Shown here piece by piece: positions 1-64,000 of a stretch of 64,000 nt of DNA. The translations under genes and the position numbers were made by a program. The stretch covers positions 7,022,971 through 7,086,970 of the forward strand of contig OZ038402.1 of the NCBI GenBank assembly GCA_964036045.1, given 5' to 3'. Under the pieces are notes generated by a model. It was not told the origin of the DNA, made no database searches, and worked only from the letters and a program-made list of their open reading frames with translations. The stretch's first letter is position 1; every line of letters begins with the position of its first letter. The stretch is from Eutreptiella sp. 'Long Island Sound 2002'. Taxonomy: Eukaryota > Euglenozoa > Euglenophyceae > Eutreptiales > Eutreptiaceae.

Positions 1-2876
1 CAGCGTACTCTTTGATTTGAGGCGGGCGACCTGGAATGGACCTACAGCTCGCCGTGTTGCGATACATGTATTGCACTGCATACTTTTTCTTTGTCTCACG
101 GCATCGGTGTTGTTGTTTCCTTCGGTACTCGTCCTCCGGATCCGTTGGAGTCTCCGACACTTGGTTCGCCATCTCCCTTTTCTGCCCGATTTGTCGGAGT
201 TGTTTCAGTACAACTTCAAACTCTTTTGAATGATCCTCTTCTGCCTGTCTTTTTTCGTGGCGACGTTGCCGTTGCCGCTGTTTTTCTTTTACGATTGCGT
301 TGGCGGTGGCACAGATTGTCCCAGAGGTTCTCATTTGCGGGAAAGGATGTTTTCCGTGCGCCATGTGTGGGCTCGCTGTTGCTCTCTTCATCTGATGGCG
401 GTGGCTGGCTTTCCGTACACAGGGTGGACCGGAGAGGTTGGTCATGAGCTCCCTGGACCTTATCAGCGTTGGTCACGTTGTCGGGTAATGGCGCACGAGA
501 TTATATTGTTTCCTGTAGGTGTCCGACGGATAGGAGGCTTGATGAGGCTGCGGCAACAGCCGTAGCGGTGTCTGCTTCTCTAGCGTAATCATCTGTGCTA
601 GACTTATGTTCGGCAGTAAGTCGTGCTCCACGATCGTCCGACGGAAGGTCGTTGTCGGCTCGCCGGTTTTGACCGCCAGCGGCATAAGAGCTCCCTGCAA
701 CAGAGCAGAAAGGACGGTTAACAAAAGCGGAACTCTGAGCTGGGCGAGAGAATTGCAAGATGTGGCGGAATAGCGTAGTAGATCCTGCAGAGCTGCGTAG
801 TGGTGGGCTATTGTTGTTGCGCGGTGCACATAAAAGTACTGACAGGCCGTATAGCACGCTTTGCAAACCAAGGCAGTGACGGCAGGTGTGGTTGTACATC
901 GGGTTGCTTCAGGCACCAAGGGAGCGCAGCAGTAGTAGCAACGCTTTAGGAATACTCTCGTGGATAATACTCGTTACGGCTGCGCTGAAGTTATCTCCGG
1001 CGCGCGTTGTAGGCGGTCACTGGCAATTCTGAGCGTAGCACTGGCGTAGTTCAGCACAAACTTTCTGGCAGAGTACTGCAAGAACGAACCCGGGCGGCAG
1101 CGCAGTGAGCTCTTAGCAGCTTCTCGGCGTTGATCGTTCAGCTGGACCACTCGAATGCGTCGTAACAGGACTGGAACGCTGTCGCTTCCTCAGCTGCAGC
1201 TGCTCTGGCGCCAGTCCTTGTGAAATTCGCGTAGGTGGCAGAACCGTTGGACAGGGCTTTTCAAAACTCGCTGGTGCCTGCGGGCCAGGAGTGATCCATC
1301 AACAGTTAACTGCAGACATCGAAAAAAATAGACACTCAGAAAGTGAGGGGGAGTATCATAACTCACACGCAACCATGTGGTCAAAAACACTCAAAGCTGG
1401 GCAATAAATATGCAGAAAAGAAGTGTGCATAGACTTGAGTCGCCTCGAAACCTGACAAAAAATGGGTCAAGCGTATTGCAATTATATTATATATATCTTT
1501 CCAATATTTTTCACTACTCCCCAAGTCTTCGAATATGATTTGGGAGGAGTAACAGGACCAATGTGCCTTATGAAAAGGCATCAAAGTCCCGTCAAGGTGG
1601 ATGAAGTCGACTTGAGCTTCGATGATACCCAAGGGGTCCAATCGCAAAGGGAACAAATGTCTCGGATGGCACTCGATAACTAGGATGTTATGGTAATTGA
1701 ACGTTTCAATGATTTGTTGATGATTGGGTCCGCTGAGTGCTTTTTTTTCCATCCAAAATGCCTTGCGAATCTTTTTTCTTGGGTGTTGAAAATGACAAAG
1801 AATTTCTCAAGTTTCCCAAGACCTCGCCCCCAACCAAATGCAAGCGAAAAAAGGAAACCAAGACCCCATATTGATGATAACCAAATCCGTAGTTCAACTA
1901 GCCATAATAAAGACTCGCTAGTTATTCTAAGAGAATAACGGGCGAAACAAATGCAATGGGTGGCACAGAAAATAGACATACAAACTGATCGACCTCACAA
2001 ACCAAGATTAATACGCTCAATGCACCCTGGGCAACACGTGCACACCCTTCCTTGGTGTCGGTCGGGCCTCTAACCCATGTCAAGTAAAAAACTGACGCCG
2101 CAACCCGAACCAATAGCGCCCTTATGTTTGGCAAGGTCTCAAACGACAGAAATCCACGATCCAGAAATTATATTCTCGAAAACATTCTGACCTCAAAACT
2201 CTGAAGTTCAGTACCTCGCGATTTGCGATCGCTCGCGCCTCAGCCGCGTGCGATTCGCTCTCCTTCTCCATTTCCTCTCTCTTCGGCACGTGGGGTCACT
2301 CTTATTACAGCCTTCATATGGGGCACTTTGGACATGTAATGTTTCCATTTAGCTGTTAATGGCCCCTCTGCATGCCAGTGAACAATGGCTGAAGTTTTGC
2401 TACTTTATTCATGAGTGTGGGGAAAGTCCTCCTCCATGGTGCTACACTCCCTCCCAGGTCCCTCATGTGTGTCTGGGTGGAGCCTCCACGTGTTTGGGCC
2501 ATAATGAGCTCAAATTGACGGGTTTTGCTCAAAGGTCGGACCTGAGGGAATGCCTGTGCATTTGACGACACTGAGGAAGCGAAACTCGAACTGGGAATGC
2601 GCCGGATGCGTCCGGCGAACCCTCTTTTTTAAAAAAAAATCATACGAAGGGACAAATCGATAGAAAATGTTTCTGACGTGCTGGACAGGCGGCGCTAGTA
2701 CAGTCTGATCGCGCATCCCGTCCTTCAGGCGCCATCGCTGGCGGATCGCTGGATCGAGCCCTAGTACTGTCAATTTTTCTCTTGGGGAAAGCTCGCGCTG
2801 CTAAATCGCCGCGTGCGGCGCGCCATTTGTTGCGGCGTGCCAGTCTCAAAAGTGAGGTAGTCTCAGAGGCGAGGAT
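1..2876. other. Region without a supportable gene
   Basis: Open stretches exist on both strands (for example minus 473-919 and minus 1381-1752), but they overlap one another in several frames and show no domain, motif or repeat that I recognise. From about 1400 to 2200 the DNA is clearly A+T-richer than its surroundings and contains several homopolymer runs. A short G+C palindrome lies near 2597-2616. No tRNA, rRNA or transposon ends were seen. Exons of a spliced gene could still be hidden here. Confidence 0.4.
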
Positions 2877-4029
2877 TTACCTTACCAGCGGCTCTAAATT
2901 TGTTAGCACTTCGGCTTGATCTTTTGGAGAGTCGTACTTGAAACTGGATGAAGAGTCCCAGAATGAAGGATTGGGTTTTGGCTCTTCGCTCGCAGTGGAA
3001 GCAGAACTGCTCGTTTGCCAAAATCGTCCTTTTGGGGCTTCACTTCTAGTTTCGACTTCGCTGTCCGAACGGTCTGACTCCTTCAGCGATTTTAGAATCA
3101 AGTCATCTTCGGAGTAGGCGTGGTAAGTTGGGTTGGCTTTGGCTGGTGAGCCATTGGGTTTCGACAGGCATAAAGCAGCGGGCTTGTGTGCAGGCTTTGG
3201 TGTAGTGAGGCCTGATGTCTCAGGGACCTTGGACACGGTTTCAGCTCGCTTGGGTTGCTGGCCCTCCGGAACACAGTCAAGTGTCCGCTCTGGTTCATCC
3301 TCGTGCTCCAAGACGAGATTACTGGTCGTCGATGGCGGTGATTCATTCCACACTTGATGAGGTGCGTTGCGATGGAAGGTCTTGTAGTCGATAATTGATT
3401 CTTTTGATACCTTGAGAGGTTGTTTCGTTTTTCGAAGCTGAAGACAAAAGTCGGAGTGTTTTGGAGCACACAGGCCTTTTCTTTCATACCAAAGGGGTTG
3501 ATCCTCTGGACTGGTGAAAGACCTGTTGCAGGCTTTGGAAGCTAATTGCGTGGCAGAGTCCACTGCTGGCGTGGATGTACGGGTCTTCCTAATCTTTTTG
3601 GACCATGGTCCACTCACCAATAGGCCTGTCACTGGATCGTTGAGTATCTTTTGGGACGGCGGGTGGCGTTTTGGCTTCGCGTGTACCATTGGTTTCTCCT
3701 TTTGGATTTTCGAGTTTCCGTTGAAGAAGACAATTGTCGCAGCGTAGCGGCACGTGGAGGTTGTGCTCTGCGAACCAGGCGAGCTTCTCCTTCGAGCTTG
3801 TGAAGTTCTTGTGGCACTCTTTGCACTGCCGTTGTTGCTGGGAAGTTGAAGATGCTGCGAATACGGAGCTGTCGCCGTTCTGAGATGACGCGGTTTCAGT
3901 GTTGCCAGTAGATTCAACCTGAGCCGTTGCTGTTGCTTGCGCACATGCAGACAAACCTGTGTTGCCAAGCTCTTGTTGTTGAAAAATTAGCGGCGAAGGG
4001 TTGCGATGATTGCCTGTGGAAGAAGACAA
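2877..4029 (-). CDS. Protein with two zf-trcl-type zinc ribbons, two exons visible
   Basis: The minus frame 4029-3618 encodes a Q/S/T-rich N-terminus followed by a zinc ribbon of the 'probable zinc-ribbon' (zf-trcl) kind: C69-x2-C72, an FTSSKEKLAWF core, then C97-x2-C100. The frame hits a stop at 3589. A second frame (to 2877) contains a related core, FTSPEDQPLWYERKGL, with fewer cysteines, so it is probably a degenerate second ribbon. A GTGAGT donor at 3617 and a TTAG acceptor at 3542 remove 76 nt and join the two frames in phase, which supports a real spliced gene. The remaining ~220 residues are S/P/E-rich and probably disordered. The start is uncertain because no in-frame ATG clearly marks it; the frame may continue from an upstream exon. 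The molecular role is unknown; zinc ribbons of this kind are small metal-binding modules. Confidence 0.55.
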
Positions 4030-4071
4030 TGGTTGGCAAGTTGGGTTTACTTGTTGCTGTGATTTTTGAGA

Positions 4072-4263
4072 CTACTCTGTGTGAATGAAAATGCAGAGCG
4101 GGCCAGAGCGGCAAGTACCTGTCTTAAAGTACTTGCAAGTTGTTCTGGAGCTGCGTGGTTTGCTGCATGGTAGAATTAGATTAGGCGATTTGGAAAAACT
4201 GCGCAGTAGCAGAAGTAAAGCTTGATCGGATCCGAAATACGGCGAACGTATGGTTGTACGCAT
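4072..4263 (-). CDS. CCCH zinc-finger exon or fragment
   Basis: This 63-codon minus frame ends with a textbook C-x7-C-x5-C-x3-H finger (CKYFKTGTCRSGPLCIFIH, roughly 4082-4138) immediately before a stop. CCCH fingers of this spacing usually bind RNA. It lies just upstream, on the same strand, of the zinc-ribbon gene and may be its 5' exon. However, none of the GT-AG pairs I tried between about 4020 and 4075 joins it in phase to the ribbon frame, so the link is unproven. It could also be a truncated gene. Confidence 0.45.
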   Translation of the reverse strand: MRTTIRSPYFGSDQALLLLLRSFSKSPNLILPCSKPRSSRTTCKYFKTGTCRSGPLCIFIHTE

Positions 4264-4299
4264 GAAAGGTGCGGATTAATACGGAAATTAAATCCTTAA

Positions 4300-5762
4300 G
4301 TTCTTCAGACATTCGCATCTTGGAATTGCGCTGAATCTTCTTCTTGGGATTGCTGTGACATTGCGGTGAGCGAGCGACGAAGACGAGGAGTGTCAGGGCT
4401 ATCTTGAGGGGGGGAAAGCGGAAGTATTGAAAGGGATGGTGTTAGTGTGTGTGATGTTGTGGATGCCGCTCCCTTGGAATAATCACCGGCGGCACCAAAG
4501 ACATCCTGTGTCCGGCCCAATGCGCTGTGTTGCGTTGTGTTTTGACATGCGGCGTCCACAACTCGGAAGAAAAACATGACCCCGACATATAGGTCATAAG
4601 AAGAATCATTGCTCAAAGCCCGCATAGGGGCACCCGGGGAGTCGTTCTTTGGCAGCGTTGGTGGGATGTTCTTCATGTCTTCTCCCATGATCGCCTTGAT
4701 TGCAATGGCAGCGTGGCAGAAGCTCGCACAGCGTCTTGGCCATACATACCAATGATGGTCTCCACCTCCTCGGCCACGCGCTCTGGATGCTCTTGCTCAG
4801 CACAGGGACGATCTCCAGATCGTTGTCCAACGCGGGGTACACATTTGCCGAGGTTTTGGCCTGAATTCCTTGGGCCGCATCAACGACCAGCAGCGCCCGC
4901 TCACAAGCGGCCGTTGAGCCTGACACCTTGAACAAGAAATCTACATGCCCGGGGGTATCCACCAGGTTCAACAAGAACGTCTCGCCATCCCTGGCCTTGT
5001 CTTCTTTTCAGGCGGAGTTCAGTGTGAATTGTGATGCCCCGCTCCCTCTCAATGTCCATGGAATCAAGGAAACGAGCTGCATTGTGCGTATCTCCACAGA
5101 CGTGGTCTCCTCCAGGAGCCCGTCTGCAAGAGTGGGCTTCCCAAGATGGATTTGCATGATGATGGCAAAGTTTCAAATGCGACATGGATTGCATGTGTTG
5201 TGTTGTGTTGTGTTGTCCTGGGTACGCGGCGATGGAGCAGGCAATCCTGATGAAATTCCCAGGTGCATGGTCCCCTGGTGTTCGCGTCCCGCCCTGGTTG
5301 GTCGCCGGCCGCACTGTGGGCTGGTCTTCGCAGGCGTGGGCCGCTCGGCCTGGCCGAGCTCCGTGCACCGTCCCGCTGGAGGCAGTCGTGCCTCGTGTAC
5401 CGCCTTCGCGGCCGACAGTGGATGTGGCCCGGGGCGGGGGTCCGTTAGGGTATGGTGATGCGGGGGCCGAGGGCGGCGGGGGGCTTCCGTACGTGCTAGG
5501 CCCTAGGATAGTTGGGGGCGCAGCGGACCTGGCTTCCTGCGGACGGCCCGGGTAGGTCGCCGGCGGCAGAATTGGGTGCTGTCTCCGGCGCCTTGGGGGG
5601 TGTAGCGGACACCGCTTCCTGCCGCCGGCCCGCGTAGGTCGCCGGCTGCGGAAGCGGCTGCTGTCCCTGCCGCCTGCGGGCTTCGGCAATGTGTTGGTCG
5701 TTGCGTGAGGAGTGTCATGGCAATCTTCAGAGGGGGAGATCGGGCGTAATGAAAGTGTTGGT
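4300..5762 (-). pseudogene. EF4/LepA (GUF1-like) GTPase pseudogene, array unit A
   Basis: On the minus strand, pieces in different frames match the G domain of the back-translocating translation factor EF4/LepA/GUF1: an SMDIERERGITI switch segment (~5070-5035), [10 protein letters not shown] (~4970-4930), [12 protein letters not shown] (~4895-4855), then a K-rich helix, a [12 protein letters not shown] segment and YVGVMFFFRVVDA (~4680-4555). Homology stops after RVVDA. The reading frame changes at least twice, and the NKxD guanine-specificity motif is broken near 4800. Upstream (5250-5720) is a G+C-rich stretch with ~72-bp internal repeats. Marker sequence GTTAGTGTGTGTGATG begins at 4441 and recurs at 5763, 7079 and 20349. 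Confidence 0.75.
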
Positions 5763-7078
5763 GTTAGTGTGTGTGATGTTGTGATTGCCGTTCTCTTGCA
5801 TTTTTCCCCGGCGGCACCCAAGACATCATGTGTCGCCCCTAACGCGTTGTGTTGCGTTTTGTTTTGACACGCCGCATCCACCACTCGGAAGAAAAACATG
5901 ACCCCGATGTATTGGTCATAATATGAATGTTAGATCAGACCCTGCATAGGGGCACCCGGGGCGTTGGTCTTCGGCACGGCTGGTGAGACTTTCTTCACGA
6001 TTTCTCGCAAGATCTCCTTGATTGCAATGCCACCCTTGGCAGAAGCTCGCACAGCATCTTGGCAATCGATACCAATGATGGTCTCCACCTCCTCGGCCAT
6101 GCGCACTGGACGCTCTTATTCAGCACAGGGAGGATAACCAGATCGTTCTCCAACGCGGGGTTCACATTTGCCAAGGTTTGGGTCTGAATGCCTTGGGCCG
6201 CATCCACGACGAGCAGCGTCCCCTCACAAGCGGTGAACGAGCTTGAGACCCTGAACGTGAAATTCACATGCCCGGAGGTATCTGTGAGTATCCATCAGGT
6301 TCAACAAGTACGTCTCGCCATCCCTGGCCTTGTATTCTTTTCGGGCGGAGATCAGTGTGAATTGTGATGCCCTGCTCCCTCTCGATGTCGATGGAATCGC
6401 TGACATGGGCCTGCATCATGCGCATCTCCACGGACTTGCTCTCCTCCTGCAGCCCGTCTGCAAGAGTGGGCTCCCCATGATCGATGTGCATGATGATGGC
6501 ATAGTTCCGGATCCGACTTGGAATGTATGTGTTGTGTTGTGCTGTGGTGCGCTGGGAAGGCGGCGATGGAGGAGGCCAACCTGAAGAAATTCCCAGGTGC
6601 ATAGTCCTCTGGTGTTCGCGTCCGGCCGTGGTTGGGCGCCGGCCGCTCTGTGGGGTGGTCGTCGCCGGCGTGGGCCGCTCGGTCGAGTCGGGCTCGGGGC
6701 GCCGGGTGCTTCGTGTACCGCCGTAGTGACCGACGCTGGATCTGGCCCGGGGCGGGGGCCCGCTAGGTGATGGTGACGCGGGGGCCGAGGGCGGCGGGGG
6801 GTTCACGTACGTGCTAGGCCTGAGGCCCTTGGGGGCGCAGCGGACCCCGCTTTCTGCGGCCGGCTCGGATAGGTCGCCGGCCGCGGAATCAGGTGCTGTC
6901 CCTGGCGCCTTGGGGGCGTAGTGGACCCCGCTTTCTGCGGCCGGCCTGGGTAGGTCGCCGGCTGCAGAGTCCGGTGCTGTCCCTGGCGCCTGAGGGCTTC
7001 GGCACCGTGGTGGTCGTAGCGTGAGGAGTGTCATAGCAATCTTGAGAGGGGGAGAGCGGGCGTAATGAAAGTGAGGGT
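5763..7078 (-). pseudogene. EF4/LepA (GUF1-like) GTPase pseudogene, array unit B
   Basis: This is the second copy of the unit, 1316 bp long. Minus-strand fragments include [16 protein letters not shown] (~6510-6460; the P-loop-like HGKST is altered to HGEPT), [14 protein letters not shown] (~6405-6360), [14 protein letters not shown] (~6215-6175) and VPVLNKS (~6130-6110). The same frame breaks occur as in unit A, after the switch region and at NKxD. Two ~75-bp G+C-rich repeats at 6830-6990 lie upstream of the coding homology. It is a dead copy of the same ancestor. Confidence 0.75.
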
Positions 7079-7353
7079 GTTAGTGTGTGTGATGTTGTGA
7101 TTGCCGCCCTCTTGGATTAATCCCAGGCGGCACCAAAGACATCATGTGTCGCGCCCAATGCGTTGTGCTGCAATGGGTTTTGATGCGTGATGTCCACCAC
7201 TCGGAAGAAAAACATGACCCAAACATATTGGTCACAATAATAATCGTAGTTCAGAGGCCGCACAGGGGCACCCGGGGCAACGTTCTTTGGCACCGCTGGT
7301 GGGACTTTCTTTACGATTTCTCCCAAGATCTCCTTGATTGCAATGCCAGCCTT
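7079..7353 (-). pseudogene. EF4/LepA pseudogene, array unit C, 3' portion
   Basis: The minus strand reads [22 protein letters not shown], then YDQYVWVMFFFRVVD, matching the end of the G domain in the other units. The copy breaks exactly at 7353, where a Ty3/gypsy LTR begins. Its other half resumes at 19304. With the inserted element and one target duplication removed, the 7079-to-20349 marker spacing becomes 1320 bp, equal to the neighbouring units. Confidence 0.75.
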
Positions 7354-8226
7354 AGTAAGAAAAAAGTGTGCCAAGATGCCCCAAGTGTGCCTTGATTGTC
7401 ACCAGGACACTTCTGACTGATTTGCATACCTAAAGCTTAGTATTCGTGCTCAAAATCATGGTTTTATGCATTTTCGCCTACAAAACCAATCACAGAAAAT
7501 GGTGGAAACATCAAAGCTTTTTCATCATTATCACAATTGGAACCCATGGTCCCAATTGAGGAATGGAACCCCCTTTTGCGCTGAATTAATCCAATTGCTT
7601 GGTTCTCTATTTAATGTTATCTATTTTTTGGAGAACTGACGGAGAGCTGACATGAAACAGCCCTCATTAGGTTCTTTTTACTCAGTTATCAGAAAACCCA
7701 ATATGGTCTAGTGGTATGGATCCTTGGGTATAAGAGCCATTTTTTTGGGAGGTCAGGGGTTCAAACCCCAATAGCCTAACTCAGTAGGATTGGCCCTGAT
7801 GACATCGCATGACATGGCAATGACCTCACATGCCACATACATGCCACCTCATCAAAATAAGGACCACATCCAAAGGGTGAACATCTCAGGGATGCTCACC
7901 AGGCTGAGGGTGAGACCCTGGGGCAGTTTTTCCATCTTTTGCTCTGTGGAGTTGACTATCTTTTCAAATATGCAGTTTGTTTGTCTATTCTAGTTGCTAT
8001 GCACTGATTCTTTGTAAATAGAGAGCTGTACTTATCTTCTATTGTGTGCAGCCCTCTTGTGATATGATCCATTTCATTATCTTGGTGCCCTGTGATCCTG
8101 TTTGCCTTCGTTTTGCTACTCTGGGACTATTTTGAAACGTTTTCTTGCTGGTCAACACCAAAAACCCTGAGAGCAGGAGAACATCAACAAAGCAGGACAA
8201 CCAAGCATCAATCATCAATCTTTTCC
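7354..8226 (+). repeat. 5' LTR of element 1
   Basis: 873 bp, matching 18426-19298 along its full length with scattered substitutions. It begins AGTAAGAAAAAAGTG and ends with a CTTTCT-like hexamer (TTTTCC in this copy). It carries an embedded tRNA-like segment with A-box- and B-box-like sequences at 7704-7714 and 7758-7768. Confidence 0.9.
7704..7768 (+). promoter_or_regulatory. tRNA-like Pol III promoter module inside the LTR
   Basis: TGGTCTAGTGG (7704-7714) resembles the tRNA A box, and GGTTCAAACCC (7758-7768) resembles the B box. The spacing, about 43 nt between boxes, fits a tRNA-derived promoter. Both boxes are kept in the 3' LTR at 18776-18786 and 18830-18840. No full cloverleaf folds, so it is tRNA-derived (SINE-head-like) rather than a tRNA gene. 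Confidence 0.55.
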
Positions 8227-8240
8227 GGTAGCAGAGGCAA
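8226..8240 (+). promoter_or_regulatory. Primer-binding site of element 1 (initiator tRNA-Met type)
   Basis: GGTAGCAGAGG starts directly after the 5' LTR. It equals 11 bases of the complement of the usual eukaryotic initiator tRNA-Met 3' end (TGGTAGCAGAGG). The first T would be the last LTR base, which is T in the 3' LTR and C in this copy. Confidence 0.75.
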
Positions 8241-8372
8241 GACCCCTTGGTGAGTCTCAGTGACAACTCCCCTGAGAGCAACACTCACCGGGGAGGACAA
8301 AGATATACACAAGAGGGCGAAGAAACCTGGACCTGGACCTGAACCTGAACCTGGGCACTGATACCTTACATT

Positions 8373-9545
8373 GTGGACGATCAGCCAAACGCCTTGGGGA
8401 CCGACGTGGTGAATGATCCTGCCCCGTTGGCCCCATCTTCACCCAGCGCCGCCTCGCAGCATCAGCAGCAAGTCGGCCTTGGAGGCCTTAACTTGGCCAA
8501 CACATCTGCAAGCAGTGAGCAGGAGGAAGGAGCTGAGGATACCCAGCAACAATCTGGCAACCAGCCCTTACCTGCAGGGACCGTGGCCCCCGAAGCGGCG
8601 CCACACTCCCCGGGCCAAGCGCCGGAGCCTGCTGCACCCTCTGGGCCACAACCAACTGACCACAACCCCTACCTGATGCAGACCACAGCGACGCCCTCTA
8701 CCCTGTTCAGTTTCGGCCCAACCATGGCCAACCCTCTGGCCGCCTCAGTTGCAGCCTCTTCGTCCTCACCAACAGCCACCTTCGCCTTCGGTCAGACCGG
8801 CCTTACTGGCGTGCCGCCGACCGAGGCTTACCCACTTGGACCCTCTGGCCCTATTGGCATGGCCTTGTCTAGTGGACCTTACCACCCTGCGCCCTCAGCA
8901 ACAGCCACTGCGCCTGCAGCGCCTCCCTGCCCGCACACCTTTGTGCCCAGCCATGCGCCGGGGACGATCCCTGAGGCGCCGTACTACTCTGAGGGAACAC
9001 GCAGGAGATCGGCTCGGGGTACCAGTCTTGCTCACCCTTCGTTGGAACCCGCCTGGAAAGAATTCAGGGACAAGAAGAAGAGCAGAGCTGATGAGAGAAA
9101 GAAGAGGGCCGAGTCAGAGGCGGACACCAGTTCATTGAGGTCTGCCACGAGCGCTGGCACCAGCGCTTCGAGGAGAACCTCTGAGCGCTCAGCCACGCGC
9201 TCGGAGCTGGAGAGAGCCCTGAGGGACATGACAGCCCTCTCCGAGGAATTCAAGAAGCACCTCGGCCTCTCCCCTCTGGCGCCCCCAGGCGCCTCACCTT
9301 CGACGGGCATTCAGGCGTTGCCTCATCGGCTGCACGCCACTGCCCTGGTCACGGGCCTCCCCAACACCTTGGGTCGAGGCAGGGCACAGCCCATCCTCAC
9401 CCCAGCGACGCTGCCCCGGAGCCCCTTCGTCCCTCGAACGGCGGCTCCCCCGTACAGCCACGTGCTGAACTCCACTCGCGCGGAGTTGGAGGGCCTTGGG
9501 CTGACGGCTCTGAGGGCCATGGTGGAGAGATGGAGGACCGCCTGA
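8373..9545 (+). CDS. gag: Gag-like ORF 1 of element 1
   Basis: This frame of 390 codons is rich in P, A, S, G and Q in its first ~210 residues. A charged, probably coiled-coil segment of K/R/E-rich heptads follows (residues ~225-300), then a second P/A-rich stretch. The frame opens at 8349 after a TGA and has no early ATG; GTG at 8373 is the first codon usually shown. Translation may start downstream or use an upstream spliced leader exon. It sits between the LTR and the nucleocapsid ORF, where Gag matrix/capsid is expected, but no capsid fold can be recognised by eye. A TGA at 9543 and a frame change separate it from the next ORF. Confidence 0.6.
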   Translation: MDDQPNALGTDVVNDPAPLAPSSPSAASQHQQQVGLGGLNLANTSASSEQEEGAEDTQQQSGNQPLPAGTVAPEAAPHSPGQAPEPAAPSGPQPTDHNPYLMQTTATPSTLFSFGPTMANPLAASVAASSSSPTATFAFGQTGLTGVPPTEAYPLGPSGPIGMALSSGPYHPAPSATATAPAAPPCPHTFVPSHAPGTIPEAPYYSEGTRRRSARGTSLAHPSLEPAWKEFRDKKKSRADERKKRAESEADTSSLRSATSAGTSASRRTSERSATRSELERALRDMTALSEEFKKHLGLSPLAPPGASPSTGIQALPHRLHATALVTGLPNTLGRGRAQPILTPATLPRSPFVPRTAAPPYSHVLNSTRAELEGLGLTALRAMVERWRTA

Positions 9546-9567
9546 CGACGGCGGAGACTCGTCCTCT

Positions 9568-10965
9568 TTGAGTTATACGTCCTCCTCACCCCATTCTGAG
9601 GACCCTGATGGCCACCGAGACAGGAGCCGAAGGAAGAAGAAGGGGAAGGACAAGAAGGAGAAGGGCAAGAGATGTGACCACCATGAGCGTGAGGCCAAGG
9701 CCGTGGCCACCTCAAAAATCACTGTCAACCTGCCTGAGTTCTCAGGCAAGGACCTGAGCGAGTTCGCTGAGAGCTTCGCCAGGTTCCTGCGCCTGACCAG
9801 GCAGACGAAAGCCTCTGGGCGTGTTAAATGCCACCTGCTTCTACAATGCTGCAAGAACAAGTACATCGAGAAGCAGGTCAAGCAGGTCGTGACGATGTCG
9901 AAGACCTTCGCCGACGTGCTGGTGGGGCTGGAGAGGCTCTACCCCACGTACGAGACCGACCTGTCTATCAGGTCGGAGATTGCCAACCCGGCCACCCTGC
10001 CCGCCAATCCGAAAGCGTCACGGATCACGGAGCTCTTGGGTGACCTTGACCACTGGGTCGGGCGTCTAACGCCTGGCTCTTACGGGAGCGATGAGCTCCT
10101 GTTTTGGTTAGTCTCCAAACTCCCGAAGGAGGTATGGGACGACTGCCGCCTCACTGCGGAGCGCAAGGCCCGCACCCTGACGTACGAGGACCTGTCCGTC
10201 CTCTTGCTGGAGCTCGCCCTGGAGCGAGAAAGCGACCACCACCTGAACGCCTACCGTCCAGGGGGGAGTGGCGCTGGTGGCAGGGGTGCCCAGGGGTATC
10301 ATCGCCCTGGGCAGCAACAGAGGAATGCCCGGTACATGAAGGGGCATCTCTTCTGGTGCGACGCCACGGACTCTAGTGGCGCCCCGACTCATTCGCCCGA
10401 CTGCCCTCAACACAATTGCCTTATTGTTAAGGGGAAGAAGCAGCAGTCCAACACTGGGACGAAGGAGAAAATGCCAGACCACTTCAGGTGCACAGTCACC
10501 TGTTCCTTCTGTGGTCGCCGCAAACACTACGAGGACGAGTGCTATCACAAGAAGCGGCTGTCAGAACGCCTCAAGAAAGAGGTAGATGGGGGAAAAGGCG
10601 GTGGACAGGCCCCCTACCCCAAGAAGGATGACAAGAAGGACGACAAGAACTCCGGCAAGGGCAAGGGCAAAGGCAAAGGCAAAGGCCAAGACAAAAACAA
10701 GGGTCAAGGAGATGGAGGATCTAAGGGTGGACGAGGCCCTACGAATACGCCTCCCACGCCCACTACGCCTACTCCCGGGGGTTCTGCCACCCCCTCTACG
10801 CCGTCTAATGAGCCTTCTGATGTGACCACACGGTCCCAGGCTCAGAAACGTGGGGCTGAGGACGCTGACCAGCCCATGAGTACGGGGAAACGAACCCGAC
10901 TCCTCCGCATGGTACGCACGCTGAAGAAAGCGGGCGTTGAGCTAACCTTGCCAGCGGAGTTCTGA
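9568..10965 (+). CDS. gag: Gag capsid/nucleocapsid ORF of element 1
   Basis: The 465-codon frame contains a helical, charged region (residues ~60-230) of the retrotransposon Gag type. A zinc knuckle CSFCGRRKHYEDEC (C-x2-C-x4-H-x4-C, at 10501-10542) follows, then a long basic KG/KD tract. These are the RNA-binding parts of Gag, which packages the genomic RNA into a cytoplasmic particle. It ends in TGA at 10963-10965, and the protease ORF continues in the same frame, so Gag-Pol could be made by stop-codon readthrough. Confidence 0.75.
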   Translation: MSYTSSSPHSEDPDGHRDRSRRKKKGKDKKEKGKRCDHHEREAKAVATSKITVNLPEFSGKDLSEFAESFARFLRLTRQTKASGRVKCHLLLQCCKNKYIEKQVKQVVTMSKTFADVLVGLERLYPTYETDLSIRSEIANPATLPANPKASRITELLGDLDHWVGRLTPGSYGSDELLFWLVSKLPKEVWDDCRLTAERKARTLTYEDLSVLLLELALERESDHHLNAYRPGGSGAGGRGAQGYHRPGQQQRNARYMKGHLFWCDATDSSGAPTHSPDCPQHNCLIVKGKKQQSNTGTKEKMPDHFRCTVTCSFCGRRKHYEDECYHKKRLSERLKKEVDGGKGGGQAPYPKKDDKKDDKNSGKGKGKGKGKGQDKNKGQGDGGSKGGRGPTNTPPTPTTPTPGGSATPSTPSNEPSDVTTRSQAQKRGAEDADQPMSTGKRTRLLRMVRTLKKAGVELTLPAEF

Positions 10966-12830
10966 AAAGGGTGCTCCAGCGGGGGAGACGACTTGGTGTT
11001 CTGGGTTCGGCTACGCTTTGGGGGCCTCGAGTATCGCGGGGTATTGGATACCGGGGCAACTATTTCTATTGTGGCCAAAAAGATTTTACCTGAGGGTTTC
11101 TTGAAGAACACCGTACCTACCGCAGCCATCCGCGTGGGGGATGTCTATGTGGTGTACAGTTGTGGGGATACTCTGGTGGACGTGCCTATGGGGTCGAGGG
11201 ACATCGCCCATCGTTTCTACGTCATGGACAGGGAGGCATTTGACTTCGTCCTGGGCACGGACCTTTTCAGGGCGCACCCTCAGGTGCAATCCCTCACACT
11301 GCAATCGCCTTATGTCCTCTGTGTGGACCATGGCAATGGCAGGGAGTCTGTTTCGCTGGAGCATAGCGACCAAGTGTCTCGGCACCTACGGATTGCCGAG
11401 AAGATTCCCACCACCATGCTGGCTGCCGCCAGAAATGAGGACTACCAACTCCTTCGGGAGGTTTTGGACCAAGGGCTACGAGAATTGGGTTACTCCATGG
11501 AGGACCTACGGGTGGAGCTGTTCGCCAGTGACAAGCAGCACGTGCTGGACGTCTACTGCAGCCCGGGGGTAAGCAGCTCGTACAAATTTTACTGGCCCTC
11601 GTTCATCCTGTCTTACGGCAACCCCCGCTTCAGTGAGCTGGGGAAGGTTCTGACGAAGGTTGCGTATGAACGTGCCCGGATGGTTATTTGCACTCCCGAT
11701 TGGGGTGCTTGTGGGAAGAACGCCTACTGGCGTACCCTGCTCCGAAAACTGACTCTAACGTCAGTGAACCTACCCGATGACGCCATCTACGTGCCTTTGG
11801 GGAAGAACCAGCCCTTAAAGAAACCTGGATGGGGGAGTATGCTGAGCGTGGTGGACGGTGCCCTTGCACCGGTACCGTGGGAAGAGCTGGACTCCAAAAT
11901 TCTACGGGAGATCCAGAATGAGAGCAAGGATATGACTCTCGAGGACCTGACCAAGATGAGACAACCCCCCGATGCCATTGAGGTCGTGCCTGGGGGAGAC
12001 GAGTACGTCGTGACCGCTGAACCTAACCCCCCCCACCGTGAACCTGTTGTTGCTAACCCCGATGTCTACTCGGAGTGTGGGCTCTCCGAGCTGCCCAGCT
12101 CCATTCATTCTGGAGATGAACGAGAACATGACGCCTTCTACGTCCAGACCTACATCGAGGAGCTGGACCAGGCGGATGAGGAGCTAAGATGTGGAGAGAA
12201 ACCCCTCTTCTCAATGAGGAGGGAGACCTTCACCGAAGGGTTGGACCACCAGGGACGCCAAAAAGAGTACATGGACTCGAAGCGTCGCCTGGTAGCGGCC
12301 AAATTGAATTATGCCAGGCCCTCGACGAGCTCATGGCCTATCAAGCAAGGGGAAGAGGGTGACCTACGCCAACTCAAAGAGTCCCTCGACCAGCGCATCA
12401 CCACCTGGCAACGCGAGGTCGAACTGAAGAGGATGAAAAGCGTATGGGGCGCCCACGTTCGCACCCCCGATGAGGATGAACTCTCGAGGGAATGCCTATG
12501 CGAACCCCCCAGGGCTTGTGCTTGCTGCCCCAGTCCTACTGCGATCGTGGAGAGAGATCTCCTCTACGCCTACCAAGGGTTGAAGGAGGACAAAACTGAG
12601 CCGGTTGAGGACCACCTCCCGGCTTCTATCCACATGGAGAAGGGGGCCAGCAACCTGCACTCGGATGCCGACCTTGAGGACAAGATCCAGCAGCTGGACC
12701 CTCGTGTCCAAAAACTTATCCGCACGTACCGCGAGGTGTTTGGCGAACTACCGCCCCCCGCTTCGTGCGAGAAATTGGTGCAGATGGACCTCAAGTTGAA
12801 GCCCGAGTTCAAGGGCCATAAGATCGGAGG
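10966..12830 (+). CDS. pol: Pol N-terminal part: aspartic protease and methyltransferase-like module
   Basis: From 10993 the frame encodes a retroviral-type aspartic protease (V-L-D-T-G-A at residues 17-22, then FDFVLGTDLF at 83-92) that would cut the Gag-Pol polyprotein. A separate module at residues ~171-290 has ELFAS (175-179), YGNPRF (208-213) and CTPDWG (233-238). This layout recalls Dam-like N6-adenine methyltransferase remnants seen in some retroelements, with NPRF in place of a catalytic (D/N)PP(Y/F). A long linker with a Cys cluster near 12500-12530 leads to the start of RT at ~12730. Near 12825 the RT frame shifts by one base, so the last ~50 codons to 12987 are off-frame. Confidence 0.75.
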
Positions 12831-14195
12831 AGGCCCTACCCTGCTCCCAAAGAGCAGGCTGACGAGATCGACCGGCAGATACAAGAATGTATCGATGCCG
12901 GGCTCGTCCTGGAGTACAAGGACGGGGACTACCCCTCCCACTGCAGTCCTTGTTTCCTGGTTGCCAAACCAGGGTCCACGGCGTTGAGACTAGTGGTCGA
13001 CTATGGAGAGCTGAACAAGAAGACGGTGAACCACTCGGGGTCCATACCCAACATGGAGTCGGCCCTCGAGAAGATCGCCTCCTGTCGCTACAAGATCAAG
13101 ATGGACAAGAGGAGTGGGTTCTGGCAGGTCGACCTGACCCCAGATGCCCAAGAGCTGGTGGCGTTCATCACCCCTCAGGGGAGGGTGTTCAAGTGGAAGG
13201 TGATGCCCTTTGGCGTCGCCAACGCACCCGCTCTATTCCAAGAGCTGATGAACAAGATCCTATCCATCCTCCGCCGGAGGCCCGTGGTCCAGGAGCTGAT
13301 TGCCCGTGGAGCCCAGATGGAGGCACACATCGATGACGTATGCCTCGGGACCAATACCCAGGAGGATCACCCAGTCCTCCTAAGGGAGTTCTTTGATGTC
13401 TGCACAGCCTGCCACACACGACTCAAGATTGAGAAGTGCGAGTTCATGCAGGAAACCATGCAGTACCTGGGTTTCGACGTGGGCTATGGGTGGTGGACCC
13501 CTGCGGCCGCTAAGGCCAAACCCTTGATGGACGCTCAAGTGCGCCATGACAACCCCAAAAAAGGACTCCACGACGTGAGGAGCTTCATTGGGGCATGCAA
13601 CTTCTACCGCCGACACATCAAGAACTTCACCTACACCAGCGCCGTCCTGACCGACTTGATCAGGAAAACGACGACCTGGCGATGGGGACCCCAAGAGGAA
13701 AAAGCCTTTCAAGAGCTTAAGGACAAGGTGGCCAACGCCAAGTGCCTTGGGGTACCCCGGTCCCAGGGGGAGATGATTCTGGTGACGGATGCTAGCGACG
13801 TTGGTGGTGGAGGTTCCCTATTCCAATGGCAAGCACTAGAGCAAGAAGAGTTCGATTCCGCCATCTCTCAATGGGGTACGGAGGGGCTAAACCGTGATGG
13901 TACCCTCAAGCATACCTATCCCGAGGACAAATGGGTGTTGGTACCCCTGGGCCATTGGAATTGGAAATGGAACCAGGCGAGGTCCAACTACTCCACCTAT
14001 GAGCAAGAATTGCTCGCTGGAATGTTGGTGCTATCATCCAAGGCCCGGCTTATTGGGAGTAACCCTGTGGTGTGGCTGTGCGACCAAGAGCCAGTCCGCT
14101 CCTTTCAGAAGGGACCCCCGCCGGAGAAGGCTAAGCTACGGCGCTGTTGGACCTATTAGAGTCAGCTATGACTCACGGTTCACCACATCCCGGGC
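12720..14195 (+). pseudogene. pol: Reverse transcriptase and RNase H of element 1 (frameshifted, with stops)
   Basis: RT starts near 12720 in the protease frame and continues after ~12825 in the frame of 12984-14159. Seen are LRLVVDYGELNKKT, the IKMDKRSGFWQV catalytic Asp segment, MPFGVANAPALFQ, and AHIDDVCLG in place of the Y-x-D-D box. RNase H follows with VTDASD (D), YEQELLAG (E) and WLCDQEP (D). Stops TAG (14157-14159) and TGA (14169-14171) interrupt the otherwise open same frame before the integrase. Loss of one base at ~12825 plus two stops shows decay. RT/RNase H would copy the element RNA into DNA in the particle. Confidence 0.88.
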
Positions 14196-15902
14196 GTGAA
14201 GAACGAATGCGCTGACTATATCAGCCGCAACAACTTCGACGCCATGATTGGGGGCAAGTCCGAAGAGCTAGCCAAAGAGGCCTTCGCCCGTATGGACATC
14301 CACCTGGACTTGAACATGACCATGATCCGCCCTCTGGACGGACTCCAACAGGCTGAGTACCTGAAAGAGTTCGGAGACGTCTACAAACATGTGGACAAGC
14401 GCCTGGAACCCATCCTGATCAACCAAGACCAGCGGAAGCGGGACCAGCCCTACCTATTGTTTGAGGACCGTATTGTGGTACCCAGCGAGAGGATACCGGC
14501 CCTCCTGAAATGGACCCACGAGACTAGTGGGCATGTGGGAGCTGACCGCACCCTCAAGATGTTCAACTGGTGGTTCCACTCTACGTGGACCGATGACAGC
14601 CTACGCAAGACCTTGCTTCCTATCGTGGACAGATGCCCATGCAGGTCATGCAAACCTGGGGATGCCCGAGACCGCGGACTCTACTCCACACTCCCTATCC
14701 CCTACTGTGCGAACAGTGTTCTGCACGTGGACTACACGGAGATGCCAAAATTTGGCGGGTACGACTTCGCCTTGGTCGTGACCTGTGGGTTGACCCGATT
14801 CACACGGGTTTTCCCTTGTACTCGGCACATTACCAGCGAGGAGACCATCAAGATACTCCTGGAGGAATGGTTTGCCGTGTACGGAGCTCCTAAGGAGATC
14901 AACTCCGATGAGGATGTGCGCATACGCTCGGATACCGGCTGGTACAAGAGGATTCCACGATCCCTCAATGTCCAGGTATCCACGGGGATTCCCTATACTC
15001 ATACGAGTAACCCCCTATGCGAGCGCCAGATTCGAGTCCTCAAGGAGAACGTCCGGATATGGTGCAAAACTGAGCGCACCAAAGATTGGGTGAGACTACT
15101 CCCCTTCATATCTGTGATGATGAACTCTCAGGAGAGTTCCTCTACGGGGTACTCCCCCCACGAACTGTTCATGGGGAGACCCGCATGGCACCTACACGCC
15201 CCCTACCCCGAGGATTCCTACTCCTCCGTGGGAGGTTGGCTGAAGGAGCAAGAGGACAAGATGGAGAAGGCCAAGGCCATTCTGAAGACCGTTCGAGAAC
15301 GGCAATGGAACAAGAAGAACAAGCACCGCCAACCCGCGACCTATCAGGCGGGTGACTGGGTCCTGGTCCATCACAGCCGACTACCGGCTAGGCCACGCTC
15401 CACCAGCGATGACCCCTACTTTGGCACCTACAAAATCCTCTCCGTGGATGGCCATCGCATCACGGTGCGATGTAGCCCCCGACTAGGGGGCACTCTGGTT
15501 TGTGCAGCTCAGCAGCTCAAGCACTTCTACGACCCGGAGGACCTATGCGGAGAGGAGTGGGAGCTCAACGACGAGGAGGTCGCCGCGCTGGACCTACAGG
15601 GCGCTGCCAGCCCCATGGAAGTCGAGGACTCCCTGCCCGACATGGATGCCGAGGAGATGGCCAAGGAGGGGTACTACCTCGTGAAGAGTGTCCTCCGCCA
15701 TCGTTACCGCCAAGGCTGGCGGTTCCTCACCCTATGGGAAGGGTTCCGGGTCGATGAGGCCACCTGGGAGCCCCTTTCAGCCTTTGTGCTACCTGATGGG
15801 CGCCTTAATTCAGTTCTGGTGGACTACTTGTCCCAGAACAACCTTGGGGAATTGCTACGTTTGGCTGAGGCACTTGCCTCCAAACGTAAACCTAAGGAGT
15901 GA
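14172..15902 (+). CDS. pol: Integrase with C-terminal chromodomain of element 1
   Basis: Numbered from 14196, the frame has an H-x4-H (H108, H113) and C-x2-C (C149, C152) zinc-binding N-domain. A D,D35E core follows: D179 in LHVDY, D240 in NSDED, E276 in NPLCERQIR. A basic linker and a chromodomain near residues 495-560 (GYYLVKSVLRHR, then WRFLTLWEGF and TWEP) complete it. Chromodomains of Ty3/gypsy chromoviruses guide insertion to particular chromatin marks. The frame runs to TGA at 15900. Together with the upstream RT this is the 3' part of Pol. The integrase itself shows no break, though two stops precede it. Confidence 0.9.
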   Translation, partial: LTVHHIPGVKNECADYISRNNFDAMIGGKSEELAKEAFARMDIHLDLNMTMIRPLDGLQQAEYLKEFGDVYKHVDKRLEPILINQDQRKRDQPYLLFEDRIVVPSERIPALLKWTHETSGHVGADRTLKMFNWWFHSTWTDDSLRKTLLPIVDRCPCRSCKPGDARDRGLYSTLPIPYCANSVLHVDYTEMPKFGGYDFALVVTCGLTRFTRVFPCTRHITSEETIKILLEEWFAVYGAPKEINSDEDVRIRSDTGWYKRIPRSLNVQVSTGIPYTHTSNPLCERQIRVLKENVRIWCKTERTKDWVRLLPFISVMMNSQESSSTGYSPHELFMGRPAWHLHAPYPEDSYSSVGGWLKEQEDKMEKAKAILKTVRERQWNKKNKHRQPATYQAGDWVLVHHSRLPARPRSTSDDPYFGTYKILSVDGHRITVRCSPRLGGTLVCAAQQLKHFYDPEDLCGEEWELNDEEVAALDLQGAASPMEVEDSLPDMDAEEMAKEGYYLVKSVLRHRYRQGWRFLTLWEGFRVDEATWEPLSAFVLPDGRLNSVLVDYLSQNNLGELLRLAEALASKRKPKE

Positions 15903-18419
15903 CGCCCGGAGTGGCTCCTTGTTTGCCTATACCTTCTCAACCTTACCCAATGTATGTGTGAGTGTGCTACCTACGAGGATGAGGCCTAATGAAACCCGGC
16001 GGGAAAGCGACCGTTCTCCAGTCATTCGCCAGCGTCGGACCGAAGGTCCTAACTGGGTACTGCTTTCCCTTGGCTATGCGCCCAATTTCTGTGCTGGCGC
16101 TCCTTGGGGAAATCCTAAGGCAAAACGCCTCTAACCTAAGAGGGGTGGGTTGGGCTTTCCCCCACTAAGGGCTTTGAAAACGCCCGTTTGGCTATGAGCC
16201 CATGAAGACACTAACCTAACCACGGCCCTTGGACTCCGTGAGGAAAACACGCAGCCCATGGGCACACCCACTCCAGGGGGTCTTGTCAACCCCGTGGTCC
16301 TACACACGCTAATGGTGGCACCAGCCGCTTGTCCCGGCCTACCACGCCTACACGCACTCACTAACTTGGTGTTGCCATGCAGAAGGTCTCGAGGGGCCTC
16401 TCCTAACACACTACGGGGGAGGGGTCGGCCCCACCTGCAGCGAAATGACAAAGCCTTAGGGGCCTTGGCCTAAGAGGGGACGCCACGACGCGTTACCCCC
16501 TCCTAGGGCTTGGAGTGTCGTGCTAACCGTGCGCAAACGTCTTGGTTACCACCTCTTGTCCTTCGCAATCAAGTCGAGCCCTGGGCCTCCGCCATTGGGC
16601 GCTAGGGAGGGTCGGCCTCAGGGCGCTCTGCGTTTATGAACCTCACGTTCATGCCCATTGAGAAAAAAACTGGGCGTCCAGGCCAATGTGATCAGCGCCC
16701 CACTTTTGTGCTCGGGACTTTTGCACCACCGTCGTCCTTACCTTGTTCTTTTCCCACCTAAGAGCAGAACAGCAATGGGAGAGAGTTTGGGCCAAGAACC
16801 TAAGGCCGCTCGTCCAGCTAACAGGAGTCTTCGCGACGAAAAAAATTCAGCTCCCAAACGCTCCCGTCAAGCAAGCAAGCTTAGCTAGAGGCTCCCTCCG
16901 TTCTCTTACAAGAACTTATAGAGGAAACCCCGTTTACCCTCTAACAAGGTCATACCGTGCGCACCACGCGTGGCTTACCCTTTAATGCATCGTATGACAC
17001 ACGTATGAGAGGAGAAAAGAGCGGGAAGGGAGCAGTGAGGGGACTACTCAACCTTGGAGTCGGGGCCTGCCACACGCTCCAAGGGCTTACCTTTCCATGC
17101 CTCGTCGTACTGCTCGCTGTTCATATGCACGCACGTGTGTCATGCGCTGCCATGCGCCTGCTGTTCCTAAGAGACGTGCAGATGCAAGCAATCGAAGAAG
17201 CGGAGAAGGTGATCGCGCAAATCGTGTCTAATCATCGCGCGCACGGAGCAAATCTTCTAATCAGGCGTGAACAATCGATAACATACCTCAGTCTTCTGCG
17301 CCGCAGCACCTGTGAAGAAGCGCAGAAGGCGAGAGCGAGTGCAGTGTGGGTGTGCGCGCGCAAACCTGCACAAGAACGAAGCGTGACGGGCGACGATCTA
17401 CTAATCTTTGTCCTAAACGCGCTGATACGGCTAATCTGACCTACTAACCTGTGTTGTCGAAACACAGTTTCCTACGCTAAGTGTGTAGTGCAGTGCCGGT
17501 GCAGTGTGCAGTGCAAAGCAGCACACCTGTTTTGTTTCTTTCCGAAAGTTCTTTTATCGAAGTCCTTCTGGACTTCTCCTGTCTCTGTCTTGTTGTAGTT
17601 TTTGCGTAGTTTCAGTTTCCTGTGAAGGTTTACGTCGCAAGACGTAACATACCTGTGTATTCCTCGTCATTCTGTAGAACTCTGCGACAATTCGTCGCTG
17701 ATTAACCTCTGCCCTTCCGCAGGCGCCAGATACGGTTTTCTTAAAAATCCACACGGCAGATGCAGCGGCATTCGGTAGCACAGCGGAAATGCGGGCGACG
17801 CCCAATTCCGTTGCGCCGGTTCGATTCCGGCTGAATGTATTACGAAGATGGAGATGGGCAGTGCAACTCCTATTTTTTGTAACTCCTATCTTTTTTTTCA
17901 CAGGGTATAAAGGTTCCTATTCCCCTTTCTGTTCCACAGGACGCCTGCCTGTGACTGTCATGGCACGCCTACGCGTTCTGGGGGCGCCTGCAGTCCTGGC
18001 AAGAACTGGGATCCAAGTCCTCCCAATGGAGGCAATATAAAAATCAGGGGTGATGATCCCCCTTAATCTGAGTCAGAGACAGGTGCCAGGTTCCACTGTG
18101 AGCAGCGACGCTGAGCTAAACAGCCTGATTGACCAGCAAGGATCGCCTTGAGGGCGAATCTGTATTTGCATTGCCTTGGGATATAGGGAGGATGCATGAG
18201 CATGTTGAAGCCTTGCATGCCACTTACCCAATCATAACCCACTGGTCCACTGATGGACAGTGGCAGCTTTATGGCATTTCTGGTTGCTGCAGCACCAGAG
18301 CATTGTGTTTGGGAGGATGTAGGTTAATGAAAAGAAATGCATGGACAAGCCATACCTTGGGACAGAGAAAATGAACCCCTTTTTTCCATAAGTGACAGTG
18401 GTAGGCCACCACAGCACTA
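15903..18419 (+). other. Long 3' non-coding region of element 1
   Basis: About 2.5 kb separate the end of Pol from the 3' LTR. No retroelement gene is recognisable. The region has similar C/G-rich blocks at 16134-16190 and 16469-16520 (CCTAAGAGGGG... and a CCCCC-...-GGGCTT segment), and a tRNA-like sequence at 17768-17838. An extra gene with unrecognised short exons cannot be excluded. Confidence 0.5.
17768..17838 (+). tRNA. tRNA-like sequence, probably tRNA-derived element
   Basis: The 71-nt stretch has a 7-bp acceptor-like stem (GCATTCG with TGAATGT, including two G-T pairs) and a perfect T arm (GCCGG-TTCGATT-CCGGC). It also has a perfect A box (TAGCACAGCGG) and B box (GGTTCGATTCC). The anticodon arm is wrong: a 5-bp GCGAC/GTTGC stem closes a 10-nt loop and no variable loop remains, so no confident anticodon can be read. 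It is best viewed as a tRNA relic or SINE head inside the retrotransposon. Confidence 0.45.
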
Positions 18420-18425
18420 GGGGGG
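18420..18425 (+). promoter_or_regulatory. Polypurine tract of element 1
   Basis: GGGGGG directly abuts the first base of the 3' LTR (AGTAAG at 18426). This is where plus-strand DNA synthesis of LTR retrotransposons is primed. Confidence 0.75.
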
Positions 18426-19298
18426 AGTAAGAAAAAAGTGTGCCAAGATGCCCCAAGTGTGCCTTGATTGTCACCAGGACACTTCTGACTGATTTGCATA
18501 CCTAAAGCTTAGTATTTGTGCTCAAAATCATGGTTTTATGCATTTTTGCCTACAAAACCAATCACAGAAAATGGTGGAAACATCAACGTTTTTTCATCAT
18601 TATCACAATTGGAACCCATGGTCCGAATTGAGGGGTGGAACCCCCTTTTGCCCTGCATGAATCCAATTGCTTGGTTCTCTATTTATATTTAACTATTTCT
18701 TGGAGAACCGACGGAGAACTGACATGAAACAGCCCCTATTAGGTTCTTTTTACTCAGTTATCAGAAAACCCAATATGGTCTAGTGGTATGGATCCTTGGG
18801 TATAAGAACCACCTTTCTGGGAGGTCAGGGGTTCAAACCCCAATAGCCTAACTCAGTAGGATTGGCCCTGATGACATTGCATGACATGGCAATGACCTCA
18901 CATGCCACATACATGCCACCTCATCAAAATAAGGACCAAATCCAAAGGGTGAACATCTCAGGGATGCTCACCAGGCTGAGGGTGAGACCCTGGGGCAGTT
19001 TTTCTATCTTTTGCTCTGTGGAGTTGACTATCTTTTCAAATATGCAGTTTGTTTGTCTATTCTGGTTGCTATGCACTGATTCGTTGTAAATAGAGAGCTG
19101 TACTTATCTTCTATTGTGTGCAGCCCTCTTGTGATATGATCAACTTCATTATCTTGGTGCCCTGTGATCCTGTTTGCCTTCGTTTTGCTACTCTGGGACC
19201 TTTTTGAAACGTTGTCTTGCTGGTCAACACCAGAAACCCTGAGAGCAGGAGAACATCAACAAAGCAGGACAACCAAGCATCAATCATCAATCCTTTCT
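18426..19298 (+). repeat. 3' LTR of element 1
   Basis: Same 873-bp length as the 5' LTR and the same order of landmarks at a constant offset of 11072 bp, including the tRNA-like A/B boxes. It ends CTTTCT, followed by the GCCTT target duplication. Confidence 0.9.
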
Positions 19299-19303
19299 GC
19301 CTT

Positions 19304-20348
19304 GGCAGAAGCTCGCACAGCGTCTTGGTAATCCATACCAATGATGGCCTCCACCTCCTTGGCCAGACGCTCTGGATGCTCTTGTTCAGCACGGGGACGA
19401 TCTCCAGATCGTTCTCCAACGCGAGGTACACATTTGCCAAGGTTCGGGCCTGAATGCCTCGGGCCACATCCATGACCAGCAGCGCCCCTCATATACGGCC
19501 AACGAGCGAGACACCTTGTACGTGGAATCCACGTGCCTCGGGGTATTCATCAGGTTCAACAAGTACGTCTTGCCATCCCTGGCCTTGTATTCCATTCAGG
19601 CAGAGTTCAGTGTGAATCGTGATGCGCCGCTCCCTAACGATGTCCATGGAATCGGGGACATGGGCCTGCACGGTGCTCATCTCCACAGACTTGGTCTCTT
19701 CCCGCAGCCCGCCTGCAAGAGTGGCCTTCCCATGATCGATGTGCATGGTGATGGCAAGTTCCGGATCCGACTTGGTTCGTATGTGTTGTGTTGTGTTGTG
19801 TAGCGCTGGGAACGAGGCGATGGAGGAGGCTAACTTGATGAAAATCCCAGACACATTGTCCCCCGGTGTTCGCGTCTGGCCCTGGTTGGTCGGCAGCCGC
19901 TCAATCAGCTGGTATTCGCGGGCGTGGGCCATTCGGGCTAGTCAGGCTTCGGGCGCCGGCCCACAGGAGGCCGTCGTGCATCGTGTACGGCCGTAGGGGC
20001 CGACGCTGGATCTGGCCCGGGGTGGGGGCCCGCTAGGGGATGGTGATGCGGGGGCCGAGGGAGGCGGAGGTTCCCGTACGTGCTAGGCCTGAGGGCTCCT
20101 CGGGGGGCAGCGGACCCCGCTTCCTGCGGCCGGCGCGGGTAGGTCGCCGGCTGTGTACTTGGGTGCTGTCCCCGGCGCCTTGGGGGCGTAGCAGACCTCG
20201 CTTCCTGAGGCCGGTCCAGGTAGGTCGCAGGCTGCGGAACAGGGTGCTGTCCCTGGCGACTGAGGGCTTCGGCAAAGTGGTGGTCGTTGTGTGACGAGTG
20301 TCATGGCAATCTGGAGAGGGGGCGAGCTGCCCTGATGAAAGTGATGGA
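19304..20348 (-). pseudogene. EF4/LepA pseudogene, array unit C, 5' portion
   Basis: The copy resumes at the base where the 7353 fragment stopped. Minus-strand pieces include ITMHIDHGKATLAGGL (~19755-19705), DSMDIVRERRITIH (~19650-19610), [13 protein letters not shown] in another frame (~19570-19530) and VPVLNKS (~19400-19380). The same two frame breaks as in units A and B are present. Two ~72-bp G+C-rich repeats lie at 20100-20250. Confidence 0.75.
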
Positions 20349-20610
20349 GTTAGTGTGTGTGATGTTGTGATTGCCGCTCCCTTAGATAAATCTCCGCCGG
20401 CACCAAAGACATCATGTGTCGCGCCAAATGCGTTGTGCTGCATTGTGTTTTGACGCGCGGCGTCCACCACTCGGAAGAAAAACATGACGCCGATGTATCG
20501 GTCATCATATGAACCAGAGATCAGAGCCCGTGTAGGGGCTCCAGGCACGTCGTTCTTCGGCACCGGTGGTGCGGCCTTCGTCACAATTTCCCCCAAGATC
20601 CCCTTGATGA
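20349..20610 (-). pseudogene. EF4/LepA pseudogene, array unit D, 3' end only
   Basis: The minus strand encodes a PPVPKNDVPGAPTRAL segment and YIGVMFFFRVVDAARQN, equivalent to 4560-4680 in unit A. Homology to the unit ends near 20608 at CCCCTTGATG, where a LINE-like sequence begins. Confidence 0.7.
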
Positions 20611-20846
20611 AAAAAACTTCGTTCCTTCGGGTCGCGCTCGCGTGTAACAGCAAGATCACAGAAGGACGAGAACGAAACATCGCTCACAGTAAATGAATCA
20701 AAAGCATTATTACTAGCCTTATCGAAAAGCCCATCAAAAACCTCACAGATCGATCCGCCAGCACCTCAAATTCAAGTTCCTTGCATTTCCGTTCATTCGT
20801 ACCGTCTAAACCAATACACTGCAATGTCCCTGAAAATGTGGAATTA

Positions 20847-22767
20847 ATGTTGGATCTTGCGCTCATGGAAGTGCCGACGCACAGGTTTACCACTCCGCGC
20901 GCACATTTAGCCATGACACAAAAAGATCAATTGACACCATACGTATTCAAAGTGTCACACGGGCATGCTTATGACGTAAAACACGGCTCCTACCCTCCCG
21001 AACCTTTTTGTTCATCTCTGCCGAAAGGGAATTGGGACATCCACTTCCTCACCTATGACCTTGGCCACAGCTTTTTGCCCATTTTCATCAACACTTACAA
21101 AAAAAAACACCCGAATTACCGCCTCTCCCAACCGCCGCGGATTACCACGTCAAGGCACAAGCTCGTTCCCGCCGACGCCCCCAACATCGTCAAACATTCG
21201 GCCACCAAAACATTTGTGGCAACTCTGTCTCACTCAAACAATCGTGACTTCAAAGATTTGTCACTCACCGCACAATGCACCACCATTTTTGACATGTTGC
21301 GATTGCCAAAGAAGGAGAACACCAAAATCGAAGGAAAGCTTATCATCCCGGCCCTATACCCAAACGCAACCGCCACGGATGTACATTTTTGGGATTTCAG
21401 AGTATGCAATCAAAAAAGCCCTGAGTTTGCTACCGAATTTCAAATTGTCACAAACGTACACCCTCGTGGCCATCTACACAATCTGGAACAACTCACACTA
21501 GATATGGTCCCCAACACATGTCCCTTCCCATACAACAGTTTGGTAATTTCCCTTGACTCCACGTCAAAACACCAATGGACATCTTCTCCGGAGCAACCAT
21601 TCATTTACATGCAAAACCCATCCGGTGAAACCTCATTGGACGACCCCCTTAAAATTGTAGGATCCGCCACGGGAAAAGACCTCCTAGTTCATATCAGAGT
21701 TGACATCAACACCGAAAACTCGGACCTCGACTCGTTGGAAAAAGTGTATATTTGGTCCAATAAAGCCGTGATGGGTGCCGATGAAGAAGTCAACTCCACA
21801 TGTTGTTTGATAGACAGGGGTGACATAATTAGTAGGCCATCCCCGGTACCGAAAACCTTCAACCGTTGGGACATCGAAGCACCACGTGATAAAGTGTTTG
21901 AATGGCCAAAATTGCGCCAAAACACACATCCCCTCGCGAACGCTGCCCGACCGGTTTTGGTGTTTCCCATCCTCCCAGATCAAGGCACCACTTTCGCCTT
22001 TCATACCAAAGAACGAACTGAAGAAAGTAATACCATCTACGAACTCATTGACAAACTTTGGAAGTCACCCTTGATGTCCGAGTGCATGCTTTTTTGTCAT
22101 TCCCAGAACAACCTATAGCCTCGCGGTCGTTCTTGATCCCAAGGCCATCCCCCACACTGGAGCTCCCTGGTACCGCCATGTTTTCAATCTTCTCAACACC
22201 AGAGGCTACAGGCTGCTAACGGCGGTAGGACTAAAATTCCCAACGACACATACTGACACTCTGGAAATTGCACAGGATCAGACCATAATTGCACCAAGCA
22301 ATAACATCCAAGGCAAAACAGAACCCAATTTGTCCTATCTTTCGGCGCCGCACCACACCACTTTCTTGGATATTAAATCGGCAGCCGCATTGTTCCGTGA
22401 ACTCAAAAGCATCACGCCTTTCGTAGGCAACACCCAATTTGGGAGTTGGCACACGCTCGAAGTACGTTACAAGCATCCGGAATCAGTGATTCTTACACAT
22501 CAAGAAACCATCACAGGACTGCCCTTTCAACATGTCCAACGCAACCTTAGGCGAAAACACTTCCTGATCAACCCCCTTATGCAAAGTGGCACGGAAAGAT
22601 GGAAAGCAGTCCTCATCAAAGGGAAAGAATATGGAAGTGGAATGGAACTTCAAAGGACGCGAACACTAATTGCCTTGCCCCTCATTTCAGAAGAAACTGA
22701 ACCTAACCCATCACCTAGTCGAATTGCAACAGCAATGTCCAGCCTCCGCCGCTTCTCCCTGTATTAA
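20847..22767 (+). pseudogene. LINE ORF1, unknown function, one frameshift
   Basis: The frame is open from 20697; the first ATG is 20847. It runs to a stop at 22116, while an overlapping +1 frame is open from about 22100 to 22767. A single frameshift near 22100 would therefore give one protein of ~640 residues. It has no RRM, zinc knuckle or coiled coil that I recognise. It is moderately rich in H, P, T and N and uses neutral-GC codons unlike the GC-rich Gag of element 1. Position upstream of the endonuclease suggests a LINE ORF1 that would package the element RNA, but this is inferred from order only. Confidence 0.55.
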
Positions 22768-23631
22768 TGAAGTCGATTCAGTTGTTCAGGGGGCTTAACC
22801 ACCCCAATTCAAATTATGTCCCAAACCTTTCCTGTTTCCCCTCTGCTTGCACTACATCTTTCATTAGACATGTGCTCCCGGTAAATTGCAGACAACCAAG
22901 GTAACATCGATCACACTACACAAGGTCTGAATGCTTCTCCCCTCGCAAGTCTCCGGCTTCACTCCTATGCATAACGCCTGCCTTTGGACTGCTCGCCCAC
23001 TTCCTACCCCAATTTGATTCGGTTCCGACAAAACAAAGGCAATGTCACGTAGCGAATCAAGAGCGTGGGGCTACTCGCAGACCGACCTGATTGGTCGAGT
23101 CCGAGCACCATGTCCTGTCGCCATGTCCTGCCTAGGATTGAATATACACCCCCTGAGCGAATACTCAAAAACCAGAGTAGAGTCGCCCCTTCTCATAACG
23201 CTCATTGACTTTCCACACCCGATTGACCTGGCTCTGCCGAAATCCATCCCCGCCCCCAGGCTACATGGCCTCGAATGATTATTGGCGACGGCAATGTGCC
23301 ATACCGGAGCACGAGACGTGGTGCTACACGCAGACCGCTCGTGAGGGAAGTGTCCGAGCACCATGTCCTGGCGCCATGTCCTGCCTAGCCTTGAATTATC
23401 ACCCTCCCAGGTTTTTCGCCGCTCAGGATGAAGAGCACAGGTCAAGAGTCACAGAGGCCACAGTGCAAGGTTCCTTAAGTGGAGAAACAAACAGGTACTT
23501 TATGTATTGCCCATTCTCTTCGCCTAAAGTCAACTCAACTCTAACTCGAGCCAAAGTACCCTTTCTCCCTCCTCTCTCTCTCTGAACCGTAAGGTGAAAT
23601 TGAAACACAGGCGATCCCAATGACAGGGGCA
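22768..23631 (+). other. Spacer between LINE ORF1 and ORF2, with a diverged duplication
   Basis: No coding homology. Two ~90-bp related segments occur at about 23055-23145 and 23308-23398, each containing the doubled phrase CATGTCCTG(T/G)CGCCATGTCC followed by TGCCTAG. They may be a diverged tandem duplication. Confidence 0.45.
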
Positions 23632-25214
23632 ACGGCCCTGACCAAAGGCAGGCTCCGATCCAACTCCCTGCTTTCCCCCGACACAAAATTTGCAAAGGAC
23701 GTAAACCAACGGCCGTCCAGGTAAGCGACAATAACTTCATTGTGGCAACCGCCAATTTTCAAAAGAAGTCGGACTCTGCAAAAATCTTCCGCCTGTTTGA
23801 ACAAGGAGTAGACGTCATTTTTGCCACCAAAGTAAACAACAAACTCCATTTGCCTTTGGTTTACTGTCTTCCTGCCCACGCAGCATGTAGGCACATGCAT
23901 GAGGGCCCCAACAACGGCCAAAATCATGGCACCGCAATCGTCATTTCCCCGCGGCTTGCCCCCTACGCAACAAAACAACCCCATCACTACAATGAGGGCC
24001 TCACGTGCCATGTCAAACTCCAAATCCCCGGGCACCCGCCGCTTGACCTTCTGTCGATTCATGCCCCCCCCAAGGACAATGTCCGCCGAGCCTTGGTTGA
24101 AACGATCATCTTCAAGTTCCTCGCACATGACACCCCACATAAGTCCACCATCTCAACTGCGTACGACTCGTCAGCTCATTTTCTCTGCGGCGGGGACTTT
24201 AATACCATCCTTTAAGACGAGTTAGATGCAAAAAACCTGAAACGGAAAAATGAGTGGCCCTGGCTCTCTAACCAAATCCTTCCCTCCCTCTCTTCTAGAC
24301 GCACACTCACCGATGTTTTCCGGTTTCTTCACCCCACGCTACGCGAATTCACACGTTTCCCATCCAACGCCCACCCCAGCGAAACGAGTCTGGATCTCAT
24401 TTTGTGCAATAACAAGGCCATAGAGATCCTCGACCCAAAAGAGTGCCAAGTCCAAACGTTCGACTCCTCTAGCGATCACCATCCAGTTTTTGCTAGGTTT
24501 GAAACTCCACATATGCCTCAAAGAACACCACCACCATCACCTCCCCTATTTTGGAGGGCCCTCAAGTGTGACGAACAGCAAACGTACCAAACTGGCCTAC
24601 AAGAGTGGGACACATGGGCTGGGGGAGTCGTCCCAATTTTCAACTCTCTTCCTCACTCTCAGAAGACCAAAGCAATCGACAAACTTCTTATGGTTATCTC
24701 TGATACTTACCACAACATCACCTCGTCCCACGCACTTAAACCCATAAAGGCTGACAAACACTTCCAAGACTTGAAGACCAACATACCGCCACCCTCGTGC
24801 ACCACTTTCAACTCCAGAATGAAAGAGCTGCAAACCAAGTTGGACGACTTGCAGCTCAACGGACAAAAGGCGGATGTCAAAAAACTCCACAGAAACTTGG
24901 TTCGTGGTATTCAACTTAAGCGCACACTAAGGGAAGCAATGGCCCCACCCATCAGAGGCCCCACAGCACTCTACACAACACCTTTCAAACAACACACAAC
25001 CAACGACACCGGACAAATGACGCAAGTCATGGCGGATTCTTTTCATGAGCTTGGAGGCGATACCAACTTTAACCCTCCCGACCAGGGTTTGAATGATTTC
25101 CTCGCCTATACCCCCCAAAACTCAAACTTGCATTCCCTACACGTCCCGCACATACACTGGGACCAGTTACTTGCCAAAATACGAAACTTGAAACCATCAA
25201 ACGCAGGAGGTTGA
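23632..25214 (+). pseudogene. LINE ORF2 endonuclease (APE type) and linker
   Basis: The frame is open upstream of 23742. It begins with NNFIVATANFQKKS and reaches HFLCGGDFNTIL (catalytic GDFN, ~24175-24210). A TAA at 24213 interrupts it, and the same frame continues through ETSLDLILCNN to SSSDHHPVFARF (catalytic SDH, ~24465-24495). These are hallmark motifs of apurinic-type LINE endonucleases, which nick the target DNA. A coiled, K/Q-rich linker precedes RT. The frame ends in TGA (25212-25214) after NAGG, where a CGA or TGG codon would fit. Confidence 0.8.
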
Positions 25215-25339
25215 GATCAATGTAACCTCTACGCCATTTCCATAGCCCCCCCCCCACATCCAAGAGCTTCTTTTTCATGCCTGCAATTATTTTCTTTTCA
25301 ACCCCATCCCCGCAAAATGGACTGAAGCAGACATTTTTC

Positions 25340-26964
25340 TGCTTTTCAAGAAGGAGACGTCAAAGACCCAATCAATTACCGCCCAATATCCCTTGTCAAT
25401 GCCATATACAAGATCATATCGTCTTACATTAACTCAACCCTTGCCGACACACTCATCCAACATCACATGATTAACAAAATCCAAGTAAGGGGGGTTATCC
25501 AACAGACGAACCTCAGATCACATATACAGGGTAACCCAGCACATGTATAAGCACAAAGGAGGCTACAACATTTACATCGATTTCAACAAAGCTTTCAACA
25601 GTGTTCTTCGCGACGCCCTGTGGAAAATTTTTACCCACATGGGTTTCTCAAAAGCCTTGATCGCGGTGGTTAAGAACCTCTACATGAATCCCCGAGATTT
25701 CCCCAGAGTCGGGGGCTAGACAAACCACTCGTATAGGTTGGATAGGGGCGTGAGGCAAGGCTGCCCACTCTCCGCCCTCCTTTTTGTCATTTACATGAAT
25801 GTCATTCTACACAAACTGGACCACCTCCTCTCCCAGCATGGCAGTGTTGCATCTCAGGCTTGGGCGTTCATTGATGACATCCTTGTCAGGGTCCCCACGA
25901 GCGCCCAGGTGAAGCAAGCCTTCGAATCTTTTGACGGCCCAGTTCGTATGATGGGACTGGATATGAACATCTCTAAGACAGAGGGGCATGCAATCGAACC
26001 CTCAACCCCCTTCGAAACCGACACAGCGTCCGGAAAGACCCTTTCCACGTATGACAAGCATGGACAGCCTCACACTGCATATAAATACCTTGGGATCTGG
26101 ATTTTCACACACAGATCGGCACCACAACTCTTCACCTTCCTACAAAGAGAAATCCTGGGTTTCTTTGACGCTCTGGCTTCCCTCCCTCTCACCTTTATCC
26201 AGTATGTCCTCCTGGTGAACAAGCAGCTTATCCCCATTCTCACCTACCACTCCTTGGCCCACAGACTTGCTCATGACACCATTCAGCTGCTGCAAAAAAT
26301 AATTTGGAATGAATTATGCTCCGCCACACCGTTATGCAAAAACATATCCCCAATAGATGTTTACGTCCCCCGGAAATACAGAGGCCTTGCACTCAGGTCC
26401 TTGGAAATTGCAGTACACAAAACAACTTTTTACTCTGGCCTCCGCCACCTTAATAGGGACAGCCTCCCAGAAATCCACGACTCACTCCGCCAAGACCTCC
26501 TCAGCTCCGAACCCAACCTCTTTCTGGACGGCTTCGTGGAGACCTGTCATTTTATGAGGGTCCTTGCTCACGGTTTTGGTCCTCCATGGAACCCCTCCTT
26601 GGTTCGCCACCTTTCTGTTGGGGATCAAATCCAGGCCCTCATGGACACAGATGACGGGGAATCAAGCTATTATACTGGCGAAGTGATTGAAACCGGCGAC
26701 AGGTCTACTACTGTCCAGTTCAACGATGCCCAACTCGACATCCAAGACTCGGATGATTACATCATGCACGACCCGAACAGCCCACCAAATGATTTTAAAA
26801 GTCTCCAATACCTTTGTTCCCCTCTATATTCCCCGCCAAATATCTCCCCCTCCGCCCCACCCCCGCCATTATCCCTTCAACACCCTGAAACATGCCGAGA
26901 CGGGATTTTGTTTAGGTACCACATACCAAGACCCATCTTGCAGCAGAAAGACCTTCTCTTCTGA
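25340..26964 (+). pseudogene. LINE reverse transcriptase
   Basis: RT motifs appear in two or three frames: DPINYRPISLVNAIYKI (~25375-25420), IYIDFNKAFNSV (~25575-25605), then in the 25738-26964 frame RGVRQGCPLSALLF (~25745-25785) and AFIDDILV (~25865-25890, the F-x-D-D box). A TAG at ~25718 and at least one frameshift break the 5' half. The C-terminal part contains a short unidentified domain before the TGA at 26962. RT would copy the RNA at the nicked target. Confidence 0.85.
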
Positions 26965-27490
26965 CATTGTCAAGAAGCAGCTACTGAAATACAAAAACAA
27001 TACGACACCCACATTTATTTGAACGGTTCTGCGAAAGATTCAAAGAAAGGTTCTTTCATGTGGGGCTTCCATGAAGTCGAACAACGACCAATGTACGCCC
27101 TTGCCGTCCCCTCACCCTTCCCCGCGTCCGCAGATGAAGAATTTTGAGCCCTTCTCACCTTCCTCCGCAGGCATGACTGGGAACAATCCTCATCCACTCT
27201 CGTTTTTTCCGACGACCTCGAGGTTGTCAATTCCATCAATGCCATCCTAAAAACTGGACTGTGTCCGCATCCTTCAAAATCAGCCCACTGAACATGGCTT
27301 GCAGCCTTTCACGATTTCCTCATATCTAATAGTTTACGCACCCGCTTCACCCTGGTTTGGTTAAACGCCCATGTCGGTTTTCTGGGAAATCAGTTGGCTG
27401 ACAAACTGGCCAAATGGACAGGTTTCCGCCATGACGACCCGTGCTCCCTACTCAAAGACCCCCCCCCACACTCCATCACCATAGGAAAAA
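26965..27490 (+). pseudogene. LINE RNase H domain
   Basis: In the same frame as RT after its TGA, the sequence reads YLNGSAKDSKKGSFMWGF, then DEEF-stop-ALL, STLVFSDDLEVV, and LVWLNAHVGFLGNQLADKLA. This fits an RNase HI fold with the first acidic site altered (N for D) but the E, D and H-x-G-x-x-GN-x-x-AD elements kept. Two TGA codons (near 27145 and 27289) interrupt it. Confidence 0.75.
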
Positions 27491-27540
27491 TCCCAATCAT
27501 TTCGAAACCCCCACAGAAAGAAGTGTCCTCAATTAGTGCC

Positions 27541-28149
27541 CTAAAGATTTGATTGAAGTCCTGCAGGGTTTTGTAGTTGAAAAGCAGGACCACAGCTGCA
27601 AGTAGGCACTGAAGACCAATAGGATCAAATGATTGAATAGTTTGAATAGTTTGAATCCAAAGTATCACAGAAGGGCTGCAGACAAATAACAAATGCAAAG
27701 TATAGACAACGTTTTATTGAACCTTTACAATGCAAAAGTTTTTTTGACATCTGACAGCATTCTGGCATGATTAGTTGAAACAGTGCATTGATGTGCACTC
27801 TTTGCATGAAAGGTAATCTGGTTAGGAATATTGAAGCGGTAGCGGCAGCCACTAGCGCTAACACAGCTGCCTGCCAGCCGGCGCCAGTAAGCGCGTCGCG
27901 CTTTTTTTTTTTTATTTTTTTTTGGGCATGCCAGTTTGATTGTTGTTTGTTTTCAGCTGATGAGGGCTTAATTTAAGCCGAAACGCGTACTGTTGGGGAC
28001 GCCGCTATTCCAGGATTTCGTGATCGCATTGCATTGCTTCTTGTGGGCTTGTACTGCTTCCTGTGGGTGTGAATTGAGGTCTTGAGGCTTCTTCCTGAAC
28101 CATAGAGGGTATTTTAGCCAAAGGCATTTATTTTCCAAAAGGTCGCGCT
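27541..28149. other. Spacer between LINE and satellite
   Basis: No gene recognised. It contains a T-rich run at 27901-27923 that could be the complement of a poly(A) tail, but no retrocopy could be identified beside it. Confidence 0.4.
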
Positions 28150-29676
28150 GAGCGTTGAGTGGTTGATATATGGGCAATACCAATTTGAAATGGGCATTGT
28201 GCGGCCACGTACTGTTCAGTTGAACCTGGAAATAGCGTCAATCGCGTGCAAGGCAGCCTGAACCTCACATTTGCACACACAAGCAAATTCGGGCAAATTC
28301 TCTGCTACACGTGCGCGGTGGTTCGTATGGTACACGAACATAATGATGCACCTTGTTTTGGCCAGAGGGTTAAGTGGTCGAGATATGGGCAATAACACTT
28401 TCAAATGGTCATTGTGCGGGCACCTACTGTTCAGTTCAACCTGAAAATAGCGTCCTTCGCGTGCAATGGAGCCAGAACCTCACATTTGCACACACGGGCA
28501 ATTTCGGGCAAAATCTCTGCTACACGTGCGAGGTGGTTCGTATGGTACACGAATAGCATGATGCTGCTTGTTCTGGCCAGAGGGTTCAGTGGTTGAGATA
28601 TGGGCAATACCAATTTGAAATGGGCATTGTGCGGGCACGTACTGTTCAGTTCAACCTGAAAATAGCGTCGTTCGTGTGCAAGCGAGCCTCAACCTCACAT
28701 TTGCACACACGGGCAAATTCGGGCAAATTCTCTGCTACACGTGCGACATGGTTCGTATGGTACACGAATAGCATGATGCTGCTTGTTCTGGCCAGAGGGT
28801 TGAGTGGTTGAGATATGGGCAATACCAACTGAAAACGGGTACTGTGCGGGCACGTACTATTCAGTTCAACCTGAAAATAGCGTCATTCGCGTGCAAGGGA
28901 GCCTAAAGCCCACATTTGCGCACACGGGCAAATTCGGGCAAATTCTCTGCTACACGTGCGAGGTCGTTCGTATGGTACACGAATAGCATGATGCTGCTTG
29001 TTCTGGCCAGAGGGTTGAGTGGTTGAGATATGGGCAATACCAAATGAAAACGGGTATTGTGCGGGCACGTACTATTCAGTTCAACCTGAAAATACCGTCA
29101 TTCGTGTGTAAGGGAGCCTGAACCTCACATTTGCGCACACGGGCAAATTCGGGCAAATTCTCTGCTACACGTGCGACGTGGTTCGTATGGTACACGGATA
29201 GCATGATGCTGCTTGTTCTGGCCAGAGGGTTGGGTGGTTGAGATATGGGCAAAACCAATTTGAAATGGGCAATGTGCGGGCACGTACTGTTCAGTTCAAC
29301 CTGAAAATAGCGTCATTCGTGTGCAAGGGAGCCTCAACCTCACATTTCCACACACGGGCAAATTCGGGCAAATTCTCTGCTACACGTGCGACGTGGTTCG
29401 TATGGTACACGGATAGCATGATGCAGCTTGTGCTGGCCAGAGGGTTGAGTGGTTGAGATATGGGCAAAACCAATTTGAAATTCTCATTGTGCGGGCACCT
29501 ACTGTTCAGTTCAACCTGGAAATAGCGTCATTCGTGTGTAAGGGAGCCTGAACTTCACATTTGCACACACGGGCAAATTCGGGCAAATTCTCTGCTACAC
29601 GTGCGACGTGGTTCGTATGGTACACGGATAGCATGATGCTGCTTGTTCTGGCCAGAGGGTTGAGTGGTTGAGATAT
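28150..29676 (+). repeat. 215-bp satellite array, block 1
   Basis: About seven tandem units of ~215 bp. The landmark GATATGGGCAA recurs at about 28165, 28381, 28598, 28811, 29026, 29241 and 29456. Two sequence types are visible: one with CAATTTGAAATGGGCATTGTG and TTTGCACACACGG, the other with CAAATGAAAACGGGTATTGTG and TTTGCGCACACGG. The array is cut at ATAT (29673-29676) by the piggyBac-like element. Confidence 0.95.
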
Positions 29677-29902
29677 TCCTTTGGCTACAGAGCCGCCATT
29701 CACGACCAGAGCCACGGAAAATGTCCTGCGTGTCCCCGGCAAACAAACCTAAACGTTCTAGGACACGTAGGACGCACATGACGCGCACAACGTTGGGGGC
29801 CAAATGCGGTGTGGCTCCGGGGACATGTTGAGAGCCACCGATCGAGGACACGCAGGACGCGCAGGACGCGCCCGACACTGATGTGCAGATGCACCATGGT
29901 GT

Positions 29903-29945
29903 TTGTGTGTGTGTGGGGGTGGGGGGGGGTGGGTGGGTGGATGGG
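29903..29945 (+). other. G-rich tract near the left transposon end
   Basis: A run of GT repeats passes into GGGGGTGGGGGGGGGTGGGT-type sequence with at least four G-runs. It could form a G-quadruplex on the plus strand, which is the non-transcribed strand of the transposase. Confidence 0.5.
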
Positions 29946-30065
29946 GCCGCGTCCTCACAGTTGGGTATCCAGCCTACGCGGTTGTCCCACCAGGGTTCGC
30001 ACTGGTCCCATGGGTAGGGATAGCAGAGGCTCCGCCCCCACGTCCGTCTCGTCATAGCCCATGAT

Positions 30066-31637
30066 CTACTCCACATCATGGGCGGGCCCAAAGCACGTGA
30101 TGTGCATGGCCGTGCCACATGCCGCGCATGCCCAATGCGTTCGGCCCTCACCACAATAGGTGCAGAGCTTCCGCTGCGTGTGCCGGACCGGTGCGTGTAC
30201 CACGCTTTCCGGGCGGGCCGCGGGCTCCACGGGCTGCGCAAAGTACCGCCGCTTGAGGATGTCCCACTGGAACTCCCACATGGTGGTCTTCTCGTCCACC
30301 AACCCCAACGCCTTGCATGTTGCAAAGGCATTCCCGGCCGCGTACCGCAACATGAAGGCACGCACGGCGTGGCTCCATGTCATTTGGCGCCCCATTTGGC
30401 GCATTTGCAGCGCCATTTGGTTTGCCCCGTCCACAGCACGGGAGACCTCGCGGTACTTGGCCACCACGGCGGGGAGGTTGTTGCCTCTCCGATCCCGCGC
30501 GGGATCGTCCCTCCCGTACCAACAATTGGTAAGGAAGGGGACGATTTTCGGGGGCTTGTGCCCAACCTTTGGGTTCTTGTAGACGCACATCTCGTAGGTG
30601 CCGTCCACAATTGCCCGTGCACAATCGCCCTCTTGGGTCGACTGCTTGGCCTTTGGTAGGCCGGCATCCCGCTTGTCCTTCTTGATGAGCATCAAGTAAG
30701 GGGTCCCACGGGCCGAGAGGTCTTGTGCCATGGCATGGCTTCCGAAGAAGCTATCGGCCACGAACACGGTCCCAGGTGGGATGAGTCGTGACCAGAGCCC
30801 CACGATGCGCTTGGCATCGAAGTTCCCCGCACATGACCCATACCGCCGGACTCTCCCCCGACGACCGGTGTAGAGGTAGACGTCCACAACGTACCCCCCC
30901 GTGTTGTCGGCAAGGACGTATAACTTTATACCGGTGGCATGGGGCTTGCGGGCAATGTATTGCCGTAGCCCCATGCACCGGCCACCGGTGTGTGGGACAA
31001 TGGCCTCATCCCCACACACCGCCCCACCGATATCCCACGCTGCACTCCACACGGAGTTGCACTCCTCAAGGAGGTCGGTAACATCGGTGCGTAGAAGTTT
31101 TTGTAACCGGTAGTACATAGACCGGGGTAAGAGGGAAGCCATGTACTTGTTGTACGCTAGATGCTTCTTATCCCAGATGCCGTCCACTTGTACCGGCCGG
31201 ACCATGCCGAGGCAAATCAGGAACGAATTGTACCTACAAATGGGTAAAACACACGCGTGGGAACACGGTGCCAAGATGAGGAACGACAAACGAAGCCACC
31301 CTGCAGAGCGCGCACGACGTTCGGAGCCGCAGCACATGACGCGCACGACGTACTTGTCCACCCATGGAATGAGTTCCTGTTGGTGTTGTGCAACGAGGAT
31401 GGCGCACTGGAGTCCGGTGATTGGCTTCAGCATGTAGTCCCAAACCTCGTCGATGTCGAATCCATACAGTCTTGAGACCCCGGCTCGGATGGGCTGCGTC
31501 AAATCACTTTTGCACTGGGGACGTGGGAGTGGCCCCTCCGAAAGACGGTCCAATGAGGGCATGTGTGAGCTGTTGACAAAGGATGCATGCGTTCTGCATG
31601 TCGTGCGCGTTGTCCCCGGACCTGTCCCTGGTGCCAC
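30066..31637 (-). CDS. piggyBac-family transposase, one intron
   Basis: The 523-codon minus frame has the DDE_Tnp_1_7 core: CGDEAIVPHTGGRCMGLRQY with the first Asp, GIKLYVLADNTGGYV, VADSFFGSHAMAQDL with the second Asp, and AVDGANQMALQM with the third. The C-terminus is a Cys-rich finger (CTYCGEGRTHWACAACGTAMHITCF), as in piggyBac transposases, where it binds the transposon ends. An intron at 31234-31353 (GTACGTCGTG...TTTGTAG, 120 nt) removes a Cys/Arg-rich insert and restores VDK-YNSFLICLGMVRP without changing frame. The true start is unclear; MPSL near 31560 is the first convincing Met, and the coding region might connect by splicing to the upstream passenger exons. All catalytic residues appear intact. 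Confidence 0.88.
   Translation of the reverse strand: MAPGTGPGTTRTTCRTHASFVNSSHMPSLDRLSEGPLPRPQCKSDLTQPIRAGVSRLYGFDIDEVWDYMLKPITGLQCAILVAQHQQELIPWVDKYVVRVMCCGSERRARSAGWLRLSFLILAPCSHACVLPICRYNSFLICLGMVRPVQVDGIWDKKHLAYNKYMASLLPRSMYYRLQKLLRTDVTDLLEECNSVWSAAWDIGGAVCGDEAIVPHTGGRCMGLRQYIARKPHATGIKLYVLADNTGGYVVDVYLYTGRRGRVRRYGSCAGNFDAKRIVGLWSRLIPPGTVFVADSFFGSHAMAQDLSARGTPYLMLIKKDKRDAGLPKAKQSTQEGDCARAIVDGTYEMCVYKNPKVGHKPPKIVPFLTNCWYGRDDPARDRRGNNLPAVVAKYREVSRAVDGANQMALQMRQMGRQMTWSHAVRAFMLRYAAGNAFATCKALGLVDEKTTMWEFQWDILKRRYFAQPVEPAARPESVVHAPVRHTQRKLCTYCGEGRTHWACAACGTAMHITCFGPAHDVE
31234..31353 (-). other. Intron in the transposase gene with introner-like motif
   Basis: GT donor at 31353-31352 and AG acceptor at 31235-31234. 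The first 60 nt repeat the CGTCGTGCGCG phrase twice, the same family as the passenger-gene introns. Confidence 0.65.
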
Positions 31638-32430
31638 AACAACGTTCTGCGCGTCCTACATGATGTCTCCCATGCTGTCCCTGGGGCCGCACAGTGCGTC
31701 GCGGGCGTCGGGCGCGTCGTGCACGTCTCTGCACACTAACTGTGACAAAAAAGTGCCGCCAATATATATTTGTGTATGTACATTGCTCCGCCACTCCCCA
31801 AGGGGAAGCTGCCCCAGCTACCAAGGCCTCGCGAGACCAATCACAAGTCCACGCGTCCAGGACTGACTCACGGAGCGCTGGGTTCCCTTACCTCCTTACC
31901 TCCCTTTAACTTTCCTTCTCTCCTTCCATTCCTCCTCCCCCCGCTGCCGCTGCCGCCCGCTGTCCCCCTCTTGGGCCCGCTACCCCAACGCCGGCCTTCC
32001 CCGCCACAGCATGCACCGCTTCCCAGGTAACCACCGCACCACTCAGCCCCACCCCCTCCCGGGAGGGCCGCCAATCCTCGCGGGGGGGATGCGCACAACA
32101 GGGGGTTGTTGATGCGAGAGATGGGTTGTTGTGCGGCCTGGGCCCCCAACCAGGCAGGGCCTCACAGCGCAGCAGCCACCCGCTCCACAATGCACACTGC
32201 AGCGGGTACCAGCACACCGCTGGTGTGCGCTGCCCACTGCCCACTGCCCACTGCCCAGTGTCCGGCTTGTGCTTCCTCGCCCTCCACACTGTCCCTCGGC
32301 TGGTCCCTGGTCCGCAATGACGCTGGGCGCGCTCTGCACGCTGTCTCTAAACTTGTCCCCGGAGACGATGCGCGTGTCGGCCGCGTTCTGCACGTCCTCC
32401 TCCCACTCCCACTCCCATTCCTTGTCAATG
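31580..32430. repeat. Cluster of introner-like motif copies, opposite orientation
   Basis: Copies of the CGTTCTGCGCGTC...TGTCYCT...TGTCCCTGG family read on the plus strand at about 31587-31634, 31649-31685 and 31692-31735, and at 32327-32370. The passenger-gene introns carry it on the minus strand. A 7-bp tandem (CTGCCCA type) lies at 32229-32262. Coding status of this segment on the minus strand is unclear. Confidence 0.55.
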
Positions 32431-32433
32431 AAA

Positions 32434-35400
32434 TCATCGCTGCCAGTACTGTTGTACCGGTTGTGAGTGTGGTCTGCTGCCCAATGCGTCCCATGGAGTA
32501 AACGCCCTTGCTGGCTGTGTTGTCTGTCTCCCAAGTACCGCATCCGCGTCCCATTCTTCGTCATCTTCATACGGAGCCTCAGACGCCCATTCTGCAGGAC
32601 ACGTGAAACATGCAGGCCGCGCCGGAGGTCCCCAGGGACATGCACAAAGCCGACGCGGAGAACGCGCAGAACGCGCAGGGCACTGCCGCCTGTCCCCAGA
32701 GCCAGATCAGAGCCGGACATGCGGAACGGCAATAACGCACGGGACGGAACACACCCGCACCCCGTTCCACCACCTGTGGCCACATCGGCTTCCGGATCCT
32801 TTTGCGTCAACAACGGTTCTCCACGGGCTGGGGGTGGTTCGCGGGAATCTGCAGGCGCCTGCTTCTGCTCCGGCTTAGCCTCCGGCTCCTGCGTGCCGGG
32901 GTACGCCGCCGCCTCGTCCTCCTCCTTCTTCAGCGGCAGGTTGTCTCTGCCGGTTACTTCCCCCCCCTCGTCAACCACCGGTTCGGGCGGGGGTGGTGGG
33001 GGCTGCTCCTCTCGCGGAGCCTCGTACCCGTGGTACCCGTGGTGTTGCGCTTGGTACTTGGCCAACGACGTGTGGTACCCGTGGTACTCGTACGGCTGGG
33101 CGTAGTAGTCATACGGCTGGGGCTGCAGGTAGTCATACGGCTGGGGCTGCGCGTAGTACGCCGGCTGCACGGTCTGTGGAATGGACACGTATGACGCGCA
33201 GTGCGCGTGCAGCAGCGATGAGGGGCGCCAGGGACAGGGGCAGAGACAACACGTACGACGCGCAGAGCGCGTGCAGCAGCGATGAGGGGCGCCAGGGACA
33301 GGGGCAGAGACAACACGTATGACGCGCAGAGCGCGCGCAGCAGTGGCATACCCTCTGGCGCTTCAAAGTCATGTACTCGTCATAGTCGCTGCTGCTCATC
33401 AGCCTCCAGTTCTTGCCCAGATTTGCAAGGGTCTCATCGTCGGCCCCATCCTGCGTCAACATGTAGCGGAGCAACCCGGCCGCCCTCAGGGTCCGCTCAT
33501 ATTTGTCGGCCATCTTCTCGAACGACATGTCGATAAGGTCTTCCCCGCGGAACCCACTCCACGTATCCATATCCCCACGCCTCCTCTTGTCGCCGCTTGC
33601 GCCCAACGCCTCCCGCGCCGCCGAAGCACTCAGGGCACCCAACGACACGCCTTCCGTCTTGACGGTGCCAGCATCGTGCCCTTCCGTGTACGGCGCCGCC
33701 ATGTCACAACCTAGTGTGCACCGCGCCAGGGCCCGCAACAACGAGGCGGCCGCCTTTGCCGGAACACTGGTGGGAAACTGCTGCTTGAAGTACTCGTGGG
33801 CCTGGCTTGCACTGGAACAATTCTTTGTTCCGCACCCCAGCACGGCCTGGATGGTACGTGGAGCCGCGGTCGACGTCAAGGTGACCGCCATCGCCAAATC
33901 CTGCCGCTCTAAAAAAAGGGGGGTCAGCAGAACACGCACGACGCGTGGAACATTGCCACGGCGCCAGGGACACGGTTAAAGACAACACGCAAAACGCGCA
34001 GAACACGCGCGACGGACGTCAGGGCGGCCAGGGACATGGCAAGAGACAGCACCGATGACACGCGGAGCGTACACACCTTCTGCAGGGTGGTCCTTCTTCT
34101 TGCAACACTCCTTGTAATGGTGTACCAGTTGCCCCAAATTGCTGTCGTACTCCTGCAGGAACTCCTCGAGGATTTGGAGACTTCGCTGGTGGGCATCGCT
34201 GCTCTTATGCTTCTCCTGGCGGGTTGCCCTGGTCGGCAACAGACGCGGGGGCCGCCCTGAGGTCTCCACGAAAAAGTGCGGCTTTTTTGGCCGCGCGGCC
34301 ACTTCCTCTGATTTGACAGTGCGAAGTGCACTTTTGGTCTTTGCCAACTTGCTTGGCTCGTCCTCCTCGGTGTCACTGCTCTTGCTGCCGCTGCTGCCGC
34401 TGGTGCTGGTGCTGCTGCTACTGCTGCTGCTAGACTCGCTGCCCGACCCTGATCTGGACCTTCCCTTGCCACTGTCCGGGGACATGGGGTCATCCCTCTC
34501 CAACAACGTTGACCTCACTTGCCTGGGCGCCGATGTCATCCTGGCCACCTCTGCCTTCGCCGACACCACCCTGGCCTGCTTTTTGCCGAGGAGTACTATC
34601 TCGTCATCCTCCTCATCCTCTTCTTCTTCACCTTCGTCCCCGTCGTCCGCCGACTCCCCTTTCTTCTTCTTTGGAGTTTGGCCCCTCGTCTTCTTTTCCT
34701 TTCCCTCCTTCTTCTTCTTCTTTGTCTGCTCCTTCTCCTTCTGCTTCTCCTTTTGCTTCTTTGCCTTCTCTTTCCCCTTCTTCGACTTCTTCTCCGGCTG
34801 TGGACACGGGTACAGGAGGTGGAGAACGTGCACGACGCGCACGACGCTTCCCTGTCCCTAGGGACAGTGGGGGAGCCTGAGACTCTGGACGCGCATAGCA
34901 CGCACGACATTCAGACAGGCCCCAGGGACACAGATAAAGCCAACGCACACGACGCGCAGAACGCGCCCACACCTCATCTGGGATGAATCCCCAGAAGCAA
35001 CCGCTCTTGATCTTGTTGATTGCCACCGCGAAATTTCCTTGGCTCCTTTGGTTCTCGATACGCCTTTCTTTGGCACCGGTCTTCTTGTTCTCGCGGGTGT
35101 GGATCTGGTAGCTGATCGCCTGTGACAGGTAGAGGCCGTCCTCGACTTCCTTTGTCTTGGGGTCTTTGATGTCCTTGACCGCTTGCACCCAGCCCACGTG
35201 GTACCCACTGGTCTGCTGCTTAATTTGAAATATCACCGCGGCGGTGCCAGGCTCCACGTCGGCCGCCGACATTGGGTCGCATTGCTCCAAGTGTGACCCA
35301 GCGACTTGGTACGAGGACGGGTACAGCGGCAGCGCCATGCCTGGACACAAGGAGCGGCCGATGGAGAACATGCAGGACGTGCGGGACGAAAAACGGATTG

Positions 35401-35515
35401 CGGGGACACGTGCAAAGACAGCGCGCAGGACACGCGAGACACACAGGACACACCGATACTCGTATTTCTCTGCTTTTTCAAAATCCAACCGCCAGTCACT
35501 TTTTGTGTCTAACAA
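32434..35515 (-). CDS. Multi-exon passenger gene of the piggyBac-like element
   Basis: Five or more minus-strand exons join in phase by GT-AG introns: 35515-35452 | 35340-34973 | 34797-34077 | 33908-33352 | 33173-~32690 | ~32590-32434. The protein starts with a ~140-residue mixed alpha/beta-like domain that I do not recognise (ALPLYPSSYQVAGSH... to GFIPDE). A long K/E-rich basic tract with probable nuclear-localisation signals follows, then a D/E and S-rich segment, a helical ~180-residue region (AMAVTLTSTAAP... to MTLKRQR), and a Y/Q/P-rich low-complexity tail with repeated QPQPYDY. A final acidic exon ends near 32434. It lies upstream of the transposase on the same strand and might be an N-terminal extension of it, or a separate accessory or captured gene. 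The 5' end may extend beyond 35515. Confidence 0.6.
33174..33351 (-). other. Intron made of tandem introner-like units
   Basis: 178-nt GTATGC...CCACAG intron that joins KRQR to TVQPAYY in phase 0. It consists of nearly three tandem copies of a 64-bp unit containing CTGCGCGTC(A/G)TACGTGTTG and CCCCTGTCCCTGG. Confidence 0.75.
33909..34076 (-). other. Intron with two introner-like motif copies
   Basis: 168-nt GTGTGTACGC...TTTTTTTAG intron. Splicing joins DHPAE to ERQDLAMAV in frame (phase 1). It contains the motif twice (about 34022-34070 and 33960-34012), each ending in GTCCCTGGC. Confidence 0.75.
34798..34972 (-). other. Intron with introner-like motif copies
   Basis: 175-nt GTGTGGGCGC...GTCCACAG intron. 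It joins FIPDE to PEKKSKKG in phase 0. The motif lies directly at the 5' end (GCGCGTTCTGCGCGTCGTGTG) and again in part near the 3' end. Confidence 0.75.
35341..35451 (-). other. First intron of the passenger gene
   Basis: 111-nt GTGTCCTG...GTGTCCAG intron joining EYRC to MALPLYPSS in frame. It carries a diverged motif copy (CGCGTGTCCTGCGCGCTGTC). Confidence 0.6.
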
Positions 35516-36527
35516 AGGCTACGGAAGGCGATGACAACGATGCACTGTTTAGGCGCGTGGTGGTGTGGCCTCCGTGGCCGTGGGTGCAACTTGTGGCCTA
35601 TGGGAGAACGCGTGGCCTTCGTGGCCCGGGTATTGCCTTGTGGACTACTTGTGTGCTACGGGCACTAGCACTTCGGTGTCGCTTTTAAACAGGAAACATA
35701 CCTGCCGGTCCCTGCAGGGCACGCCCGGCGCCAGGGGGAGCCGCAGTGCCGCGGCGGCTGCGCCCCCTGTCATACCGCCAACCCCCCACTGTGGCGTGGG
35801 GCCCCGTGCCACAGCCCGGGCCAGCTTCCGCCCCTGGGGGGGACCCGGTGCCTTCGCCTCGCCCTGGGGCGCCCTCGTGGGCTGTGGGCGTACAGACACC
35901 CTCCAGCCAGGTCGGGGGTCCGGACACCGGGGCCACACCAGGGGGGGAGCCGCCGGGGCTCGTGCCGCTGCCGCGCCCACCACCACCCGCGCCGGGCGTG
36001 TCCAGCAGGGAACCGGGGCAGTGGGATCCGCTGTCCCCCCCCCGTTTGAGCGTGCTCGCAGGCTCAGGCCAGTCACTGGCACTTCGGTGTCGCTTTTAAA
36101 CAGGGAACATACCTGCCGGTGGCTACCGGTCCCTGCAGGGCTTACCAATAACCCTCAGGTCTCGGGGGAGCCAACCCCCCTCCGTGTTGCCGGACCCTGT
36201 CCCTAAAAGAAAACCCTGCAAAACACGCAGAACGCGCCCGACGAGCAACCGTCCCCAGGGACAACCAGAGAGCCCGGAAAAAAGACGCGCGCGACGCGCG
36301 CGACGGGGGCGACACGTGCAAGGCACCATTGGGGGGAAAGGGGGACACCGGGGACGCGCAGGACGCGAGAGCCAAGTTCCCAAAGTGGCTCTGACCCCAA
36401 AAACCCCAAAACCGCACAAAAACAACCCCGGAAATGGATTCGGCAACCCCCAAAACCCCCAGAGCCAACACTTCCCCACGGGGGACACGGGGGACGCGCG
36501 ACGGCCTCGAGAGCCGTAGGCAAAGGA
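35516..36527 (-). other. Right end of the piggyBac-like element, non-coding
   Basis: G+C-rich. A ~50-bp sequence (CACTTCGGTGTCGCTTTTAAA, ACATACCTGCCGGT, CCCTGCAGGGC) is present at 35668-35718 and again at 36079-36141. Further introner-like motif copies occur at about 36195-36245 and 36275-36325. The 5' promoter of the passenger gene probably lies here. No ORF with recognisable homology. Confidence 0.5.
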
Positions 36528-39500
36528 ATATGGGCAAAACCAATTTGAAATGGGCAATTTGCGGGCACGTACTGTTCAGTTCAACCTGAAAATAGCGTCA
36601 TTCGTGTGCAAGGGAGCCTCAACCTCACATTTGCACACACGGGCAAATTCGGGCAAATTCTCTGCTACACGTGCGACGTGGTTCGTATGGTACGCGAATA
36701 GCATGATGCTGCTTGTTCTGGCCAGAGGGTTGCGTGGCTGAGATATGGGCAATACCAAATGAAAACGGGTATTGTGCGGGCACGTACTATTCAGTTCAAC
36801 CTCAAAATAGCATCATTCGCGTGCCAGGGAGCCTAAAGCCCACATTTGCGCACACGGGCAAATTCGGGCAAATTCTCTGCTACACGTGCCAGGTGGTTCG
36901 TATGGTACACGAATAGCATGATGCTGCTTGGTCTGGCCAGAGGGTTGAGTGGTTGAGATATGGGCAATACCAAATGAAAACGGGTATTGTGCGGGCACGT
37001 ACTATTCAGTTCAACCTGAAAATAGCGTCATTCGCGTGCAAGGGAGCCTAAAGCCCACATTTGCGCACACGGGCAAATTCGGGCAAATTCTCTGCTACAC
37101 GTGCGACGTGGTTCGTATGGTACACGAATAGCATGATGCTGCTTGTTCTGGCCAGAGGGTTGAGTGGTTGAGATATGGGCAATACCAATTTGAAACGGGC
37201 ATTGTGCGGGCACGTACTGTTTAGTTCAACCTGAAAATAGCGTCATTCGCGTGCAAGGGAGCCTAAAGCCCACATTTGCGCACACGGGCAAATTCGGGCA
37301 AATTCTCTGCTACACGTGCGACGTGGTTCGTATGGTACACGGATAGCATGATGCAGCTTGTTCTGGCCAGAGGGTTGAGTGGTTGAGATATGGGCAAAAC
37401 CAATTTCAAATGGGCATTGTGCGGGCACGTACTGTTCAGTTCAAACCTGAAAATAGCGTCCTTCGCGTGCAATGGAGCCTGAACCTCACATTTGCACACA
37501 CGGGCAAATTCGGGCAAATTCTCTGCTACACGTGCGACGTGGTTCGTATGGCACACGAATAGCATGATGCAGCTTGTTCTGGCCAGAGGGTTGAGTGGTT
37601 GAGATGTGGGCAATACCAATTTGAAACGGGCATTGTGCGGGCACGTACTGTTTAGGTCAACCTGAAAATAGCGTCCTTCGCGTGCAAGGGAGCCTAAAGC
37701 CCACATTTGCGCACACGGGCAAATTCGGGCAAATTCTCTGCTACACGTGCGAGGTGGTTCGTATGGTACACGAATAGCATGATGCTGCTTGTTCTGGCCA
37801 GAGGGTTGAGTGGTTGAGATATGGGCAATACCAAATGAAAACGGGTATTGTGCCGGCACGTACTATTCAGTTCAACCAGAAAATAGCGTCATTCGTGTGT
37901 AAGGGAGCCTCAACCCCACATTTGCGCACACGGGCAAAATCGGGCAAATTCTCTGCTACACGTGCGACGTGGTTCGTATGGTACACGGATAGCATGATGC
38001 AGCTTGTTCTGGCCAGAGGGTTGAGTGGTTGAGATATGGGCAATACCAAATGAAAACGGGCATTGTGCGGGCACGTACTGTTCAGGTCAAACCTGAAAAT
38101 AGCGTCCTTAACGTGCAATGGAGCCTGAACCTCACATTTGCACACACGGGCAAATTCGGGCAAATTCTCTGCTACACGTGCGACGTGGTTCGTATGGCAC
38201 ACGAATAGCATGATGCTGCTTGTTCTGGCCAGAGGGTTGAGTGGTTGAGATGTGGGCAATACCAATTTGAAACGGGCATTGTGCGGGCACGTACTGTTTA
38301 GGTCAACCTGAAAATAGCGTCATTCGCGTGCCAGGGAGCCTAAAGCCCACATTTGCGCACACGGGCAAATTCGGGCAAATTCTCTGCTACACGTGCCAGG
38401 TGGTTCGTATGGTACACGAATAGCATGATGCTGCTTGGTCTGGCCAGAGGGTTGAGTGGTTGAGATATGGGCAATACCAAATGAAAACGGGTATTGTGCG
38501 GGCACGTACTATTCAGTTCAACCTGAAAATAGCGTCATTCGCGTGCAAGGGAGCCTAAAGCCCACATTTGCGCACACGGGCAAATTCGGGCAAATTCTCT
38601 GCTACACGTGCGAGGTGGTTCGTATGGTACACGAATAGCATGATGCTGCTTGTTCTGGCCAGAGGGTTGAGTGGTTGAGATATGGGCAAAACCAATTTGA
38701 AATGGGCAATGTGCGGGCACGTACTGTTCAGTTCAACCTGAAAATAGCGTCATTCGTGTGCAAGGGAGCCTCAACCTCACATTTGCACACACGGGCAAAT
38801 TCGGTCAAATTCTCTGCTACACGTGCGACGTGGTTCGTATGGTACACGGATAGCATGATGCAGCTTGTGCTGGCCAGAGGGTTGAGTGGTTGAGATATGG
38901 GCAAAACCAATTTGAAATTGTCATTGTGCGGGCACCTACTGTTCATTTCAACTACGAAATAGCGTCATTCGTGTGTAAGGGAGCCTGAACTTCACATTTG
39001 CACACACGGGCAAATTCGGGCAAATTCTCTGCTACACGTGCGACGTGGTTCGTATGGTACACGGATAGCATGATGCTGCTTGTTCTGGCCAGAGGGTTGA
39101 GTGGTTGAGATATGGGCAAAGCCAATTTGAAATGGGCAATTTGCGGGCACGTACTGTTCAGTTCAACCTGAAAATAGCGTCATTCGTGTGCAAGGGAGCC
39201 TCAACCTCACATTTGCACACACGGGCAAATTCGGGCAAATTCTCTGCTACACGTGCGACGTGGTTCGTATGGTACGCGAATAGCATGATGCTGCTTGTTC
39301 TGGCCAGAGGGTTGAGTGGTTGAGATATGGGCAATACCAAATGAAAGCGGGTATTGTGCGGGCACGTCTATTCAGTTCAACCTCAAAATAGCATCATTCG
39401 CGTGCAAGGGAGCCTAAAGCCCACATTTGCGCACACGGGCAAATTCGGGCACATTCTCTGCTACACGTGCGACGTGGTTCGTATGGTACACGGATAGCAT

Positions 39501-42500
39501 GATGCAGCTTGTTCTGGCCAGAGGGTTGAGTGGTTGAGATATGGGCAAAACCAATTTGAAATGGGCATTGTGCGGCCACGTACTGTTCAGTTCAAACCTG
39601 AAAATAGCGTCCTTCGCGTGCAATGGAGCCTGAACCTCACATTTGCACACACGGGCAAATTCGGGCAAATTCTCTGCTACACGTGCGAGGTGGTTCGTAT
39701 GGTACACGAACAACATTATGCTGCTTGTTGTGGCCAGAGGGTTGGGTGGTCGAGATATTGTGCAATGCCAATTTGAAATTGTCAGAGCCTGAACTTCACA
39801 TTTGCACACACGGGCAAATTCGGGCAAATTCTCTGCTACACGTGCGACGTGGTTCGTATGGTATGCGAATAGCATGATGCTGCTTGTTCTGGCCAGAGGG
39901 TTGAGTGGTTGAGATATGGGCAATACCAAATGAAAACGGGTATTGTGCGGGCACGTACTATTCAGTTCAACCTGAAAATAGCATCATTCGCGTGCAAGGG
40001 AGCCTAAAGCCCACATTTGCGCACACGGGCAAATTCGGGCAAATTCTCTGCTACACGTGCGACGTGGTTCGTATGGTACACGGATAGCATGATGCAGCTT
40101 GTTCTGGCCAGAGGGTTGAGTGGTTGAGATATGGGCAAAACCAATTTGAAATGGGCATTGTGCGGGCACGTACTGTTCAGTTCAAACCTCAAAATAGCGT
40201 CCTTCGCGTGCAATGGGGCCTGAACCTCACATTTGCACACACGGGCAAATTCGGGCAAATTCTCTGCTACACGTGCGAGGTGGTTCGTATGGTACACGAA
40301 CAGCATTATGCTGCTTGTTGTGGCCAGAGGGTTGAGTGGTTGAGATATGGGCAATGCCAAATGAAAACGGGTATTGTGCGGGCACGTACTATTCAGTTCA
40401 ACCTGAAAATAGTGTCATTCGCGTGCAAGGGAGCCTAAAGCCCACATTTGCACACACGGGCAAATTCGGGCAAATTCTCTGCTACACGTGCGAGGTGGTT
40501 CGTATGGTACACGGATAGCATGATGCAGCTTGTTCTGGCCAGAGGGTTGAGTGGTTGAGATATGGGCAAAACCAATTTGAAATGGATATTGTGCGGGCAC
40601 GTACTGTTCAGTTCCACCTGAAAATAGCGTCATTCGTGTGCAAGGGAGCCTCAACCTCACATTTGCACACACGGGCAAATTCGGGCAAATTCTCTGCTAC
40701 ACGTGCGAGGTGGTTCGTATGGTACAGGACCATCATGATGCACCTTGTTTTGGCCAGAGGGTTGAGCGGTCGAGATATGGGCAATACCAATTTGAAATGG
40801 TCATTGTGCGGGCACGTACTGTTGAGTTCAACCTGAAAATAGCGTCCTTCGCGTGCAATGGAGCCTGAACCTCACATTTGCACACACGGGCAAATTCGGG
40901 CAAATTCTCTTCTACACGTGCGACGTGGTAGGTATGGTACAAAAACAGCATTATGCTGCTTGTTGTGGCCAGAGGGTTGGGTGGTCGAGATATGGGCAAT
41001 ACCTAATGAAAACGGGTATTGTGCGGGCACGTACTATTCAGTTCAACCTGAAAATAGCGTCATTCGCGTGCAAGGGAGGCTGAACCTCACATTTGCACAC
41101 ACGGGCAAATTCAAGCACATTCTCTGCTACACGTGCGACTTGGTTCGTATGGTACACGAATAGCATGATGCAGCTTGTTGTGGCCAGAGGGTTGACTGGT
41201 TGAGATATGGGCAATACCAATTTGAAATTGGCATTGTGCGGCCACGTACTGTTCACTTCAACATGGAAATAGCGTCATTCGTGTGTAAGGGAGCCTGAAC
41301 CTCACATTTGCACACACGGGCAAATTCAGGCAAATTATCTGCTACACGTGCGACGTGGTTCGTATGGTACACGAATAGCATGATGCTGCTTGTTCTGGCC
41401 AGAGGGTTGAGTGGTTGAGATATGGGCAATACCAAATCAAAACGGGTATTGTGCGGGCACGTACTATTCAGTTCAACCTGAAAATAGCGCCATTCGCGTG
41501 CAAGGGAGCCCGAACCTCACATTTGCACACACGGGCGAATTCGGGCAAATTCTCTGCTACACGTGCGAGGTGGTTCGTATGGTACACGGATAGCATTATG
41601 CTGCTTGTTGTGGCCAGAGGGTTGGGTGGTCGAGATATGGGCAATACCAATTTGAAATTGTCATTGTGCGGGCACCTACTGTTCAGTTCAACCTGGAAAT
41701 AGTGTCATTCGTGTGTAAGGGAGCCTGAACCTCACATTTGCACACACGGGCAAATTCGGGCAAATTCTCTGCTACACGTGCGTCGTGGTTCGTATGGTAC
41801 ACGAATAGCATGATGCTGCTTGTTCTGGCCAGGGGGTTGAGTGGTTGAGATATGGGCAATACCAAATGAAAACGGGCATTGTGCGGGCACGTACTGTTCA
41901 GTTCAACCTGAAAATAGCGTCATTCGTGTGCAAGGGAGCCTCAACCTCACATTTGCACACACGGGCGAATTCGGGCAAATTCTCTGCTACACGTGCGACG
42001 TGGTTCGTATGGTACACTCCCATCATGATGCACCTTGCTTTCGCCAGAGGCTTGAGTGGGCAATACCAATTTGAAATTGTCATTGTGCGGGGACGTACTG
42101 TTCAGTTCAACCCGGAAATAGCGTCATTCGTGTGTAAGGGAGCCTGAACCTCACATTTGCACCCACGGGCGAATTCGGGCAATGGTACACGAATAGCATG
42201 ATGCTGCTTGTTCTGGCCAGAGGGTTGGGTGGTTGAGATATGGGCAATACCAAATGGAAACGGGTATTGTGCGGGCACGTACTATTCAGTTCAACCTGAA
42301 AATAGCGTCATTCGCGTGCAAGGGAGCCTAAAGCCCACATTCGCGCACACGGGCAAATTCGGGCAAATTCTCTGCTACACGTGCGACGTGGTTCGTATGG
42401 TACACGGATAGCATGATGCAGCTTGTTCTGGCCAGAGGGTTGAGTGGTTGAGATATGTGCAAAACGTATTTGAAATGGGCATTGTGCGGGCACGTACTGT

Positions 42501-43696
42501 TCAGTTCAACCTGAAAATAGCGTCATTCGTGTGCAAGGGAGCCGCAACCTCACATTTGCACACACGGGCAAATTCGGGCAAAGTCTCTGCTACACGTGCG
42601 AGGTGGTTCATATGGTACACGACAATCATGATGCAGCTTGTTTTGGCCAGAGGGTTGGGTGGTCGAGATATGGGCAATACCAATTTGAAATTGTCATTGT
42701 GCGGGCCCCTATTGTTCAGTTCAACCTGAAAATAGTGTCATTCTGTGTAAGGGAGCCTGAACCTCACATTTGCACACACGGGCAAATTCGGGCAAATTGT
42801 CTGCTACACATGCGACGTGTTTCGTATGGTACACGAATAGCATGATGCTGCTTGTTCTGGCCAGAGGGTTGAGTGGTTGAGATATGGGCAATACCAATTT
42901 GAAATGGTCATTGTGCGGGCACGTACTGTTCGGTTCAACCTGAAAGTAGCGTCCTTCGCGTGCAATGGAGCCTGAACCTCACATTTGCAGACACGGGCAA
43001 ATTCGGGCAAATTCTCTTCTACACGTGCGACGTGGTAGGTATGGTACAAAAACAGCATTATGCTGCTCGTTGTGGCCAGAGGGTTGGGTGGTCGAGATAT
43101 GGGCAATACCAATTTGAAATTGTCATTGTGCGGGCACGTACTGTTCAGTTCAACCTGGAAATAGCGTCATTCTTGTGTAAGGGAGCCTGAACCTCACATT
43201 TGCACACACGGGCAAATTCGGGCAAATTCTCTGCTACACGTGCAACGTGGTTCGTATGGTACACGAATAGCATGATGCTGCTTGTTCTGGCCAGAGAGTT
43301 GAGTGGTTGAGATATGGGCAATACTAAATGAAAACGGGGATTGTGCGGGCACGTACTATTCAGTTCAACCTGAAAATAGCGTCATTCGCGTGCAAGGGAG
43401 CCTAAAGCCCACATTTGCGCACACGGGCCAATTCGGGCAAATTCTCTGCTACACGTGCGAGGTGGTTCGTATGGTACACGACAATCATGATGCACCTTGT
43501 TTTGGCCAGAGGGTTGAGTGGTCGAGATATGGGCAATACCAATTTGAAATTGTCATTGTGCGGGCACCTACTGTTCAGTTCAACCTGGAAATAGCGTCAT
43601 TCGTGTGTAAGGGAGCCTGAACCTCACGTTTGCACACACGGGCAAATTACGGCAAATTCTCTGCTACACGTGCGACGTGGTTCGTATGGTACGTTC
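36528..43696 (+). repeat. 215-bp satellite array, block 2
   Basis: About 33 tandem units continuing the block interrupted at 29676. Many units alternate between the two sequence types, giving 430-bp dimers, for example around 38400-39350. A few units are shortened (near 39770-39790 and 42050-42190). Both strands show 60-72-codon ORFs in every unit, but the 215-bp period shifts frame from unit to unit, so they are not genes. Confidence 0.95.
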
Positions 43697-43699
43697 GTA

Positions 43700-43883
43700 T
43701 GGTTCTGACATCATGTTTGTTCGCTCCCCTGCCAAAAGTCAGCGCCAACAAGAAGGATCGGGTTCTGATGCCCCAGCACCCCCATCAGCAGTCCCCGACA
43801 ACGCCACGACGGAAGAGTTGAAAGTACTCCTGGACCGCCAGAGGCTGGAAATGGAGGGACTCAGAGCGCGGACCAGGCTGTAG
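43700..43883 (+). CDS. 5' coding fragment of the YR element, cut by LTR element 2
   Basis: The frame ending at 43883 contains a charged helical stretch (TTEELKVLLDRQRLEMEGLRAR), a plausible Gag-like coiled coil. It breaks at the TAGTC duplication where LTR element 2 inserted. The other side resumes at 51533 with a frame reading ALNEATLQEFQGRERLPQ. The original start is not evident and may overlap the satellite edge. Confidence 0.4.
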
Positions 43884-43885
43884 TC

Positions 43886-44542
43886 AGTTAAACAATTTGG
43901 GTTTCGGCTCCTTTACTATGTCCCCAAAATACTCAAGTTTCAAGTGAGGAAAATGTGTGCGTGCACAAAAATACTCGTTTCAAAAAGGAAAACCATTAAC
44001 CTACAACTAACAAGAACAAGACTCACATAAAGCAAAGCAAGGCAAAGCAACAAAGCAAATATACTCGTTGTTGGAGGTGTACATGGTCCGCCAAGCCGCT
44101 GTCTTGACCCCACCATTTCTGTTTCTCCTTGGCGGCGGGTTGTGGTGGTCATGACATTGAGGATCCATACGGCCATACCCATTGTACACCCGGGCACCCA
44201 GACATGGGTGCGGCTCTCCAACACCCCAAGCTGCAAGAGCAAGGGATGATGTGCTTTGCTATGCTATTTAGCTCTGCTCTATGAGTCGATCTCAGAACTT
44301 CAGTACACGGATTATACTAGCGTAATAACAAACTGATACGACAATTCGACAATTAATCGATGATAAACAGCGATGAATCAATGAAAATTGAACACGTATC
44401 TGAATCACAGGAGACGTGAATATTAACTGTCAAAAACTGACATTCGCGACAGGGATTGCGACATTTAATCAGACGACAAATCGGATCAGCGAATCAATAA
44501 CAGACCTACAGGCGTTTTTAAGGAAAAAGGATTTTTCTTACT
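43886..44542 (-). repeat. 3' LTR of element 2
   Basis: 657 bp, identical by eye to 50876-51532 at a constant offset of 6990. Its first 11 bases on the minus strand equal those of the element 1 LTR. Confidence 0.85.
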
Positions 44543-44550
44543 CCCCCCCC
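44543..44550 (-). promoter_or_regulatory. Polypurine tract of element 2
   Basis: Eight C on the plus strand (GGGGGGGG on the minus strand) directly precede AGTAAG of the LTR, the same arrangement as in element 1. Confidence 0.7.
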
Positions 44551-47500
44551 AGTACCCACACCGAAGGTGGGGGAACTCCAAACAAAAAGCGCCTGGACAA
44601 CGCTGCAGCACTATGCAGCTCCCTGCAGTACAAGTCTACAGGTATGTTAATTCACTACCTGCAACTCGTGCCAACTGAGTCGGTCAGCAAAAAAAAACTG
44701 ACAACTGAGCACACTTGTAATTTTTGGATTGCGCCCAAGCGAAGCGCAGGAGCAGGGGGAAGGGTCAGAACAGAAGCAGAGCCTCGCTCTCCACTGAAAC
44801 TCGGCAGAAGTAGAGGCGTCAGGCTGCAAAGGGGGACCAGTCTTCCAGCTGCAGGTCAGTAATCTTCTCTCTTTTTTTTTTTGTTTTTTTCTTTCTTTTT
44901 TTTTTTTTTTTTTTTTTTTTCTTTTTTTTTTTTTTTTTGCTGATGAATATCATTCCCTATTCCCTGACTGTGCCCTGACTGAACTCTGGACGTCCTTGGC
45001 CACTTGTGAAGGGTATTGGCACTGAGGGTAGCGACCCCCCAGGAGCTTACAGCGTCTCCCTCTACTTGTCCCTTGGTTTCGAAGCGATTCAGCAAGGAAG
45101 GGGTTTCTTGGCATTGCCATAGCAAAGGCCTGGGTTCCTGAGCTGGCCAGGCAAGGCACCTTCAGGTCCTACAGGCAAGAAAAGAATTCGGTCAGGGGCT
45201 CAGACAAAGAAGTAAATAAAAATACAGGATTGGTTCCAATCAGACTTACTGAGGCCTGCTGGGGTTAGACACGCGCACCTGAACCGGTGGTACTCTGACC
45301 CAAGCCTCTACCCTCCCTTGAACCACAGCCACTGTACTAAAAAGTAAGTATCAACTCAACTAACCCCTGTGCAGGGGGTTCCTCACTGGCTGATCAAGCC
45401 AACTAGGCTGTGGGGGGGGCTGCACGACTGCCGAGTACCCCACTACCTTCGACTAGGGGCGTTCCCCCTAGGTGAGCCTGCTTGCTCTTGAGGTACCTCA
45501 GGAGACCTTCATTGGGCATGCCTTTTTATGTAATACGTCCATTCTCAATGGGCGACACATCAGAGCGATTTGACGCTCTTACAACTCTCTCTCGATTGGT
45601 ACCTACAAGGGTGTTTGACCTTGCGTTGTCTCCCTCTAGCCCTCCAAACAGAGCAAACAGAGCCAAGGCCTACCATTCAGCACTATTCTGTCATTGTAAG
45701 GGGGTGGAAGCCTCGGTCTCAGTTCCTCCCCGCCCATGGTTGCGTGACCCCCAGCACCTCCAGCTGCTGAAAAGCAGAACACCTGCAAAATCCTAACAGA
45801 GGATTGCTAAATTAAGACAAGTCTGGTCAGCGTCCCCACCTGTCAGGCAGTGAGGTGCAAACTAAAATTACATGGGCAAAAGGCAAAAATAAATTCAGTC
45901 AGATGTTTCAAAAGAAGGAGGGTAACCAACACTGATCCCTCCTGAAGGAAATGAAGAAGAACTGAAGGAAATACTGGTTCTTAACTGAACCCAGTTACAT
46001 CTGTAAAACAAAGTAAGAACACTAATGCAGGACTTATGGGCTGGCTGATCAGACCAGTGCCCACCTGTGTAGACACAGTATGTCTGGTGGTGGTACCCCC
46101 ACCAGAGTGTAACTTCAGTCTATTTTCCCGAAACAGGAGTAGAAAAGGGAAATGGCTGTAGTTGATGTAAACATCTCAAACAGGTCACGGGGACTATATT
46201 GACTGTCGTGCAGAGTAAGTAGATAATGGGCTCATAAAATAAAGTTTTATAAATAAGGAGAACAGCAGAAAAATGCCTCAGGCCTTAGGCTCAGGCCTTC
46301 ACTGAACACAGTACACACTTGATACTTCTATAGCGCCCAAGAGAAGCGCATCAGTCTCAGTGGACTAAAGTCGGGACTAGGTTAGCCTGGCAGTTGCCAG
46401 GATCTGCAACAGAACGACGTTCTGCCTAAACGACCACAACAGAAACAGAGAAACGACAGGACTGAGCTAACACTCACAGCATGGACCCTAGTGCTAGACT
46501 CTGGACAGCTTACTAGGGGCCTGCGTGCGTGTGCATGCCTGTGTGTGTATATGTGTGGGGTGGCATGTGTGCCCCCCCCCCCCCCTGTTTCTGGTTTTCT
46601 TTTTATTTTCATAGGCAAAAGGCCTCAGTGGGTAAACACCACTCTTGTCAGCCAAAATTCGGCAAAAGTTTTATTCCACAAAAAACTGGTTGTTTGTGGT
46701 TGCAGTGCTGTACACAAAGAGCAAAGGGCAGTCAGAGGCCTGCTCGGCGGCCGAAAGACCTGGAACCTGCAAGAAGAAATACCAGCTCAGCCCTTCCTTG
46801 ACACATTTTTTTTTTTTTGTTGTTTAGGGAGGGGTCTTTGACTCTGAGCTCTGGTACTGGCTCAACAGGTCACTGCGATCAGGGTGCCTTGTCCCTTTCA
46901 AGCGCCGTCAAGACGCCACTCTCTCTTCGTTTTGCTGGGGCTGGCAGATCTGGCAGATCAACAGTATGACGCCAATCATACCCCCCCCCCACTGTCCAGT
47001 CGCGAGAGGGGACCTCAGGGAGCACGGGACAGTGGTAACAGCGGCAAACCAAATAACCACACACTGTGGCGTCCAGTAAAAAAAAGAATTGCATATCTTA
47101 AGCAAAGGCTCAGTTTGCGCTGACGACCCCAGCGCAGTGAGCCACACTGTCCCTATTTGTTCATTAACGTCTCAGGCAAATATGCCAATATGCAAATATT
47201 CCCAACAGTCCCAACATACCAACACCCAAGCTGAAGGAGTATTGGAGAGAAAAGACGGAAACAAACCCAAACCACGGGTGACTGCCCCGAAGAGCAGCAA
47301 AACCCAGAGGGTGAGTAGAGAAGAACAGGAGTAACCCAGTGGACTCATAAAATACAAAGCCAACAAACAGCCAAACACCTGTAGTTATATCTGAACCTGA
47401 GCACACCCAGTCCTGCCGCCGGCACGGTCCCTCGATCGCTCAGGGCCCGTCAGGTCGTTGTTCTCAAAGCACTTGTCAAGGTTCAACGCTCTCGGCAAAC

Positions 47501-47566
47501 AGGGGCAGAGTTGTCATCTGGGCGGCGGGAACGGAGGTCACTCGGAAAATTCTCCCCTGCCACAGT
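44551..47566 (-). other. Non-coding internal region of element 2
   Basis: No recognisable gene on either strand. It contains a ~70-bp T-rich tract at 44868-44938 (poly(A)-like on the minus strand), a C13 run near 46572-46586 and a C10 run near 46980-46990. The base composition is lower in G+C than the adjoining gene pieces. The A-rich tract may be the tail of a captured mRNA. Confidence 0.5.
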
Positions 47567-48018
47567 TCAGGGAAATGTCGCCATCAGTCCAGGTGGTGGC
47601 ATAACTGCACTCCATGTAGCGGACGTGGGACAAGTGCAGCTCTGGCAGACTGTGCCATTAGCGACAGTCTCGTTGACCTCAGTGGTGGTCAGGTTCTCAT
47701 TGCCAGCGAAGTTGGGGCCGTTGCCGGACAGCCCGGAAAGGCGCTCGGCCCGGGACGGACTCGGGCGCGGCAGTCGCTCCAACACACACTCCGGCTGCGT
47801 GGCCCTGCGGCGCGGCGCCACGGAGACGGCGGACGGGCAGGTGCTAAAACCTCAGGTGCTCTGACACCTCGCAGTCCCCGCAACAGGCGCAGTTCGTCGC
47901 TCGGCATGACCTGCACCTTGGCATAATACGTCGTTCCCTCCGACAGCACCAACGGCAGCTTCCCATTCTCTGGACTGCTGGCGTTCTGCTTCGTCCTTCT
48001 CCAGTCCTGCAGGTCCAT
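47567..48018 (-). CDS. Unidentified minus-strand ORFs downstream of the EEVS-like piece
   Basis: Two overlapping minus frames (48018-47689 and 47821-47567) include LVLSEGTTYYAKVQVMPSDE and GNENLTTTEVNETVANGTVC. They look protein-like and could be one sequence split by a frameshift. No family was recognised. They follow the other captured gene pieces on the same strand, so they may be another host fragment. Confidence 0.3.
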
Positions 48019-48254
48019 CAGCCCGTCCTCCCACTGCTTTGCGTTGGCCTGCAGTTGGCGCTTCCCGGGCCCAGGATGTTGTGGGGCAGCCGTTTTAGGC
48101 TCAGCTCCGCGTGGGATCGCCCGACGGAAGGCACCCCAGAGTCCAAAATAATTCGAAACCCAGCTGATGGCGTATGCTGACTACAAATCGACGAAATACC
48201 ACGGGGGCTGCGCAGTTGCGTCTGCGTCAGTCCCTGCGGTCTGGAAGGCGATGT

Positions 48255-49243
48255 GACTTAGGGCCGTCGCACTCGACGTGACTCGGCGGCCGTTGCGCTC
48301 GCTCCACCATAGGCTGGGGTGACGGGGGAGGTAACAGGTGCGTAGGCCATGTCCATGCCAGCAGGGTACGAAGGTGGCTTTTCACCAGGCACTCCACCGA
48401 GGCAATCGGGTACTACTGTTGGACTGTGTAGTTCTCCACTGTCGGATATTGTGGGTACACTGCCTCCTTCTCCTTGGCCAAAACTGGAGGGACGGCTGCA
48501 GCCTTGGCAGCCATCTTCATGAGGAGCAGACCTGCAATACCAACCAATGGCAGAGCGAACAAGGCGAACAAAGCCCACAATCCATTGTTGCTGTCGTCGG
48601 AGGAGGACGCGGTCTGGGAGTAGCTGGCCACACAGTAGTAGTTGCCGGTGACAGTGGTGCCCTGGGTCAGGGTCCAGGTGCAGCTGCAGGTGTAGCTGGA
48701 AGGGCAGTCGGTGACAGAGCAGGAGGTACCACGGCACGGATGCAGCATGTCCGATGCCACTTCGTAGCCAGGAGACCAGGTGTGTCCGAACGCATGAGGG
48801 CGGCACTGATGTGTCTCCCACAAACTACTGTACTCAGACTTCACATAGGAATCCAAAGCCCCGCCAATGACCAGGTCACACAGTTTATCGAACTCTTCAT
48901 CCTCGGGGCTGTCGGTCATGTTTACTGTACCAAACTTGGTTCGGATAAGCTTTGGTCCAGCCTTTTGCCTCAAGCCGAACAACTTGTAATCCTTAGTGAT
49001 GGCCATCTTGATGATCTCGGCGAGACCGTGACGAAGCCAGCCCTCGTGCAGAGACGTGAAGAAGTAACGGTCTGTGATGGTGAGCACAGGGGAATGGTAG
49101 GTACCATACAAATTCTGGTAGCCAAACCCATCGCAGCAAGTTCTCGGGGACGGACCAGCGTCAGCCAAACCCATGGCAGCAAGTTCTTGGGGACGGACTC
49201 TGCAGCTCACTGTCTTTTTTACAGAAGCAACAACCCTTTGCAA
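48255..49243 (-). pseudogene. EEVS/DDGS-like sugar-phosphate cyclase fragment fused to a Cys-rich membrane tail
   Basis: Residues ~41-168 of the minus frame match the C-terminal half of the 3-dehydroquinate synthase superfamily. LYGTYHSPVLTITDRYFFTSLHEGW precedes GLAEIIKMAITKD (metal ligand E76), then RPHAFGHTWSPGYEVASDMLH (H150/H154 and H168). The wording is closer to EEVS/DDGS cyclases, which make precursors of mycosporine-like UV sunscreens, than to AroB. The NAD-binding N-terminal half is absent. From residue 169 the frame runs into an unrelated Cys-rich segment, a hydrophobic helix (GLWALFALFALPLVGIAGLLL, ~221-241) and a P/Y-rich tail. A frameshift near 48420 moves the tail to a frame ending near 48255 (with PPSYPAG). 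A ~40-bp tandem duplication (about 49123-49202) lies at the 5' end. Confidence 0.7.
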
Positions 49244-49517
49244 TAAAATTTGAAATGGAACATATCTTCTGAGGGCCTACGCATTAAACGACTGTTCCCT
49301 CTGATGTGAACCATTAGCTGCCCACGGGCACAGTGTGTAATTACTGCCGCACCAAATTAAGAATAAATACCACAGAGCCTGCTGTACTTGTAAAATGGGC
49401 ACGTGCAGCAGGCTTCACTCAAACTGCTCACCTATGGGCTCTTCTTCGTAACTTCTGCAATTTATATTGGTTCCGAAGGTCTGGCGAGCAATCCCATCAT
49501 GGCTACTGCCACAGCAC

Positions 49518-50206
49518 CTACTGCTGGGAGCGCTTGGAGGCGTACATGCCCAGACCCGCACCCTTCAGGGGGGCCGCGTCGTTGGTCAACTTCTTGTTCG
49601 CGGCCTCGGAGCGGTCATAGTAGTCCTGGTCGAAACCACCAGAGAGGTTGTCCTTGTTGGCGTTGGAAGAGACGAACAGAGTGATCAGCAGGAAGGTGGG
49701 CAGGATGATGAAAAGAGCGGTGGCAATGGGGGCCAAGCTGTTGGTCTGCATGGCGAAGGCAGGCTCAGCAGCCAACAAAGAAGCTCCAGAGAGGGCACCG
49801 ATGGTGGGGACCTGCTTCTGGGACTTGATCTTGTACACAACGGCACCCACGGCAGCAGACACAGCGCCAGCAAAGGCCAGGGCCCAGTTGTTGGACGCGG
49901 GCTGCGCAGCCTGGTACATCACAGGCTGGACAGTCTCATAGTACTCAGCATCGATGGCCTCCTCAGGGGCACCGTACACCTCGTTGACGTTCTGGGTGGC
50001 ACCCATCTGGGTGACAGGGCCATGGTCATGGCAGCAGGGCGCACAGTGGTGGCGACAGGGGCGTACAGGCTGGTCTGGGCATTGGTGTAGGAAGAGTCAG
50101 CGACACCGGTAGTCACACCAACCGCAAGCGAGGCGGTGGCAACGAAGGCCACAATGGAGGTGGCGCTCCACTTGTTGTCAAGGTTCTGGTAGGCGACACG
50201 CTGCAT
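49518..50206 (-). CDS. psbM: PsbM-like photosystem II protein precursor, nuclear type, frameshifted
   Basis: ATG at 50206 begins MQRVAYQNLDNKW, followed by a hydrophobic stretch (SIVAFVATASLAVGV) and an S/T/A-rich segment. This is the layout of signal plus transit peptides of complex plastids. The frame shifts near 50018, where a run of three C instead of four would account for it. It continues as MGATQNVNEVYG with another hydrophobic segment and an AEPAFA lumenal-type cleavage site. The mature part (~49751-49655) reads TNSLAPIATALFIILPTFLLITLF, matching the single helix of PsbM, a small subunit at the PSII dimer interface. About 45 extra residues rich in D, N and K extend the C-terminus beyond the usual ~34. 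It follows the LHC fragment directly and lies in LTR element 2. It is either a recently broken copy or a sequencing error. Confidence 0.78.
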
Positions 50207-50489
50207 TTTCTGAGTGTACGTTCCAAGCGTCCTCCCTGGCCAGTCACGTTGGCCTGAACGTAGTAACCCATCATGGAAACCATGGCGAACCCACCGTTCT
50301 TGATCTCCTTGACTCAGCAAAGGCGGTGGGATCGTCAGCCAAACCAAGAGGATCAAAGGCCTTGCCAGGATAGCTAATGTTCAAATCCTCACCAAGAGGA
50401 CGCCCGGTAAGCCTCAGACAGACCATCAGTAGAGCCTGGAAAACCAACACAGCAAGGATGCCGTGTACGTTGTCGCACGCATATGACAC
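50207..50489 (-). pseudogene. Light-harvesting complex (LHC) C-terminal fragment
   Basis: The minus frame reads HGILAVLVFQALLMV, then RPLGEDLNISYPGKAFDPLGL and ADDPTAFAE, a signature of chlorophyll a/c-binding LHC proteins before the third membrane helix. A small deletion after AFAE shifts frame. The next frame gives KEIKNGGFAMVSMMGYYVQANVTGQGG, the third helix with its chlorophyll-binding E and N-G. The usual C-terminal residues are replaced by a short junction leading straight into the PsbM ATG. The N-terminal two helices are missing, so this is a captured fragment rather than a gene. Confidence 0.82.
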
Positions 50490-50857
50490 AACTCAAAAAT
50501 AATCCAGAGAGCAGCTTGCCTTCGGCTGTTCAACCGCAGCCTGGGAATGAACGACAAAATGTTTGCGCTTGGTTGTGGGCGCAACCGGATTTCGATGTAC
50601 GTGATGATGGCGGCACTCAAGGCGTAGTTGACAAGGTGATCTTCTGGTCAGCAAGCCCAGGATTCACCACAGCTGCTACAAGATGACAAGCAAGACAACA
50701 AGAACCTAACCTAAAAAAAATTTCCGTCAAACAAGCAAGCAAGAGACAAGGGTGCACAAGCACGCTTTCCTGTTACTCAAAAACTGAGTACTTTCGGAGC
50801 CGGCACAAGAAAGTGCCAAAAATGGCTACTAACCATTAAAGTGGCCTTGACCTTTTT
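50490..50857 (-). other. 5' leader of element 2 internal region
   Basis: Contains short LHC-unrelated frames and, at 50813-50829, GTAGCCATTTTTGGCAC on the minus strand. This is close to the core of the dinoflagellate spliced leader (GTAGCCATTTTGGCTC) with one extra T. A T8 run (minus strand) lies near 50713-50721. Confidence 0.4.
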
Positions 50858-50876
50858 GGCCATGCCTCGGCTACCA
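50858..50876 (-). promoter_or_regulatory. Primer-binding site of element 2
   Basis: Directly inside the 5' LTR (minus strand) is TGGTAGCCGAGGCATGG. It differs from the initiator tRNA-Met complement TGGTAGCAGAGGATGG by one substitution and one inserted C. It also resembles the element 1 site (GGTAGCAGAGGCAAG). Confidence 0.7.
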
Positions 50877-51532
50877 GTTAAACAATTTGGGTTTCGGCTC
50901 CTTTACTATGTCCCCAAAATACTCAAGTTTCAAGTGAGGAAAATGTGTGCGTGCACAAAAATACTCGTTTCAAAAAGGAAAACCATTAACCTACAACTAA
51001 CAAGAACAAGACTCACATAAAGCAAAGCAAGGCAAAGCAACAAAGCAAATATACTCGTTGTTGGAGGTGTACATGGTCCGCCAAGCCGCTGTCTTGACCC
51101 CACCATTTCTGTTTCTCCTTGGCGGCGGGTTGTGGTGGTCATGACATTGAGGATCCATACGGCCATACCCATTGTACACCCGGGCACCCAGACATGGGTG
51201 CGGCTCTCCAACACCCCAAGCTGCAAGAGCAAGGGATGATGTGCTTTGCTATGCTATTTAGCTCTGCTCTATGAGTCGATCTCAGAACTTCAGTACACGG
51301 ATTATACTAGCGTAATAACAAACTGATACGACAATTCGACAATTAATCGATGATAAACAGCGATGAATCAATGAAAATTGAACACGTATCTGAATCACAG
51401 GAGACGTGAATATTAACTGTCAAAAACTGACATTCGCGACAGGGATTGCGACATTTAATCAGACGACAAATCGGATCAGCGAATCAATAACAGACCTACA
51501 GGCGTTTTTAAGGAAAAAGGATTTTTCTTACT
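50876..51532 (-). repeat. 5' LTR of element 2
   Basis: 657-bp copy of 43886-44542. The minus-strand order LTR, primer-binding site, captured sequences, G8, LTR fixes the direction of the element. Confidence 0.85.
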
Positions 51533-52033
51533 TAGTCCCTGCACTCAACGAGGCCACGCTGCAAGAGTTCCAGGGACGCGAGCGACTGCCCCAGTAGATG
51601 CGAGATACCCTGGGCGCCTTGAGGCAGTACGTGGTGGCGGTACCGCGGCCCGCGCGACCGGCCAGAGTCGGGGGGGACGTCGCTTCGCAGGCCAGCCCGG
51701 GCGATACCCTGGCATACAGGATGTGGGCATGCCTGCAGCAAAGCCATCAGGCTTACAGATCCCGGTACACGGCGCAGCAGCAGAGTGCAGAGGCCAGAGA
51801 CACGCTGGACAAGCTACCGTGGGAGGAGGCATTAGCGCGAGGCGGCCCAGAGGTTCACATACCGCGGGGTGAAGTTCGTCACCCAGGAAGGTGTACTGAA
51901 GTGGATTGCCAGCAATGGCAATCATATTCCCGTGGCTGCCACGCCTTCAGGAGACTGCCGGCGATGCCGAGACCTACGCAAACCCGAAGGGGAGCGCCAG
52001 CACTGGCATTTCAAGTGCCGCTATTGGAGCTGA
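51533..52033 (+). pseudogene. YR element Gag-like region downstream of the insertion
   Basis: From the second TAGTC the frame reads ALNEATLQEFQGRERLPQ, stops at TAG (51595-51597) and stays open to 52071. In another frame (about 51837-52033) a short ORF has CRRCRDLRKPEGERQHWHFKC, a C-x2-C...H-x-x-x-C arrangement like a small zinc finger. These are probably the end of a Gag-like protein, broken by stops and frame changes. Confidence 0.4.
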
Positions 52034-53734
52034 TTGCTCCATGCCGGCCACCCCAATGGTCGTGGGGGTGAGCCGGTTTCTTGGGATGCCTCGTCGGGGC
52101 ATCTGGCGCCTGGAAGTGGACGGGACATGGCGCAGCGCGGAGCCGATGGGCCCCTGTGGGGCAGCACAGCAACTACCTTCCTCGAAGCAAGAAGTATGTG
52201 GGACGAGGCCGCGCGGGCTGACGGGGAAGGAAGTATACGCGCGCAGGCCATCCTCGACTGGAGACCGTCGACCCGGACTCGCTACAGATCCGCGATCACC
52301 CAACTGGTGGAGACCGAACGACTACACCCCGCGTTGGGCCTGCAGGAGGTTCTCGCCGAGAGCTTGGCCACACGGTCGGGCCAGGGCCAATCCGCCTCGG
52401 CCATGCGAGGCATCTTCGCCGCTGTCTGGGCCCTGGAGGACCTGTGTATCCTTCCGCCCACGGTCCTGCCGCTCCACCGACGCATTGCGGGGGGCGGGTC
52501 CCAGCCGAATGGCCAGGACTACGCTACGCCCCCCATGTTGCGTGAGATTTGGTCGTCGGCACGCACGGACCAGCAGCGCGTTGTTGCGGCCTTGGGTGTG
52601 CTCTCCTGGGTGTGCTTCCTCCGCGTGGGGGAGGCGGCGGGCATCCGGCCGTGCGACGTTGAGGATGCTTCTCTCGTGTTCTTCCGCAGCAAGCCCAGGC
52701 AGCAGGGATGGCACAGACGGCCGCTGGCGCGATACCCGGCCGAGTGGGCAGGATGGCTCCGAGATTACGCCCGCGGTAATGACGTCCCGTGGGATGCTCG
52801 GTACGCCGCTGGGGGTGCCCCTGCCCTGGAACGCGGCCTGGCAGAGTTGTTGGCAGGTACCCGCTGGATGAGCTACGCATGGCACTGCTTCCGTCGAGGC
52901 GGGGCAGGCGCATCCTGGGGCCCCAAGCCGAACCTGCCGTACTTCAAATGGTGGGGAGGGTGGACGGATACCCCCACAGCTATGCGCTACGCCACAGCAT
53001 TCAAGGACCCAGAGGTGCTCGGACCGTTGCAACTACCATCCCCATCGTCGCAGCCGGCGGAAAGTAGCGACGAGACCGTTACCAACTGCATCGCGGTTTG
53101 GGGAGGGGGCATGTTCGGCGCTGACAAGCTCGAGGAGGATTCTGGCTATGTCGGCCCTGTCCACCTGCCTCCTCCTCCGGGTGACCGCCAGACTGATACG
53201 GTGGACCATCCTGCCCAGGATGGCAGTGCTGGGGATGCTATGCCCGACCCACCGGAGGAAACGGATACCAGCTCCTCGGAAGGCTCCGACAGCGACTCAA
53301 CGAGCAGCTCAGGCGTGGAAATCATCGAGCCGCTCGCGGGGAGGCACCCAGAGGGCACACAACCAGCCTTCAGGATTGGAGTGGGCGGTGGGGGTGGGGT
53401 CCGATCACGCAAACGCCGCAGACCCGGTACACAGGGCAGGGGCAGCAAGTGCCCAGCCGCCCGTACCGCCAAGCGAGTTGTGCCTGTGGGCGTCCCCGGT
53501 TCTAAGCAAAGGAAGGGGGCGCCTGGCGAGAAGGTGGGAGTGGCGAGTCAGTCAGCGGGACAGCCCCCCACACCCCAACGCTGTTTTGTGCGCCCCCGCC
53601 CCGAGCAAGCTGAGACCGGGCAGGGACCACCGACTAAACGTAGATGTCCCGGGCCAAGTGCACAGGCGGTCCATGCGGTCACGTCGTCGGCTCCAAGGGG
53701 CCGCTTCGAGGGCCACCAGAGGGGCCGACACTGA
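52034..53734 (+). CDS. Tyrosine recombinase of the DIRS-like element
   Basis: The 566-codon frame has an N-terminal SAM-like core-binding part (TRTRYRSAITQLVE..., residues ~78-170) and a catalytic domain. Visible catalytic residues are R197 in FLRVGE, H284 and R287 in HCFRR, W310 in the WWGGW motif, and nucleophile Y319 in AMRYA. This is the R-H-R-(H/W)-Y set of tyrosine recombinases, which integrate circular DNA in DIRS-like elements without an integrase. Beyond residue ~330 is a long S/P/E-rich and basic tail. The true start is uncertain, because the N-terminal ~60 codons resemble the overlapping Gag-like frames. No break is seen in the recombinase. Confidence 0.85.
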   Translation: MLHAGHPNGRGGEPVSWDASSGHLAPGSGRDMAQRGADGPLWGSTATTFLEARSMWDEAARADGEGSIRAQAILDWRPSTRTRYRSAITQLVETERLHPALGLQEVLAESLATRSGQGQSASAMRGIFAAVWALEDLCILPPTVLPLHRRIAGGGSQPNGQDYATPPMLREIWSSARTDQQRVVAALGVLSWVCFLRVGEAAGIRPCDVEDASLVFFRSKPRQQGWHRRPLARYPAEWAGWLRDYARGNDVPWDARYAAGGAPALERGLAELLAGTRWMSYAWHCFRRGGAGASWGPKPNLPYFKWWGGWTDTPTAMRYATAFKDPEVLGPLQLPSPSSQPAESSDETVTNCIAVWGGGMFGADKLEEDSGYVGPVHLPPPPGDRQTDTVDHPAQDGSAGDAMPDPPEETDTSSSEGSDSDSTSSSGVEIIEPLAGRHPEGTQPAFRIGVGGGGGVRSRKRRRPGTQGRGSKCPAARTAKRVVPVGVPGSKQRKGAPGEKVGVASQSAGQPPTPQRCFVRPRPEQAETGQGPPTKRRCPGPSAQAVHAVTSSAPRGRFEGHQRGRH

Positions 53735-55166
53735 GCCCCGATTGTATGTTCCTGTTTCGCCTCCTCCTCCTGAATCCGACCTGCGGCAGGGAGCCACGCG
53801 CATACCCGGCCCCGCCGCAGCCACTCCCAGTTCGGCACAAGCGGCACCCTCGGGGGAGGTCGACTGTCTACACGGTCATCGCCCCCAGCGGCAGCCTCTC
53901 CCGGGGGTGGCTTCCGTGCACGACGTGGAGACCGGCGCTGTCCCCCCGGTACCCCCTGAGCCCCCCCCCCCCGGTCAGCTGCCGACGGAAGCCGCACGAG
54001 TGCCCGACCGCGCCCGACCCAGCACCTGTTCAGCACAAGGGGCAACTTCGGGGGAGGTCGACTGTCTACACGGTCATCGCCCCCAGCGGCATCCTTCCCC
54101 GGAGTTGGCCCCGGCAAACCGTGTGGAAGCAGACGGAGTGCCCCAGGTACCGCGTGAACCCCCCCCCCTTTTTGCTCGCTTTATGGCGGCGCTGGCGCCC
54201 CATTTGGAGTGGTTAGCTAAGCGATTGCGATGCTCTCAGCACCTACTGCTGAGGCGTATGCACCCCCTGGTCACCAGGCTTTTTTCGACCGCGGAGGACT
54301 GGCGGTTGGAGGGCGCCATGGAGACCTGGGTTGATGCGCTTGGGGAGCTGGAGGAGGGGACTTGGGATTCTCTCTTGCATCTGACCACATCGCCCATTCC
54401 TGTGCTCATGCGCACTGACCCGTCTTTGGCCGCGAAGGGCTTGGGGCGCTTGGGTGCATACGAGATACCAACTCATCTCTGGCACCGGGTGGTACCGCCG
54501 GACTTCGTTGAGCAAGCAATGTGTTATGATGTGGAGAAGGACCCGGACGGGGGCGCTGGGAGAATAGGTCAGGGTGTTGAACCCATAGTGGCGACCTTTC
54601 GAGAGGCGCGGGTTTTGCAGCCGGAAAGTTCCCCCCCCTCGGTTTTTCCTTTCATCATTCCTAAGAGCAGGGCCAAGGTTAGTCTGATCTTGTCCTGTGT
54701 GGGTATGAACGAATTTAAGGGGAAGCCCCCCGGGTTCGACTTGCCGTCGTGGGAAGGCGTCGCCCGCTTCCTGGCAGGGGCGCCGCCGGGAGTGCAGTAC
54801 TATGCCACGCACGTAGACTTGTCCAATGCGTTTTGGTCCTTTGTGCTGCCCCCGCATGCGCGCCGTGCCTTTCGTTTTCGCGCAACGGGGGGAGGGACAG
54901 TATACAGTCTGGACAGGCTGCCCTTCGGATGGAAGTATTCCCCGATTATATGCCAGTTCGCCCTTTCTGAGATTGTCACCCCCCTGATTCTGGAGGGAAT
55001 CCTCCTCCTACATTATATGGATGATTTCCTGCTGATCGGTCCGAATCCGGCGGAGTTAGCCCGCATCACGGCCCTGGTAGCTGAAGCGCTGCGGACACAC
55101 GGATTTATAGTGAGCCCTAAGGCCACCCTCAGCCCGGTTGAGCGTATCTTTCTTCTGGGAAAATAG
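53735..55166 (+). CDS. Reverse transcriptase of the DIRS-like element
   Basis: The frame overlaps the recombinase tail from 53148, but convincing coding starts after it. A P-rich N-terminal part holds two ~198-bp repeats (GEVDCLHGHRPQR twice). RT motifs follow: SVFPFIIPKSRAKVSLIL, ATHVDLSNAFWSF (catalytic Asp), RLPFGWKYSPIICQ, and LLHYMDDFLLIG (YMDD). A TAG at 55164-55166, after RIFLLGK, separates it from the in-frame continuation LDLSARTISSQP, normally part of the same protein. RT copies the element RNA; the stop suggests decay or readthrough. Confidence 0.85.
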
Positions 55167-56014
55167 CTGGATTTGTCAGCTCGTACTATCTCCTCCCAGC
55201 CGCGAGCCTTTTTGCAGATGCTTAGCGCCTGGCTGCGCGTCTCAGTGCGGACAATGGGCCATAGTAGGCTGGTAGGCAAGTTGACCGGCTTCATGCAGTG
55301 GCACGTGCGCCCAAGATTGGGAACAGGCCCCCTGTTCGCCGGGAGCTACTGTTGGATGCGGTGGGGGGACCACACCCAGGCGCTGCCACTGAAGGTCCTG
55401 GAGGGCCTGGCAACCACCATGGCATTGGCCGCGGAGGAGTGGCGGCCGCCGGTTTGGGGCGTCTTCCAGGAATTCGACCGACTGGCGGAACCCGTGCTAG
55501 CGGGGACCCGGGTGTCGAGATCTGACCTTGGAGACCGAGTCATTTGTGTGGATGCGGCTTGGGACCTGTGCCGCTACCAGGTGGGTGGTCTGATCCCGGG
55601 CTGGGAGTCCGCACTTGGCTACCTCGGGCACGGGTCACCAACCAGCAACAGGCGGAGCTCGAGGGGCTGGCTTGGGCGGTGCGGTTGGCAGCGGCTCTGG
55701 GGTGGCGGTCCGTCACGATAGTCACCGATAGTACAGCGGCAGGGCATCAGGTTGCAGGGCTGAGAGCTAAAACGTGGCTCGGAAGGCAGATGCGTGTTTT
55801 GCGATCGCTGGCGTGGCGACTTCGCCTTATGGGCCTCGTGGTGAGGATTGTTTGGTGCCCTACTGAGATCCAGCCAGCTGACCCGCTGAGCCGCCTCGAG
55901 TCAGAATTTCACGGGGTGATGGCGCGCGCAGAACAGATGGCCTGGTTTTCATGGGGCCGCCTGCTGCATTGCGCCGACCTGTGCGACTTTGTAGGAGTTT
56001 TAACTCTGGCGTGA
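55167..56014 (+). pseudogene. RT thumb/RNase H region of the DIRS-like element
   Basis: After TAG the frame continues (LDLSARTISS... VICVDAAWDLC with the first catalytic Asp), then shifts frame near 55600-55640. The other frame carries NQQQAELEGLAWAV (E), VTIVTDSTAAGHQ (D) and IQPADPLSRLES (final D). These are the RNase H residues that remove the RNA strand. The split over two frames indicates inactivation in this copy. Confidence 0.75.
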
Positions 56015-56208
56015 GGCAGTTTGGAAGCGGGAGCCCGTGCATGCGCGATGCGGACCTACCCCCGGGGCAGGGCGACTGTCTATACGGTCACTGTCCACAG
56101 AGACAACCTTCCCGGGGGGAGGGCTAGCAGAAGAGGCAGGCAGAACGGTCGTACAGAGTACAGTGCCATTGGGTATGGGGACCGGGCACCTCCCCCTCCC
56201 CACCTGTT

Positions 56209-57181
56209 TTGCATTATGTGTCAGACCCACTTCTCTCTGTGATGGTGCGACCCGGTAGAGGCAGGGGTAGGGCGAGCGGGGCAGCGCACGGGCAACCGGC
56301 CCAACACCCGCAGCACCCCACGCGCCCGGAGAACTGGTTCACGACGGCCGTGATGCGAAGGTGGCGTACCGCAGCGGTTGCTGCCTTCCCGCGTGCCCAG
56401 CACCGCCGCCACTGGGTTCGCGAAGTATGCCTGTTGCAGCCGGTGGACCGCGTCGCCCCGGGCTCCGTGCGGATGCAGGATCTGTTGGCGGGCTGTTGGG
56501 ACGGTCTACGGCACGCCCCCGGTACGGAGCTGAGCTTGGGCAACGCGGAGCTGTGGATGAGCGCAGTGCCCGTTCCGGGGGGTGTACCGGACCTGGGTGT
56601 GAAGGGGGCAACCCTCCGCGCCATCTTCGGGTGGCGCTATCCGCCGGACGCAACCTTTTGCGCCAGGGCCCCGCGCCCCACCCCCCACCAGCAGACCCGT
56701 CCCTTATACTGGGATAGGTGGGTAGCCCCCCTTTTGGGGTCTGCGGCCCATCACCCGGTATCCGGGGGGCGGGCAGTTCCAGCCGGTACCGCCGGTTTGG
56801 GCGGCCAACCCCCACAGAAGAATTGTTTTGTTTGAGGGTCTTGATGCCCAGGGCAGGGACCAAGCGGTGGGGCTGTCCTACACTGGACAGTTGTGGGACA
56901 GTGCGGCCCCGGGTGGAGGGGGGCGGAGCAGGCATCGCACGGTGTACGACGCGATTGAAGCAGTGGCAGCGGCCCTGCCGGTTATTACGGATGCCTGGTG
57001 GGTGGTGGTGCCGTCGCAGCACGATGTGCAGGCGACGATGCACGAACCAGATATTATTAGGCGTATCCACCCGGTGAGCTGCGGTTTGTGGACAGTGGTC
57101 TACAGGGCGTGGGTGGTTTCACGCGCGCTGGCTGGGGGCTGGGAGGCGGGGAGGGCAGCGGCGGCTGTACCGCACGCCTGA
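56209..57181 (+). CDS. Unidentified 3' ORF of the YR element
   Basis: Two frames (56209-56835, then 56828-57181) together give ~320 residues with a basic N-terminus, LLAGCWDGLRHAP, LRAIFGWRYPPDA and AWWVVVPSQHDVQ. The two overlap slightly, so the second may be reached by a frameshift. I recognise no family. DIRS-like elements often carry a methyltransferase-like ORF here, but its motifs are not visible. Confidence 0.35.
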
Positions 57182-57990
57182 CTGACACGCACCAGCGCTC
57201 AGTGGTGCGTGGGGTGCTGGGCGTCGATCCTTTGGCCTGGAACCGGCCGTCTACACGGTCATTGCCAGCTAGCTGGCCGCTCCAGACAAGGAGGAAGGGG
57301 TTATGTGCGGACGCCGTGCCGTGCATGACGGCAGACCGGGGAGGCTTTATATTGCTTGTTTGTAGCATGTTACGTTCCAGACTTTGCCTGATTTTCCGTT
57401 CAGGCGCAGCGAACCTCGACGGGGTCGAAGGGGGGTCGAAAGTTAACCGAAGAGTTCAGTCAGACCAGAGGCTTGGTGCTTTGTTTGCTTGTGGTAAACC
57501 TGTGTTTGTCCCACGAACCATGTTTACCCCTTTCATTCAGGATCTTTCTGAATTTTTTTTTCTGCCCTACCCACCCACCCTTGAGTCCTGCCTGTGTGTG
57601 CTTTGAGATGTCATTCGTTAGAGTTGTTGTGTTCCCCTTGTTGATGTCAGGATTGATTGTGATTTTCAGACAGGATCCGATTTTGTTACTTTCCGTTCCG
57701 GTTCGTGGATGACAGAAGTGTTGAGTTGCCCTACAGGATGCCACCGGCCCTTTACCTTTTTGCTCTGTGAAGAGCGTTTGGTGAGGAATGTGCCTTCGTT
57801 TTGGTTCTACGTGTGAGGCACCAGTGCAGAGGGCCCGGAACATATATGTGTTTCGGGCAGTGTCCAGCCCAGGTGGCTTGAGTCCGGCATACACAGAACT
57901 ATTGTGCCTTGGCACTGTATTCGAACAAGAGAACCTGCCCGAAGAGTTCAGTCAGACCAGAGGCTTGGTGCTTTGTTTGCTTGTGGTAAA
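57182..57990 (+). repeat. 3' terminal region of the YR element with split repeat
   Basis: A 52-bp sequence ending GCTTGTGGTAAAC occurs at 57448-57499 and again at 57939-57990, where it meets the satellite. The 439 bp between them are T/G-rich and non-coding. A CGTCTACACGGTCAT motif like those inside the RT ORF is at 57249-57262. Confidence 0.65.
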
Positions 57991-60900
57991 CGGGTATTGT
58001 GCGGGCACGTACTATTCAGTTCAACCTGAAAATAGCGTCATTCGCGTGCAAGGGTGCCTAAAGCCCACATTTGCGCACACGGGCAAATTCGGGCAAATTC
58101 TCCGCTACACGTGCGACGTGGTTCGTATGGTACACGGATAACATGATGTAGCTTGTTCTGGCCAGAGGGTTGAGTGGTTGAGATATGGGCAAAACCAATT
58201 TGAAATGGGCAGTGTGCGGCCACGTACTGTTCAGTTCAACCTGAAAATAGCGTCATTCGTGTGCAAGGGAGCCTCAACCTCACATTTGCACACACGGGCA
58301 AATTCGGGCAAATTCTCTGCTACACGTGCGAGGTGGTTCGTATGGTACACGAACAGCATTATGCTGCTTGTTGTGGCCAGAGGGTGGGGTGGTCGAGATA
58401 TGGGCAATACCAATTTGAAATTGTCATTGTGCGGGCACCTACTGTTCAGTTCAACCTGGAAATAGCGTCATTCGTGTGTAAGGGAGCCTGAACCTCACAT
58501 TTGCACACACGGGCAAATTCGGGCAAATTCTCTGCTACACGTGAGACGTGGTTCGTATGGTACCCGAATAGCATGATGCTGCCTGTTCTGGCCAGAGGGT
58601 TGAGTGGTTGAGATATGGGCAATACCAAATGAAAACGGGTATTGTGCGGGCACGTACTATTCAGTTCAACCTGAAAATAGCGCCATTCGCGTGCAAGGGA
58701 GCCCAAAGCCCACATTTGCGCACACGGGCAAATTCGGGCAAATTCTCTGCTACACGTGCGACGTGGTTCGTATGGTACACGGATACCATGATGCAGCTTG
58801 TTCTGGCCAGAGGGTTGAGTGGTTGAGATATGGGCAAAACCAATTTGAAATGGGCATTGTGCGGGCACCTACTGTTCAGTTCAACCTGAAAATAGCGTCC
58901 TTCGCGTGCAATGGAGCCTGAACCTCACATTTGCACACACGGGCAAATTCGGGCAAATTCTCTGCTACACGTGCGACGTGGTTCGTATGGTACACGAATA
59001 GCATGATGCTGCTTGTTCTGGCCAGAGGGTTGAGTGGTTGAGATATGGGCAATACCAAATGAAAACGGGTATTGTGCGGGCACGTACTATTCAGTTCACC
59101 CTGAAAATAGCGTCATTCGCGTGCAAGGGAGCCTAAAGCCCACATTTGCGCACACGGGCAAATTCAGGCAAATTCTCTGCTACACGTGCGACGTGGTTCG
59201 TATGGTACACGGATAGCATGATGCAGCTTGTTCTGGCCAGAGGGTTGAGTGGTTGAGATATGGGCAAAACCAATTTGAAATGGGCATTGTGCGGGCACGT
59301 ACTGTTCAGTTCAACCTGAAAATAGCGTCATTCGTGTGCAAGGGAGCCTCAACCTCACATTTGCACACACGGGCAAATTCGGGCAAATCCTCTGCTACAC
59401 GTGCGAGGTGATTCGTATGGTACACGAATAGCATGATGCTGCTTGTTCTGGCCAGGGGGTTGAGTGGTTGAGATATGGGCAATACCAAATCAAAACAGGT
59501 GTTGTGCGGGCACGTACTATTCAGTTCAACCTGAAAATAGCGTCATTCGCGTGCAAGGGAGCCTAAAGCCCACATTTGCGCACACGGGCAAATTCGGGCA
59601 AATTCTCTGCTACACGTGCGACGTGGTTCGTATGGTACACGGAGACCATGATGCAGCTTGTTCTGGCCAGAGGGTTGAGTGGTTGAGATATGGGCAAAAC
59701 CAATTTGAAATGGGCATTGTGCGGGCACCTACTGTTCAGTTCAACCTGAAAATAGCGTCCTTCGCGTGCAATGGAGCCTGAACCTCACATTTGCACACAC
59801 GGGCAAATTCGGGCAAATTCTCTGCTACACGTGCGAGGTGGTTCGTATGGTACACGACCATCATGATGCACCTTGATTTGGCCAGAGGGGTGAGTGGTCG
59901 AGATATGGGCAATACCAATTTGAAATGGTCATTGTGCGGGCACGTACTGTTCAGTTCAACCTGAAAACAGCGTCCTTCGCGTGCAATGGAGCCTGAACCT
60001 CACATTTGTACACACGGGCAAATTCAGGCAAATTCTCTGCTACACGTGAGATGAGGTGGTTCGTATGGTACACGAACAGCATTACGCTGCTTGTTGTGGC
60101 CAGAGGGTTGGGTGGTCGAGATATGGGCAATACCAATTTGAAATTGTCATTGTGTGGGCACCTACTGTTCAGTTTAACCTGGAAATAGCGTCATTCGTGT
60201 GTAAGGGAGCCTGAACCTCACATTTGCACACACGGGCCAATTCGGGCAAATTCTCTGCTACACGTGAGACGTGGTTCGTATGGTACCCGAAAAGCATGAT
60301 GCTGCTTGTTCTGGCCAGAGGGTTGAGTGGTTGAGATAGGGGCAATACCAAATGAAAAAGGGTATTGTGCGGGCACGTACTATTCAGTTCAACCTGAAAA
60401 TAGCGTCATTCGCGTGCAAGGGAGCCTAAAGCCCACATTTGCGCACACGGGCAAATTCGGGCAAATTCTCTGCTACACGTGCGACGTTGTTCGTATGGTA
60501 CACGGATAGCATGATGCAGCTTGTTCTGGCCAGAGGGTTGAGTGGTTGAGATATGGGCGAAACCAATATGAAATGGGCATTGTGCGGGCACGTACTGTTC
60601 AGTTCAACCTGAAAATAGCATCATTCGTGTGCAAGGGAACCTTAACCTCACATTTGCACACACGGGCAAATTCGGGCAAATTCTCTGCTACACGTGCGAC
60701 GTGGTTCGTATGGTACACGAATAGCATGATGCTGCTTGTTCTGGCCAGAGGGTTGAGTGGTTGAGATATGGGCAATACCAAATGAAAACGGGTATTGTGC
60801 GGGCACGTACTATTCAGTTCAACCTGAAAATAGCGTCATTCGCGTGCAAGGGAGCCTAAAGCCCACATTTGCGCACACGGGCAAATTCGGGCAAATTCTC

Positions 60901-62049
60901 TGCTACACGTGCGACGTGGTTCGTATGGTACACGGATAGCATGATGCAGCTTGTTCTGGCCAGAGGGTTGAGTGGTTGAGATATGGGCAAAACCAATTTG
61001 AAATGGGCATTGCGCGGGCACGTACTGTTCAGTTCAACCTGAAAATAGCGTCATTTGTGTGCAAGGGAGTCTCAACCTCACATTTGCACACCCGGGCAAA
61101 TTCGGGCAAATCCTCTACTACACGTGCGAGGTGATTCGTATGGTACACGAATAGCATGATGCTGCTTGTTCTGGCCAGAGGGTTGAGTGGTTGAGATATG
61201 GGCAATACCAAATCAAAACGGGTATTGTGCGGGCACGTACTATTCAGTTCAACCTGAAAATAGCGTCATTCGCGTGCAAGGGAGCCTAAAGCCCACATTT
61301 GCGCACACGGGCAAATTCGGGCAAATTCTCTGCTACACGTGCGACGTGGTTCATATGGTACACGGATAGCATGCTGCAGCTTGTTCTGGCCAGAGGGTTG
61401 AGTGGTTGAGATATGGGCAAAACCAATTTGAAATGGGCATTGTGCGGGCACCTACTGTTCAGTTCAACCTGAAAATAGCGTCCTTCGCGTGCAATGGAGC
61501 CTGAACCTCACATTTGCACACACGGGCAAATTGGGGCAAATTCTCTGCTACACGTGCGAGGTGGTTCGTATGGTACACGACCATCATGATGCACCTTGAT
61601 TTGGCCAGAGGGGTGAGTGGTCGAGATATGGGCAATACCAATTTGAAATGGTCATTGTGCGGGCACGTACTGGTCAGTTGAACCTGAAAACAGCCTCCTT
61701 CGCGTGCAATGGAGCCTGAACCTCACATTTGCACACACGGGGAAATTCAGGCAAATTCTCTGCTACACGTGCGAGGTGGTTCGTATAGTACAAGAACAGC
61801 ATTACGCTGCTTGTTGTGGCCAGAGGGTTGGTTGGTCGAGATATGGGCAATACGAATTTGAAATTGTCATTGTGCGGGCACCTACTGTTCAGTTTAACCT
61901 GGAAATAGCGTCATTCGTGTGTAAGGGAGCCTGAACCTCACATTTGCACACACGGGCAAATTCGGGCAAATTCTCTGCTACACGTGCGACGTGGTTCGTA
62001 TGTTACACGAATAGCATGATGCTGCTTGTTCTGGCCGGAGGGTTGAGTG
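57991..62049 (+). repeat. 215-bp satellite array, block 3, forward part
   Basis: About 19 units in the same orientation as blocks 1 and 2. Regular alternation of the two unit types gives 430-bp dimers; the same type recurs at 59034, 59464, 60327, 60757 and 61187. It begins mid-unit at GGGTATTGTGCGGG, directly after the YR element. Confidence 0.95.
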
Positions 62050-63307
62050 TGCTATCCGTGTACCATACGAACCACGTCGCACGTGTAGCAGAGAATTTGC
62101 CCGAATTTGCCCGTGTGCGCAAATGTGGGCTTTAGGCTCCCTTGCACGCGAATGACGCTATTTTCAGGTTGAACTGAATAGTACGTGCCCGCACAATACC
62201 CGTTTTCATTTGGTATTGCCCAAAATTTCAACCACTCAACCCTCTGGCCAGAACAAGCAGCATCATGCTATTCGTGTACCATACGAACCACGTCGCATGT
62301 CTAGCAGAGAATTTGCCTGAATTTGCCCGTGTGCGCAAATGTGGGCTTTAGGCTCCCTTGCATGCGAATGACGCTATTTTCAGGTTGAACTGAATAGTAC
62401 GTGCCCGCACAATACCCGTTTTCATTTGGTATTGCCCATATCTCAACCACTCAACCCTCTGGCCAGAACAAGCAGCATCATGCTATTCGTGTACCATACG
62501 AACCACCTCGCACGTGTAGCGGAGAATTTGCCCGAATTTGCCCGTGTGTGCAAATGTGAGGTTCAGGCTCCATTGCACGCGAAGGACGCTATTTTCAGGT
62601 TGAACTGAACAGTACGTGCCCGCACAATGCCCATTTCAAACTGGTATTGCCCATACCTCGACCACTCAACCCTCTGGCCAAAACAAGCTGCATCGTGATG
62701 GTCGTGTACCATACGAACCACCTCGCACATGTAGCAGAGAATTTGCCCGAATTTGCCCGTGTGCGCAAATGTGGGCTTTAGGCTCCCTTGCACGCGAATG
62801 ACGCTATTTTCAGGTTGAACTGAATAGTACGTGCCCGCACAATACCCGTTTTCATTTGGTATTGCCCAAAATTTCAACCACTCAACCCTCTGGCCAGAAC
62901 AAGCAGCATCATGCTATTCGTGTACCATACGAACCACGTCACACGTGTAGCAGAGAATTTGCCCGAATTTGCCCGTGTGTGCAAATGTGAGGTTCAGGTT
63001 CCCTTACACACGAATGACGCTATTTCCAGGTTGAACTGAACAGTAGGTGCCCGCACAATGACAATTTCAAATTGCTATTGCCCATATCTCGACGACCCAA
63101 CCCTCTGGCCACAACAAGCAGCATAATGCTGTTCGTGTACCATACAAACCCCGTAGCACGTGTAGTAGAGAATTTGCCCCAATTTGCCCGTGTGCGCAAA
63201 TGTGAGGTTTAGGCTCCCTTGCACGCGAAGGACGCTATTTTCAGGTTGAACTGAACAGTACGTGCCCGCACAATGACCATTTGAAATTGGTATTGCCCAT
63301 ATCTCAA
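62050..63307 (-). repeat. Inverted block of the 215-bp satellite
   Basis: About 5.9 units in the opposite orientation. The forward phrase GGTTGAGTG at 62041-62049 is followed by GCTATCCGTGTACCATACG, the reverse complement of unit sequence. The inverted stretch ends at CATATCTCAAC (63297-63307), and forward units resume. Junctions are not at unit boundaries. Confidence 0.9.
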
Positions 63308-63743
63308 CTGATGCAGCTCTTTCTGGCCAGAGGGTTCGGTGGTTGAGATATGGGCAAAGCCAATTTGAAATGGGCATAATGCGGGCACGTACTGTTCATT
63401 TCAACCTGAAAATAGCGTCATTCGTGTGCAAGGGAGCCTCAACCTCAAATTTGCATACACGGGCAAATTCGGGCAAATTCTCTGCTACACGTGCGAGGTG
63501 GTTCGTATGGTACACGAATAGCATGATGCTGCTTGTTCTGGCCAGAGGGTTGAGTGGTTGAGATATGGGCAATACCAAATCAAAACGGGTATTGTGCGGG
63601 CACGTACTATTCAGTTCAACCTGAAAATAGCGTCATTCGCGTGCAAGGGAGCCTAAAGCCCACATTTGCGCACACGGGCAAATTCGGGCAAATTCTCTGC
63701 TAGACGTGCGACGTGGTTCGTATGGTACACGGATAGCATGATG
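63308..63743 (+). repeat. Last forward units of the satellite
   Basis: Two forward units resume at TGATGCAGCTC. The array ends inside a unit at TAGCATGATGCA (63743), followed by unrelated sequence. Confidence 0.9.
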
Positions 63744-64000
63744 CAAGAAAGAGTTTCTGGTTTTCCCTGCTTGTTGTTGGAGTTCAAAACCTTGATTGGT
63801 TTTCAAAAGGATGTTTCCCCAAACTGCAAAAAGACCAAGTCCACGAGCAAGGATCACCACAAACAGGATCAAAGTCAGACTGTTGAATGATAGTCTTCCA
63901 AACGAAGCATAGTAAGCAAAGAGGGGCTGCATATAAACAAAGGAAGAATCCAATACACAGCATCAAAAGGATTTATAAACATTATAGTTGATTTTGGGTG
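63744..64000. other. Non-satellite flank, no gene seen
   Basis: Short A+T-richer sequence. An overlapping minus-strand frame reads into the satellite and shows no domain. This could be the edge of another insertion or unique flanking DNA. Confidence 0.4.

What the first reader, a model, noticed from the sequence alone, without database searches (positions are those of the whole stretch)
43886..51532. An LTR retroelement with nuclear photosynthesis and sugar-cyclase gene pieces in place of gag-pol
Sequence: 657-bp LTRs that look identical, a TAGTC duplication, a primer-binding site and a G8 tract all fix a minus-strand LTR element. Its interior encodes, on the same strand, an LHC C-terminus, a PsbM precursor and an EEVS-like cyclase piece. 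The LHC piece abuts the PsbM ATG and the cyclase is fused to a foreign membrane tail. Known: plant transposons (Pack-MULEs, Helitrons) shuffle gene fragments. Inference: this element captures host mRNAs or fragments, could express chimeras, and moved recently, since the LTRs match.
Basis: partly seen in the sequence, partly recalled or inferred. Interest (0 to 1): 0.88.

Follow-up and report, generated by a model that had tools for sequence, protein, structure and literature searches.

The report
Euglenid jumping element carrying stolen genes
A mobile DNA element in the genome of a Euglena-like alga lacks its own machinery genes and instead carries pieces of host genes, among them photosynthesis genes; comparison with sister copies shows that two of the pieces were picked up in a later step, a clear snapshot of a process known from plants.

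Summary
Window 43886-51532 (minus strand) is a complete LTR element: two identical 657-bp LTRs, 5-bp target duplication, initiator-tRNA-type primer site, G8 tract, no gag-pol found. The genome (2.28 Gb, probably a photosynthetic euglenid) holds nine near-identical two-LTR copies at about seven sites, plus older relatives. All 12 copies with interiors carry an LHC piece and a membrane-protein piece; only the window copy carries PsbM and the sugar-phosphate cyclase. These lie in one 1,492-nt segment (48728-50219) in place of 516 nt found in six of eight young sister copies, so capture was stepwise. The nearest parents found are open reading frames on other chromosomes: PsbM (C22, C17), a cyclase-O-methyltransferase fusion (C2, C13), an LHC polyprotein gene (C5), a membrane protein (C7). 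Sense orientation of all pieces and 6-nt microhomology at the PsbM/cyclase join favour template switching during reverse transcription. The two newly captured parents have uninterrupted coding sequences, so missing introns prove nothing. A gypsy element in the window shares LTR start, PPT and primer site and suggests the helper type. Captured PsbM and LHC frames are broken; expression is untested. This is the maize Bs1 kind of process, with before and after copies.

The parts
43881..43885 (.). target-site duplication TAGTC, left copy
   Evidence: TAGTC also at 51533-51537
51533..51537 (.). target-site duplication TAGTC, right copy
50876..51532 (-). 5' LTR (657 nt), starts AGTAAGAAAAA
   Evidence: 0 of 657 differences from the 3' LTR
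43886..44542 (-). 3' LTR (657 nt)
50860..50875 (-). primer-binding site GGTAGCCGAGGCATGG; 7 of 8 young sister copies read GGTAGCAGAGGCATGG, one (L013) as here; initiator tRNA-Met type (tRNA assignment recalled)
44543..44550 (-). polypurine tract, eight G next to the 3' LTR
50233..50472 (-). LHCII-type chlorophyll a/b-binding protein piece, frame changes inside; older capture, present in 12 of 12 copies with interior
   Evidence: nearest gene found G000:C5:59686718 and tandem units; 15 of 240 substitutions
48728..50219 (-). window-copy-specific segment, in place of 516 nt of L009, L010, L013-L016
   Evidence: BLAST colinearity stops at 50220 and resumes at 48727
49190..50209 (-). captured PsbM piece: coding region 50206-49518 (frame broken near 50018) plus about 330 nt of 3' flank
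   Evidence: 27 of 1020 substitutions from G000:C22:36471546
48731..49198 (-). captured internal piece of sugar-phosphate cyclase, with 36-nt stutter copy at 49198-49163
   Evidence: G000:C13:4294915 (24 of 433 substitutions) and C2:170645389 (31 of 433)
48152..48727 (-). piece of host membrane-protein gene (older capture); its start reads in frame from the cyclase piece in a 287-aa open frame 49276-48413
   Evidence: nearest gene found G000:C7:62988771
47507..47632 (-). weak second match to the same membrane-protein gene, earlier part (76% over 75 nt, 79% over 48 nt)
   Evidence: origin uncertain
44872..44938 (-). 67-nt A-rich tract on the sense strand (poly(A)-like)
7354..19297 (+). Ty3/gypsy-type element: RT and RNase H above Pfam cut-offs; protease, integrase and chromodomain matches just to well below their cut-offs; same LTR start, G6 tract, near-identical primer site; suggests the type of helper

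Best explanation
A non-autonomous LTR retrotransposon family of a euglenid, mobilised in trans by a Ty3/gypsy-type element, has taken up host gene pieces in at least two steps. SHOWN: 12 of 12 copies with interior carry an LHC piece and a membrane-protein piece; only the window copy carries PsbM and a cyclase piece, in one segment that takes the place of sister sequence; the nearest parents are genes on other chromosomes; the window copy has identical LTRs and its own target duplication. INFERRED: while minus-strand cDNA was being made, reverse transcriptase left the element RNA in the membrane-protein piece, copied part of a cyclase mRNA (with a slip), switched to a PsbM mRNA at a shared CGTCCC, ran close to its start codon and returned to element RNA in the LHC piece; the chimeric copy later transposed and inserted at the present site.
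For: LTRs, target duplications, primer sites and PPTs in nine two-LTR copies. PsbM and cyclase in 1 of 12 copies, LHC and membrane piece in 12 of 12. Colinearity breaks at 50220/48727 against six young sister copies, and the older copies L018 and L020 have the uninterrupted membrane-gene start. Nearest parents located. LHC, PsbM, cyclase and membrane pieces all sense. Microhomology CGTCCC at the PsbM/cyclase join. PsbM differs less from its nearest gene (2.65%) than this copy's LHC (6.3%) or membrane piece (7.9%) from theirs. Different parts of the copies give different trees, as expected of template switching between copies. The cyclase::membrane fusion is also in a JGI protein, P0013, 98% identical, so it is not peculiar to this assembly. 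LTR start, PPT and primer site shared with the window's gypsy element, these patterns occurring nowhere else in the window.
Against: No intron test: PsbM and cyclase parents have uninterrupted coding sequences and the membrane-gene and LHC pieces each match a contiguous stretch. No 5' UTR at the PsbM start. The cyclase piece is 5.5% from its nearest sampled gene and the LHC piece of the old copy L018 only 3.1%, so divergence is a poor clock and true parents may be unsampled. Young sister copies hold an intron-like GTGAGT...TTTACAG stretch (by eye), so unspliced RNA or DNA may also enter. About 10 nt at each outer join are unexplained or ambiguous. No autonomous partner with the same LTR was identified; that search did not complete.
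Confidence: 0.78

Rival explanations
1. The host pieces entered by DNA-level events (double-strand-break repair with ectopic templates, or recombination inside an older insertion) and the altered element was later copied by retrotransposition.
For: PsbM and cyclase parents have uninterrupted coding sequences, so RNA and DNA origins look alike; young sister copies keep an intron-like stretch; microhomology also fits end-joining repair.
Against: All four main pieces lie in sense orientation; two unlinked genes are joined with no sequence of other origin between them; PsbM homology starts 3 to 6 nt before the start codon although the parental loci continue; tree conflict between element regions fits reverse-transcriptase recombination.
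Confidence: 0.17
2. The window copy is an assembly chimera or a duplication artefact.
For: Large repetitive genome; the insert occurs in only one of 12 copies; no reads were available.
Against: The target duplication is perfect, the insert differs from the assembled PsbM and cyclase genes by 2.65% and 5.5%, and the JGI protein P0013 has the same cyclase::membrane join. The PsbM/LHC and PsbM/cyclase joins have no witness outside this assembly.
Confidence: 0.03
3. The chimeric frames are functional new genes kept by selection and expressed from the LTR (not exclusive of the best explanation).
For: A 287-aa frame joins cyclase and membrane tail; the same fusion occurs in a JGI protein.
Against: PsbM and LHC frames are broken; 9 synonymous and 5 non-synonymous changes and one gapped codon in PsbM; the cyclase piece lacks most of the enzyme. 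No expression data.
Confidence: 0.06

Closest known systems
Bs1 of maize (LTR element with pieces of three cellular genes)
   Same: LTR element carrying joined pieces of several host genes that formed a hybrid gene (PMC13317346, passages read).
   Different: Host is a euglenid; other genes; the capture is resolved in steps by before and after copies. Bs1 itself was not compared by sequence.
LTR-captured genes of rice and sorghum
   Same: Host genes captured by LTR elements, 672 in rice and 1,343 in sorghum (PMC3726574, abstract read).
   Different: There genome-wide catalogues; here several pieces joined in one element and added in sequence.
Abnormal template switching in Triticeae LTR elements (Veju, BARE-2)
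   Same: Chimeric elements attributed to switching between unrelated packaged RNAs (PMC13317346, passages).
   Different: There unknown sequence or another element's sequence; here host genes with located nearest parents.
LARD / TRIM non-autonomous LTR elements (recalled; TRIM papers seen only in search listings)
   Same: LTRs, PBS and PPT kept, no gag-pol, moved in trans.
   Different: The interior here contains recognisable host gene pieces.
Pack-MULEs and Helitrons (recalled)
   Same: Shuffle host gene fragments.
   Different: DNA transposons; this element has LTRs, primer site, PPT and 5-bp duplications.

Membership tests
LTR retrotransposon | paired direct LTRs with target duplication | tested here: met
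   six sites with perfect 5-bp duplications; the C23 trio has 4 of 5
LTR retrotransposon | primer-binding site and polypurine tract next to the LTRs | tested here: met
   nine of nine two-LTR copies
LTR retrotransposon | gag-pol (autonomous member) | tested here: not met
   gag, protease, RT and integrase ORFs of the window's gypsy match nothing between the LTRs of the nine copies; Pfam found no such domain in seven interior ORFs. Hence non-autonomous
Ty3/gypsy | gypsy-type pol order and RT phylogeny | not testable with these tools
   no pol in the element; only shared LTR start, PPT and primer site with a gypsy-type element
Gene-transducing LTR element (Bs1 kind) | pieces of two or more unlinked host genes between the LTRs | tested here: met
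   nearest genes on C5, C7, C22/C17, C2/C13
Gene-transducing LTR element (Bs1 kind) | introns of the parents absent from the captured pieces | tested here: inconclusive
   no captured piece clearly crosses a parental intron
Gene-transducing LTR element (Bs1 kind) | hybrid frame transcribed and translated | not testable with these tools
   no RNA or protein data
Pack-MULE / Helitron | terminal inverted repeats with longer duplication, or Helitron ends without duplication (recalled) | tested here: not met
   LTR structure and 5-bp duplications
Processed retrocopy made by a LINE | poly(A) end and target duplication directly around the gene copy | tested here: not met
   no poly(A) or flanking repeat at the joins of the PsbM/cyclase segment, read

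The most novel reading that the evidence does not exclude
This LTR family is an active mRNA-recombining vehicle in a euglenid: its helper's reverse transcriptase repeatedly joins abundant host mRNAs (light harvesting, photosystem II, sunscreen-type cyclase) into the element, producing a succession of chimeric genes that are re-dispersed under an LTR promoter, some of them expressed as plastid- or membrane-targeted fusions.
Probability: 0.12. Interest if true: 0.78.

Novelty: new member of a known kind. Interest (0 to 1): 0.5.

Why it matters
Gene capture by LTR elements is mostly seen as an end product. Here one genome holds copies from before and after a capture, with nearest parental genes located, so joins and order can be read. 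It extends the Bs1-type process to a euglenid (LTR elements make up a fifth or more of the E. gracilis genome in PMC11252322, passages) and gives a testable case for how host mRNAs enter retroelement cDNA.

Tried and rejected
Dinoflagellate host with spliced-leader relic: rejected. A fuzzy search of the window for the dinoflagellate leader gave four matches, all with four or five edits, against none to six with five edits in five shuffles; none lies at a captured gene's start. The LHC piece is green a/b type, its top-scoring multi-domain hits are Euglena LHCI of 9VFJ, and the genome is 2.28 Gb against 2.37 Gb published for E. gracilis (PMC11252322, passages). Species identity was not established.

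LTR as a small-RNA carrier (Cassandra-like): LTR positions 370-458 match a 703-bp tandem repeat unit at 97%, but Rfam (window at gathering thresholds; L022, L023, L001 at E up to 1), ARAGORN and folding (z +0.48) gave no support for an RNA gene.

Intron loss as proof of mRNA origin: rejected as proof. PsbM and cyclase parents have uninterrupted coding sequences; an apparent exon-joining of the second membrane-gene piece did not hold up on alignment. Nuclear psbM of euglenids is reported with a conventional intron (PMC4770533, one passage); the three coding regions here have none.

JGI contig lengths: P0013 lies on a 7,116-nt contig, close to element length minus one LTR (6,990) plus 127.

Searches that found nothing: viral contigs, phages, genome contigs. 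In print: the listings showed no title or abstract start on gene capture by LTR elements in euglenids; this covers only the held open-access library and capped lists.

Not answered (genome machine busy). The search of the remaining interior (44551-48200) and the genome-wide PPT/LTR-start pattern were therefore never run.
Full report
WHAT IS THERE. On the minus strand, 51532-43886 is a 7,647-nt LTR element. Its two 657-nt LTRs are identical and it is flanked by TAGTC. A primer-site-like sequence follows the 5' LTR and eight G precede the 3' LTR. No gag or pol was found inside: the gag, protease, RT and integrase ORFs of the window's own gypsy element match nothing between the LTRs of the nine two-LTR copies, and Pfam gave none in seven interior ORFs. 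Upstream on the + strand lies a 215-bp satellite array; downstream lie ORFs of another retroelement (RT match in 52872-55163). I take that element to be DIRS-like, but Pfam found no recombinase in the ORF 52034-53734, so the label is a guess.

GENE PIECES. Pfam and PDB searches support PsbM, a sugar-phosphate cyclase and an LHCII-type protein (the query there joins two frame pieces). The membrane tail matches two proteins without a Pfam domain above cut-off, P0133 and P0134. The PsbM frame begins at 50206 and breaks near 50018; the 162-aa ORF that looks like a whole protein is its later part.

THE FAMILY. Search of the host genome (G000, 2.28 Gb, 2,205 contigs; window = C25:7022971-7086970) with the LTR listed 46 matches; 40 of 1,304 first-look candidates were scored, so counts are lower bounds. 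Of the 46, 18 are at 97-100% (nine LTR pairs), six at 89-95% and 22 are short (89-96 nt). The nine pairs look like seven insertion sites: three on C23 share the 10 nt printed on either side and are probably duplicates of one insertion. Six sites have perfect 5-bp duplications; the C23 trio has 4 of 5. LTR differences within copies: window 0 of 657; others 3, 4, 9, 10, 11, 11, 12 and 20 of 655-657, so the window copy is the youngest by this measure. The primer site reads GGTAGCAGAGGCATGG in seven of eight sister copies and has the window's variant in one, L013.

BEFORE AND AFTER. tblastn of four protein queries against the nine copies and the fetched older loci: the LHC piece and at least part of the membrane piece occur in 12 of 12 (window, L009-L016, L018, L020, L021), PsbM and the cyclase only in the window copy. 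L017, L019 and L024, also fetched, gave LTR matches but no gene-piece match. L020 and L021 each show one recognised LTR and L018 one and a part. The window copy is colinear with sister copies up to 50220 and again from 48727; between lies a 1,492-nt segment in place of 516 nt in L009, L010 and L013-L016 (428 nt in L018, 443 in L020). L011 and L012 resume only at 48546 and lack residues 1-122 of the 215 in the P0133 query, so this stretch varies in other ways too. L018 and L020 have the uninterrupted start of the membrane piece, so the window state is derived. Just inside the right join the window copy reads like L018 and L020 at several positions where L009-L016 differ: another sign of mosaicism.

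NEAREST PARENTS. PsbM: three intact 229-codon frames, C22:36471546, C22:36466551, C17:1044711. The captured piece runs from 3 to 6 nt before the start codon through about 330 nt of 3' flank, 27 of 1,020 substitutions from the nearest gene; 9 synonymous and 5 non-synonymous changes plus one codon with a gap in the coding part. Cyclase: six copies about 6 kb apart on C2 and two on C13, in open frames of 824-926 codons; the two scanned encode a cyclase-O-methyltransferase fusion of 868 aa. The best PDB match of one is 5tpr, ahead of 4p53; I recall these as a DDGS and an EEVS, so 'EEVS-like' is only roughly right. The captured piece is an internal 433 nt, 24 substitutions from C13 and 31 from C2, with a 36-nt stutter. 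LHC: a polyprotein gene on C5 (40 of 821 candidates scored). Membrane protein: C7:62988771.

JOINS. PsbM 3' flank and cyclase share CGTCCC where they meet. At the left join about 10 nt match neither the sister copies nor the PsbM genes; at the right join about 10 nt are ambiguous.

MECHANISM. The LHC, PsbM, cyclase and membrane pieces are all sense and their nearest genes are unlinked. A sequence of template switches during minus-strand cDNA synthesis explains the order in one event. A 1.2-kb stretch of the 3' interior places the window copy outside the other eight young copies (100/99), the 5' LTR and leader place it with the C23 trio (97/98) (midpoint roots); such conflict fits recombination between copies. 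Against a simple clock: the cyclase piece is 5.5% from its nearest gene and the LHC piece of the old copy L018 only 3.1%. DNA-level capture is not excluded, because no captured piece clearly crosses a parental intron.

HELPER. The window's gypsy-type element (7354-19297, LTRs 96% identical) has RT and RNase H matches above Pfam cut-offs; protease (20.3 against 20.7 bits), integrase (29.0 against 32.6) and chromodomain (18.1 against 25.1) fall below theirs. It begins its LTR with the same 11 nt, has G6 before its 3' LTR and GGTAGCAGAGGCA after its 5' LTR. In the window AGTAAGAAAAA occurs four times, at the four LTR starts; the primer-site pattern occurs twice, at the two sites. Beyond these ends the two LTRs share only matches of 11 nt or less. 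So a gypsy-type helper is likely; this particular element is not shown to be it. Flanks of three sister copies (L010, L011, L012) match the window's gypsy, so they sit in its relatives; L019 (gag, protease), L021 (weak RT) and L020 (non-coding 3' part) also hold such matches, outside or at undefined edges of the older copies.

A SECOND SIGHTING. P0013 (JGI, 224 aa) contains the same cyclase::membrane join at 98%. P0001 (JGI, 229 aa) is an intact PsbM precursor that shares with the window copy two residues in which the three genes of G000 differ; whether it is a host gene or lies in an element copy is unknown.

HOST. Green-type LHC polyprotein genes, nuclear PsbM and genome size (compare PMC11252322 passages) point to a photosynthetic euglenid, probably Euglena. 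This is inference.

JUDGEMENT. Gene capture by LTR elements is known from maize Bs1 and from rice and sorghum (PMC13317346 passages; PMC3726574 abstract). What is added here is the stepwise record with before and after copies and located nearest genes, in a euglenid.

Noticed in passing
window 4385-7353 and 19300-20608: Repeats of about 1.3-1.7 kb at 82% identity around the gypsy element; the minus-strand ORF 6264-7079 matches the GTP-binding domain of elongation factors. I read LepA-like fragments in it and in 4901-5929 (the latter without a Pfam match): perhaps a second host-gene piece that has multiplied.
   Followed up: partly
LTR positions 370-458 (window 51163-51075); L022, L023, L033:3785-3879: 89-nt stretch of the LTR is 97% identical to part of a 703-bp tandem repeat unit found at many loci, and 75% to a stretch between two PsbM genes. 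No Rfam, tRNA or folding support.
   Followed up: partly
G000:C2:170645389-170677899 and C13:4294915, 4313694: Six plus two cyclase genes, the two scanned being fused to an O-methyltransferase, a mycosporine/gadusol-type architecture (recalled), in single open frames.
   Followed up: partly
L010:2264-2330 and the same place in other young copies: Intron-like GTGAGT...TTTACAG stretch of about 67 nt, not evident in older copies L018 and L020 (read by eye).
   Followed up: no
window 28150-29676, 36528-43692, 57988-63745: Long arrays of a 215-bp satellite; in the last one the orientation changes at about 62050 and again at about 63309.
   Followed up: no
window 30066-31655 (-): ORF of 529 aa matching DDE_Tnp_1_7 (Pfam: Transposase IS4; piggyBac-type by recall).
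   Followed up: no
L010, L011, L012 flanks: Three of eight young sister copies are inserted in relatives of the window's gypsy element: nesting or target preference.
   Followed up: no
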